Shown: positions 1 through 64,000 of the stretch, one piece after another | Position numbering within the stretch: position 1 is the first letter of the stretch | Layout: each line of letters begins with the position of its first letter | Source of the DNA: Ancylostoma caninum | Lineage: Eukaryota; Nematoda; Chromadorea; Rhabditida; Ancylostomatidae | DNA: 64,000 bases | Reading direction: 5' to 3' | NCBI GenBank assembly: GCA_037903475.1 | Contig: JBAJFG010000421.1 | Span: 1 to 64,000, forward strand | Program-made: the position numbers and the translations under genes | The notes under the pieces: model-generated | The model's database searches: none | Seen by the model: only the letters and a program-made list of their open reading frames with translations | What the model was told of the DNA's origin: nothing

Positions 1-108
1 GGACAAAGAACTTACGAGATTGGCCCTAGCGCACGCGACGGTATACGAAGAAACAACGGGACGAACACTTGATGACGTTCCCAGCAATTGGGAACGGCCA
101 CTTGATCA

Positions 109-853
109 ATGCTCGTTCCGAAAGTGGGTTTGAAAGAAGTTACAAAACTACTTGTCAGTTCACTTGCTGTGCCCACCCAATATTCCTTGGATAAAACACA
201 CAAAATCGACAACAACACTCATTTTGAAAGGATCTCAGCCAACAACTTCGAATCAAGACCAATAATCTCATGCTGTGAGGGAGCAAGCAATAGTATAAGT
301 TGGCTGTTGGTTAAACTTCTGAACTCTCCACTGCTGAAGTATGTGGGAGCTCACATAGTGAATGTGAAAGATTGTAGCAGTGGAGCAATGTCAAATGCCG
401 AACTCAGCCTGCTACGCGAGCTTCGATACCATCTCGCTATACACGAATGTTGATAAAGAATGTGCGACAAGAACAGTACTTGAGCTGCTCAAAGAACACC
501 AGGCGGATGTGAACTTTCTTGGACTAACGATAAACGAGCTCGAACAGCTTCTCCTGGCTACGTTGGCATGTAATGTTTTCATAGCCATAGGCCTACGACT
601 CTCTCCGCTGTTAGCCATCGTTTACCTAGACCGCATCGAAAAATGTCGCTCACAGCCGATCATCTTCTATAGAAGGTACATTGATAATGTTTCCGTAGTC
701 GGCTCGACTTCTACCGGCCTTCAACACGTTTTGAAGAATTCAAATTCGCATGATCCAAACATCAAATTCACTATGGAAGGACTCGATGCAAGTGCTTTTC
801 TTTCCTTTTTGAATGCAAATTCAAAATGGGTCAAAGGAGTTGAGGTGGAGTAA
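109..853 (+). pseudogene. PLE reverse transcriptase remnant, frameshifted
   Basis: The first frame (109-453) carries the block FESRPIISCCEGASNSISW followed by LLVKLLNSPLLKYVGAH, typical of the region just before the PLE RT palm. The reading then moves to another frame (380-853), which gives SFDTISLYTNV (palm motif A, with catalytic Asp), a GLRLSPLLAIVYLD block, and FYRRYIDNVSVV (motif C). Active PLE enzymes have Y-I/V-D-D in motif C; here the second Asp is Asn, around 679-690. The frame change plus the altered catalytic motif argue that no active RT is encoded. Confidence in the family is high; exact limits are approximate. Confidence 0.85.
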
Positions 854-1073
854 GAAACCGTCTGCGAAAAACACCATCATCCACTCAAGAAGGGCTCACC
901 CAAAAAATATGGAAGTAAATGTTGTGCGACATATTACACAAACGAAAGATAAAACTTGCGATGCAGCGCATATTTTATGTCGTGAAGAATTTGAAAGAAT
1001 GTTCTAAGAAAACGGTTACAACAAGAACGCCGCTGCGACATGGCATCTATTCTCGCCACCTGATGGACTACCG

Positions 1074-1466
1074 ATGGTGCTACTCTTTGAAAATGGTCAC
1101 GCATCAAGGGCACTAAATGAGACTGTTAAGAGGTCCTCCCTGCCAATTGCCAATGAGCCGCCAAAACTTAAGGGTCTCTCAACATCGTCACACCAGTATG
1201 AGGAGAAATGCGAGACTTTGGACTATAGATATAGCACGGACACCCAGGCTTGTGAACTGCGAGGGTTTGTCTACATGAACACCTGCCGCGGATGTGTGTT
1301 GATGAAACTGTGCGGCCGCTACCTACACAAATGCCTTGACGAACACCGCAAAGCACTCCACAATCCCAGTTCATATCCCATGAACAGTTTCTCTAGACAT
1401 CTTAGCCTTGTTCATGCTCATCCGCGACAACCAGAACTCGAGGTCACATTCTTCACAGCTTCTTAG
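1074..1466 (+). pseudogene. PLE GIY-YIG endonuclease remnant
   Basis: The 130-codon open frame includes GFVYMNTCRGC at about residue 63, then a degenerate CGRYLHKCLDEHRKAL segment. This fits the PLE endonuclease pattern of a Tyr-containing strand, a C-x2-C pair, the (Y)IGxTxR strand and an R-x-x-E-H helix. The GxTGR strand is corrupted and the helix Arg is replaced. The frame downstream of the RT remnant and in the same direction supports the call. The N-terminal 60 residues are not clearly PLE-like. Confidence 0.65.
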
Positions 1467-1746
1467 TGAATCCTTTCGAATGACAGATAATGGAAGCAGT
1501 GGAGATGAAAAGAAGATAATCTGATGACTTCGAGAGCTCGCAGAATAAAACCACTATACATATTCCTGGAGTTTCAATACTACACATACCGAAAGATAGA
1601 AGTGTTTATGGCACAATTAGCTTACGAAATGTCCTGAGCTCGAATAACAGGAGGTAACACAATTCAAAAAGGAAGTGAAAATGTTGTTCTTGTAGGAGAG
1701 AAGACAGTGAAGTGGAGACAAACTGGAGGAACAGAAAAGAACATAC

Positions 1747-2009
1747 CGAGCCTCTCTCCAAACGACGTTATGACCATATCCTGCTTGTCCTCTATACAAT
1801 CATCTACGCTTCTCTTCGGTAAAAAAGCAAACATGATCACTCCGGCCAATGAAATCGCCGAAAAGGCTCCATACATGCACAGAATCTCGTTATCGCTAAA
1901 GGTGCGGTGTTTTGGGTTGGCTGGGGATTTCTTTTTTGAATTCGTGCCTTGATTTGTGACACCTCCGTATGCGATAATAAGAGCAAGTATAGCGCTGCCA
2001 ATAAACAAG
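1747..2009 (-). CDS. UNC-93-like membrane protein, exon c
   Basis: This exon continues the protein in frame from the 2070-2166 exon (TG|C gives Cys). It encodes a membrane segment (LFIGSAILALIIAYGGVT), a charged linker rich in Lys/Ser, and a second hydrophobic helix (MYGAFSAISLAGVIMFAFL), ending in the ERLG linker that in UNC-93/MFSD11 proteins precedes the second half of the transporter-like fold. Acceptor TTTTCAG ends at 2010; donor CG|GTATGT begins at 1746. The following exon is not found: the only sequence downstream in the window is the Penelope-like element. The intron before it is 60 bp. Confidence 0.85.
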
Positions 2010-2069
2010 CTGAAAAGTGGAGAATCACACAGTTGCAAAATGTTAATTTGACTGAAACGAGTATGCTAC

Positions 2070-2166
2070 CATAAACATGTCAGTGACCAGGAAAAAGCAG
2101 TATTCTTTTCAATAGTTCGTCTAGTTGAGTGCGATGCCAAGTACGCTCCACCGCCGGTATAGTATA
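2070..2166 (-). CDS. UNC-93-like membrane protein, exon b
   Basis: Encodes VYYTGGGAYLASHSTRRTIE followed by KNTAFSWSLTC. This is the UNC-93 family signature, in which a G-x-G-x-Y-L segment is followed by a Ser/Thr-Arg-x-x-I-x-x-N loop and the next membrane helix. In C. elegans UNC-93 is an accessory subunit of a two-pore potassium channel complex; related UNC-93 proteins are 12-TM, major-facilitator-like. Splice sites are canonical (acceptor TTTTTCAG at 2173-2167, donor ATG|GTAGCA) and the phases join cleanly to both neighbours. Which of the many nematode UNC-93-like paralogues this is cannot be told. Confidence 0.88.
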
Positions 2167-2217
2167 CTGAAAAATTTAAAATCATCCTGCGAAATTTCGA
2201 TTCGTTAAGAAACTCAC

Positions 2218-2405
2218 CTGCTAAACCAAGTCCTATAACTACACATGTTATATAGTAGGTATAGCTGTTCAAGTAAAGATATCCCATATGGAAGGCAGTG
2301 AAACAGACACCACTGAGAAATAGCGCCCATTTTGACGTCATTGCATAGACAAGAGCTGGTGCAAAAATGCAGGAAACCATGAAGGAAGCATAAATAACTG
2401 CCTGT
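2218..2405 (-). CDS. UNC-93-like membrane protein, exon a
   Basis: Encodes two hydrophobic helices (QAVIYASFMVSCIFAPALVY; then WALFLSGVCFTAFHMGYLY) and the start of a third (YYITCVVIGLGLAG). This matches the UNC-93 layout around TM2-TM4, including the P-x-L/I and SKWAL loop positions. Acceptor TTTTTCAG ends at 2406, donor GCAG|GTGAGT starts at 2217, and a 51-bp intron follows. The first base completes an Arg or Ser codon from an upstream exon. That N-terminal exon was looked for up to about 5 kb and not found, so the gene as seen lacks its start. Confidence 0.86.
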
Positions 2406-3500
2406 CTGAAAAAGTAACACTTGGGGCATAGCTTTTTTAAGTGCACTGTTTCAATTATTGTTCTCTATCCCATTGTAATTTTGAAACTCTTGTAAAATTT
2501 CTGTTTAGCTGCTCTTTTCAAAAGAAAAAAAAACTCAGAAGAAGATGCAGGATACATTTGAGAAGGTGCAGCAAATTTTCACCAGAATTGCTTCTGATGG
2601 AGCTTTTCCCAACTCCAACCATCCTCTTTTACTGCCAAGTTATAGGGATAGACATAAGATTTTGAAGATGAAAAGCTGGTTGTACCGTAGCATTTTTAGT
2701 AGTTTAGTCTTGTGCTATCAAATTGTTCGTTTGTGCGTAAAACTAAAACTCGGTGAACACTGTATTTTCAAGCCCACTACTGGAAGACCAGGTGGGTTAT
2801 GTCTGCATTTCCGTAAAATTAGAGCTGCTCTTTATGGAAAAGTTCAATTCCACCTCTTACCGCGGCGTTCGTTGGTTGCAGAAACTACTTAATGATGTAC
2901 TCCTAGCAACCAATTATGGCGTTTTTGTTGCCAGAATACGGAAAATTGGTCTTTTGGACGTTTTGAGGATACCAAACCAAATTCCTTTTTTTAGCTTGCA
3001 TTTAGTGTGGAGTACATAGCGCGCAAAGCGAGCATCAGTAGAATTCTGGAAGTCCGCCTGTAGCTGGACGGCCAGACTAGTTAATTATTTTCTACTTCCG
3101 AAATTTTTCTATCTTTTTACGGGAGGAAGAGAAGTTAGTCACTCGAATTGGGTACATTTATCCTCAACATTCCCCTCTGGATGCTTTTACCGTACTCTCC
3201 ATACTAGACAGAGCCAGAGACAGAGACAAGCCGTTAGTGTTGTCGGAAATTCTAGTTCATTGGAGCTCTAGAAAAGCGTCAGAATTTTCCCGTGAGTAGC
3301 TGATTGCCACTTACTAGCACAGATCCTAGAAAAATCTGCAGCCAAAATGCGTGGTTTCCTTTTGCAATCAGCGTTAATCTTTTTTTTTGCAATACTTAGG
3401 GTCTGTTGACGATTTCTCACTGAGGTGAATAACTATGTTTCAATAGTAATAGAGCGAAATTGGCAAACATATAAAGAACACAAAGAGATTTGTCCTTGAT
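2406..3500. other. No gene recognised
   Basis: An open frame at 2753-3019 (+, 88 codons) and an overlapping one at 2545-2892 have no recognised motif and no convincing splice sites. The stretch may hold the missing first exon or the promoter of the UNC-93-like gene, but nothing in it supports this directly. Confidence 0.3.
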
Positions 3501-3503
3501 CAT

Positions 3504-3530
3504 TAGGTTGGGGAAAAGTCAATTGCCGTT
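3504..3530. repeat. mariner-type terminal sequence
   Basis: Begins TTAGGTTGGGGAAAAGT, the usual start of mariner inverted repeats in nematodes and other animals. A weak inverted partner (TTTTCCAACCTAT, 4197-4209) lies about 700 bp away. No mariner transposase motif is seen between them. Confidence 0.5.
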
Positions 3531-3640
3531 CTAGGGTACGCACAAATAAACTTTTCCCTTCCATGGAATTTGAGCAATTTCAAGTGTGACTTTCTGAGAG
3601 ATCTTTTCTCCGTCTTTCAGAAGCCGCTTGAATATTCTGG

Positions 3641-3997
3641 CTAGCTCTTTTCAGTACCTTTTTGTATAGTCGCAAACAGATGATAAGCCGAAGCGATTCC
3701 CGGGTGATCGTAGTTAGTGACTTCAAACTCAATCACTCTGGACTGGAGGTATTCGATAATCTTGTATTTACTTTCGCTTGAATCGCCTTCCCAACGGCAA
3801 TGAGCTAGGGGTTTGCGAAATTCTCTTTCTACGTTTTTGAACTCAAATGTAACCATTCTCGTGGTTGCGGGATGTCGCTGGATGATCAGGCGTTGAGAGC
3901 AGCCTCGGAATCTAAACCGGATCTTACCCTCCTGATGATGAGAGCAGGGATGAACGCTCACTATACCACAGTTTCGAAACATTTGACTCGAACCCAA
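3641..3997 (-). CDS. Candidate exon, unrecognised protein
   Basis: A 118-codon open frame with balanced, protein-like composition, richer in charged and aromatic residues than the spurious frames nearby. It contains four Cys, a basic strand-like stretch (GKIRFRFRGCSQRLIIQ), FEFKNVEREF and a C-terminal VIEFEVTNYDHPG segment. It has no signal peptide or membrane helix. I do not recognise the family. It lies between two weak mariner-like ends and upstream of the UNC-93-like exons on the same strand. It could be an exon of a separate gene or of a repeat. Confidence 0.35.
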   Translation of the reverse strand: MGSSQMFRNCGIVSVHPCSHHQEGKIRFRFRGCSQRLIIQRHPATTRMVTFEFKNVEREFRKPLAHCRWEGDSSESKYKIIEYLQSRVIEFEVTNYDHPGIASAYHLFATIQKGTEKS

Positions 3998-4213
3998 AAT
4001 TTTTCGTCCCGAAATGACCCATTTCTAAACCACGTAATGTAGTTAGTGAAAATGAAGTTTGGTTTCTGTACGATAACAAGAAATGCGATTGGATATGGGA
4101 CATCTTCCCACTAATTTTTCCTAGACCAGGTCTTCTCACTAGGCAGGTTGTGTCAGGAGTTTGGTAGTGCTGTGAAGGAGTGATTGACTGCAGCCTTTTC
4201 CAACCTATTCAAG

Positions 4214-5190
4214 CATTGACAGTAGAGTTCTAGTATTGTAATTTTGAGTTGATGTCCGAATATCTGCTATAGATGTGATTGGCAGTGGTGAAAACAATCA
4301 GTTTCTTTCCTGCTCCAGAATAGCGCTTAGCCTTTCACTTAAGAAGTCACCGGGCAGAAACTGGCGCAGTAAGACTCAGAGGTTCTCATTCATTCCCCTC
4401 ATTCGTCAGATCTTTCACTTACTGAATATCAGTTTTTCCGAGTCTCAAATGCAAATCTGCGACAGCAAAAGATCTGATGCTGATCTAGAGCATGCTGAAA
4501 TCGTCTTCCAAAAGTTTGTAGAGTTTTGCGGTCTCAGTTCTCAATATGGAGGCATTCCGTTCTAAAATGATTGGTGAGGAAGATTCAGCGAATCAAACGG
4601 GCATTAAAACGATGTGTATTAGTCGAGTTATAACAATTTGTAGTGAAGTGTTTCCATATCGGCGATTAATTTCGCACCAATTTAATATAAGAAAATCGAA
4701 CAATCGATCGTGCGAGCGAATAGCAGTCCTCCTATCCCTGCACTACATATACGCGCACATTTTGAGGTCTAGGTGCACTAATTCCATTCAGAAGCATGTC
4801 CTGGAGGAGGCGCAGTTTATGCCTCATCACTTTCTCTTGCCTGGTTTTTATATACTCAAACATTCGGACGTTTGTCACGCCGGTCCACACCGTTTCTCGC
4901 GGCATGACACCTGTGGGACAAACGCAAAAGTAGGCGGAGTTGACGCGCCTATTCCGCCGTTACTCGTGCGCCTCATCCTGCATTCGACCTGATGTGATCC
5001 TGCTACGGGGATAACAGGACTAAGGCAGGTCATGGTCTATTGCAACCGGTGAATACAAAAATTGTTCAAAAATGAGTTCGCCGGGCATGTATGTGTTCCC
5101 TGCGCCAGCGCTCGACGAGCCGGACATCTGTGACGAGACGGGTTTTCCCTTCCGCGCCGCATCGGCACCAGGGATGAGCGGATACGAGAA
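4214..5190. other. No gene recognised
   Basis: Open frames at 4275-4565 and 4546-4992 (+) show no domain. Codon use and composition are not convincing. On the minus strand a TATATAAAAA run lies at 4848-4857; it could be a promoter TATA box, but no gene follows it. Confidence 0.25.
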
Positions 5191-5199
5191 TTTCCATGA

Positions 5200-5279
5200 C
5201 CCGGATAACGGATAGGCCAAAAATCCGGATTATCCGGATAACGGATACCGGATAACGGATAACGGATAATTATTCGATA
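5200..5279. repeat. GGATAA-rich short tandem repeat
   Basis: At least nine copies of a CCGGATAACGGATA-type motif, partly inverted (ATCCGGATTATCC), fill about 80 bp. The pattern is too regular for chance but too irregular for a recent microsatellite. Confidence 0.75.
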
Positions 5280-5566
5280 ACAAACAAGTTAGCAGACACT
5301 TATCAGTTAGAATCAGTTAGATAACATTGGCTTTCAACAGAATATCGTGTTAAATAAGGAATAATTCCATATGCTACAATTCAGCACCTTCTACAATGCT
5401 GAGTGTGGAGGAGAATAAGAACGAATTCTTTAACTCGTTAGTCGTCGAAATTCGCCATGCTCACTACGACATTGAGCATGGCGTCGTAATAAAGAGGTGT
5501 AAGTATAGCACCTAAAGTTTGCCATGAAAACGAACTCCCAGTGATATTAGGATGTTCGACACGTTG

Positions 5567-5680
5567 ATTGGTATATACAGTAGCAAGCAAAAAGATTGCA
5601 ACTTTTGGTTTCTCGTCTATAACTTCTTCCGAAGCAAAGCGTGGGAACTCAAATTTTTTTGGGGGTTGTAGATACTTATG
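5567..5680. repeat. Tc1-type transposon end
   Basis: Starts ACAGTAGCAAGCAAAAAG and continues with ATTGCAAC and a CTCGT-TATAACT stretch. It aligns position by position with the better-preserved end at 17478 in the same orientation. The opposite end and a transposase were not found, so this is a solo remnant. Confidence 0.5.
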
Positions 5681-5759
5681 GGAGATGAAAACAACGAATA
5701 AACCCTTTACTCCATTGACTTCACGTTCTTTAAGAAAAATTTTTCTCACAGCGGCCTAA

Positions 5760-7600
5760 ATCTGAATTTTGGCACCATCCTCAATGTCTCATAAAATGAC
5801 GTCTATCGTTAGGATCTGACCACGAATTGGTTCCTTGCAGTAGACCAACCCGTATGTGCTTGAAAATGTGCATGCCCTGACCACTGGTCAACAGAGCTAT
5901 GTGAGATTAGTTCGGCAGTGATCCTCTATGGGTGCTTCTGTCACCCTGGCTCCACCTATCGGCTCTATTTAAAAGGGAGGGATGCCTGTGATGGTTCTAT
6001 GAGTCTAGCTAGAAACGTTCGATTTCAACGCAGCTTATTGCTCCCTCGTAGATCGGAAATATTCCGGCTTGTTGCCGTGCAGCTAATCGTGCACATCACG
6101 CAAAATAAGTTTTGGAATTTTTTCTGTCTCGAGGAGGAGGATACTTTGAGGATCCCATGAATGCTAAAGATTCTCCAGGGTCCCTGGACTATTGCCGCGT
6201 GCGTGATGATTCATGCCGCCTTAGATTTATCAAAACATGGTGGTCGCAAACTTCAGAAAGATCTACGCGAGCTCCATCATAGTACTCACCACTTCGAAAA
6301 ATGTGGGAACAACTTCGCGGGAGGTGCATTCATCCACACTTCCTCAGCCTAGACTGTGCTCTACTGCGAGTCCGCCGAATTTCAGTTCGCAGTAGTGTGT
6401 TCGGCAAAACTTCTGTTTCAAACCCTTTCGTTTCAACTCGACGAAAACTTCCAATCATAATAGATAAGGCATTTACAACGCTCATGTGGTTCGCTACAAA
6501 GTGGTTCGAAACTCCAGATATCGGTGATAAACAAGGACACAAATGTTCTGCACCTCAAGTAACGCAACAAAAGCTCGCATTATTTTTGCATCCACCTAAC
6601 ATGTTGTACGGTACAAATCAACAATTAACGAGCGCGTAGGAGTTAATAACGTCGGAGAGAAATAACCTTTCCCAAAAACTGTATATGTTATATACATATC
6701 CCACGCATTCCGCATATTATTCGGAATCCCTTTTTTTTCCTTTTTCTTGTCATGCTGTCTAGGTACAAATGAGTGAATATAACCGCCCGTCTCTCCTCTC
6801 ATTTCACCGGCACATCAGAGAAATCGCTATAATTCAAGACTTTCTAAAGTGTCTTTCTCTATTTTCTCGGCCCTTACACCTGATTCGTCAAGGGGTTTTC
6901 ATTGTTTGTCAACTTTGTACCCAACTAAGCTTCATTCCTCCCTAACGGTCTGGCCAGACAAATGACATGATGGCCTTCATCTCCAAATATGCAATATGCT
7001 AATGAACGCAGAATATAATTTTTTTACTCTCGCATGTCATCCTTTGATTCGACAAGACTTACCCGTAGTAGCCAGCGAGGTGATTGATTACTTTCGGATG
7101 CCTCTCGCTAATGGATTGGATCACAGCCTCTTGTACAACGCACTGAAAGCGTATACGTACGCACATACGGAATCTCGTCAACAGAAAAATCTGTATTGAT
7201 TATTTCTCACATCGAGCACCGAAGTTTCAAACTTATATTATGTACTTGGTCTTCATGGAGCACCATTAGTTATATGTTATATGTTCCATGTCTGGGATGT
7301 GTTTTGTTTAAAACCAAGTAAACCTTCCTGTGAATTTGCTGTTATTAACAAGATCCGAGATCTGATCACCTGCGGATCGTAGCCGCCCATAATGCACATC
7401 TGTCCCAATCCCATGAGAAGGATGCAAAGCGATTCAAAGTTTGATGGCGACATGATAAGTGGCGAAAAGAAAGTAAAGGCCTTTATTCGTTTTAGGGTGT
7501 ACCCTGAAAATTGGATTATTTCCCAACTTCAGTGAAAAGAAATTCAGGCAACAACATGGAAAACAGCAGGCTATAGAAATTTCACGTTATTTCCTGGTAG
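5760..7600. other. No gene recognised
   Basis: Short frames only (for example 5918-6160, 6161-6352, 6301-6639). None has a recognisable domain or paired splice sites. Confidence 0.3.
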
Positions 7601-7611
7601 AACTATGTACA

Positions 7612-8080
7612 TACGATATGCAGTACTGCTCCTAATCTTTGGAAAAAGGACGCGCGCGACGCATTAATCCGTAGCAAAGCGTCTTCCTTGCGTAATTTTC
7701 TTAAAGAAAAAGGACACCCAAGTTTTCCTTGATAGATGGATTCTTTGTATTACAACGAATCGAACGGTTCATGTATTCTTCAATGTTGTTCTACACACCG
7801 GTCAAAAACATTACATACTACAAACGCAAGCAGTCCTCCTTGTTCATGACCACTTCAATCTACACTGATTAGATCACTACATTCTTAATGGTATTTATTT
7901 TCTGCAGTGTGAAAAGGTCGATGTTGAAAAGATTATATATGTTCAGTTGCAAAATTTGTCTTCTCAAGAAAATTTGGAATTGGTTAGTTTCTGGAAATGT
8001 TATGGATAAGCGACGCTTTGCGATGGTTTAATGCGTCGTGCGCGTTCTTTTTGCAAAGATTAGGAGCAGTATTGTATATA
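7612..8080. mobile_element. Foldback/MITE with ~75-bp inverted arms
   Basis: The left arm (7612-7690) and right arm (8004-8080) are inverted copies at roughly 80% identity. The shared core includes TACTGCTCCTAATCTTTG and GACGCATTAA, followed by AAAGCGTC. A weaker complementarity (TTTTCTTAAAG against TTTTCTTGAGAAG) continues inward. The interior has no coding potential. Target duplications were not identified. Confidence 0.75.
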
Positions 8081-8089
8081 CTAAGCTCT

Positions 8090-9900
8090 AAACGCGAAGA
8101 ATGAGCACGGCTCCATAAAGAATCATTTTCTTGAGGTGTAGAGTAGAAGTAAGAAAGAGAACACTGTGCCCCATGACATTTACGAGTGTTGTACTGATAA
8201 CTCATTCCAAGCTTGAAATACGAATTTTGTATTTCCTTCAGTTAATCGCCCGAAATTGGCAGTGTTCTAAATATGTAGCAGCTACTGCACATTTCGACTT
8301 GCGAGAAGAACTCTGTAATGTGCACTTGATAAATCTCGTAGAAAATTATACATATTCATGTTTGCCAGAGTTACGATAATGACATAACGTTTGAATATTC
8401 AAGAAATTCACTTAGAAGACGGAACCTCAGAGATTTTGAGAGAAATCGCCATTGGAAAAGTTGATAACCGACTGTGAGGGCTAACAATGTTGGCCGAGTG
8501 GGTGGTGGAGATGGACACAAAGCGATAGCAATATGTGGTTTCGAGTTTGCATTGAACTCATAGAGAACAACAACCATATTTTAAACTTTAGATAAGCGGG
8601 GAACAGCAATATTTCGTTTTCACGAAGGATGCACATGAGCTCGAAACAAAACACTGAGATTCAGAGCCCAATGTGAGAAAACCATACGACTTTTGCATGG
8701 AGATACACGTAAGAAAAACAAAACACTAGTGAACTAGCACACTTTCTGGGGCATTTCTCATTTTAAAAAACCCTACGAGCACCAGCATAGCCTTAACTAC
8801 ATATTCTCAATAGCTGGAGATATATTCGGTGTAAAACCTTTGCCAATTACCGGAGGGTAACCCACAAAGATTATTGTTAGAAACTACAATATTTCATTTT
8901 TGTTAGAAACTCAACATTTCATTGATGCTGTTTTGTCCACGTACTTTATCTTGGCCCCAGAAAAAGGCGCAAATTGCTATCTCATAGACGCATGAATCTG
9001 CTTAGAGTTTGCCACTTAAGCATAGTGTAAATGGTTACAGTTGTCCGTCCTAACATGCACAAGCTGTTCCTTTGTAGGTGTACGTTTTTTTCGCTACCAT
9101 TCTCGTAGAGGGTGGGTGCAAAATACGGTAACAATCCTCGTTTCTCGTCTGAAGAAAATTGTTTTGCCCTGAAGTTAGACTCAGTTGAGGCATCCTTTCG
9201 CAACGTTTTACCTTAACGGTACTCCAGCCCACAAGTCATGTTTGATCCAGTAAAATATATTTTAGGTCCTATTCGATTCATCTGGTGACCACACATTTGC
9301 TTGGGTCTCATTCAGCAGGGTTAGTAGGCAGCGGTGATACCTGAGACCAGGGCTTCTTTATAACCTTTCCGTGATTCGGATTAGTTGGGAAAGCACTCGA
9401 AAAAAACATTGGATAAGTTGAACCACAACCATTTGCACGCAGCCGCCAACGACTTCACCCAGCTTCTTGGGGCCTGTGTCGGTGCTGACAGGGATGTTCC
9501 GGTGTGAAGGGTTGCCTCATGTTAAATATTAAATATGAGCCAGTAGACATAAATCCTACAACTATGTTTCAAGTTACATATAAATTCTTTTTAGTGTAGT
9601 ACACCTTTCTGTGTTACCGTATTTATGACCCACTCTGTATATTGAACTGTAGTTAGGAAACTATGTACAATACATACATATTATACGATGTCTTAGTATT
9701 TTCTGAAGGGGCATGATTGTTTGCAAGAAGATTACGCTACCTTTTGCTCACTTTTCTGTCAGTGAGAGGCATACCGTGTTGTTTAAGTATATTTCATGCA
9801 CTCTACCCGAGACCACGGGACCATAGCGCCTCAAAATTTTAGATAGACCGCGATCTACTCGAAATTTTTAGGTCAATTTGTACTAGTCTCTCCACGATGT
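8090..9900. other. No gene recognised
   Basis: AT-rich sequence with short frames only; no family resemblance or clear exon found on either strand. Confidence 0.3.
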
Positions 9901-9903
9901 ATA

Positions 9904-9922
9904 TAATAAATAAATAAACAAA

Positions 9923-9957
<35 letters not shown>

Positions 9958-9959
9958 AT
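9904..9959. repeat. (AAAT)n microsatellite
   Basis: Thirteen or so near-perfect tetranucleotide units. Confidence 0.95.
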
Positions 9960-9984
9960 CCGACGCAAATATCTTGCGGACATA

Positions 9985-10150
9985 TACATTGGAGCACGTT
10001 TTCCTGTGGGATTTCCCATGAAGACCAGTCAAAGGGTCATGAACCTCTTCATGGAGAATGAGCGCCGGCGCCGTAAACGCGTGCGTCCGAGCTGCTCAGC
10101 GATGCGACCTGCCCCATCCATCATACATATGAATGCACGCAACACGAACC
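9985..10150 (+). repeat. Diverged interspersed repeat, copy 1
   Basis: Shares with 11735-11940 an ordered set of blocks: GACCAGTCAA, GGTCATGA or its variant, AAACGCGTGCGT, GAGCTGC and CGATGCGACC, then CGCAC-rich sequence. Between the blocks the copies differ by insertions. It is unrelated to any coding frame I can recognise. Confidence 0.6.
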
Positions 10151-10370
10151 CACGCAGCTAGTATCAATCGCTCTTTTATTGGACGATAGTTGCAGCACTT
10201 TCCAGGATGAGTTTTCGCTATTTGCGAAGGATATAGAATTTTTATGAGAGCTGCATCCAAATTTGCTTGGCAAAGGGCGCAGCGTCAATTGGCAGAACAA
10301 TACGTAAGGAGTTTCGGGATAGTTAGACTGCCTCTCTTGCACGTCAACGATCGAAAAGGCAAAAATGACG

Positions 10371-10819
10371 TTAATGTTCGATTTTCTTAGATATTATAGA
10401 AGAAGACAGCAGTTCATTCAAGATGCTCACAGCAATTCCTATTTTCGCTTTTGCTTCTATTACGGCCCTTTCCCTAATGAATCGCTGTTCAAATAGCTCA
10501 AACTGAGACGGCTTCCGTGGGGGCTTCATCAGAACAGTCGCGGAAGAGCGGTACTTGACATCTGAACAGTTTGACATCAAGTGGTCAGTCATGTTTTGCG
10601 TCGTCTAGTCTTTATCGCGTCTGTTATCGGTTCATGAGCATAAGACGATTCTACTGTCATGTGCGGTCTGCATACTAAAAAAAACTGAAGTCCACGTAGA
10701 CAAATCTGCGATTCGACGATCATTGAGCGCTGATAAACTCCCCTGTGGAAAGGAACTTGATGACAGCACTTCATGACAGGACGCCTCTTCGGCGAAATCA
10801 TTCGTATAACACTAAGCAA
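10371..10819 (-). other. Two overlapping open frames, uncertain coding
   Basis: Frames at 10589-10819 (76 codons) and 10371-10592 (73 codons) overlap by 4 bp in different phases. The second contains a helical, charged stretch (FELFEQRFIRERAVIEAKAK). No family is recognised and splice sites are unclear. They may be remnants of a repeat. Confidence 0.2.
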
Positions 10820-11734
10820 TAGTCAAGTGGAACGAATGCTGACCGATATCCATGCATGCCAGGAAGGTCAGACGAGGTCTGAATCTAATGAATTTGATAT
10901 TGGTGAGAACGGATGGATTCCGGCTGAACCACTCCCATAGAACAAACGTATCCAACTCTTAAGGTTACCTTAACATGATCATGCTGAAGGAAGTCAAAAC
11001 GATGAACGAGCTTGCTTCAGAGCTAAGCAGAAAGAGTGAAGTTCACCTACAAGCCTGTCCTAGTACTCAAGCTACTCAAGCACCATACTTAGAGCATGTT
11101 GAGGCCAACAATGCTCACACTACCTCTTCCGGAATTCTCCGTTAGCAGAGAGTTAGCTCCCAGTTAACGCTCACCGTTAGCTGCCAGTTTTAATAAATTT
11201 ACTACCAACTCTGGTTAGCTGTTTAAACGGTTACATTTAATATCTTATGTTACTGGTGTCCCTAATTTCTTAGTCCCCATAAGGCTCGTTCGAACGCATT
11301 CCTTTCCGATTTCGTCCTATGTATTTAGCGGGGAAGTATGCTCAGAGTGCGGTAATTAGATTTCCTAACCTGAGAACACCCAATTTTGGACTTGGTACGA
11401 GAACTATTTTCTAACAAAATAATCAAGAATTCTGTGGTTTCTGCCTGCTCCATTTCTGCAACATCTCATTGTATCTCAGCTAGCAACCGGCACTGCATTC
11501 TCCTTAATTTGATCGAGGACTGAGTGCAAGTAGCAACTCGACAATCTTGTTAGAAAAGTGTAGCTTTCATTTTCTTACCGTATAGGCAACTGCATGACGT
11601 AGTTATGAAAGCCTTACCTGCCCATAACCTCATTTAATATATCTTCTACGAATATCCTTATTAATTTTTTTACGTCGTCTGTACCCACTTTGAAACCTGC
11701 AGGGCAATTTATACTATTCAGACACACGCATCCA

Positions 11735-11960
11735 TTTGCAGAGGATTTTCCCCAAGGACCAGTCAATGAGTCATATATGTACATATATGACTATGTATAT
11801 GATATATGTACATCCTTAAGGAAAAAAGAACGGATTTGGCCTCCGTAAGGCCGCAAACGCGTGCGTTTGAGCTGCGTCAACGATGCGACCGGCCCAATCT
11901 CGAATCGTATAGACGCGCACGCGTCAAGCGCACGAATCTAGTATAAACTGGTCTATAAAC
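11735..11960 (+). repeat. Diverged interspersed repeat, copy 2
   Basis: Second copy of the 9985-10150 repeat. It carries an extra AT-rich insertion with inverted ATATGTACATATAT motifs at 11774-11812 between the GACCAGTCAA and AAACGCGTGCGT blocks. Confidence 0.6.
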
Positions 11961-14200
11961 ACACGCACGTCAAACGCGCCTAATATGTATAAATTGCCCT
12001 TATGTGCTAGACCTCTGCCATTATCGTTAGAAATCAAATGACTCCACAGGTAGAAGGTCCCCTGGCATGAAAACCCTGAAGCCACCTCATAGTGGGAGCC
12101 GGTAGAGCTCATAGAGTTTCTAGGAGTGATGAGTTCTTGAACTATCCGTACTGGCTACACTTCCATCATAAGATCATCCCTCCCCGATGAACATATCCTT
12201 CGACTAGCTTTATGGCATGTGAGGGTGTCTCACTGAAGTTAACGGCAAGGTCCCTTCAAAATGTCGTTTTTCCGATTTTCACTTCATTGGTCGCTCAGAG
12301 CGACGCCCTGGATGAAAACAATAGGAGAATTCTTGGGAAACTCCCACAACTCACGGTTTCTACCGACCAATTTTAGTACGGCGTATGCGGGTTTGCGGAG
12401 TACGTGCTTTCAGATGACTCCATACCGCGCGATTCACATGCTGTGTATTGGAGCGTCGTAGGACAAAATTCATACTGAAAACAGCACTGCTCCGTTCGAT
12501 GACGTGCGGTGTTTCCAGTATGTTTTCGTGAAACTGTTTGTCCATCGCTGCGCATTATGAATGCGCGCAGCCTTTGTTGGCTGGAGCACGTTTTCCCTTG
12601 GCTACAGCAATTCTCAAACGCTTGATTGCATATCTGGAGATAGAACTCACAGATAGCTCTCAAACTTGAATCGTGTGCCACACAGATGACATGGAGTCCA
12701 AAGAACAAAAAACTTGGATGGGCAAGGTTTTGGCCGGACCTTGTCTTCGAGGGGAATACTTGAAATAAAATTAACGGAAAATGTGTGCGGCAGTTGTGCT
12801 AGCTAAGACTACGACTAGTTCTTACGTCGTGGTAAAATCAAATACTCACTATTAGTAACAAACAACCTCTGCACATGTGCCTTTGCTTAGTTCCACCAAA
12901 ATTATTGAATCTCTACGCAATCTATAATATAAAGAACAAGCGCCTCTGAGTCTGAATCTACTGGACTGACTTAAAAAACGAATAAACAAAGTGCGCAGCT
13001 ACAAACCCCTACTTCAAGAAATTTCACCGTTTCCGCGAAGGTTCCCAGTGTTATGAAAGCAGTGCCACGGAATCAAACTCACAAATGATCATTTATGAAC
13101 GAGATCCTTTGACGCATTTCTACAAAAACAGTCTACTCACTCATTTCCCAGTGGACAGACGTCATACTCATTCGGGGGGGGGGGGGGGATGTCGTTACAC
13201 CTATAACATAGCCTACTCTTACTCTTTACGACGCTATTGAGGAAACAGTGAATGGTGGCGTCGAGAACTTTGGACCTGCACCAGTTCCCGGTGTGAAGGG
13301 AGTCGTTTGTTTCTGGGAATTTCTAGCTTACACTTCTTGCATTTCTGTAGAGTTGTTGCCAATAAACTACGTAGTGTAAGTGACGTAGGTGCAGTTCCTT
13401 GACTGCGCAAGTGCAGCCGTTCTTTCCGTGTCTTGGAGATTAGTTGGCTTCAGTTCATGGATAATGGAAAACTAGGTAGTTCCAATTATTTCGAGGTGAA
13501 CAGGTGCTCTGAAGTTTCCCTTCATTGGTTCTCGGACTAGAGTAGCCCAATGATGGACAGAGAGTTGGAACATCCTACTTAAGAAAAGCAGTTCAAGTCT
13601 TGATTCAACTCGAGCTCAGGGAATGAATGCAGAAAAGAATGGTGTCAAGAACACAGCAGTCAAACATCCTGGTGTTTTTACAATACCGGTTTCGAGGCTT
13701 GAACTAGACCGGAAGTGTTGCTCACCCAGGTCATGGACCCTTCATCAGTAGTTATATTCATTTGAGGTCACAATGAAAACCGAGCTACTGCTATCCTTCT
13801 TCTAAATATACTCCTGAACCGCTATAACGAATTCTGTTCTTCCTAGGATTTTTGCTGCATTGTGAAGATATAAGGAATATCTAAAAAGCTTTAAAAGTGT
13901 GAGAATTTTAATGGTTCTACAGGACTTTTGAGGATAGTACTTCATAAATTCAAATGATCCCATTAGAACAAAGCTAACGACATTTCCTGTATTTTTTTCT
14001 TGGAGTTTTTATAACTTAAGTAGACTAGAAGGAATTGCTCAGAAAGGAAAGAAACAGTGAGGAGAAATCTCCTAGCGAATTCCCTGCAGATGTCCTTGCT
14101 CATGTGCATAAGTTATTCCCATAAGTACTTTTTTCACGAGACATCAAAGTCAACGGGAATGGTAGTTTTTCCATAGTCTAGGTATTATAACTTATCAGTC
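11961..14200. other. No gene recognised
   Basis: Contains an unassigned minus frame at 12373-12708 (Cys-rich but without a known pattern) and a run of 15 G at 13174-13188. Nothing else is supportable. Confidence 0.3.
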
Positions 14201-14427
14201 ATTCTGGATTTAGGTGTCGGCCATTTGAGTAATAAAATTCATCCCAGTCAAAGAACATATCTAACACATAGGCTTCATCTTAAAAGCTGTACACTAATAA
14301 TCGATGAACCGTTAACCGGGGATGAGATGCAGATAAGCGAGATACACAGAAAAACAAGTGAAGAGGTAATTAAGGTACAAGAGAAAGGCGGTACTTCCGG
14401 TTCATTCACAACCGCCTCATGGAAAGG

Positions 14428-14712
14428 TCAACGCACTCCGACCTGTGCCTGCCCTGTGGGCTTTCCAGCGATGTTTTGCTTATTTGATAAAGGAAGGCGA
14501 AACAAGAGCACATGTCGTTCTGGCCCGTGGATCATGTAATGAACCCACCCCGGCGACTGCTGAATTCCTAGACTTCGCCACTCTGTCTCTGACATCAGAC
14601 GATTTTTCGGTATCAGCTTTGCCACCTCCTTTGTTACGTGGACATGTCTATATTCGTACTCATCGTCCTCGTATTTGTTAGGATAGTAAAAGTCGTTGGA
14701 ACCAGTAGTCAT
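14428..14712 (-). CDS. cks-1: CKS1-family cyclin-dependent kinase subunit, intronless retrocopy
   Basis: A complete 94-codon frame, normal in length for a nematode CKS-1. CKS proteins bind CDKs and use an anion pocket to dock phosphorylated substrates in cell-cycle control. The whole fold is present: [20 protein letters not shown], then [30 protein letters not shown], and HVLLFRLPL. Pocket residues equivalent to human Lys11, Arg20, Ser51 and Trp54 are kept (K13, R22, S53, W56), but the equivalent of Arg71 is Leu73 (codon CTT). The frame has no intron and is preceded at 5 nt by a near-perfect SL1 leader, so it is a reverse-transcribed copy of a mature trans-spliced mRNA. No poly(A) tract or target duplication could be found by eye. 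The open frame shows the copy is either young or still under selection; whether it is expressed is unknown. Confidence 0.93.
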
Positions 14713-14717
14713 AGCTT

Positions 14718-14739
14718 CTCAAAATTGGGTAATTAAACC
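14718..14739 (-). other. Genomic copy of the SL1 spliced leader (retrocopy 5' end)
   Basis: Read on the minus strand, these 22 bases match nematode SL1 at 21 positions, beginning GGTTTAATTACCCAA; the one difference is G to T at leader position 16. The leader is followed by a 5-nt untranslated segment and the CKS1 start codon. In a native gene the leader is never adjacent in DNA, because it is spliced on from a separate SL RNA. The arrangement therefore records reverse transcription of a full-length, capped-end mRNA. Confidence 0.93.
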
Positions 14740-16379
14740 ATTTCACGCTTCATGAGTAGAAAATTAATTATCCGAGGTTGTTTTGTTGTTGGCGCGGTGG
14801 AACATTGATGTGTGAATTTGATTCAATCTAGATTTCCCTCGTTCCTCTTCACTAATACTCTCTTAGCATATTTTCTCACCATTAACTTCAGCACAATCCC
14901 AACGGCGGCTTCTGTTCCCTGGCCAAACATCAGCTGTACAGTCTCATAACTGAGGTAAACCCTAGAATATTATTGTGGTTTTCCTAGCACAATATCGCTG
15001 GTTTTCAATCCTAGACAGTGCGGCTCCTTTTCCCATTTTTACTCTCTGAAGCGAAAATATTTCAAAATTTTGCTCAGAAAAAAAAAACAACATTTCCTCT
15101 GGGGAGCGTCTCAACTGTGAATAGAACGAAATCATTATGAAAGTGTTAAACATGAAGAAATTCAACATGATTTTGTTCCTCATCTCCAGACGTCTACTAG
15201 TCACAGGTCATATGACTGCTTCTTTTCGAAATTCACTCACTGGAAGTGGTATGACGACTAGTTTTTCGAACATTTTATGCAGAAACGTGGGCGAATAATC
15301 ACTGTTTTAGCTTTTTTGAAAACATGACGAGAGAAATTTCAGCAGTTTAAGCTCATGACTGGAAAGTTCTTCTTTGTAGAAAATATTCCATTAGCCAGCA
15401 GTACGAACCAATCTAATTTGCATACTAGCGGTGAATTACATTGTGGATACGCTTCAGATATAATTTACGCCAGCTATGTTCTTGCATAGCTCACATGACT
15501 ACTTAGGTTTCATAATTGTTTCCTACTATGTAGACCCTACTGTGCTTCGGTACGTAGACTAGTTGGTGAGAGTCGATCCGGGATGGTCTAATGTGGAATT
15601 TTGATGACGGATATCATGACAGGAAACTAGTGCACCGATATATTCTGTGCCCCTGAAGAAGAAAAAAAAAACTCTTATGTACGAGTGGCATGAAATCTCA
15701 TGCCCTCTATTTGAGAGTACATAGTTGACCTAAGGAATATGCTGTCAAATAGCCTTTCTTTGAAAAATTTTTCTTATCAAAAAACTGAGAAGCCGCGTTT
15801 TTCTTTCTTGAAGCCAAATAGACGCGTTTTCCTGGAAGTTTTTTTCTTTAATCAATGTTTTATAAGAGGGTGAGGGCATGGAGATCTCAAGACAACTCGT
15901 CCACTTCAGGATAACTCTGCCAACTTAATTTTTTTTGGGTACTCTAGAGGCAACCTGAACCCCTCGAGCGATCTTATCAACAGCAGCGTACTCTCCATAA
16001 AGACTGTGAACGAGCTGCACCACTCTGAGCTTGGATCGGGACAAAGGTCAAAAATTGTCGGAAGTGAAATTAATTTTGCCGGCTGGTACTCCTACGTATT
16101 TCGAGTGAGTAAAATCAATTTTTTTTGAAGATTGGAGGTACTCATATAGATAGAAAAGCCGTTTTGAATGCCTACAAACGCTTGACCCTTCATGAGAAGT
16201 GCGAGGGATTATTAACAAGCAGAAGAGCGAGAATTTATTTGATGACCCAATGCTTTGTAGAAGGTTTTCACACACTCGCAAAATGCCTAGGAACAAGAAA
16301 AAACCGCCCTCAAAATAGAAGTCTCTGCAGTTTTTTTTTGGCTCGATTGCTCGCTCGATCGCCTTCATATTGCAGAGAA
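14740..16379. other. No gene recognised
   Basis: Includes a minus frame at 14962-15204 with a hydrophobic N-terminal stretch but no other support. No upstream promoter for the CKS1 retrocopy can be recognised. Confidence 0.3.
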
Positions 16380-16946
16380 CCAGACGGCATACGCGGCTTC
16401 ACTCGGGTGTTTTGCTACCCTGGCTGAGAACAACTGCTATTGCCGATAAATTTATTAAAATGCCCATAATTCTGGTGATCAGCACATTAGTAAATCTCAA
16501 GTGACCTTTTCCCACCGACCCGTGAGCGCGAAGTCAGCAAAGTTATTTCGATGACACCGAATCGATGTGTTCGTGCGAAATAATCGTCATATTCATAATC
16601 AACGTATCGAGGAACCCCAGTAGACATCCCCTCACCACCCCATGATGTAGAAAAGCAAAAAATCAATCAAGTCGATGGATCGATATTTTTGTGCAAAACG
16701 GTTATCATATCCGTTTTCAGCGTAGAAACTCAAGTATGTAGACATGTTCCTACCGTCCCATGGGCAAATATAGCAAAAATTCAATAAAATCGATAATCTC
16801 AGGTGAAAAGTAGACAAGAGCCTCCGCCGTATATTGAAGGATAAGTATGCAAAATTTGGTCCCGATCGGTTCCTCCTCCGCGATTTCAATAGGTAACATA
16901 CAAACCAACGTACATACATACAGGCATTCACTTTTATATGCAGAGA
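16380..16946 (-). mobile_element. Non-autonomous Helitron, short copy
   Basis: On the minus strand the element begins TCTCTGCATATAAAAGTGAA after an A (16947) and ends with a CACCCGAGTGAAGCCGCGT hairpin followed by CTGG and then T (16379). TC at the 5' end, a 3' hairpin plus CTRR, and insertion between A and T are the Helitron hallmarks. The interior aligns along its length with the larger copy at 30721-31691, including the AAATTTGGTCCCGATCGGTT block. It has no Rep/helicase coding. Confidence 0.85.
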
Positions 16947-19900
16947 TTTCCATTACTCCCAGAAAAACATCAGAGAAAGAAAAAGGGAAAATTTTACAAT
17001 TCTGTCAGTAAAAATAATTAATTATTGAAAGGCAAGGCAGCTAAATGTAAGGAAGCCAAAAAGAAACACAACATCGAAGCAAAACGTGTTCAAAGTCAGT
17101 GATTCCCTTTGGAGACTGGTGTCGCTCACTGATTGATGTTGTGAGTATTTATTGAGGCAAAGCTCTTCATGAATTCTGTTGACAGCTGATATAGTGTCAG
17201 TTCAACAATTGTCTAGCATCGCATAAGTATTGTTAAGAAATGTCTGTAGATTCCGCTAATTTGCATCTCAACGGAGGAAAACACCATCGATTCATATGAT
17301 AAGCACTTGGTCCATTTGTTCGTTTCTAATTTTCTTTTGTTTAACTGTTTTCCACTGATGATGTCATGGCGGAAAGAAAGGGTGAACGAGGGACTAGCTG
17401 GAAACACGAGACATCTCTAAATACCAGAGTTCTTTGCGTAAAAAATGCTAAATTTCTAACCATAAAGATCTAATATACAGTCGCGGTCAAAAGTATTGCA
17501 ACAACTGGTTTTTCGAGTATAACTGTTTGAGGGATACTTCAATTCGTGCAATTCCAAATATATATTATGGCGTTAACGATCGAAAATTGCACGCCGTATT
17601 TCTTTCCTAAATAGGAAGAGCTAGAGCATTTTTACAAGCACAAAATTAATTTTCTCACGTACACTCAATTTCATGGTAGGTTCAAAACTATAGTTTATTG
17701 AACTTCTACGCGCAGAAACTATAAAGATAGATGAATAATGTTTCCTAACTGGTTTTCCATGCTATCATCAACCGTTCGATGGTCCATATTGTATTCATCC
17801 TCGTATCTCGTAATGGGCCCGGCGATGAGGGGCGGGACAGATCTGCCTTATGCTGGAAATGTTATGCACTGGTCAGAATGATGCTGTAAGCCATATTAGG
17901 CAATCATTATTCTCTTTCCTCACTTCGCTCACTCACATTTTGTACGCTGGAAAATTATTCCACTGAAGATTGACGTTTATTGAGCCTGAATGCCCACAAC
18001 TTATGCGAGCGTTAACTTCAAGCAAATACAAAATGCTTTTATTTGAAAATCCAATATGCAGTAGTCGTAGGACAATGGGGCTGGTACGTTTCATCCACTC
18101 AGATTTTCCTGTTAGTGCTCAGTTCTACCCCATGGATCTATTTCTCATTCAGAGACTGATTTTCATCCACTTGCATACTAAATAGTAGGCTGCCTCTAGA
18201 CAGACAGTACTCATTCGCTAATAAAAGTCACAGCTGGCAAAATCTGGAGTGTGCTGAACAGAAGATTCGAGATTCTTCACATTACTGGAATTAATCTGTA
18301 CTTACTTGACCAGGTCAGTCAAATACCTGGTGGAATTCTAATCCAAACCGTTTCATAGCGCCGAAAAGAGAGATTTTTAAACGCTAGGGAAAGGTAGGCG
18401 AGGCGTATGCGGACTCTTTATTCCATTGATAAAAACCAACCGAAAGCAGGGCATCTTCTCTGCGTTTTGGGGTCTGATGTGGTGGCGGAATAGAAAAGTT
18501 CGCGAGTGCGCTTTCGTTGATTTATTTCTAGAGATACATTGTAAATATGTACAAGCCAACAACTTCAGAAGAGCGCCGGTACTAGACATTTCTGATTGTG
18601 CAGGCAACGAAAACACACTCAACTATCAAAGTACTTCCAGAGCGTGAATTTTTTCAATAGACTTATAAATCTATTTGAATGGCGCGTAGTGGTCCGGCTC
18701 TTTTATTTTCCTTCTTGTGATCACAGAGCTTGTGGAAAATTTACTCCGTCTATTACCATAACTTCATGGGCGGTCTGAGCCCTGAATGTTGCTGATTTGG
18801 GGAACGTTGAAGTCGGTCGCATGACAGGTATAGGATACCAGAACATTTTTTTCTCTTCTCATCTTCCAAGAAACTTCTCAGCGGTAAAATGTGTGAGTCA
18901 AACCCTTTCTCGTTCCTTATTCGAGCTTATGTCTTTAGAATTTGCTCTGAAATCCATTGAATCCTCCCTCACAGATAAATTGTAAACTGGCCGAGATCAC
19001 GAGGTCGCTTCGCGGTTCATACTTCGTCAACGCTGAAGTATACTGTAGTAAATTAACCTATATCGTAATGAGCATGAACTATGCATTGTTCCGGAGTCGA
19101 GGAAAAAAAGCTTAGACGAATTTTCATTCTCTTAACGTAGAGAGGAAGAGATAGCGCTAACATGCCGCATGATTATGTCTAACGTAGAATTTTGTTTAAT
19201 AGTAATAATGATGTACGCATTGCTGGGCGCCAACGATTAGTAATTGCAATTCTATTGGCTCTAATGATCCATTAATGAAATCTAAACCTAATCCCATGAA
19301 ATACATGTAGCTAAGCTTCTACTATAATCCGAAACAACTTTATTTGCTGCCATTTAAAGCTTCTCGGACCATCAAAGACGTCAATACGGTTTTAGCTCAT
19401 TTCGCTTCTAGAAAAATCTAGAAAGGAAAAAAGTGTAGAAAACGCTATTAAAGAATATTTAACGGGGTAAATGCATGATGTTGGTGTTCCACACCATATT
19501 CTTAACGTACTTTCAATTTGTTTTTTAGTTTGACGTATCACCCTCATGTCACGTCGTTTCTGAAAAAATTGAATAAGATTAGTTCTCATACTACTGTAGA
19601 CCAATAAATTGTGACGAAAGAAGAAAAATATTTAATTTGTTGCCGGTTCGAAGATGAGGAAAAAGCAAAACTACGGCTAATACAGTTACCTTGTGGTAAA
19701 GTCAGTCCACTGAATCGGTCATTGCGAGAAAGTCCTTCATTAAGGAGGGAGTGCCCAGCACGTCAAGCCAGATGTGTATGAATGACTCCCGGGGGGGGGG
19801 GGGGCTTTCTACTGTCTCCGCATTGTTTCATCCATGTTTCTTCTAAATTCACTGCTTTCAACTCCATGAACTTTTTGAACTACATATTTCCCATAAGCCT

Positions 19901-20072
19901 TCCATTGGCCGTGAACTTGCCCTCACCTCACCATTACCTCGATTTTCATTGCGACATGGTTTGCTCTATGTATCCTGCACTATGGCGGTTGTAATCTCAG
20001 GGTGCACCACCATGGTAACAGAAAACAGTAATGAAATCAGGTAGAGTACAAATGAACTCCATTGATGGATGT
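16947..20072. other. No gene recognised; Tc1-type end at 17478-17560 and poly-G at 19791-19804
   Basis: Short frames on both strands at 18377-18647 are mutually exclusive shadows without known motifs. Aside from the simple and transposon remnants named here, nothing is supportable. Confidence 0.3.
17478..17560. repeat. Tc1-type transposon end
   Basis: ACAGTCGCGGTCAAAAGT followed by ATTGCAACA is the classical start of Tc1-like inverted repeats. A TA precedes it. No matching opposite end or transposase was found nearby. Confidence 0.65.
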
Positions 20073-20609
20073 TATAGGGGTATCAAAAAGTTTCCGGCCC
20101 TCGTTCTATTCCATCCCTTTTTCCTCAGAACTCCAAGTGCAGTAGTGTAGCCTGAAGTCCTTAAAGCCACCATGCCAAGTTCCATATTTTCAAGCTGACT
20201 CGTTCAAAAACGATGGCGCTTTTTTCTAGCCTAACCGCAGTGTATTTCACATGTTTTTCGACAGCGCACCCCTCCACAGATTAAGGATTGCGGTTGCTGC
20301 CACACTGGAATGCGGATTTGAATAGGCGAATCACACATCCTATAGTCCGGCCCTGGCTTCCAGCAACTGCTATCCGCCGGGAAATGTGGAATAACATCTT
20401 CGAGCAATGAGATTCAGGATCGAAAATGAGCTCAAGTCGGCTTTTGGAATATGCTCTGCCTCATGCGATAAAAAGCGCTACTTTTAAGGAATTGAAATTG
20501 AGCTAAGAAAAGTGCGTGAGTGTTTCAGGGACCTATATTTTATGCGAAATTTTGTGGCTGTAGAGATTTTGGAAGTAGTCTAGGACGGAAACTTTTTGAT
20601 ACCCCTATA
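20073..20609. mobile_element. Tc1/mariner-type MITE with perfect 24-bp inverted ends
   Basis: TATAGGGGTATCAAAAAGTT at the left is repeated exactly in inverse at the right, extending to 24 bp. The TA at both outer edges fits a TA target duplication. The 490-bp interior contains no long frame or transposase motif, so it is non-autonomous. Confidence 0.88.
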
Positions 20610-21674
20610 CTAGTCCTCTGAAATTCCATCTGGAATGAAAACAGAATAAGCTTTTGTTAATCGCATCTAGCCCGATCGCCAACTCAAGCCCTCCAAAAAT
20701 TTGATAACTTAAACAATTTTTACGAATTAGTTATGAGGTTGTCTCATTAATGGCGCCACATTTGCTTGTTATCGTCTTTAATCCTAGTTCACGTTGCGGC
20801 ATGCTTGCCTTCTCCAGAATCTGGAAGGATGAAGAAGCGCTTGTTGTGGGCGTTTGTCTAAATGTGATTCACAGCAGGAATGTCTTCCTACCCTGATTAG
20901 ATGAGTGTTCTTTACAGCCGTACGTCGCACTTGATTCCTTGGACAAATAGATAATAGCGGCGACTGCGAGCTGAATCAAGGCAGTAAATGACTAAAAGCA
21001 CCCTTAATTACGTATAATATTCCTGCAAGATTGAGAACCACTCTCTACAGTTCATCTCTAGATCCTTTTCATAGAATAGAGTCACAATGCATCCAGGGCT
21101 TGCATGCCGCAATTCGAAACTTTAGCGTTGGGAGAGTTATCCTAATTCATAGTCATTTTGAGGTGGTTCATTGGGAAATCGTAGACTTGTAATGTCATGA
21201 ATGGATTTTTGTGGATACTCAGAAATTTTGGCTAGAAAGCTGCATGAAATTCCCTGACCAACACATTAGTTCGGCATTTTCCTATCCTTTCATTGCTCGC
21301 ATTATAACATGTCTTTTCTGGTATGTTGTTTCTTCTACAAGTTTGACAACATTACTCGTTCCAAAGAAAGATCTACCTCTTGCATAGCTTGAACTGGGCG
21401 TGTATAATCGTGAGCGAAAACGGGGCGTGGTACAGTTATGCGATTGGTTCGTTCAATCCTCCTCCCGCCCCAAACGGTTGACTCGTTCTCTTCGCGCGCG
21501 ATTCCACTATACATGACAATGCTAGATTTGAATGCGATAGAGGACGAATTAATCGTGGAGGGCGGAAAGTCTCCGCCTCCTTTCCCCCACGATGATACAA
21601 ATCCGCTTAAACCCGCAATCCCTCTCCTCTTTCAGCTAATTATGTCAATAACAAGTGATGCCACTTAGTTACAG
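20610..21674. other. No gene recognised
   Basis: Only a 76-codon frame at 21438-21668 without known motifs. Confidence 0.3.
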
Positions 21675-21826
21675 AGAACTTCAAACGGACGCAGACAAGG
21701 GTCAAGACCGCGGCGCGGCTCTCTTGGGCAGAGTCACGGGAGCTCAGCATAGTGTGCGCCTGCGTCTCTGCCCAAGAGAGCCGCGCCGCGGTTTCGACTC
21801 CTGTCTACGTACGTTTGGAGTTTCCT
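21675..21826. repeat. GC-rich hairpin repeat, copy 1
   Basis: A 27-bp perfect inverted pair (21707-21733 and 21766-21792; core ACCGCGGCGCGGCTCTC) encloses a 32-bp loop, and weaker pairing extends the arms to roughly 58 bp. The G+C content is far above the surroundings. A second copy lies at 44480-44625 with the same loop motif GAGCTCAGCATA. Confidence 0.88.
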
Positions 21827-21829
21827 ATA

Positions 21830-23430
21830 CCTGTTCTTGCTATTCTCTGCTCAAACACCAAGGGAATGGTGCCTTCAGGTATCCGAACGACGTTCACGCC
21901 CCGGCTGGGTACGCATGGGAATTATGACCATTTCCCTAGGTGGTACTCGTTCTTATCCACAGCTCGAAAGTAATGTACATTACAAACGTGATTCAAATCA
22001 CACCTTAGTTATTTGGGTCATGATAAGCGACAGGATAAGATTTGAGCAGGTCATTTAGATTTCAGCATCACAGAGGGGTCTTTTTGTAGATGTTCCCTGT
22101 GAGCACTCTTCCGGGCTCTCACTTTTGCAGGCATGTTGTCAATGACAATAGCATAATAATCTAACGGTAATGTTGTTATACTACCATTCTTCGGTTCAGC
22201 TGATTTTGATCAAGCAACCTTGAGTGCATATCAATAAGTAAATAAATGTTAGTGAGCAGATCTCTAATCCACCTGGTTTTGAAACCTCGAATTTTGCGTC
22301 GCCCTCGAAAAGTGATTGTAAAATTTACGGCCATGAAAGAAGATATTTAATTCGGTTTACCTCGTGATTACGTGTCTTTCGTTCTGTACCGCTAGCGGCA
22401 ATAGTTCCCTTTTATTATAATACTTTGTGTTAATGAGTGCTCGAATATTTTATTATCCTCAAGTGCAATATCATTGCTATGATCGCTAATAAAGTGTTGT
22501 GTCTCGGCGCCGCCCATGTCTCAGATGAATGCGTGGTACGTGGTATGCGTGGATGAGTGTCTAGCAGTTATGTGGCACTGGTTCATCACCCTCTGTATTC
22601 CTTGTCTAAAACCAATAACGATGGAGAAAGAAAGCGTTTCTAGCAAAGATTCAGCAGCTTCCTTTTCCATTTGAAAAGCGTGCTGCACTTTGCTTAGTGA
22701 AGAGAGTGTCGACTGACTTTGTTTTGAGAGACTCTCGCTATGCATTGAACTCTCTATATTAGGTCCCCGATTCTCCGCCATGCTCTTCTTCAATTCTTGC
22801 ATACTACGTTGATTCATTCCTCTCTTGATTCCTTTTTGAAGTGTGCTACTAAGTACCTTAATTCCTGCTGTTATGCTCATGGAAGTACCCAAACACGGCA
22901 CGAAATTGGGTGGTTTGGTTGCCACTGTCGACACACTACACGTCTTTCCCCCAATTTCTCATATATGTATGTATGTGCTGGCATATCTTTCGTTTTATAA
23001 GCCCTCAACTTTGCATGGTTAACCGGAGTTTCATGTGAACAATTTTAAGCAGTTACTCCTCCGTTCACTGTTCCTGCTCCCCAGATGTTGATCCCCTCCA
23101 GTAGTAGGCTTTATATTTTCAGAAAAAAGGCAGAGTTAATTCTGCCCATGAGGTAATCGTTTAAAGTCCTCAAGAAGATAGAGGGGTTCCGTGACTTCAG
23201 AAACGCGGCGGAGCCTAAGCGATGGATGTGGGACAGCTACTACTAAGGGAGTCGAGTAGGTTTCGACGCGATTCTGGGGCCGCAAAGTATAAAACCTCAC
23301 CTGCAGTCCGTCTATCTTTTCGTTATGTACTGTGCTTAGCTACGCTACATTTTTGTCACATCCTTCCTCTTCCGCTCACGTTGCATATCTCAGCTCTTCA
23401 CATTGTGCTCTTAAACCGATGCAAAGTGTA
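21830..23430. other. Region upstream of srsx-like gene 1
   Basis: Apart from the minus-strand frame at 22521-22934, annotated separately, no gene or known repeat is recognised here. Confidence 0.3.
22521..22934 (-). CDS. Candidate coding frame, unrecognised Ser-rich helical protein
   Basis: A 137-codon open frame with a TAGIKVLSSTLQKGIKRGMN helix-like stretch and a Ser/Gln/Glu-rich centre (ESLSKQSQSTLSSLSKVQ). There is no signal peptide or recognised domain. A possible acceptor (TCGACAG) lies at the beginning. It sits head-to-head with srsx-like gene 1. It could be a small gene, an exon or a chance frame. Confidence 0.3.
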   Translation of the reverse strand: MSTVATKPPNFVPCLGTSMSITAGIKVLSSTLQKGIKRGMNQRSMQELKKSMAENRGPNIESSMHSESLSKQSQSTLSSLSKVQHAFQMEKEAAESLLETLSFSIVIGFRQGIQRVMNQCHITARHSSTHTTYHAFI

Positions 23431-23437
23431 TTTTCAG
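23431..23437 (+). promoter_or_regulatory. Likely trans-splice acceptor of srsx-like gene 1
   Basis: TTTTCAG, the nematode 3' splice consensus, stands 7 nt before the start codon at 23445 with no upstream exon required, as expected for spliced-leader addition. Confidence 0.6.
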
Positions 23438-23551
23438 ATTTGAAATGTCTCCTCGGATAATTCCAACGCCATATGAAGTGTTTTATTTCATTATTCCAAC
23501 AATAAGTATTATAGGCAATTCACTAATAATATATGTAACAATCCGATCTAA
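23438..23551 (+). CDS. srsx-like chemoreceptor 1, exon 1 (TM1)
   Basis: From the ATG at 23445 it encodes MSPRIIPTPYEVFYFIIPTI followed by SIIGNSLIIYVTIRS. This is the first transmembrane helix of a serpentine receptor, with the I-I-G-N motif of TM1 and the basic end of the first cytoplasmic loop. The donor AA|GTAAGT leaves two bases that join G of exon 2 to make Lys. Srsx receptors are 7-TM G-protein-coupled receptors, mostly expressed in chemosensory neurons. The same exon exists in receptor 2 at 56643-56752 with matching phase. Confidence 0.85.
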
Positions 23552-24191
23552 GTAAGTAACATTAAAAATATTGGGTCGTCTTGCATGAAATGTCAGATTT
23601 TGAATGAGGGGATTTTTAGACTTCATCTTCAAACAAGATGCGGTAAACAGTCCAAATGTGGCTATACACAGCCGGCACAGCACTAACACCTTAGCAGTAG
23701 CTTGGCTGCGCCAACAGTTTAGAAGCATGGAAAGTAAGCAGCAATAAAGTGGTGAAGGGCGTTCTCAACTTTATGATGGAAATTGAATATTTTTCTAAGA
23801 GGTGAGATAATCCCCGGAAAGTGTTGGGATTAAGTAGGTGCTGAAGACAACGCTGAAGAATTCCCATCCCTGTTCTACTCGCCTGAGCAACATCTTTTCG
23901 GGAACGGTCGGCTAGAATTGACACTCATCTTTGATGGCCAAACTGTGGAAAATTTGTTTATCGCGTCTCTTTACCTTGTTGTATCGCCTCCTCAATATTA
24001 ATGAGACATCAATCCTCAATGTTAATGAGAGATAAACTTCTAATCTTGCTGCTTTGGTAATGCTGTTTTGACACCTGTCCGCTCCAGCCACGGCTTTCAG
24101 CTTATCGTTTACCGGGTTCATCTCAGCGCTCACTCCCTAGGTCTACATCAACGAGAAGAACATAGGAGTAGTTTTGAAACAGGGAGGATGC

Positions 24192-24225
24192 ATTAGGTTG
24201 GTGCAAAAATAACGCGCGTTTTTCC
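24192..24225. repeat. mariner-type terminal sequence in intron 1
   Basis: Starts TTAGGTTGGTGCAAAAAT, the mariner inverted-repeat consensus. It lies in the first intron of srsx-like gene 1. No opposite end was found. Confidence 0.6.
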
Positions 24226-24669
24226 TTGCATCATTTTTGGTACAGGAAAAGTACGGCTCCGGTTTTCCTCACCACTTGAATGAGAACTTGTATAAAACTT
24301 TGTAGCAAATTTTATGGCCTTCTCAGCCGGCTTCTCTGTCTTGGTCCGGCTTTACATCTTTTCAAATTTTTACTTCCGAAACGAAAGATGCTAGGACAGA
24401 ATGTCTGTCAAATTCACTTCTGTGAACTAAAATTTCAGCTTTATCACGAAGAGTAAGATGAGAAGTAATCCACTCAAACTTCTAAGAAACCGACTGTCGA
24501 AGTGCACTTGAAAAATTCGACATTTCATACGTGACGACCTAACAGATTTGATCACATTGACGCTTTCATAAGAGATATCCGTGTTGTAATTCATGTGGTC
24601 GTGGTGTTGTTTATCGTAGTGCTCACTGTGCAGAAACACTCTATCTTGACCTATTTGAAAATAGTTTAG

Positions 24670-24768
24670 GCGTCTGCGCAGTGCTTGCAACATTTTCATC
24701 GGATTGATATCAGCTGGAGATGTTCTGCATATGTTTTCTCACTACGTCATGGTAATATCGCATGATGT
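24670..24768 (+). CDS. srsx-like chemoreceptor 1, exon 2 (TM2)
   Basis: Acceptor TTTAG ends at 24669. The exon encodes RLRSACNIFIGLISAGDVLH, then MFSHYVMVISHDV. The L-R-S-x-C-N-I motif at the start of TM2 with Asp inside the helix is diagnostic of srsx/rhodopsin-like nematode receptors. The donor GT|GTAAGT leaves two bases, completed by C of exon 3 to give Val. It is 99 nt long, identical in length and phase to exon 2 of receptor 2. Confidence 0.87.
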
Positions 24769-25707
24769 GTAAGTTTTGCAAAGTAGTACTCTACCAGAAG
24801 CATGAGAATTTCTGCGAAACTTCCTTGCAAGGTGAACAGACGAACTTACGCTCTCAATCCAGGACGGCATCTACATGAGCAGAATTGCTAGTTGATCTTC
24901 AGAAGCTCAGAATTCAAAAACTTGGGGATTTCCGAATTTATTTTATTTCCACGTACTTACTGACAGAGTGCATGTATTTGTTCCTCAGCAATGAATGGGC
25001 TAAGTTACCTGTTTACAAATTTATTAGATTAGGTTGCTACAACCTCTTCCTGCTCTCCGTATGGGTTTTCTGCTCGGGTAAAATCTAGGAAATCGCGGGC
25101 TTACTAGCCGCATTGGGGCCCACTGCTCATGCTGAAAACAAAAATGGATCCACTAGCACCGCTTACATACTAATGAAGCTATGATGCTCACCACAAATAC
25201 TGAGTGTCATGTATATACATAGATACACAACACTCATTAATGATGTGATGCGTCATTACATCATAACACCGTCACCGTAGTACATCTTTCGATTTGTGCA
25301 CAGTCTTGTTTGCACATTTTGATGTAATGTAATGGAACATTGAGCTGACCTAAGTGAGGCGGTTACTATGTGTCTGTAGCAAGCATAAAGCTGACATTCG
25401 ATTCAGTCATATGCAATATGATATGTTCACATATCTATTCATTCACAAAAAAAATTAACAACTCTATGGTGTCTTTCTTTAGCTTTCACAGTCGAGTTTT
25501 CCAAGGGGTGTCGTACTTACCGTGGAGTTAATCGGGTTCCGTGCGCGGTTCCATAGCACTGTGGATGCAGAATCGCGGCAGGATCTACTCGACCATCTCA
25601 TTTGGAGATTGCTCTTACCGATACTCCAGTTCAGGTCCCGCCGCGGTCCTGTCTCCGTCTATCTTCTTGGGAAGGACTAGGTTCCAACTCTCAAGCTCCA
25701 ATTTCAG

Positions 25708-25839
25708 CAGCGACGACCACCTGCTACGACATGATATCTGCGTCTACTGGCAACTTCTTCCTCTCTTTGGAGTTTTCTTCTCATCAATGTTGCTACTGAA
25801 TGTTGCTGTGGACAGATTGCTCTCTTTGACAAGCATATA
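25708..25839 (+). CDS. srsx-like chemoreceptor 1, exon 3 (TM3)
   Basis: Acceptor AATTTCAG ends at 25707 and the phase fits exon 2. It encodes an extracellular Asp/His-rich segment, then WQLLPLFGVFFSSMLLLNVA and VDRLLSLTSI. This is TM3 followed by D-R-L, the srsx counterpart of the GPCR DRY motif. The donor ATATA|GTAGGT leaves TA, so the next exon must start with T or C to avoid a stop. Confidence 0.85.
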
Positions 25840-26370
25840 GTAGGTTGCGTGTAGATTTCAAAAGTTGATGTATCGAACATTTTCGTTAGTAACATTGAAT
25901 AGAACAATTCAAGACGGATCTCTCGTCTTCAGCATATTTATTTATTTATTTATTGTTTAGCATGTTTCATATTCATATGCCATTACCACGTGAACAAGTT
26001 GTTAACTTAAAATGTAAACGAACCATTCATTTACCGTAAACGACATGAAACTCCACATCTTGGAAAATATTCAGCTGAGCAGACAAAAAAATCCATTTCC
26101 TCTAGTGTTGGCGAACACGAAAATTAACAAAGTTTCTTTGCAAAACATGCTTTATTTCCCAATTTCTATGATCACTTAGATTTTTTCCTGCGATCGGCCG
26201 TTTTTTCTCCAGGTGGTAGGTCATCCATCCTTCTGTACCTCAATCCAGTTACCACACTGTCCTGCGAGGTTACTTCATCCAACTATAATGACGTTTTTCC
26301 GATTCGTAACCTTTTATGTCAATATCTGATTTTGAAAGGCATATAAGAATAATTTCTGTCTTTCAGTTAG
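25840..26370 (+). other. Stretch where the TM4-TM5 exon of srsx-like gene 1 is expected
   Basis: A full srsx protein needs about 100 codons covering TM4, extracellular loop 2 and TM5 here. The only suggestive frame (about 26211-26330, with ILLYLNPVTTLSCEV) follows the acceptor CTCCAG but begins with G, which would create a TAG with exon 3, and it ends before a TM5. The exon is therefore lost, decayed or too divergent to see. A (TATT)n run is at 25936-25955. Confidence 0.4.
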
Positions 26371-26654
26371 TGGCAATATTCACAAGCATTTAGAACTGAC
26401 CCAGCAAATCGACATTACGATCAAGATGCCTGCACTCACGTTAATGTTTTAGATAACGACACCATGAAGAACATCTATCGTTCTCTGATTATTATCAGCA
26501 TCACGACAATATTTGGCTGGTTTAGCACCATGCTTATCGTATCTGTTGCCCAAATTATGCGAGTGCAGATTGATAGAATATATGTGAATTTGTTGGCCGG
26601 ACTTTTTGTTAACTTTGCTTGTGCCACAAACTTTTTTGTATACTACGGAGTAAG
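26371..26654 (+). CDS. srsx-like chemoreceptor 1, exon 5 (TM6-TM7)
   Basis: The frame is open from 26371 after TTTCAGTTAG. A hydrophilic third cytoplasmic loop ends in NDTMKNIYRSL, followed by TM6 (IIISITTIFGWFSTMLIVSV), a short loop, and TM7 (LLAGLFVNFACATNFFVYY). GWF in TM6 and N-F-F-V-Y-Y in TM7, equivalent to NPxxY, are typical of srsx. The donor AG|GTAAGC is canonical. The exact 5' edge is uncertain, because acceptance at the CAG would put a stop at the second codon. Confidence 0.85.
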
Positions 26655-26709
26655 GTAAGCCTAATGTTACCGCACCGAAAAGCCCAAATTGAACCTATGA
26701 CAATTTCAG

Positions 26710-26863
26710 CAGTGAATACCGGAAAGTTTTCGACGAGTACCTCCATCTGAAAGGTTTGAAAGCAGCTCTCGGGATGAAGATGGAAAGCAGCACAGCTTAT
26801 GTTGGAGCCTCAGTCGCGCCAACGACAGCGAAATCGAAGCAAGCGGTGACGCTCGGAAAGTAG
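26710..26863 (+). CDS. srsx-like chemoreceptor 1, last exon (C-terminal tail)
   Basis: Acceptor ATTTCAG ends at 26709; AG|C makes Ser. It encodes a 51-residue cytoplasmic tail beginning SSEYRKVFDEYLHLKGL and ending in KQAVTLGK before TAG at 26861. S-x-E-Y-R right after TM7 is common in this receptor class. The intron is 55 bp. No AATAAA was seen close downstream. Confidence 0.82.
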
Positions 26864-28382
26864 TGCGATAATGCGCGCATACAGATTATTGTATAACTTC
26901 ATTCCTATCTCTTAATTGAGAATCGAATCCTATCCAAATGCAGAAATGGAGCTGCAATTCGAACAAAAGGGAAGGATTCGGGATCGCTGACGTTTGTTGG
27001 ATGTGTTGTGCTTTTGAGCTACTTAGTTGAGGTTTAGTACGTTATCTTTAAGAGAATATGGGTCCTGCTGTGATGTGTATTATTGAAAAAATGTCACGAG
27101 TCCACCATGTTGCAAGCTTTCAAAATGAAGTGTTTACGTATAGTTATAAAATCTTTGTTCTTGCTTAATCTCCTACTGAATGCATTGAACAAAACAGGTC
27201 AATCTGCCGTGATTGAACTGAAAAAATATCCTACTTGAAAAAAAAATGAGAGTGAATCAAATGATGAGAATGATAACTCAAAATAGAAAAGAGAAAGACC
27301 GTAATAAAGTTTCCCAAAAATCAAAAAGACACAGAAGAAATTGTAAGAGGATCCATCAAATTGATTGGAATTATGAAGTTGGCTGTGGAATATTCCTAAA
27401 GTTTCAGCGCGTTTCACCACGTACACAACATACATATTTAGCACGCTCCGTTTGATGTCGCATCTTTGTGAAACCTTCATACATATTAGCTTACTCCTCT
27501 AATGTACTATTTGATACACGAATGTTGTGTTCAAACAGCGGGAGAAAGAGACGATTTCTCAAGCTTTTTAATCGATATTTTGCAGCTAAAAGTTTGGCGA
27601 ACTTTTTGAAAACTATAGCAGTGGTCAATTCAAGGATTAGTGATTGAAACGTGGATTCTTATGGAAGAAGATGAAACGGAAAAATCACTGCCACGTGGGA
27701 GCAACGGAAAAATCACTGCCACGTGCTTGACCGGTCGAGCATAGGATCCACAGTGGTGCGCTCGAAATCGGCTCTGCCTGCGTCGATCAGTCCTCATCCA
27801 TCGATAGTTCTGCTTTCTTTCACTCTGCCACTATGCTGCCACAATTACATACTGATTGACACCATCTGTTCTTTTCTTCCAATTTTTCATTTGTTCTTTT
27901 CTTTCCATTCTTTCCATGTATAGAGAGGGAGGAATTAATGACCTCATTCTCCATGATAGCGTCAAGTGGCTGTGATTTCGCAATCTACTCCAAGTTGTCT
28001 AGTTCCTCCCCCCCCCCCCTCCACTAGAAATCTAGCGGCGGTAAGAGGTCCGCATGGGCACTCTCCGCATCCCCATTGACGAATTCAACTCCAAATGAAC
28101 ATTTAATCCAGAAGTGAGGGGAGGCCTTTGAGAGAAATAACGGCCATGCACAGCCGCACCTCTTGTTGCATCGAGTATCCATAAACCACTGCCATATTTG
28201 CTCGTAAGATGACAGCGCCTGCAGTCCGCGAAAAAAAAAACAGAAAATAATTGCAGTCGAGCGTGTTCTAATTTATAATACTGATTTTAGTGCCAAGTGC
28301 AGGCCAAGTGCAATATGTCATGCAGCTCAGCACTGCAAACAGTAGTGTGGGGTTACTCCTATGTGACCTTCTAGAAGTTGAT
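26864..28382. other. No gene recognised
   Basis: Lysine-rich and phenylalanine-rich frames at 27199-27480 are opposite-strand shadows of each other. A 22-bp tandem duplication is annotated separately. A C-run lies at about 28007-28018. Confidence 0.3.
27676..27725. repeat. 22-bp perfect direct duplication
   Basis: The unit ACGGAAAAATCACTGCCACG plus TG occurs at 27676-27697 and 27704-27725, separated by 6 bp. The CACGTG E-box palindrome is formed at the end of the first unit. Confidence 0.85.
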
Positions 28383-28390
28383 GCCTGCTT

Positions 28391-28663
28391 CAGTGGCGGA
28401 CGCAGAAAGTGGGCGGGAGGGGGGGCGTGGGAAGAAAAGTGGGGTCTCCGCCGTTTTGGGGACCCAGACGGAAAATAAAATTAATAATAATATTAATTAT
28501 AATAATAAACAATAAATAAAAAATATATTAAAAATAATAATAAAAATAAACAATTAAAAATAAACTAACATAAGATTTTTATTTGTATTGTAAAGTAATT
28601 TCGAAAATTTGGCGACCCATTCTCGGGGGCGGGCCCCCGCCCCCCCCCCTGCGTCCGCCACTG
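28391..28663. mobile_element. hAT-type MITE with perfect 8-bp target duplication
   Basis: Ends are CAGTGGCGGACGCAG and its exact inverse. GCCTGCTT flanks both sides (28383-28390 and 28664-28671), the 8-bp duplication expected for hAT insertion. The interior is an A/T-rich core of AATAAT units between G-rich and C-rich shoulders, with no coding capacity. The perfect duplication suggests a fairly recent insertion. Confidence 0.93.
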
Positions 28664-28671
28664 GCCTGCTT

Positions 28672-30720
28672 TTATTTTTTGCTCAGGTTCAAACAGCGTG
28701 AACATTATTTTGAGACATCATGTGTGATGATACCAATTAAGGGTATAGCTTGCAACTCCGTGTGCACAGATATGAACATCTAAAGCACTCCACAAGGAAG
28801 CAGGATCTCTAAACATCCATTACTCCACAGTTTTTGACAACGCTGTCAGTATGGTCGTCTAGTCCACCATCTCCTCGTGGTCAATGACTGCAGAATTGCC
28901 ATTGATGGAGTCCTTCGCGGTGTGAAATGACGATAACATCAACTGTTTTCCAGAAAGTCTTGTATCCCAGTAGTATTTTAACCACACTTATCACCAAAAC
29001 CATGCGAAGGTTTTGGTTCTGTAATGAGTGCTGTCCATTCTACATACCAGGTAGCAGTAATGAATTCGTGGTAATGGTGTCCACATATCGAGAATTGAGA
29101 AACGATCGAGCAATTGATACTTTGTTTTAATGAATTCTAAGAGATCAGTGATTGCGTGACTACTCGCAGCATGGCTGTTGCAATTCTGGATTCATCATTT
29201 TTATCCATGCTGTCATAAACAATTAATTATATCCGAGGCAGATCGGAAAAATACTATCGATGAAATGGAACGATGTGATGAAAAGAGTAAACAAACGTCC
29301 TTCCAGCCTGGGATCAAGCGGTGGAACTAATGATGTCTCTTGAATAATACTATGACCGTAGAGTGGGGTCACGCGTTTCTGAATAGATTAAAGTATTATG
29401 CAGAAACGGCTTTACAATACCTCAGTCTATAATTTATCCAGAATTAGTATCAGTGAATTTTTGACATATTCCACACAGATTTTGGCTCTCCTTCTAGGAA
29501 GCGGCACTGTGCAGTGATTTGGACTAGCATCTAACCGAAATTCCAGTTCCGTTACAGTTTTTGGACTATTCACTCGCCAAGGAAATATCTATCGGCAAAT
29601 ATAAAGTGGTAACCCGATAATGACAAGCTTGCGTCACGCATCGGTGACAAGCGCAATTGCTGATTCTTAACATGTGGAAAAGGACAATCGATGAATCGAT
29701 CAGCTCCCACAATTTTGGTTCAGTTACCCAAGGCCGAGGGCATTATGTAATAGGAATTTGAAGGATGGGTGGATCTATTCAAGTGACAGAGTGAGAATCC
29801 TTAAATCTCTTTGTCCGACCTGCGGCAGCGCTCCACTGGAATTTTACCTTCTCAAATGAAATGAAGGAAAGAAAATCTAGAATTCTGACAGGAGTTCTTG
29901 AATTTTTTCACTGATTTTTATTTTATTTTTATTTTTTTTTTGCCAGGGCAGGTTTCTTCACAGGCGTACGCCATGGCGCAAACGCCACTGAAGGAACACA
30001 TACGCCCGTTCTGGTAGGCACATAGCCATTTTTGGGGTGACAGCGATGTTCGGAAGTTCCTGAGAAGCGTATTTATCTTCACCATGCAGTTTCAAAGGTT
30101 ATGAGTATCTAGCTGAATTAGTTAACTCGTGAGTTCTGTAATATAGTGAATCATATGGGGAGAACATATTGCCTTCACCCCATCCATCACGTCTTTCAGA
30201 CAGAAATCACCAGAAATCACCATCGCTTTGTTCCTTCATCACTATTCGGAGTATTATTCTTGACACTGAATATCAACGCTATTAAATATTTTTATAATTG
30301 AATCCAAGTATTGTGAAGTGCAATAGTCTCGCCGGTGTTTATATCTATTTAATAGGAAGGCGACAGTAATGCGAATTCAATATCGCTACTGCCCTTTCCA
30401 TCCTGTTTTCAATGAAAAATGAAAAATTGCAATTACTTTTTCGCAGGTTGTGCACTCTTGTTCAGTGATTAACATGTTTGTTCATGACAGTGTCAATAAA
30501 CTTGTCGAGGGGTATAAGTCGTTCAGAAGATCGGGCCAGGAACGGGGATCAAAGCACTCTCAGTTCTTTGAGGAAGACACTGCTGTGGAAAGGTCAGGTG
30601 GCATAGAATAAGGACCCACCTATCAACCTGGTTGTCGCAGATGTACGGCATTAAGCCATGCAAATACCCCCGAATTCTAAGACCTGAGTACATTCTTATT
30701 AATTTGTTTTTTATGAATTA
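28672..30720. other. No gene recognised
   Basis: Short frames only; T-rich runs at about 29915-29941. Nothing supportable. Confidence 0.3.
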
Positions 30721-30934
30721 CTAGCTGCCCTACCCGGCTTCGCTCGGGTGTTTTATTACCTTGGCTACATCATACCGCTGAGGCCAATTACTATCATCGA
30801 CAAATTCATTAAAATCTCCATAATTTTGGTGACCAGCATGTTAGCGAAGCCCAGGTGACATTTCCCATCGACTTGTGGGCGAAAAGTTAGCAAAGCTATT
30901 TCTATGACATTGAATCGACGTACTCGTACAAAGT

Positions 30935-31500
30935 GGTTGCCATATTCATACTCAGCATATTGAGGAACCCCAGGAGAGATGTCTTCACCGCTCCATTGGA
31001 GCCAAAAATCAACAAAATCGAAAAACCGACATTTCATCCAAAATGTTTTTCATATTCCTATTCAGCGTATTGAGAAACTCAAGAAGACATGTCTTTGTCC
31101 GTCCAGAGCGAAAATGGGGAAAAATCGATAAAATCAATAAATCAATATTTCGTGCAAAATGGTTGTCATTCTTATTCAGCGTATTGAGAAACCCCAGTAG
31201 ACATGTTCTTACCACCCCATGATCAAGAATAGCGAAAAATCAATAAAATCAATAAATCAATATTTCGCGTAAAATGGTTGTCATTTTCGTGTTCAGCGCA
31301 TTGAAGTACCCCAGTAGGCATGTTTTCGCTAGTCCCTGGTCAAGAAGAGCGAAAAATCAATAAAATCAATAAATCGATAAATTGGCGCGAAATGGTTGTC
31401 ATTTTCGTGTTCAGCGCATTGAAGTACCCCAGTAGGCATGTTCTCGCTAGTCCCTGGTCAAGAAGAGCGAAAAATCAATAAAATCGATATAATCGATAAA
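30935..31500 (-). repeat. Tandem array of ~115-bp units inside the Helitron
   Basis: Five units recur with starts near 30935, 31050, 31163, 31275 and 31392. Each holds TGGTTGTCAT or a variant, CAGCGTATTGAG or CAGCGCATTGAA, CCCCAGTAG and a run of AATCAATAAAATC. The last two units are nearly identical. The 16.4-kb copy has only two or three degenerate units. Confidence 0.85.
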
Positions 31501-31609
31501 CCAATCGATAATCCCAGGTGCAAAGTAGCCTATAACCTCCGCCGGCCAGTGGAGAGTCTACCTACAAAATTTGGTCCCGATCGGTTCATCCTCCGCGATT
31601 TCTATTCGG

Positions 31610-31670
31610 AACACACACACACACAAACACACACACAAACACACACACACAAACACACACACAAACAAAC
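31610..31670. repeat. (CA)n-rich microsatellite
   Basis: Interrupted by AAAC units, inside the 5' part of the Helitron. Confidence 0.95.
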
Positions 31671-31933
31671 TTTCACTTTTATATATACAGATTTATTTGT
31701 TTATTCATTGCCAGCGCTCAAGGTGCACCAAAGTGGAAAACAACGCTGCGTAGTTAGAAAACAATATATTAAAGTCAAACTAACATAATTTCATTAGCTT
31801 ATGTGGTAACATAAAAAATACACTCAGATGATTTCGACGAGAATGAGTCAAAGTAAATTCATTGTATTGAGGAAAGGACTTCATGGAAATGTAATTCATA
31901 GAAAACTAAAATCTACCGCATAGAACGACACTA

Positions 31934-32203
31934 TTACATGGGTGGGGATGACAACAAGTGTTGCCGAAAATCTTGGTTCATGAAAAGATAACCAAGCAAG
32001 CCAACGATGGTAGTCGTGATTAGCTTCCGCATGTATAGACCACATAATGTTTGGAAAAGCAGGGCGCCAAAGTAGCTCGCTGGGCTGGTTGCGCCTCTAA
32101 ATCCTAGCCAAGGTGGTACAACTTGGTTTACTAAGCTGATTTGATTATTCTCTGATTTGGTTATGTCATCTTTTATCCCTGCCTCACATCTCTCAGCAGC
32201 CAT
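31934..32203 (-). CDS. Candidate small protein, unrecognised
   Basis: A complete ATG-to-stop frame of 89 codons: a hydrophilic start, a VPPWLGFRG segment, then a hydrophobic helix (LITTTIVGLLGYLF) near the C-terminus. The layout resembles a small tail-anchored membrane protein, but no family is recognised and no splice sites are needed. It sits just beyond the Helitron 5' end. It could be a chance frame. Confidence 0.3.
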   Translation of the reverse strand: MAAERCEAGIKDDITKSENNQISLVNQVVPPWLGFRGATSPASYFGALLFQTLCGLYMRKLITTTIVGLLGYLFMNQDFRQHLLSSPPM

Positions 32204-33457
32204 GCCTTCATATACATAGCTATCAATTCGGGTTCCAAGGGCTTACTAACTAATGGCTGCGATAAACTGCACGTGCACATAAGATTTTTCCTGTAATAGA
32301 GAAGCCTAGAGAAGCCACTCCTTCCTGTCGGCTGTGATCCATTCCAGCCTTTTTGGTAGTTCTCACATTCATGTGGATCTTGCATATGAAACGATAATTC
32401 AAATCCAAAATACCCCGAAATTAATGGATGTTTTCCAAAAAAACCTAATGTGTGTGCGTTTGCATGCTTCTGAGATTCTAAACACTGCTAGGGATGACAA
32501 CCAAAACATCGTTTGGCCCTCCAAGCATTTCTAATTCTGGTCATGTTTTTATTCACATTCTGCTTACGAGTCATTATAGAACATTATTCGCTATTGCTTG
32601 TTTCTTTGGTTGCTGCCACAAAACAACTATTCGATAATGATGAAGCAATACATTTTATTATTTTGTATTATTATGCTATGCATTTTATTCCTTACTGTAT
32701 TTTATTTCACTCATATAGAGGAATGAGGAAGATGATTGCATCTTGCTGGCTGATGCAGGTGTTTTCTTTGAAAGCTGTTGGGCCGAAACGAATTCACGTC
32801 CTCAGTACAACTGCTTAAATTGCAAGATTTTATTACTGGCACATACAAAAATTGTTTCTGAAATCGTTTGATGTAATCTGTAAGTGTTCTCATGGCACAC
32901 CGTATGGTGTATTCAAATAAACAAATAAATAAATAAATAAATAAGTAGTACATGCTTGAAATCTTTTTCTGCTTCGTTGCCCTTCTAATTTATTTGTTCT
33001 CTTTCCTAGAGCTACCTCCACATTATTGCATCTGTCCAGCCGATCAGGATGCTGTGGAAAATTGTGGTGCTCCTGCTGGCGTATAAAATATATAAATAAA
33101 TAAATATGACGAATTTCGTATTGCGTTGTGGCAAGAGTCTAAGCACCCGCACCAGCGATCTGAGATGCGATCCTAGCCCGAACCCAACCGGCCCCAGTTT
33201 TCTTCGCAAGCTTATTTATTGACTCTTGGTTGGGTTCAGAAATGCGAGACACCATGTTACAGTTACCAGACCTTAGGTAGCCTATGGTAGAACCATATTT
33301 ATATTCAAAGCATACACTGCCTTGCTTTTATTTCATTAACGAACCCCGTGTTTTTGTGTGCCTGGCGCGTGGGACCAGCTCCTTTTTCAGCAGCGTCGCA
33401 GCCGCTTGATTTTCCACTCAACTACGATAAGAATGGTAAAACCAAAAATATTTGTAC
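32204..33457. other. No gene recognised; short A/T tetranucleotide runs
   Basis: (AAAT)n at 32920-32943 and shorter at 33086-33105. The frame at 32513-32818 is hydrophobic but lacks a recognisable pattern. Confidence 0.3.
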
Positions 33458-33740
33458 ATACCGGAGCCGAATGCAGGACTTGCTAGCCAGGAGGGGGGAG
33501 GGCGTTGAAAAAAATGGTTGCATCTCCGTCATTCTGTGGACACGGATGGACCTAAAGGACTACTAAAGATATCGGTTTTATTAATGGATAATCGATAAGG
33601 AATATTCTAGGTCCAATTTCATATTGAAAGTAAGCGATAAATATGGACTTGTACAATGATTTCATTTGTTTTATAAAGTAATTTCACAAATTCGGCTACC
33701 TATTCTCGAAGCCCCCCCCCCTGCCCTGCGTCCGCCACTG
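33458..33740. mobile_element. hAT-type MITE, degenerate copy
   Basis: The right end CTGCGTCCGCCACTG is identical to that of 28391-28663. The interior shares TAAAGTAATTT and the ATTCTCG block before a C-run. The left end is mutated and no target duplication is visible, so the left border is approximate. Confidence 0.7.
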
Positions 33741-34473
33741 GAATATCGTATAGCTTCGCATAACTGACTTGGAATCGAGTTTCTGAAGAGTTCCACAGGA
33801 ACACTGAATAAATTACATTCTACCTTTCTACCTCTGTTCTTTTTCTACTGTAATTTTGGCCCGCCCCGTACTGGATAGTGTCTGCCACTATCTCACTGTT
33901 TTTCGGGGAGAGGATTACACTGAAAGAGAAAACACTCCAATTACGCTCACCAACATAGTTTTTGCCACGCGTCTTCGTTCTCTCCGGTCAATTTGGTGAT
34001 GTTGTGAGCTTTGACCACTTAAAGTCCAGGCAACTTAACGAATCTGCCCCTTCCAACTCGAAGACAGGTCCCCAGCTGTAAGTGTGTTCTTCAAGTATGG
34101 ATAATCCTAGCTTCCGAGTTTTCTTCTCAACAGCCACTAAGAAATTTGCACTAAACAGGGGTATTTTCTAGTCTTGTCGTCATTATACAGGTCTACAAAA
34201 CAACCATTTGTTCACTTTTTACTGCGTGATGAGGTGTCACAACAGTGAGGTACATATTTTATAGCCTCGTCATCACTGGTCAAGTCCTACAAACAGTTAT
34301 TTGTTCTGGCAACCAAGAATGACTCATGGATGTCTTAAACGTTGTTGTCTCATGAGTTCCTTGTTAAGTGAATAATGTGGTTGTTTTATCTCATCAAGAT
34401 CGCTCATTCAATTTAATGCGTGCATACGTAGATTGGTCAGCGTGGGTTCCGCAATCCCCCTCACCCCCAGTGG
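33741..34473. other. No gene recognised
   Basis: Between two relatives of the hAT-type MITE; no frame or repeat assigned. Confidence 0.3.
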
Positions 34474-34590
34474 CAGTGGCGGGCGCAGAAAATGAGCGAA
34501 ACAGGGGTGTGGCTGGGAAAAATGCGAGGTCTCCGCCACTTTAGAGACCCAAGCGGAGAGATAAAATTACAAAAAGTAGTAACTTTAACA
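34474..34590. mobile_element. hAT-type MITE, 5' fragment
   Basis: Starts CAGTGGCGGGCGCAGAAA and continues with GGTCTCCGCC and GAGACCCA blocks that align with 28391-28480. The right half is missing or unrecognisable. Confidence 0.65.
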
Positions 34591-37500
34591 CTGAGTAATC
34601 ATTCACAAATATTTGAAAAATAATAACAAAAATAAACAGCTGGAGATAGGCCGCATAAGTCACTGGCGAGTGGTATGACTAGGCGCGGGGTAGAACTCCC
34701 TAGCAGACTCCTCAGGGATTTCCCAGAAGCACAGTTCGAAACATTCCAGGCAAAAACAGCACGACAGCTACTTGTTACTTCTCTCTGCCATGTACCTCCG
34801 TTAGAAGACAGCAAATCATTTCTCCTACTTTTTCTTCTGCATTGCCTCAGTCCGGTTAGAAATCAAGTTAATTTTACGTCTTGTCGTCGTCACTAAAAGT
34901 GAAACGTCAAAACGAAATTATAGTCTCTGTACACTTCTTCATCCTGCTGCGTATTGATATTTTAAAGCAATTGCTTTGATCTCATAATTTTTCATCGTAA
35001 TTACGCACTTAATACACGCTCTGTACATTTGGCTTCTATGAGTGTGTTTTGTAATTACCATTACTTTATAGTACATATGTAGGTATCCTCTAGATCATAG
35101 CTCTTCTCTTATCAGAGTGCCTCTTTCCAGTTTTCACTCTGTGAATATGTGTCATCTGCTGCTGTTTCTCTCAGACACTTCGTTCATCCACTAGATTGCT
35201 AGAGTGCTGAACATCCGCTCTGTTCTCTGATGTCTTGGATCTTTTTGTTGGTGGAGCCTCGTATGTTTGAATATTTAAATAAGGTCCTCTTAACAAAGCA
35301 GTGTAAGGGCGAAAGTGACAGAAAAGTGGCAGGATACAGGCCTTCGGATGGACGCCACTGCTCCAGACACGGTCACTGGCTCGTTTACCGCCAAGGGCCA
35401 ACGAGGGCTTCCCTTCCTCTAGGTTCTCTGTTGTGCAAGATTTATCTGGGAGAAGCACAACGGTTACCATTCCAGATAAATGTAACTGTAACCAGCCTGT
35501 AAAAGCCGGATGCTCATGTGAATGCTCCTATGAATGTGATGTCAAGTCGATTTAGTGACGCACGACCCTATCTATTCCTATCTATTCGTACACCTCTTTT
35601 TTTGTCAGTACTTTGAGTCAGAATTTCCCAGTTGAAACTCCATGCACTATATTTCCAATTCCAAGTCTGTAACACGTTGTATTCAAGCAAAGACTTTGCC
35701 GCCGCTCTGTGTTTGTCACCGTTTCAGAGGAACGAGAACTAGTCTCATCCCGCTCCATAAATCGGTTTTTCGGATGACGTCTGAGCATCTCTTCCTCCAC
35801 CATTGTCTATGCCCTGCACTGCACAAAAGATTTCGCAGGACTCTCGTGGTCTGACGCCAGAAAAATCTGGACCCCTACAAGACTTTATATAGGAGGATCC
35901 CTCAACCACAACGACGTGATATTAAAGGAGTGCTGAGTTTTCCTTTTTTCTTGGGTCAACTTTTGGGTAATCTTATACCCACATACGGTTATTCATGGGT
36001 AGCCGATGATGAACATATTGTTGGGTGCCAGGTAAAAATTAAATATTGGTACGGCGATGCAGTTATCTAGAGTCAATTGCTAGTCCAAGTTTTCAGCGTG
36101 CATATTCCCAATGACAAAAGTGTTTCAATGGGGAACAATCAGCTGAAGTGGACCTATGATAAATACCATTCTTGTGGATATTTGCTCTAAACCTATGGAA
36201 ATGGCTGCTTCATCCTTCTTTTTTCACTTGAATTCGGAAGATTACGAGTACTTTTCTGCCGGTCATGGCTGCCTAAGCCATCTGTGACATGCTGGTGGAC
36301 GATTGGCTTAGTATTTTAAAGTGGCTTAGTAAAGCGAAAACAAAGCTTAAGTAGCAGGCAGACTGGGAGGATTTCCATTTCGGCAAACGTGGGGCTTTGT
36401 TGGAGGATCCGCCTTGATTTGCACAAGTTCATAGTAGAAAATTAAATTGCCACCAGAGCTGAACGTTTCTCTCTGGATGCGACTTGATTAGTTTACCATC
36501 TCTGCACCAGTCCTACACAGATGATTTGCTCAAAATCCGTTTATGGCTGATTATTCCTTTGGAGTGGTTGAAATCGTGGAGCAGCATCAGCCCCCAAAGC
36601 GTAAGACACTCCGAGCACTTTCTGCGCTCCATCAATATCCAGCTTTGAACTAGAACCGGAGCGTTTTGCTTATTTCGCACCAAGTGCTTCGTAAAACCTC
36701 TGTCTTCCTTTATGCTCTAGAGACCTCCCTTCATCTCAAACCTAATGCAAGGCTTTAAATGTTGGAAATTCATTTCCATACTTCCCATAGTGGTGTTTGA
36801 CGAGTGCTTTAAATCAGTATAAACATCGCAATTGATGTTTTTCTCCTTTCGATGTGAAATCGATGTGAACTAAACATGAACTTGCAGGATCCTTCCTACT
36901 TAGACTAGTGAATAATTTGAAGGCATGAATAATTTGAAGGCAAGCAATATAAAATACCAAAAATTTCACGAATAGCAGCGCTATAAGGTTCTGCCGGAAA
37001 TTTTCCTGAAGAAATCTTCGGGAAGATTAGGTCCTGAAGACAATCTTCTACTGCTTTCTGGCTCAGGAATGATCCAAAATTTAATTTCATGTATGTGAGT
37101 GGAATGTGATCGCGCCTCTCCATTTCCAATTTTCCCTCATGCTGCTTTTTTTTCCTGGACAATTCGAGCTCATCCGTTAGCCTTAGCTCAACATTTCCGC
37201 TATTCCCGCGGGAAATGGAATTTTTCAAGGCAGTCATGGTTATAGCCACTCCGTCTTTGCACCCTACTTTTACTGCACTAGTGTTTCAGCCGACGCAGTC
37301 TGTGGCTAACAGTGTCCTGGAAACACATGCTCATACATATTACTTTTCGTGGCACCATGTTATAAAAAACAGGTCAACCATTGGGAGCAGTCATGGAAGT
37401 TTTGGTAAATTCACATAGGAGCCCGACATGCCTTGGTTTTTCTTTCCGGTTTTCGAGATGATTCTCATCTGAAAGCTGTGAAAACTCAGAGCAGCGAACT

Positions 37501-40500
37501 TCGAATGGCTCGAAATGTCGAAACGAAACGAAATGAAATGGGTGGTTCCAATTTCGTGCCTCAGTCAACGAAATCTACGACTTCCTCAATGCGTATGTAG
37601 CAGTGTTCATACTTCATTGCAATAGATCAGCGGCGCGGCGATGGCTAAAATGTGCGGGACAGCAATGCCAGAACCATAGTGCCTTCGATCTCTTCTGTGT
37701 TGCACGATAAAAACCATGAACAGCACTTGAAGGGTATGCACAACATCGCGTCGTGAGTATAACCACGAACTTCCATAACGTGACAGGTGTTCGCAGACCC
37801 AATCGCTTCTGAACATACTGCATAGGCGTGACTTCGATGAAGTATAAACGCACCTATTGGCAATGGTTCGATATCTAACAGGAATTCTTTGTTTACAGCT
37901 GAGTAACGAACAAACACACTATGATGGTCTTTGCGTTAATTGGAAAAGTGCCTTTTGTATGTTCCTGCTATCAAATTTTGGCCAAACTGTAAAATCTCAT
38001 GAAAAAATCGAAGGCTTTATCGTAAGTGCAGTCTTTATGTAAAATTTCGGAACCCCCGCGCCTCTCTCCACTGTGCTGCTGATGCAAAAAGCAAGGAAAT
38101 TCTCACAGAAACCTCATTTTTCCATTATGATGAAAAATGTTTAGAAGTGCATAAATTGCAGTAAAATGAGAGATTGGAAAAGACTCGACTACAATATTAC
38201 CAGTGACTTCTAAAGTCGAAAAAAGAGTCCTTTCTGCAAATTCACAATAGTACATACCGTCTATTAATCAACTACGTATATGCATAAAAAGCTAATCGGT
38301 TCTACGTTCACCGGCACTTTGTTGATTGTATCACAGGCAATTGCTATAGGACACTTTGCTCGTAATTCCCTCATAACTGGGGGCAGGCGAGTAGTGTGAT
38401 TGCTTTGCAAATTCTCGTGACACCGTGCAAAATTTGAGACCATGAAGAAGTATGTGGGAGAAGCACATGAAATCGTTTAGAATGAACATACAGAGACCTA
38501 TATAATCTGGAAACTCCGTGAAATAGTTCGAAGGAGTTGATTACTCTAACGGATAAAGGCGGCTATAGTGTAGGTTAGCGTCTATTGTGTAGGTTAGAGC
38601 ATAAGAATGTTTTTTTTTGTCCTTCGTGAAATTTGACAAATATCTGAATACTCTGGACGATGTTCCGATCACTGGATTCATGGAGAAATCATGCACCTTC
38701 AAAAGAGAAGAAAAAAATCTAATAGTTGGAAATTATTGGTAAAAGGACGAGTAGGAAAAAAATTTTGCCAACCTAAACTAGTAATAAACGAAAAAAATCA
38801 GTTATCCTGCTTCCGTTTCGTTTTTTTTTCCGATTTCTTAAAATGAATACACATTGCTACAGTACTCAGGTACAGTAGGTACGTAGGGTACAGATGAATA
38901 GACAACAGAATCGTATTCCGCGAGCTATGCGTGTGTCACGCAGTAAACACTGGCATCATAACCACGTGACGCGGTGTGACCAGAATATATGTAAGCTGTT
39001 GTTATTTCTTTGATTACTTTATTTATTGTTCAGCCAGTCTGCCATTCTTCTTCCTTGTGTTTACTTCCATTTGTTGCTACTGGTCTGTTGCAAGCCATTA
39101 AACCTGAGCAGAGGAGTACTCTTCCCAGTTCGAATTTCACGTATCCCTTATCACTATAGTTGTGTTGTTATTAAAATCCATGTAATTGAGACTTCCCAAA
39201 TCTTGGTCATGGAAAAATCGGGTTTTCTCTCCGTTCACTCTTCAAAAATGGTTTCAGTTAGACATTCTTTCAATTCCACAACGGCGTCATCCATCTCGGC
39301 GGTGTGCCTTTCTCTACACGCTTTTTGTAGCTATCTCATTTGTCCAGACTTTCGTATCTACCGATTCTTGTTTCCATCCTCTTTATCCTGCCTGCTTTCC
39401 ACTACATCTGTTCCTACACTCCTAAATTTGAGGATCCATCGGAACAATCGACAGTCAGAGAAAAAAAGCGCCTTCTGAAACGATGACGTATATGCACCTT
39501 CCGCTTTCTTTCCTCGGAATTTCTTCTTAATTATAGAACGTGATTTTGTTGGCGTACGGAAGAATTTGTAGAAGGGAGAGAGGATACAGAAGACATTTTT
39601 GGTGGGGAAAAAGGGAATAATGTGTTTGCAAAGCAGCACCATGATTGCACGCTGCCGCATTTAAATTGGCCTGTGTAAATGTTTGCTATTTCGTTGGATA
39701 CAGTTTTCTTAGGTGAAATAGTTCGTTCAGACTTGCATCCTTCTTATCGCAAACTGTGCATTTATTTTGCTTTGTACCTTCTTTGCTTTCTTCGACCAGT
39801 TTGAAAATTTGGAAATCGCGGGGAGAGCAAAAAATTTTCTGTTCTCAATAAGGTGTCTGTCATGTTCCGTCGGGCGACAGAGGATTTTGAACTTTTTTGT
39901 CCCAAGATAAGCTGAATAATTCTTCGTCGTGGTGTGTACCAGGGATGTGGTTAGAAAAATTTTGGATTAATCCTATAATCCATTAAGTTAAGACAAAAAT
40001 AGCCGTTACGCGTTAATGCGTTAATTCGTTATGTTAGTGTCAGCCCTGGGCTATCAAGCGCATGGTGGACAACATTCGATTTTCACAGATTTCCCGTTTC
40101 TTTCGGGCTATTACATCGTTACGTATGAGCACGACGTCTTCTAAAGCACCGGAATTTGGCAAAATCTCCGACTCAGATAGTGCAGCCTTTGAATGACATG
40201 CGTTAGCCCACCAATAATCTTTGGTGGCTCAGCATCACAGCAACGCTCCAGTTCCCGGAAGGAACCTGGCCTCATCACGGCGTGCTCCGTTGTTACGAAC
40301 AGAAAACTCGTTCGGATTTTGTTCTTGTTTATTCCCTGCTTTATCTCCCAATTTCCTTCTCAGTATATCATTCATGGTTTTTACCTATTGCTCGTTAACT
40401 GCAAATATTGTGCACTTCAAACACTTCAAATTCAAACGCTATGCGATAATGACTTGTTTGTCCCCTTCTGTCCTTCCTATTCAGCTCTTTAACCTATAGG

Positions 40501-41098
40501 CTTCGACTGTAATTACCATCACATTTCCTGATTTCTCGAAAACTCGGGTTCGGCGCCAGATATGCACTTATTCAAATTATTATAATCGCAAACACGCGCT
40601 CGCACAGGCACCCGTGCAAATAATGAACGTGTTTGAGTTCACATTTGAGGCTGGCACGTCCTGCGACCAATAATTAATCCTTCGAAAGTTCCTGGAAGAA
40701 AGTACGATTGATAGTCGTGCTCATGCCATGGATTTGAGCGTCCGTGTTCCATCTATGCAGTTTTTCCATTCGATCGCACTTGCACAAGTAATTAGCTGGA
40801 TACAGAGCGTGTTTGCATACGTACATTATTTTAGAAAACTTATGATGTTTATCTTCTTGATCACCGAAATGTGAATGTGTGAAGAATGTATAACCGCAAA
40901 CCGTTTGCAAAGATATTCCATTGCCCATTACCATTAATGAGGAGTGCAGAAAAGGCATATTCAGATGTTTAGAGTTTGTATAAGGGTAATGCACGAAACG
41001 GAATTCAAACATGTATAAAGGAAAACATTAATAAACTGAAACTATCATTAAAAAACCAAAACTCTCCTTATATTGAACTAATAGCTGTTGTAATAAAT

Positions 41099-41100
<2 letters not shown>
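34591..41100. other. Long stretch without a supportable gene
   Basis: Candidate minus frames at 35171-35470 (charged C-terminal part NIQTYEAPPTKRSKTSENRA) and 36905-37249 (VELRLTDELELSRKKKQHEG, charged helix) have protein-like composition but no family or clear gene model. The frames at 39026-39478 and 40193-40499 are T-rich and look spurious. No ordered repeats were found. Confidence 0.3.

Positions 41101-41101
<1 letters not shown>

Positions 41102-41155
<54 letters not shown>
41102..41155. repeat. (AT)n microsatellite
   Basis: About 27 dinucleotide units with one interruption. Confidence 0.95.
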
Positions 41156-42372
41156 CCTACGCGATAACTAAGCTCAATATTCTTTCTTGAGTTTTTAGCC
41201 ACTTTAACTCCAAAGATCCTGAAAAGCATAATCTCGGGGAGTCAGAGCGGGTTTCCAATTTCCCTTGATATATGATCGACTATATTCTAACCTTTATCAA
41301 GCAGCACATGAGTGCAGAAATTATTAAGAAAACCGTCAACAGCAGCAGGACTATGAAAACAACACAAGGATGACATTCTGTTCACGAAGCGTTGCGTCGC
41401 CAACTCTGATAACTGTGACATGAACTCAGCCCGAACGGCGTAATGGTTCGAGTAGAAACCCGAGCAGCGACGGTTCCCGGTTGTTGCCCTTCTCCCCTCA
41501 AGCCTAGGAGGTACATGTGTGCATGTATCTTGTGCCTTGGAAATACCCACCCCCTCTCTTCACCGTATACCCTTCCACTTTCTGGCATTTATGTAGCGTC
41601 AGCATTAAAGCACAAAAATTAATGAGGATGCCTATTAGTGTACCAGAAGTTATGTGAAAACAACACTTCGTTGACATTTCTCCCCTGGTATTTTAAAAGT
41701 CATTAAGAAAATTGGCATTTTTAAGCGGAAATTTGTTGCTCTATGGCTTCCATTTCCTCTGCGTGTTTATGCTTTTGCACAAGATATGTGTAATCAAACC
41801 TCAGATTATGACATTTATCCAGAATTCCTCATCCCATGTCGGGAATTATTTCGCAAAAAGGAATGCCAAAATGTCATCCTGTCTGTCTGCTGCTGCAAAG
41901 GTTGTTCCGATGACGAGTCATTGAGTCCTGACCAACAATAACATAGATGCATCTTTCCATATGACTAAATTCTGAGATTTTCATTGAAGTGGGTCAAGAT
42001 TTTAGAGACAAATGGAAATATCAGAGCTCATTAGGATTCAGTGAAGGTGACAAACATTAACAGAGAAAACCATCTCATCCTCGAACAATGTAAGATGGTG
42101 TGCTTGTAAGGACCCCTTTACCAGTTTGTTTCACCCTTTTCTGCAGCCTTTCGAGCAACCTCCAAGGAATGTCTCGGCTCACCGTCTTTCACAGGTCACA
42201 GTAGTTATGGGACAATGTAGACTTGTTTGGGACGGAAGATAGCTTTGAAATCCACCGTTTAAGTTTCTTTCTTCCCAATCTGAAGAAAAGAAAAGTCAAG
42301 TGATATCACACGAACGTTGGTTTCCTACGTTGCTATGCGATGGTAGAGTAAATTGAACAATGAATTTTCGAG

Positions 42373-42633
42373 TGGGACAACCCTGAAAAGTTGGGTATCT
42401 TCCGAAATCGAGCAAACGAAGCGAACAGCATTGATGGAGAGACGGCAATTATCATCAGTCCCACCATGGCTGCATCTGCTTCCTGGAAAGAGTATGATTG
42501 CTTTGCACCAAAACAGAGGACATCCGGAAGCCACCGACGAAGTGCCCACGACAGGGATGCAGATGTGGACATGCTCTACTTTGTTTGGGAGCTCAAGAAG
42601 AAACTCGACCATGGAATAACTACTATTGTATAA
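42373..42633 (+). CDS. Candidate terminal exon, unrecognised
   Basis: Open from a TTTTCGAG (weak acceptor) to TAA at the end, about 86 codons. The composition is protein-like, with an acidic patch (HDRDADVDMLYFVWELKKKL) and a C-terminal T-T-I-V, which fits a class I PDZ ligand. A possible preceding exon after TTCTGCAG at 42148 (PFEQPPRNVSAHRLSQ) is in the same strand. Neither part belongs to a family I know. The PLE-related pair starts 60 bp downstream. Confidence 0.35.
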   Translation, partial: WDNPEKLGIFRNRANEANSIDGETAIIISPTMAASASWKEYDCFAPKQRTSGSHRRSAHDRDADVDMLYFVWELKKKLDHGITTIV

Positions 42634-42690
42634 TAGTGCACTGCAGAACTTCAAGCGTAAATCTAAAGGAATCCAAAGTAAAGTGAAGTC

Positions 42691-43172
42691 TCCTCAATTG
42701 CTTTATTTGTGAGCTTTCGGCTTTGACGCCTTTATCACAGTCATCGTTCTCCATCGACATCTCATACAGACTTTGGAAAGAAAAGTAATGGAGGCGATGG
42801 AAATAAAAAGACACCATCCACAAATCAACAATAGAGAGGAACTTAGAGAGGTGTTAAGGTTGATATCGTAAGCGAAAGTATAAATGGGTTGATCTCTAAC
42901 GTCGCGCGGCCATTTCATTGTGTAAGTAAGTTCGTAGGGGTGAGGCCGCTTGCTTAACACATTATCTTGTGTTCATGAAAGTTATGTCCTTAGTTTCTGA
43001 TGTGTAGGAAAAAATTATCGCGTGTCGGAAGACTTAAATATCACTTACTCGCTGGTATTGCTAGTATTTGACCATATTTTTGTAAGCTTCTGATAAGGTT
43101 GCAATTCATTGTGAAAGTTAAGGTCCGATGAAGGCGTTTAGCGCCAAAAGCTTACACATAAAGCAACAGAGA
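42691..43172. mobile_element. PLE-related inverted terminal pair
   Basis: Two ~50-bp blocks (42691-42740 and 43122-43172) are inverted copies at about 70% identity, each reading GATRAAGGCG, a short loop, GCCRAAAGC, then CACAxATAAAGCAA. Penelope-like elements have such inverted terminal blocks. The 380 bp between them have no RT or GIY-YIG similarity; a minus frame at 42703-42960 is probably non-coding. Confidence 0.55.
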
Positions 43173-44479
43173 CAGAACAATACTGGATTCCATAGTCATT
43201 AAAATCAGAAACGTATTTTCACCATAACCGAGCATCCCTATTTTCTCATTCATTCCTCGTCCCCTTTTCTAATGCACTCCCTTGATTTAACCCTAAAAAC
43301 AGAAATGAAGACGTAGAAATGAGGAGCTTTTGAGAATAATTGAGAGAAAAGGCTTGGTTTTTCATTACAGACATAGTCTGTTTTTCCCTCATTCGTCTAA
43401 ATTGAAAACCCATTCAATTCTTCCTATCTCTTAATGCCTGGCCTGGCCTCACACCGAACCACTAATTTCTATGTAGTGCCCTTCTGTCATTGACGGGGTC
43501 GTCGTTTCTGAGCACAACATTCCGGTTCTCTTTTCTCTTGACAACGTTGGGAAATTACCACTATTCCAGTGCCTACGATTAAGATCGCCTTAAGAGCTTC
43601 AGCGTTCACATGAGTAATGCAAGGTTTCCCTCAAAGAAGAGGAAATTGTGCACTCATTGAGGGCAACTGCATTCATTACTCATAATTATATGTGCTTAAT
43701 CAGTGTTGTTTAATCGATTCTATTAAATTGAAATAATTCCAAGGGATGCCAAAAATGTGTTCACAGTTCACAGCTCATCTTGTGTTGCCCATATCCTTCA
43801 TGAATTTGCATCTGTCTCACTTGCTAGAAGTTCTCCAACTGTTTTTCAGTGTATTCAATGAATCACAAGGAAGAAACGTTCATTCTACTTGGATACCGTT
43901 CAGAGACATGGTTGTAGTCGGACACGAATATCAGAAGATCTGGTCCGTTGAGGTCCCAATTTTTTTTTCAGGTTTATAATAGCTAAGGTTTGCGCTTTCA
44001 GGCTGTACAGCTCGTTTTTCCGCAGCTGCTTCCACCGCCATTCAACTCCGTCAATAAAAACATGGAAAAAAGGCCATGTTTATCGACGAAACCTCATCTC
44101 CGTAATTCCCGTGCTGAATCTTTCCTCTTGAAGCTGGAGACCTGAAACTTGGGGGTAAAGCACTATCGGGTGGGATCCATAAAATGACTTTTTAGCGGCC
44201 TGCAGGACTGGGTAGGACTTTCAGTACGGACGTGCGAAAATTTTAGCCTATAACCCCCCACTTTTCACTATTCAAATCATACTGTTAAAGTCGTTTAATC
44301 ACGTCAAAACAAATTCTGTGTATGGATAATTCAGTGTCCCACTTCTTCCGTTTTTTCTACCTTTTTTTCTACCTCCTATTCCACACTAAGGCACCCCCTC
44401 CCGACCACGACCCTCCCCCCTTACGACCCCCCTCTTTCCCCACCCCCCCCGTACGACCCCCCTTTGAGAATTTATCGAC
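43173..44479. other. No gene recognised; C-rich tract at 44392-44465
   Basis: The C-rich tract carries repeated ACGACCCCCC units. The frame at 43746-43979 has no recognised domain. Confidence 0.3.
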
Positions 44480-44625
44480 ACACGCTTGACCCTGATCGGG
44501 ACCGCGGCGCGGCTCTCATTGGCAGAGACACGAGCAGGAGCTCAGCATACTGAGCGCCTGCGTCTGCGCCCAAGAGAGCCGCGCCGCGGTCCCGACCTTT
44601 GCCTGTGTCCGTTTGGAGTTTCCTG
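44480..44625. repeat. GC-rich hairpin repeat, copy 2
   Basis: A 20-bp perfect inverted core (44498-44517 and 44574-44593; GGGACCGCGGCGCGGCTCTC) plus weaker outer pairing. It shares with copy 1 the loop GAGCTCAGCATA and the right flank CGTTTGGAGTTTCCT. Similarity stops shortly after that flank, so the hairpin with flanks is the repeat unit. Confidence 0.88.
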
Positions 44626-45906
44626 TATATGTAATACACATTATGAGCAGCCCTGCGTGAAATCCTTATCTATCCGTACGCGTTATTGGAGTATGACGGG
44701 TGGCGGTCAAGACGTACGCCTCGACGCGACCGCGCCGCACGCGTATGCTTCTCAAGTTTAGGTTGTTTCATCAAATTCGAAGCACTAAATGACATTGGTG
44801 GCCACTTCCTCACAGTTTGTGGGTTCCGATAACACTCATTTGTCCCTCTCATGCTCAGAAAAGTTGTCCATATCCTTGCAGAACTGCTCGTACCCTAGAA
44901 GGCTACAGCCGCGACGCGCACATGAATCGACCAATCACAGACCAGCAGCGTACCTCTTGTCACGCAGCCGAGTATGACAAGCATAGATTGAATTCAAAGC
45001 AAAGTTCAGAATTCCTCATCGGAAATTATCAACTTTTCTTTCTATTATTCATCCTGATTTTTCCCATAAGTTCCTTTCTTGAAGTTACAATGCAGGTCCA
45101 AGAACAGCTATGCTTATCCACAGTGATATCTTCTTACCTTCGAGTGGTCTGACAGAGTGCTTCATACGCTAGAGGAGTTATAAGCTTAAGTGTCTGTTAC
45201 CTTTAATTTTGTGTGCATTGTTTTGCAATGCTTTGCACTGGTTAGTGTTCAATCCTTTATTATTCAATTCCATATATTCAATTCCAAGAAATGAGAGCTC
45301 TGCGATGTCCAAACAAATCTGGAGTACTGGTATGGCGAGCTTTTGCATTGAAGCTTCCCGAAAACAAATTTGGAGTTCAGTACAAAGATAATCAAGGACC
45401 CAAAGATCTATAAATGAATAATTCCAAACCTATCCTTCGAAACAATGTGTTGAAATATGAATTCCTGAATGGATGAGAAGAGAAAATTTCTAATTTGGTA
45501 TAGATTTTCTTAAAACAACCATCGGAGTGGAAGAGTGGTTTGTCTCATCATTTGCACATATGTACAAGATATTGTATGTGTGAATATAATTGCACATGTG
45601 CACCTAAGATCTTGTTGAATAATTTATACAGACTCGCTTGAATTGCATCCGAGTAAAATGCTGCAAAATTTTTTTCCTGGGAACGTGTATTTAATAATTT
45701 GTAATTTTCTCTTGTGCACTTCCTACAGCGTTCTTTCTTTGAAAGTGCTCTTTACAGCTTCTGCTTTCACTACATTGGCTTTTATTAACTGTCCAATAGA
45801 CGATTTCCTTTGTTCAGATATAGCTTCTTCTTATTGTGCTACAGTTTTCAATGTTAAGTTTCCGACAGTAGTTCGAAAAGTCATCTAAAGTGAACTTTTC
45901 TTCTAG

Positions 45907-46076
45907 TAGGTCGCCTTGCCCACCACTTGCACCAGCTCAAACTTTGGCTTCTACTGTGAGCAGATTGCTGGGCTCTGGGTAAAATCAGTGGAGCCGCTCA
46001 GCGTAAAGCTGCCCGTCTTGGAGCTGTAAGCGTTTTTTCAACTAGGTCGCCTTGCCCACCACTTGCGCCAGCTCAA
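45907..46076. repeat. 34-bp direct repeat, two copies 136 bp apart
   Basis: TAGGTCGCCTTGCCCACCAC followed by TTGC(A/G)CCAGCTCAA is present at 45907-45940 and 46043-46076 with one mismatch. Their conservation compared with the unrelated spacer suggests recent duplication or the ends of an interspersed element. Confidence 0.8.
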
Positions 46077-48415
46077 TCTTGACGGGTCCACTAGGAGGTA
46101 AAGATACTGTTGCGCCAAAGTTCTGCGACAGAAATGTCTCCTCACTGAACAGGGACATGTGGCCAGCTAACGCGGGTTGATGCATTGGTAGGCGTGCACC
46201 TTTCGGGGTTTTTGGCTTGCGAAATTCCTCTAAGCCGTTTTACACTCTCTATTGGTAATACTTCTGTTGCTACTGATCCCTGGATCTGGGAGTAGAAAAA
46301 CCGTGGTTGGATTCCAACCTTCAACCCAGGGGGTTCTTGTTCACATTTCTTTTTCTCTTTTGTTTGGTTTTCCTATGGGTTTCTGCAAAAAAGCTTGCGT
46401 TGGTTGAATGAGGCACTTTCACTTGCAATTGTTCAGTAAAGAAATGATAATACAAAAATTGCAGTGAATTCCAGCTCATTCATGTCCAAAGCATCTATAA
46501 TAAAAGTGAGCCTCTGCATGTTTTCGTCACTGTCATTTGTTTTTGTGTAAGTCATTTAGGAGTGTCCATTTCTCGCCTTCCTTTTAAATTGGTGGTTCAT
46601 TGCAGATTTTTTTAAAATTTTTCAGTAACTGCTGGAAGGCGGAAGTTTATTTAGACGTTCAAAGCATTAGCGAGTTTCTTACATCCCATTCGCAACATAA
46701 CTTTGCTTATAAATTTCTAGTTGAAGTCACCTCAGTGTAAGAGAGAATTCGTTGCGAGCCACATTTGTCAAGAAAGACTCTCTTTTTTCGTTCTATAATG
46801 ACGTGCGGCATCTTTTGTGATGTGCCCCCAGGGGGTTCATGTTCACATGACTCCCATTAATAAAGTCGTAGTACCAGACTTTTTTAAGCGGATGCTGCCT
46901 CAAGTACCATGTTCTTCTCTGGGGGATTCCCCATTACCCAGGCCAGAACTCCTCGCGTTCCACTTCAACTTGTTATTTGCTCTGAAGCTTTATAGTGCAT
47001 CAAAGTGTCGAAACAAGTCCTTTGGGTGAATTAGTAGTCAGCTGCACATTGGTATAAGTGCCACAACCAGTAACTCGGCTTGAACTTTTCTTTAATAAGT
47101 GCAATACCATAGCGATGATAGGCGGTTGAACAGAACTCCGGCCACTGAAGTAATCTGCATATATGCACTGTGAAAAAATGATGAAATCATAGGCACACCT
47201 TTTCACCTACACTTATTTCTTCTGGCTGCTATTCCGCGATACTACTTATCTAAGTGTGGTTGTGCTTGTCGGTGTCCTACAGCGCCCGCTGGATCCCATG
47301 GTGTGTGGTCGCAAATGGTTTGAGGTAGACTATTCAGAAGCAGGTTGCTGCACTTTCGTCTAGGAAACAAATTGAGTTTTGTTGATGCCTAGGAAAATTT
47401 TGTATCCAGGTCCGGAGAACCATGACAAAAAAAAACTGCCGGCATTCGTTGCAAAATTTGCAAAAAAAAAAACAAGGACAGCTCGAAGCTGATGACCAAA
47501 GCCTTGTGCTCCTCTCTCCCCAGAAAAGAGAAAAGACATTTTCTTGAATGAATAGAAGGATTTTTAAGCAACACAAGATTCCTGTCAGTTACCTAAAATT
47601 GGCCACTCATCTACAGCCGCGTCGAAAATGTGGGAATTTCAGCGGGATTTGCGAGGCTAGTGGGATCTGCGGGATTTTTCTATATTATTCTCTCTAGGGA
47701 AATATTTTCGAGGATTTTCAGCAGCATCGAAACCCAGGGAAGAGTTTCTTTGCTCCTTCCAGAAATCGTGATTCTTCGGAAATCTCCAGGAGAATATGGT
47801 AGAAACGAAGATACATTCATAAATACCAAAATTGAATGGAATTTCAACTTCTACTTGGATTTGAGAAATCAAGAAATATAGTTCACAAAATCTCCATAAA
47901 TAGCTGCATTCTTTAATCACGGCTAACTGCTACTCAGGAGAAAAAAAAAACACCTTGCGACAACTTTAGAAATAGTCTGCGAACACTTTCTTAGACGGCT
48001 GCTTTGCCATAATACAAGAGCTGAGCCGGAATAATTATAAGAACTTTTAAATCACGGTTTTGTCCTTGCTATTATGTCACATTTCTTACAGAAAGCAGCT
48101 GGGTAATAACTGCTTCGGTCATCATGAAAAAAACTGTTTTACACCTGCTTTCCTGAGAATTCTACCATTTAATGTGACCGTACTAATCAAATTATTACGA
48201 TTCTACTGCATGTACTCAGTTGGCGAAATTACTAAGCCTGCTCCTTGCTCATTATTTAATTGCTAGTAGTTCTTAGAACCCAACGCGGTCATTGCTATGC
48301 CTTATGATTCCGTCGTGAATAATAATCTGTGGGCGGAGCCTTGTAGGAGTATTTAACACACCCTAACTCCATAAATGGGTCTAGACTCAGAACCCCAAAA
48401 ACAATTTGTTGGCAG
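46077..48415. other. No gene recognised
   Basis: Short frames at 46817-47029, 47334-47576 and 47630-47920 are in conflicting strands and lack known motifs. Confidence 0.3.
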
Positions 48416-48417
48416 AC

Positions 48418-48945
48418 ATTTGGCGACAAGCTTCTCATCGCATCTGAAACTTGCTTGCCCAAAGGCTCGTCGACAACTTGTTTTCCCCTCTCTTGTCGAC
48501 AGGTTGTCGGTTTAAAAGCTTGCCTGCAACTTGTTTTTGCCCTTTCTCGCCGACAAGTTCTCGTCCGTATAAACTTGACGACAAATGGTTTTCGCCTTTT
48601 TCCACTGACAATCTATCAGCCGTAGAAAATTTCTGAAAGTCTGTGAGGCTTGCGGAAAATGCCTTGAATGTCATTCACTAGGTAACAAATGCTTTTCATC
48701 GTATGTTACGTTGGTAAGGGAGCACTCTGTCGTCGACAGGTTGTTCATCTTAGAGGTTGTCCACAACTTGTAAGGCCAAAAACTTTCTGACAAGTTGTCT
48801 TGCGGGAAACTTGCCCGAAACTTGTTTTTGGATGCCATGATGACGTTAAACTTGTCGACAACGATTTGCTAGCTAAGAGGTCGCTTGGATGTTGTTTTGG
48901 AGCAAAGGTTTGCCGAAGACTTGTTCTAGGGATTCTGTAGAGTCG
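48418..48945. repeat. Degenerate 54-bp minisatellite
   Basis: Units of about 54 bp recur, each with GACAA(G/C)TT-type and AACTTGTTTT(C/T)GCC-type blocks. Because 54 is a multiple of three, the minus strand at 48435-48674 reads as 18-residue repeats (VGEKGQKQVAGKLLNRQP next to VDKRGENKLSTSLWASKF). The second half (48725-48945) is more degraded. The reading frame may be only a by-product of the period. Confidence 0.75.
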
Positions 48946-50180
48946 AGCTAAGGCAACATATGCCTTTTGGGGAGCTGCTTTTTTCATCTACCGCTTCCTC
49001 CAGATGTGTTCCAATAAGTCCACTTTGTTCTATATTGTCTGGATTGTTGTATCGAAGCACAGTACACAGTAAAATAACGACTTACGGTCAATGAGATCAT
49101 TAAGGTACTACAATAGATTTTTCTAGAGCTTTTAGGAAGAGTTTGAAAGCATGATATGTCTACTAAAGGACCCATCCACTGTATTTTTTCATCTATGCGT
49201 GTACCGCACATTTATTGTGACTGAGCGTTCTGCGAGCTCTAAATTGACAGCATACAAAGTTGCACATAAAGTAATATTACATAATAAAGAGAGCATTACG
49301 GTATGATATGATTTGTCGCCGTTGTAATTTTCTCTACAGCATTTGGCTATTTGGTTACCTTCTGATTTCTGGACAGGTTCTATGATTCATTAAAAGCTAC
49401 ATAATATATTTACTGGTATGGACATAATATGCAACGTCTGGCACGATTATTGCAATTCTTTTATCATTCCTCTTGTACATTCTGGAACAAATGGAAAGCA
49501 CTGGGCCGGAAGGAAATTCCCGAGAGTTTTTTGCATTCTTTCCGGAAAAAATGAGGTCATCAAGCCATCAAATATTAACTCGGCAAATTAACTACCATTG
49601 TGCTCGCAGAGTGCGGTGAGGTTCTAGAACAAGCAGGTATTTTGGTCGAAGACGTGTTAAATGTTCATGTTGTCGTCGCTGTCAAAGAATTTTTCCTCGG
49701 ACCACGTTGATGATAAGAAATATGAACAGTGCTGTTCAAGAGGGATGATTTCCTCAATTCGTATAGCTTCTTTTCTCTGGGCAGGGTTTGTAATATGAGG
49801 CCTGGTGTCGTTGTGTGGCAAGTAATTTAGAGAAGTGAATCCTGTGGAACTTCTTCCCAGGTGACCACAAAAACCGAGGGGGCGGATGCAAGAGGCTGAG
49901 CCTAACTGTTGTTCACGAGTTACGCCACTCATCATCCATCCATATCCCATTGTTGCAGTCGACCAACATTCCTAGTCTCTCAAAAGCTTTGTAAAAATAG
50001 TGCTTATTTGTCAACGTACGTAATTCAAGAAGCATACGAGCAGCAGGAAGCATGAACCTCACACCGTAGACCTAATAATTTTTAAATTGCGGCCATTGTT
50101 CGCTGAAGACGTTCTGCAATGTAATAGAAACATCAATCTTTCATAAAAATTGCTCTTTAGCAAAGATCCAATTTTCTTCA
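48946..50180. other. No gene recognised
   Basis: Short frames only, for example the minus frame 49657-49950, with no recognisable motif. Confidence 0.3.
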
Positions 50181-50683
50181 GGGCCGGTAGCAAAGTGTCA
50201 TGGTGGCGAGATGAACTCCAAAACTCACCGCCACGCTTTAGGCGATGCATGCTAGCTAGCATGCTAGCTGGCTTGCATGCTAGCTCACATCCACCGAGTA
50301 TAAGATAGCAAATCATTGCCAGCCACGTCACTGCTAGAACACGCCTTTGCGAATAGAGGAGATCATCGCTCTGTTAGGAGCTGATCGCCTTCCCATGCTG
50401 TGGAAACAGTGCGAGAGGTGAGTAAACGCAGAATTAGCTATCCCGACCCTCCCACTCTGCGTCTACTCACCTCTCGCACTATTTCCACAGCTAGAGAAGG
50501 CGATCAGCTTCCGGAAGGGCGATGATCTCCTCTGTTCGCATATGCGTGCTCTAGCAGTGACGTGGTTGGCAGTGATAAGCTATCCTATAATCCGTTGATG
50601 TGAGCTGGCACCCAGTCATCGCCTAAAGCGTGGCGATGAGTTTTGGAGTTCATCTCACCGCCATGACACTTTACTGCGGGCCC
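50181..50683. mobile_element. Large foldback palindrome (~500 bp)
   Basis: The left arm (about 50181-50433) and right arm (about 50454-50683) are inverted copies around a ~20-bp centre near 50443. Sequences at the ends (AAAGTGTCATGG and its inverse CCATGACACTTT) and next to the centre (GTGCGAGAGGTGAGT and its inverse) both match. The left arm has a local GCATGCTAGCTAGCATGC insertion region absent from the right arm. No coding capacity. Confidence 0.92.
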
Positions 50684-52630
50684 AGATTTCCTCGTAGTCT
50701 TAGTAAGGACAGAGTAGGTGAACAGCTAAAAAAAACGTGGGGGGCAGTACTTTTCTGGAACCACTATATCAGCGAATATAATGGTTATAATATAATACAA
50801 TATAATGGTTCTCTCCCCCCCCCCCCCCCGCCTCCCTCCCCCACTCCACCAGAGTTAGGCTGTTTAAGCTGCTATTTCCTTACAGAGTATCTTAAATTTG
50901 GGGTTGCAGCTCCAGAAGCCATATTATCCAAGCCTCCGGGAAGCAAACTGGGGCCGCTGAACCAACGCTCAGTTGTAAGCAGACCCCGTGCCACTGGGAT
51001 CATCACAATTCACCAAAAAATTAAAATTTTAACCAGTGATTCCGAGTCGACCACGCTTACTCTAATTAGAATTTGTACTAGCATATTTGGTCAACATCGA
51101 ACTCAACATTGGGAGTTCTGTGGGCTAATGGGTTCGGTGCAATACCAACGCGATACCAACTCAAAAACCTTCAAGTTTTGTATGAAGCCTTTCAATCATT
51201 CCTTATTAATTGTTTTTATTTTACGTTGTTATTTTCCTTTAATCGCTCGAGGAGTGATGGATATGAAATGAACATTCGGATTGTTACCAATTCATCACGT
51301 TTGCATATGCAAAGACATTTACGTAGATCCAAACAACAATAAACCGACTGACATACATGCTACACCTACACGAAATCACATATTCGATCTCGGTTATGTC
51401 GGAGAAGCAAACGTTGAAACTGCGGATAATACAGGTGTGCATTGTGCACCTACTATACCTTACTTTAGCGTAAGTGAACCGACGTAGAGCAAGTGCACTC
51501 GCATTATCCTTTCTTTATTGTGACCACTACTTTCAACACTACATATTTTCCTTTCTCCTTCTTCAGCTTACGTATTTCCCTCTCTTCATCCTATTTTCCT
51601 TATTGTTTGAACACAAAAGAAACCCATACGAGACCCAGAATGTCGCAGTCTCAGAACTGGGTGGAAAATTTCAGAGAACTTTCGCTTCACGATCAGGTGC
51701 TTTCAAACCAGTTGCTCCCCACTGTTTAGTCTTTTTCTTACATATTCGTAAGACACCAGTCAGTTGCCACGTTTTCCGCTGTGAGCCGTTTCTCAAAGCC
51801 TATTTGAACTAACTACAATGTTCTAGTTTGTTGCATACTTAAAAATGGCCGTTGTTTTCTTCCGCGACATAACATCAATCTTCGCAACCCTCCTTCCCAC
51901 AATACCATTTCTGAACATACAGCAGTAGCTACGTAATTTTGTAATCCAGATACATGCTACATACATTTTAGCAGCTCGAGGATTTTTTACTCTTCGTGTT
52001 TAGATTCGATGTGGAGCGCCCTTTCATCTTTTTCAGCATCTTCTTGTTCCGATGCAAAGTCGAGTGTTAAATGAGGGATGCGATTGCACTTTGCTTCCAA
52101 AATAAGTAAAAAGTGCGCTGTACTCAGTTCGCTTGTTTCCTTGCAGGAATCTTCAAAAGAAAACACATTAAAACCTTGCACAAACAACAACTTAGGGGCT
52201 GAAAATGAGTATATTAACGGAGAAATTTGTTTACACCACGATGTCCTACTGGCCGAGTTCTAGTGTTTTGTCCCACTTCAAAAATGCATTAATTATCTAA
52301 ATGAGCATTCGATGATCTTTTCATGTACAAACATAAGATTTTTGGCCACATAATATTACAGTATGTATGACTCAAATATTAATTCATGTACCTAACCCAT
52401 GATGTGAACTCTTTCCTCTCGTGAATACACATCACAGTGGACGATCACAGTTTGCGAGGAAAAAGGGAGTTGATTTAGAATAGATGAAATAATATTTGTC
52501 TCCTGAGAAGTCTGTATTAGTCCGTTAACAAAGCGGAGAGAGTCAACAAAACAGGAGGACATCTGGGAACATCAACAAAAGAATAGTTCGGGAAATGGAA
52601 CTCATGAATCGTTCGTGCAGTAGTCTGGTA
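50684..52630. other. No gene recognised; poly-C at 50815-50829
   Basis: The long frame 50630-51271 begins inside the palindrome arm, runs through a poly-C tract (poly-Pro) and has no domain; I regard it as chance. Nothing else is supportable. Confidence 0.35.
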
Positions 52631-53072
52631 GCGTCTGTGACTTTGTCTGTGATCAGGACTGCAGTACGTTGTCGACAGGCTGATCACTGGATCATCTACA
52701 TCGTGGAATCTACAGAGAAAAATGTAAAATTTAGATGATGAGCCAGCCAGCCCATACTACGTCGTGGTCATGATAGGTAGCGCGCAGAGTTGGCTGCCGC
52801 ACGTGCGGTGCTTGCCTGCGTTTGAGTGATTCGATGGATATTGACCCATTGTCGTGACGATTTTGGCCGCATGCATCTACGTTTGGAACGGCACCACCGC
52901 GCGGCATCATACCGCCGCAGGCAGCATTCTCGAGCAAGGAATTGGCAGCGAACGTGCCGCTAACGGCGTCGCGTTCACGGTTTGCGGTGCCCGCAATCTC
53001 TCAAACGCACTGAAGCACCGAACGCACGTGCGGCAACTCTGCAGGCAGTCATAGGGCCAAAGTCACAGACGC
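52631..53072. mobile_element. Foldback/MITE with inverted ends
   Basis: A perfect 15-bp inverted pair GCGTCTGTGACTTTG at the edges and a longer inner pair (about 52785-52836 against 52993-53044, sharing GCCGCACGTGCG and GCGTTTGAG). The interior is G+C rich with CG-rich codon-like frames but no protein. Confidence 0.78.
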
Positions 53073-53218
53073 ACTCCCTTGGCTACTCCCTTCCCCTACC
53101 TTCAAGTGACTATATACTCAACCATCTTCAGATAACTTTCTGTGTTTCAAGTGAATCCGGGGCTGTAAAACGCGTTCTGAAAGAGTTCATTTATGGTATG
53201 GTAAAGTAATCTGACGTC

Positions 53219-54173
53219 TTTCGAAATTATTATCGTGCCAGCAAGGTTTGTTAGGTGGACGGATTTATTCTTCAGCCCGATGTTTTGACTAAATAGTCGT
53301 CTTCGGAGACCTAAAAGTGGCTCACCGTTTTTTATCTGTCTTCCAGACCGCCAAAAAAAAACCTTCCCTGGCCGGACTGCAAAATGATGTTGTCTTGGCA
53401 AGTATACCCAAGACAACATCAGGAAACAGTTGGTTAGGAATGGGCTCTACGATAGACAATGTGTATCAGAGCACTGCATAGTATGCCCGCACGAAAGGAA
53501 AGTGGTTGTGCAATGGTTGGGGTGATATATCAAATTGAATGCTTAGATTGCAACGCGCTGTATATGGAGGAAACCGGCAGAGTGCTTAATGTACGCATCA
53601 AGGAGCATATAGCGAGCAAGAGGCGAGGAAGTCTAATATCACCGCTTCGTAGACACAGGAGCGAAGCGTACTGTGAAAATGACTTCAATGTCAAATGCAC
53701 GATCTTGTCATGTGAGGCTGACATCTCGGTGAGAAAAGCGTTCAAATCGTGCTGGATTACTGTGAAGAATCGAGAAATGAACAACAAGAATGAGTGTTTT
53801 TCAATAACAAGTGACTTCTCACCCTTCGCATCATTATGCGAGCTATAGACTGTAGGTAACATCAAACGCGGACAGTGCGGCGTTTCTCACTTGTCAGCAA
53901 CGACAGTCACGAGTGGTGCGGACTAATCCGCAATAACGGTGGAATCAGTGGGGGTTCTTCTTTTGTCCTGCATGCTTTTCGAGGTAGCAAGTTTTTGGGA
54001 GGTGGTTGAGATTTAGCAGAGTGGGAGGAGACGTTTGGCGGTCTGGGACACAGATAAAAAAAACTCTGAGCCACTTTTAGGCCTACGAAGACGACGATTT
54101 AGTCGAAACGTCGGGCTGAAGAATAAATCCGTCCACTTAGCAAACCTTTCTGGCACAACAATAACTTGAAAGG
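53219..54173 (+). mobile_element. Penelope-like element fragment with inverted terminal blocks
   Basis: A ~134-bp block at 53219-53352 recurs inverted at 54038-54173 at roughly 80% identity, sharing GGACGGATTTATTCTTCAGC and its inverse. Between them lies the 3' part of a PLE frame, the GIY-YIG endonuclease. The RT part is absent. PLEs often carry such terminal (pLTR) blocks in inverted order from template switching. AATAAA is found at 54122-54127 in the right block. Confidence 0.87.
53420..53848 (+). pseudogene. PLE GIY-YIG endonuclease, one frameshift
   Basis: The upstream frame (from about 53424) reads RNGLYDRQCVSEHCIVCPHE, the Cys-rich linker that precedes the PLE endonuclease. After a shift near 53500 the other frame reads GVIYQIECLDCNALYMEETG and RVLNVRIKEHIASKRRGSL. 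It keeps GVIY, the C-x2-C pair, T-G-R and R-x-K-E-H, but the YIG strand reads Y-M-E. A conserved C-terminal block ends in NNKNECFSITSDFSPF. The domain is therefore nearly complete but broken by the shift and the Gly loss. Confidence 0.88.
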
Positions 54174-56111
54174 CTACGAAGAAATTCCAAGGTTTAAAGA
54201 AGAATTAACATGGAAGTAATCTGAAGTTTTCGTGTATAGTTATGCGTAAACTACGTGCCTTTACGTAATAGATCATGTTGTCTTAGCCATGAACATTTTT
54301 TTAGCTTGCTCAGGGAATTATTTATAAGGTACGACAGAAACACAGCGACTACTTTCGTGTCATGTTTATAAAACAGCATATATTTTTCAGTATTTTCATT
54401 TTAAAAAAGTAGTGGTTATGCTCCCCATTCAGACGTTGTTTATGTCTACTGTACCGAAATGGCATTAAGTATAGGCATAGCTTTTTTTAAAGAGTAGTTA
54501 TTTCATGTTTACATGAAGGCCATAGAAGAAGCTACAAGAATGTGATCTTTTGGACCCATTGTATATCCCTACCATAAACAGGAGGCGGAGGCTCGTACGG
54601 GTCAAAACTATAAATACAGCTGTACACGTATCAACCTAACCTCCGGATAGTTGTGGGATCGGTGACCTGCGTACTTTTTATTAATTATAAACACTTTCCA
54701 CTATTTTACGTAGTTGTTTCAAAAAAATCCTCCAATCGTATTTGGATTTCTCCGCACAAATGTTCCAACATTAAACATTAGACATCCTAAGGTTTTAACA
54801 GGGGTGACCAGTAGAAGCAAGCGTTTTCACCATCGCTGCGTTTCCCATAAAGGCACAGCCCAGTCCTGTTTAAGGGCTTGACAAACGTGACCATTGCAAG
54901 TGCATAGTTGCCTTATCTAGCTCTATTCTCATGCGTCAACTTCGCTTACTCTAACCAGTTGTATCATTTCTGTGAACTCTCCGTTGCAAGAGAAGTAGTA
55001 TTGTTAAAACCGAAACTGGATTTTTATTGTGCAAGAAAAAGTCTGCATCGTTGAGACGTGGATAATCAACTACTGCACAACTCGGCAAAGAGGAACTGTT
55101 ACAACAGCTACGCCTACGGTGCTCAACGACAACTGGAAATGTAGATTTTCCAAAGTAGTTCTTGATATTCGCCTATTCTGTAATTATTTTGTCACTTACG
55201 ATTAAAACCGTGTCAATATGCGAACTCTGCAACATTCTGGAAAAATTTACCGAGAAAACCCAAAACTAAGATGCTATGTTTGTCAACATAGGTCCCTGGG
55301 GCTTTCTCAGTCGCGACTTTTGATCTCAGAAAAGAAAGAGAATTTTTTTAAGCATTTTTTTCTTCAGCACCTCGTGATCAACACAGTTTACACAATCTCA
55401 TATTGAACTTATCAACTGCTTAATTAATCACATTTCCAGCCTCAAAGCGCAGGCTATACCACCTGAAATGCAGATATGATTAACCGACGAGAAAAGTTCA
55501 AGCTCAGTGCACCTCTCAATCCCGCCCACTGACCTGGCCCTCACAATGTGCTCTAGTTGGGGTAATCCATGAGTGGTAGCCATTTGCAGCCACTACTGGA
55601 GCAGTCATGGAAGGTGTCCCCTTTTCAGTGCTTCGATCTCTGCGTTCTTCGATCCTCCGTTCATCTGCTGGCGGGCCACGAGACACCCTTTCTCGCTAAT
55701 GATGTTGTGATGGTCATTCTTCAATTTCTGAGCATCATGTCCTCCCTATTTTCCAGACATCTGCACTCGTCCAAATAAACAAGTCATTTTAAAGAATTAT
55801 TTTTCGGCGAGAGGTGTTGTGTTTCAGTGGTCTATTGAGCAAGCAATTCTCTTTCAACAGCGCTACAGAGAAGCTCTCGAAGTTCCTCTCACCATAGATT
55901 CACCACTTTTTGCTCACTTCATTCTACATCGACCACTTCTATGTACTGCTTGCCCACGCATTTGCGTGGATCGTTTTTAAGCGAAAATATAATTAGTTTT
56001 TCAATGACTAGCAGAGTCCTGCCTCACATGACATTTAATCCATCTCATAAAGTTTCGCCAGTGATGCTTCGGTTTCATTGGTCTCATTGCTACTATAGCC
56101 TGAACGTGATC
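54174..56111. other. No gene recognised
   Basis: Frames at 55218-55406, 55569-55778 and 55941-56165 show no recognisable domain or exon structure. Confidence 0.3.
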
Positions 56112-56526
56112 TTAAAGGCAGAGGGCCACCTCGTTCTGCCTGTTGGATTTACCAACATATCCTAGACCTTCTGATCATGTTGATCCCTGGGATGTACATC
56201 AACAGGCACAGAAGCGCCGAAATCCCCATTTTTGAAAGGCTCGAACTGGGTAAAAATTTGGAGCCCGGAGGCGGATCGCTCCAAGCTGTGCTGGCTGCCT
56301 GCCACGGCTGCCGCGTTGGCCAACGAGTCTTGGCGTGTCCAATCGATAAGATCAACGGCTTCACATGTCAACCCGGGTTGGCAAACTGCTACAGACCCCG
56401 TCCTGGAAGACGGGTTTATAGACCATTCTGAGACCATTTATGTATACCGTTGGAACCACCGCGCCGAGTAGATGCAGAATCTGCTGTTAGCTGAACTACG
56501 AAAATGAGGAGGACCCCTGCCTTTAA
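56112..56526. mobile_element. TTAA-flanked MITE, copy 1
   Basis: Starts TTAAAGGCAGAGGGCCACCT and ends with GAGGACCCCTGCCTTTAA. TTAA at both edges suits a piggyBac-type target. The interior aligns with copy 3 (for example GTCCAATCGATAAGATCAACGG against the matching part of copy 3, and the TATACCGTTGGA block near the right end). It ends about 100 bp before the trans-splice acceptor of srsx-like gene 2, so it could supply promoter sequence. Confidence 0.85.
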
Positions 56527-56618
56527 GCATAATCAAAGCGACTGGATATCCATCACATTTTTCACGTTGTCCGTTGTTTTCACCGTCAGAAGTTTTTGTC
56601 CGTCTATTGTCAACTGTT

Positions 56619-56625
56619 CTTCCAG
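56619..56625 (+). promoter_or_regulatory. Likely trans-splice acceptor of srsx-like gene 2
   Basis: CTTCCAG stands 17 nt before the start codon at 56643, in the position corresponding to that of gene 1. Confidence 0.5.
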
Positions 56626-56642
56626 AAACTTCATACCTCGCT

Positions 56643-56752
56643 ATGTATTATCCGCCAATTATTCCTGTTCCATACCAAGTGTTCTACATACTTATTCCGA
56701 CTATAAGTATTATTGGGAATGCGTTAATTGTCTACGTCACCATTCGCTCAAG
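56643..56752 (+). CDS. srsx-like chemoreceptor 2, exon 1 (TM1)
   Basis: Encodes MYYPPIIPVPYQVFYILIPT followed by ISIIGNALIVYVTIRS. It is closely similar to exon 1 of receptor 1, with the same donor phase (AG|GTAAGT making Arg). The start was chosen at the ATG after the putative acceptor; an upstream ATG at 56574 in the same frame is less likely because receptor 1 starts at the equivalent place. The following intron of 2.8 kb begins with an (ATTC)n tract. Confidence 0.84.
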
Positions 56753-56777
56753 GTAAGTAACAGTTAGCTTATTCACA

Positions 56778-56905
56778 CTATTCATTCATTCATTCATTCA
56801 TTCATCCATTCATCAATCCATTCATTCCCTTAATCATTCATTCATTCATTCAGTCCATTGATTCGTTCATTCATCCATTCGTTCATTCATTCATTCATTC
56901 GAACA
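56778..56905. repeat. (ATTC)n microsatellite in intron 1 of srsx-like gene 2
   Basis: About 30 units, interrupted by ATCC and AGTCC variants. Confidence 0.93.
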
Positions 56906-59548
56906 CACTCTTGATACACCTAACAAAGAAAGAGAACGCTGGGAACCACCTAATTGGAGCGTGTGCCCAGAAGAAATAAAACCTCTGACATTCCATGGTA
57001 GTCAGCACAAACAAAACTATAAATTCCGTGAACTGTGAACTGTTATGGTGCAAAGCAGACGTCATTCTGCTCCCACGAATTCTTCGCAAAACAACAAAGT
57101 CGCGTACGAGGGCGGTGGGGAGTCCGGCTGCTGGCCATGAGAAGTTGGGATCCATCCTGTGCATAATTCGTCCCACCATTTTGTTATTGAAGTTGAAAAA
57201 AGACCCCACTCAGAATAATTGTTCCCAGTACTTTTACGGTCGGTCTGAGCACATAATAGGAATGCGGCGGAGGTAAATAGGTGCACCAGACAGTCTTCTT
57301 TCCCGTAAAGGAACAGCATCATACCATCAAACGCACATTTCGAGATCCAAAATTGAAGGGAACTTTGAAATCCCGAAGAACTGTCGTATGTTTATGCACA
57401 TACCGCAAAAATTCTGACCCTAGGAGAGAATTGTTGACTTTTGGTTGTTCATGTTCAGGCAGCGAACCTCTTGTGATATTTTACGCTGACGCTTGAACTC
57501 CGCGAGAAAAAGCAGAAATTTTCACATGAAAATAATCGAAATATACCTAGTTCACCGAAATTCATGAAAATTTTCAAAATTTCCTTTCTCTGGAATGGCT
57601 CAAATGGAAGGCAGTGAATCCTATTGGAGATTCACCAATAATTATTTCCAAAAATCCCAAATTTTTTGATAAAATGCTGGATATCGCGGGTGTTTTATGC
57701 CACATACCATGAAACCACTTATTGCCAGAGCATAAGTAGGACTCTACCAGATGCACCTGTATAACCACATAAAGGTCCTGAAGAGGAAATCTGCAGATTG
57801 TGGATGTGAATATGTTCCCAAAGGGTAGGTTTCCAGAGTTCGGCGGATTTCTAATCGGCTACAGAGTGGAGGACCCGCGTCGGTCGCACTCACTTATTCT
57901 GCGACACTATGATTGTCTGCGCGTCCACACACTTCAATGATGCCAATGCTCTCACTCGCAATCAATCTTCCTCTCGATTCCTGTTTAGACCTGTCTAAAC
58001 AGGTGACACGACGCGTGCGAGGTGCTGTAATCGCGTGTAAGGAACGTTGGAGCGTGTAAAAACGTGTCAGGAGTCCACCAGCTGCCCTATGGTTCGACAC
58101 TTTGTTTTGTGAAAAAAAAAAAACTAAGTTCTTATCTCCCAACACCAAGACATTCCTGAAAATCTACTAAGCAATGAGACTAGAGGCCACATGCGTCCAG
58201 AGATTATCCAGAGTAGTTACATATATCAACACCCCACAAATTTACCCATCATTAATAAGGAGATCAACACGTTTACCCCAGCTAATCTCAATAGTGGATC
58301 CATGCTCAGAGGTAAATTCGGTGAAGGGGAAATTAAGGCAAAGAATCGCTGGGTGGTGTGCTTCTGATAGAGTTGTTTGAAGATCTGAGGTGACTACGTT
58401 GCTGTTGTTGGACATATGCTTAGTGAATGTCGGCATTTTGCATAACAGTTTGGTTGTTGTTGAGCGTTATTTAAGAATTGTCATGACACCATCACTGCAT
58501 TAACGTGACATCTGTGATAACGTTGTTTGGGCCGAGAAGAAAGAAACAACACATCCGAGCAAATTCTCGGTGTACATCCTTACATCTTCATGGGACAAAA
58601 ATTAAAGAGGGGTGGGAAATAATACAGATTATCAGGATCAGCCTATCAGAAAACCCTCCTTCTATGGGAGTTTTTGGATGGTAAATAGAAGGAGAGAGTA
58701 AGAAAAGGAAAATTTGAAATTTTTTAGCTTGTCTCCAAAGATTTCGGTCCCCAAACTGGAGGATACCCGGTCTTCTCCCACGCTCCACTTGTGTTTTCGC
58801 AATGGCTGCGTGGAAAACGTTGATTTCGAAAAATATTAGGCTTTTGCCTCCTGCCATGTCTCGTAGGTGATGTTTTAGATTTTTTTCTGTAGCGATCCAT
58901 AAGAACTCCCATTTTGTTCTATTCATCATATTCATGAATACTTCCAGAACCTTTCCGCTCTATATTTCGCGCTTCTCCACATTTTCTCACATGTTGACTC
59001 CTTCCTCTGATCCGAAATTTTTGCAAAAATTCCTGCACTTAAATAAAATTTGGTATTCATATTGCCTTACATGCATAAAAAGATTATCATATAAGAAAAC
59101 CGGTGCGCACAGCAGGACTCAATCATCTCCCTAGTCCAACCCGACAACTCGATTACATCTTTCTTAGGCCAGCAATTTCATTCAAATTCAAACGGATGGT
59201 AGGATCCGTTCCGATCTCCGAAGACGGATCTTGTCAAAAAAGTGAAAGGTTCCTGTTTGTTCAGAATTGACCCGCTTCTTCTTCACTGTGAATATGCCGC
59301 TTTTCAAACCTGTGGAAAAATAAAAATATTTTCTTGCCACATAGGTCATCAAAATATTGACACATTCAACAGTAGACCCTACCCGAATTGACTTAATTCA
59401 AAATCAATGGGATCAGCGCCTCAACAGCAGCAACCTGAAAAAGCTGTGGATAACAGCATAGATACATAGTTCATTCAGAAACCACTTCCTTATTGCGCCA
59501 AATCTGCAGACTCGTGATGTTTCCGGAACTAATCATGCTCCATTTCAG
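56906..59548 (+). other. Remainder of intron 1 of srsx-like gene 2
   Basis: Holds a short perfect hairpin CTGTTTAGAC-CT-GTCTAAACAG at 57982-58003 and several unassigned short frames. The ~2.8-kb length compares with 1.1 kb in gene 1, so insertions have probably lengthened it. Confidence 0.5.
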
Positions 59549-59647
59549 GCGTCTTCGAAGTGCCTGCAATATATTTATCGGATTAATATCTCTCGGCGAC
59601 CTTCTGCATATGTTTGCTCAATACGTCATGATCATCTCACATAATCT
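59549..59647 (+). CDS. srsx-like chemoreceptor 2, exon 2 (TM2)
   Basis: Acceptor CATTTCAG ends at 59548; it encodes RLRSACNIFIGLISLGDLLH followed by MFAQYVMIISHNL, with 99 nt and phases equal to exon 2 of receptor 1. The donor CT|GTGAGT is canonical. No TM3 exon could be found between here and the window end, so the gene is truncated or its remaining exons lie beyond 64 kb. Confidence 0.86.
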
Positions 59648-60174
59648 GTGAGTCCCTTTGTCAAAATATTTCAGAATCGGAGCAATTTTTCCTTTTCCTT
59701 GTTTCAGTATCAAATGAGTAGTCCCTCCTTGAAGGGCTCCTATTGAAGGGGCTATCGAAACTTTAACCTCGTCAGCGGATGCAATAACAGTGAGGAAGGG
59801 GAAGACGTGTTCAAAGACGTTGTCCAACAGCGGCTCTAACCTTTCTTTTTCACATCTCATTAGACCAGGATAGGCATAGTTTGGCTTTATTTACAAACAA
59901 CTAGGGAGATAATTGCTTTCTCCCACTTAGCATTGGATAAAAGTAATGATATGGTATCAGTGTTCTTATGCATGCATGACTAAATAGCATTAGCGTTTCC
60001 TGCGAATGGCAGTCACGCTTATGATTAAATTGACTTTTATTGTAACGTATTACATATAAGTAATAGTTTCTGAGAGGTAATTCAATTCTCTCTACTGTAA
60101 ATTCGATCGTACAATCGCCTTTACTAGAATGTCAGGCTCTGAGACTCACGATGAAGAATAGACTGCATTAGATT

Positions 60175-60417
60175 GTTGGAGAAAGTTCTAGCAGTTTTCG
60201 GAACAGTATGTCATATGACTTAGAAAAACCACCTTGCCCAACTAATACACGTGATCGAGTATTGTTAAATCCTGATTCACTTCCAGACTTAGCACGAATA
60301 TTAAGTTTGAGGTTGCATTCACGAAGGGGCGTGAACCAATGGTATTCCGTGCGTCCGAACACCATATCATCCTCATTTACAGAGTTAATGCGACGATCAG
60401 ATGCGATCTATAATTAA
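60175..60417 (+). CDS. Candidate exon, unrecognised hydrophilic tail
   Basis: An open stretch after a possible GCATTAG acceptor encodes about 80 residues: IVGESSSSFRNSMSYDLEKP, then PDLARILSLRLHSRRGVNQW, ending SDAIYN before a stop. The polar, Ser/Arg-rich composition resembles a cytoplasmic tail. It does not match the tail of srsx-like receptor 1. The family is unknown. Confidence 0.35.
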   Translation, partial: VGESSSSFRNSMSYDLEKPPCPTNTRDRVLLNPDSLPDLARILSLRLHSRRGVNQWYSVRPNTISSSFTELMRRSDAIYN

Positions 60418-60617
60418 CTAGGCTTGAAGTCACATATCGAGAGACCAAAAACGTATTGCTTTGGAAGTTTTATCCTCGTGGATGGGCTAATACGGGAATT
60501 TACGGTTAATGATAATAATAAATACATTACTTGCACAAACCTGACCTTCCCATACATACGCAAGAGTCTTTAAACGAAAACAATCGTTAGCTGGAACAAT
60601 TTGGAAAAAACTGGTAG

Positions 60618-60950
60618 TTGCTAATTCCAATTTTAATTGCAAGGATTTTTCCTTTGCTAGCGGCACGGGCCTGGAGAACCGGAGGTGAGCCAAAGATGCT
60701 AGCGCGCCCACAGTGGGATTCCAGTTCATCTCGGGCTTTCTCTGAACTTTCCGAACAGAGTCCAAATTTCTTTGGAGCCATGGAAAGACGCTATTCTCTA
60801 TTCTTCCCTATTGTAGAGAACACATCAAAATTTTCAAACGTAGCTATAGGACCGAACAGAAGACTATCTATCCCGATCTTTGCAATTGAGAAGAATGTCC
60901 AAAACCTCGAAGATATAACGGTATCCGTGCTCTCTAAGCTATTGAGCTAA
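60618..60950 (+). CDS. Candidate exon, unrecognised
   Basis: A 110-codon frame whose second half (from MERRYSLFFPIVENTSKF to ITVSVLSKLLS) looks protein-like. Overlapping minus frames (60487-60781) are also open, so the coding strand is uncertain. No splice sites tie it to 60175-60417 or to the receptor. Confidence 0.25.
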   Translation: MLIPILIARIFPLLAARAWRTGGEPKMLARPQWDSSSSRAFSELSEQSPNFFGAMERRYSLFFPIVENTSKFSNVAIGPNRRLSIPIFAIEKNVQNLEDITVSVLSKLLS

Positions 60951-61195
60951 CAATCTATCCAAAAAAAGCTATTCAATTGAAATAGTCGTCGATTTTTGCA
61001 GACAAAAGCGTGTAGAGTTGTGCTGCACTAAACAGCTGGTCAAGAGTTTTCCTAGAACGCTTGGTTTCTTCTTGGTTGCATTCAGAGAGTTGGAAACAAG
61101 GCTGGGAAAGCAGAAACTTGGGAATGTAAGACGCCCTACGATAAGTTTGAACAAAATGCTTTAGGAGGTAAGTTATGAATATACATGTGGAGAAC

Positions 61196-61479
61196 TTAAA
61201 GGCACTGTCTCACCTCAGGGACCGCACTACTTGTTTCTCTCAATAATGGGTATTGCTCAGAAGTTCATTTTAATGTACAAGCTTGATTTCTCAACCGCAT
61301 CCCCTTGTTTTCTAGCAAGCAAACTCGTCTGCTTTTGCCTCAACTTTTGCCTTGGGAGTAGGGTATTTGACGTTTTTTTTAGATTTCAAGCACATCACTC
61401 ACCATGAATCAGCACATCGAGTAGGACCGGATTCTCTTGAAATCTCGGTACCCATCAAGAGGCGATACACTGCCTTTAA
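61196..61479. mobile_element. TTAA-flanked MITE, copy 2 (short)
   Basis: Begins TTAAAGGCACTGTCTCACCT and ends GGCGATACACTGCCTTTAA, the same ends as copies 1 and 3. Its 250-bp interior differs, which points to internal replacement or a subfamily mobilised by the same transposase. Confidence 0.78.
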
Positions 61480-62010
61480 GGAAAGGTCCCGGCGCATTGC
61501 TATCTGACAGAGTCAAACTTGAATATTTGCAGCATATGACTCATAAGGAATTCTTGAAGTTTTCGTGCTGTCCAGTTACGCTTTCTTCTACAAAAATTCT
61601 GACGTTGTGTACAAGTTTAGCGTTAGCAGGATTCGTACAGATGTAATCACTGCTAGCTGTAACGACTGTGTGTGCATAAGTGCATCTTTTGTTGCAAATT
61701 TATTTTTTTTTCTGCAGCATTGTACTGGACATGGCCGCTTTTTGAGATAGTAATGTAACAATGACGTCTTTTTGCTAATGATTAATCTAATACACTAAAT
61801 ATTTAATATGTGCAGCACGGCAGTAAATTATTTCGTCGCACTCTTGGGCAAGTACATTAGTTAACAAACTGGTAGGACAGGTGTACTTACGCGGATAATA
61901 TTGTTCCATACAGTATCTGGAAAAATTACGTTGCAAAATGGAATGTTATTAATTCTGTCGTTAGCAAGACAGCTGTTTCGCTGCGCTGCTGATTAATTGA
62001 TAATACGTAC

Positions 62011-62434
62011 TTAAAGGCAGTGTGTCACCTTGTTTTGTGAGTTGTAAATATCAATAGACTCTAGACTTCCTCGTCACGCCAAATCCAAAGATGTACGTCG
62101 AAACGCATAGATGTAAAGAAATCCCCGTTTTCGGAGGGTCCGAAAGTGCAGTTCACAGACCAACTGGGCGGAGCGGTCCGTGAATGTGCTGGCTGCGCGC
62201 CACGTCTGCAGCGTTCTCCAACACGTCTAGACGTGTCCGATCGATGAGATCAATGGCTTCACGCGTCCACTCGGCTCGACAAACTGTTACAAATCCCGTC
62301 CCGAAAAACGTTTAAAAATAGGGTTTAAAGACCTTTTTGCAACATTATAGGTATACCGTTGGACTCAGCGTGTCGAAGAGATTCAGAATCTGGTAAGAGC
62401 TCAGACACGAAAACGAGGTGACACACTGCCTTTA
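62011..62434. mobile_element. TTAA-flanked MITE, copy 3
   Basis: Begins TTAAAGGCAGTGTGTCACCT and ends AGGTGACACACTGCCTTTAA, a perfect inverted pair of 20 bp including the TTAA. The interior aligns with copy 1 in the same orientation. Confidence 0.9.
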
Positions 62435-63302
62435 AAAGCAGTACCTATGGAAATTTTTGTTTTCATCGAGATTGTAGCGTAATTTCAAAAGCTTTGGTGG
62501 ACCAACGCTCTGCGCCTATGTAGGTGAACCAAAGGAGATTTAGCATGTGGACAATCGCACAATACTTGATAACATTTCCAACCCCCCCCCCTCCCCTGGG
62601 GGTGTTCATGCTACGGGCCATACACGTGTCTAGAGAAAAAAAACATGCTATAATAAAGGGTAAAAAAGAACTAATGTACATAAGTAGCAGCATGCGCAAC
62701 AAGAGAAACCAAATGGAGGATATGAGCTGAAAAAAAAAGTGGTGCAGTAAAATACGGAAAACGAGCTTATCATCACAAAACTGAGTGATTGGAGGAAAAA
62801 ACAGCTGATCCTCATCACGCCATAACTCATCCGGAGAATACGAGTATACTTTGTCCTGTCCATCATATGTTGAGAACGCAGATGCCTTTAGTGACTCAAC
62901 TAGCGCAGAATTACTGGAACTATTATCGCGGCTCCAAAACGAATGAAAATTCAGAGTTACAAATCATAGTGGCTCAGAAATTTGGTGGGTGTAAAAGTCT
63001 CATTTAGTCCATTTAAGTCTATGTAGATGTTCCAGTGGCCAGCTCATTTTAGGAAAAGAGGAGAAATGGCCTGAATATTCCAAGTCGGCGAATTTTGGCT
63101 GCTAATTTCAGTGATTGTTAATAAAGTGAACGAAAGAAATGAGCACGAAAACTTCATCAACGGCTAAAGAAAGTGAAACTGTCGGAAACTTAGTGATTTC
63201 TTTTGAAATGGTCCGTTTTAAAAATTCCTCTTCATCTATTCTTTTGCATATACTCAAAACAGCAACGAACACTGTTTCACTGAACATTATAAGGTCTGAC
63301 AT
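62435..63302. other. No gene recognised
   Basis: Short frames; a C-run at 62582-62596. Nothing supportable. Confidence 0.3.
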
Positions 63303-63369
63303 TTACTTCTAGAAGTCATAATAATCGTTGATGATCAGAAAGATAAAATACAGCAATCTGACTGCAAAC

Positions 63370-63648
63370 CTGTTCATGGCCCATTCCGAGAACGCGACCA
63401 GATAAAAATTCTTCGTTAAATTCGTGTGACTGAATGGCATTTTGAGAGGGCATGAAGCAATGAAGCAGCAGGAAGTGAGCGGCATGTAAGAACTCTGCAT
63501 AGTTTTCCTGAGGGTGGCAAGAAGGAGAAAAAATCTTCTCATGTTGAGATATTAGCGTTTCTTCGGAAACTAGTTTGCAGCACTCTGCAATAGAAAGCAA
63601 GTTACTCTCGACGCTTACGACCAGAAGCTGTTCAGTCCCTGAGAGCTC
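63370..63648 (-). CDS. Candidate exon, unrecognised protein
   Basis: Bounded by the acceptor GTTTTGCAG (ending at 63649) and the donor CAG|GTTTGC, with 93 in-phase codons and no stop. It encodes ELSGTEQLLVVSVESNLLSI, a Cys pair (ECCKL), then YAEFLHAAHFLLLHCFMPSQ and ends GRVLGMGHEQ. Composition strongly resembles a folded helical protein. A following acceptor at 63309 would give a terminal Lys codon and stop. The family is not recognised. Confidence 0.42.
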
Positions 63649-64000
63649 CTGCAAAACACCCAGAAGGATTTGTATATCACCCTTTCCTGCTCAGAAGAAC
63701 GGTTGGAGCAAAATAAATATTTTCCAAAAAAAAACTTTCGATAATACACCAGTAATATTGGTGTGAATCTTCTCAACCAACCACAGAATTTATCCCTCCT
63801 AAATTATGATATTCCCATGAGAATGTATATTCGAACGAGTGCTGCTGCTCAACGGTTCCCCAAAATTATCATATCGCTCTCAGGAATGAGCTCATTGTCG
63901 GATCTTGTAAATGAACAAGCTCTTAAGAGTTGGATTTTGAAAATAAACAACGCTTACAAAAGCTTAGTGGTATTCCTTGATATTTTCCAGCGTTGACAAC

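Follow-up and report, generated by a model that had tools for sequence, protein, structure and literature searches.

The 64,000-nucleotide stretch of DNA analysed here (the window, C64:1-64000) contains on its minus strand a CKS1 coding frame preceded by a copy of the nematode spliced leader SL1. The leader (14718-14739) agrees with SL1 at 21 of 22 positions, the exception being G16T, and is separated from the ATG at 14712 by the 5-nt spacer AAGCT (14713-14717). The frame that follows (14712-14428) is intronless and comprises 94 codons and a stop codon with no internal stops. It was assigned to the CKS family (Pfam PF01111, 120.6 bits), with 96% identity to a Necator americanus CKS protein, and is closely similar to the CKS proteins of strongylid nematodes. 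The leader lying 5 nt before the start codon and the intact intronless frame are thus as the preliminary description of this DNA had reported. The extent given there, 14428-14739, fits the frame and the leader and falls short at the left edge, since homology to the parental 3′UTR reaches 14227. The probability of the SL1 match is about 7e-12 per position under the composition of the window. A search allowing up to three mismatches gave this site only within the 64 kb, and 0 of 100 shuffled sequences were matched. A second SL1-like site at 29717, with five mismatches and no long frame behind it, was attributed to chance, and none of six SL2-type leaders matched the window with fewer than six mismatches. 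No GT donor follows the window SL1, AAGCTATG being found there instead, and no SL RNA gene or body was detected at this position, with no Rfam family reaching its gathering score across the whole window. The SL1 pattern gave no matches in a viral contig collection. Searches for CKS relatives gave 42 and 7 word matches in collections of genome contigs and viral contigs, respectively, none of which was confirmed in collections that may lack near relatives of the source genome.

A CKS search of the source assembly (347,937,819 bases in 638 contigs) revealed six matches: the copy in the window, three exon matches on contig C252 and two overlapping matches on contig C164. The matches on C252 (91%, 93% and 89% identity) correspond to a parental cks-1 locus at C252:177998-178383. 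Within the extracted region L007 (C252:174500-181500) the parental exons lie at 3494-3582, 3641-3712, 3765-3878 and from 3960 onward, separated by three introns of 58, 52 and 81 nt, all GT..AG, located after K28, Q52 and Q90. An intron-containing parent, for which a search of the same assembly had been proposed, is therefore present. Before it was known, the gene-model breaks of relatives, as read, had suggested introns after K28 and Q90, where the copy carries the exon-junction motifs AAG/G and CAG/G. The two matches on C164 (624483-624755) represent a third, distant CKS-like locus, with 44% and 60% identity and a stop in each match.

Alignment of the copy with SL1 joined to the spliced parent extended over 514 nt, of which 501 were identical and 13 substituted, with no insertions or deletions, and the three parental introns were precisely missing. 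The differences were distributed as 1/22 in SL1, 0/5 in the 5′UTR, 6/285 in the coding sequence and 6/202 in the 3′UTR, the last base of the 202-nt 3′UTR alignment being an A possibly derived from the target-site duplication. The parental 3′UTR in the copy accordingly spans about 201 nt (14227-14427), ending ...TTTTATTACTC. The trans-splice acceptor 5′ of the parental start codon consists of TTTGTTTGTAG joined to AAGCTATG, while in the copy SL1 is joined to AAGCTATG, and the AAGCT spacer is the same as the first five exon bases after TTTGTAG in the parent. The leader of the copy therefore stands exactly at the parental acceptor which, together with the removal of the introns, points to a mature SL1 trans-spliced mRNA as the template. 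From this comparison of sequences, the window locus is almost certainly a processed retrocopy of a trans-spliced cks-1 mRNA, and the parental cks-1 is predicted from its acceptor and from the copy to be trans-spliced to SL1. The exact acceptor junction, the absence of introns and the parent located elsewhere bear out the origin put forward in the preliminary description. The accompanying statement that the copy is complete to its 5′ end holds for nucleotides 3-22 of SL1; nucleotides 1-2 are compatible with it only, as their GG is also the final dinucleotide of the duplicated target site.

The hexamer AAATGG closes the 5′ flank of the copy (14743-14738, minus strand) and opens its 3′ flank (14226-14221), giving a target-site duplication in which the GG of the 5′ copy forms the first two bases of SL1. 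Of 42168 random end pairs, 101 shared six bases or more. When the two flanks were joined and used as a query, one unbroken match (96%) appeared besides the two halves in the window, at C64:114066-114156 and oriented the other way. The empty site within this region (L097, C64:113700-114500) reads GTGAAATGGCC and contains one AAATGG. The flanks align to it over 398 nt at 88.7% and 391 nt at 92.1%, with the junction at the hexamer. It is a paralogous stretch of the same contig and need not be an allele. As the flanks have diverged by 8-11%, compared to 2.5% (13/514) between copy and parent, the insertion is probably younger than the regional duplication. At the 3′ end of the copy no poly(A) longer than three A was found, and this AAA at the join may equally be a remnant of the tail or part of the duplication. 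No AATAAA is present within 1500 nt past the stop codon of the copy and, with no long poly(A) either, we infer the natural end of the mRNA. A TATAAA poly(A) signal with A7 at 13992-13998 was dropped because it lies past the end of homology at 14227, and GAAATG (25 of 17700 sites) was discarded as the 3′ end because parental homology stops at that same position.

The copy is situated in the interval (7454-23444) between an UNC-93-like gene and an Srsx-type chemoreceptor gene. The UNC-93-like piece (matches 7453-1694, minus strand) gave 75% to Ancylostoma duodenale Aduo_011194, 71% to A. ceylanicum and 48% to the best Necator match. The chemoreceptor piece (matches 23445-26860) gave 92% to A. 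duodenale Aduo_011193, 84% to A. ceylanicum and 65% to the best Necator match. To judge by these two proteins, the source is probably an Ancylostoma or a closely related hookworm. As the two A. duodenale genes are numbered consecutively, the annotation of that species probably has no gene in between. Elsewhere in the window, on the plus strand, are a reverse transcriptase remnant (RVT_1) at 106-1466 and a separate GIY-YIG-like remnant at 53456-53848, both weak and below the Pfam cut-off, which possibly derive from Penelope-like elements. A second Srsx-type receptor gene has exons at 56643-56753 and 59532-59648 of the same strand, the former sharing 97% identity with a receptor of Necator americanus.

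On this reading the parental pre-mRNA was trans-spliced to SL1 and its three introns were removed, and the resulting message, the copied part of which stops after TTATTACTC, was reverse transcribed and inserted into the intergenic stretch with a 6-bp target-site duplication; the products of these steps are seen in the sequence. The proposed mechanism of insertion is target-primed reverse transcription by LINE-type machinery. The nicked strand would read 5′-CCATTT/CACGC, in which TTT may have acted as a primer on the poly(A) tail, and at the other end the cDNA terminus may have annealed to the GG. The two junctions would then lie within overlaps (AAA and GG), which would explain the lack of both a poly(A) tail and extra bases. 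The nick position is T-rich and accompanied by the 6-bp duplication, and the poly(A) is absent or hidden in the AAA. Repair of a break with free cDNA, or the action of an LTR-element integrase, is a less likely route that we nevertheless take seriously: a duplication of 6 bp is short for a LINE-type insertion and fits a filled-in staggered break or an integrase as well, and no poly(A) tail extends past the three A. Integrases generate duplications of 4-6 bp. The T-rich nick position, however, fits a poly(A) primer, and no LTR was noticed at the ends of the copy by inspection. Compared with the processed pseudogenes formed by mammalian LINE-1, which are intronless and have target-site duplications and a T-rich nick, the cks-1 copy has a shorter duplication and hardly any poly(A), and carries a leader at its 5′ end.

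The copy differs from its parent by three amino-acid changes (S11P, R73L and P76S) and three synonymous changes. The comparison of dN and dS with the parent, as had been suggested, gave an NG86 ratio of 0.29 from these few changes (three nonsynonymous and three synonymous), which by itself could suggest constraint; three nonsynonymous changes out of six are, however, no different from the neutral expectation (P 0.14-0.29 for kappa from 1 to 10), and part of the synonymous changes may have arisen in the parent, which is under constraint. Six substitutions without selection would leave the frame free of stops with a probability of 0.72-0.77, and the coding sequence has diverged no more slowly than SL1 and the UTRs (6/285 against 7/229, Fisher P 0.58), so that function cannot be argued from the open frame. 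Near-invariant sites are hit by two of the three amino-acid replacements. Position 73 is R in 104 of 113 homologues, the other nine being misaligned or odd isoforms, none with an intact FR-x-PL, and position 11 is S in 102 of 111 homologues and P in 0 of 111. R73 aligns with R71 of human CKS1, which we take to be an anion-pocket residue; a literature search gave no supporting paper for this role. Relative to Necator, no residue from 6 to 75 is changed in four strongylid orthologues, whose tails carry 24 changes, against 2 and 2 in the copy (Fisher 0.016). Residue 5, at which all four orthologues differ, and C. briggsae, with two core changes, are excluded from this count; the four orthologues are not independent, and one tail difference of the copy, T86, is inherited from the parent. 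A functional retrogene, transcribed into a message for a CKS protein that is under selection and possibly modified by Arg73Leu, is thus very improbable on these sequences even with all 94 codons open, and the suggestion in the preliminary description that the locus may be a retrogene finds no support where an open frame is expected without selection, coding and non-coding parts are equally diverged and Arg73 is lost. The copy has most likely changed without detectable constraint and would be silent, dormant or dead with its frame still open, and weak constraint may be compatible with only six coding changes. Contamination by cDNA or an assembly chimera, to which the single assembly available as a source for the locus might lend itself, can practically be dismissed in view of the 13 substitutions relative to the parent, the target-site duplication and the matching empty site elsewhere.

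The distribution of SL1 was examined across the whole assembly. SL1 with up to two mismatches was found at 1026 sites, 504 forward and 522 reverse, and the reversed SL1 pattern used as a control at none. A 23-base pattern consisting of SL1 and a next base of A, C or T gave, with one mismatch tolerated, 491 sites, a count that includes exact SL1 followed by G. The sample consisted of 88 loci covering 99 of the 100 sites listed out of 1026, and represents the head of a contig-ordered list, not a random selection. It contained 75 exact SL1 sites distinct over 67 nt, with identical repeats collapsed, and 97 distinct over 500 nt. The bases following SL1 at these 75 sites were GTAC at 26, another GT at 19 and no GT at 30. 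Resemblance to another sampled site over at least 40 nt was observed for 59 of the 75; one family with inverted copies accounted for 17 sites and another for 8, and a CGCGTGGC-type motif was present at 20. Members of the 17-site family (L016, L022, L031, L036 and similar loci) have SL1 followed by GTACTCAAACGCATTGCG or GTACTGCC... in a palindrome-like arrangement, with two SL1 copies about 215 bases apart and inverted copies about 600-1000 bases away. At L056:301-406 a tRNA-Gly(GCC) lies 10 nt on from SL1 on the opposite strand, and no tRNA was found at the other 19 sites with the CGCGTGGC-type motif; this motif may be the same antisense tRNA remnant, making it part of an SL1-containing tRNA-derived repeat. 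SL RNA genes were rejected as the source of the SL1 sites after 20 loci gave no Rfam match at gathering score. A permissive Rfam threshold applied to nine loci gave 24 matches, of which only the tRNA of L056 reached the gathering score. At L070:466-2121, SL1 lies about 140 nt 5′ of a stop-to-stop frame of 552 codons, presumably a BEL/Pao-like gag, which matches DUF1759 and, weakly, aspartyl protease. SL-tagged retrocopies had been described as an unambiguous marker of RNA-mediated duplication. This applies to the junction of SL1 with the start of an exon and not to SL1 itself, given its abundance and the many look-alikes in the sample.

With regard to the proposed scan for SL1 upstream of open reading frames, five of the 75 sampled sites precede cDNA of host genes, four genes in all. 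L065 contains a 375-codon open frame for ARP1 starting 48 nt after SL1, which matched Arp1 in the PDB from residue 2 with 635 bits. An inverted partial SL1 (AATTGGGTAATTAAACC) lies 8 nt upstream of the SL1 of this locus (L065:276-322), as if the end of the cDNA had folded back. L047 encodes methionine aminopeptidase 1 (181 bits), the matched pieces starting about 440 nt after SL1, and the reading from an ATG 2 nt after SL1 is presumably the N-terminus of this protein. The Pfam match of L011 itself is below cut-off (21.6 bits), and the locus aligns to L047 at 92.9% over 1222 nt with shared flanks, so that the two are a single event that was duplicated afterwards. L012 matches ATP synthase epsilon from the third codon after SL1 (26 bits, one stop), and L058 matches cyclin C (32 bits) in a stretch of 38 residues some 250 nt past SL1. 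The frames of L047, L011, L012 and L058 are broken. The window copy and the sampled sites together represent five independent events, with parent and intron loss known for the window copy alone, and the ARP1 copy of L065 is the first candidate for a retrogene that is trans-spliced again.

DinoSL-tagged retrogenes with relict spliced leaders were reportedly described in dinoflagellates by Slamovits and Keeling in 2008. Passages of two papers report such spliced-leader-tagged retrogenes with relict leaders in this group (PMC6050394, PMC12014239), and as far as these passages go the cases are alike in that the leader fossil at the 5′ end marks the RNA origin of the copy. The present case differs from them in concerning an animal and nematode SL1, and in combining for one copy the parent, the exact acceptor junction, the target-site duplication and the empty site. 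RNA-based duplicates are also found in Caenorhabditis, where retro-transcription of trans-spliced transcripts is raised as a possibility and a poly(A) tail is named as a feature of recently formed retrocopies; neither “SL1” nor “spliced leader” occurs in the main text of that paper (PMC3532220). The parasitic nematode Trichinella pseudospiralis likewise has an intronless copy of a housekeeping gene, an expressed thymidylate synthase retrogene, with “spliced leader” and “trans-splic” absent from the text available (PMC4022200). No SL1 fossil at a nematode retrocopy was found among the open-access matches listed and their passages, which is no proof of novelty.

The usual recognition of retrocopies by missing introns works poorly for genes that are short or have few introns, and gives no information on where the mRNA began. 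A junction of SL1 with the start of an exon, by comparison, is proof that the template was a mature mRNA and shows where its 5′ end lay. We consider it plausible, though short of probable, that SL1-tagged cDNA insertion is a recurrent and datable process in this hookworm lineage, that trans-spliced mRNAs account as fossils for dozens of the 1026 SL1 copies and that some of these may receive a leader anew and persist as retrogenes, like those of dinoflagellates; such renewed trans-splicing is conceivable because SL1 ends in TTTGAG. With the parent, the acceptor, the target-site duplication and the empty site in hand for one event, direct counts could address how often and by what mechanism retroposition occurs in animals with trans-splicing, and whether SL fossils are reused as splice sites.
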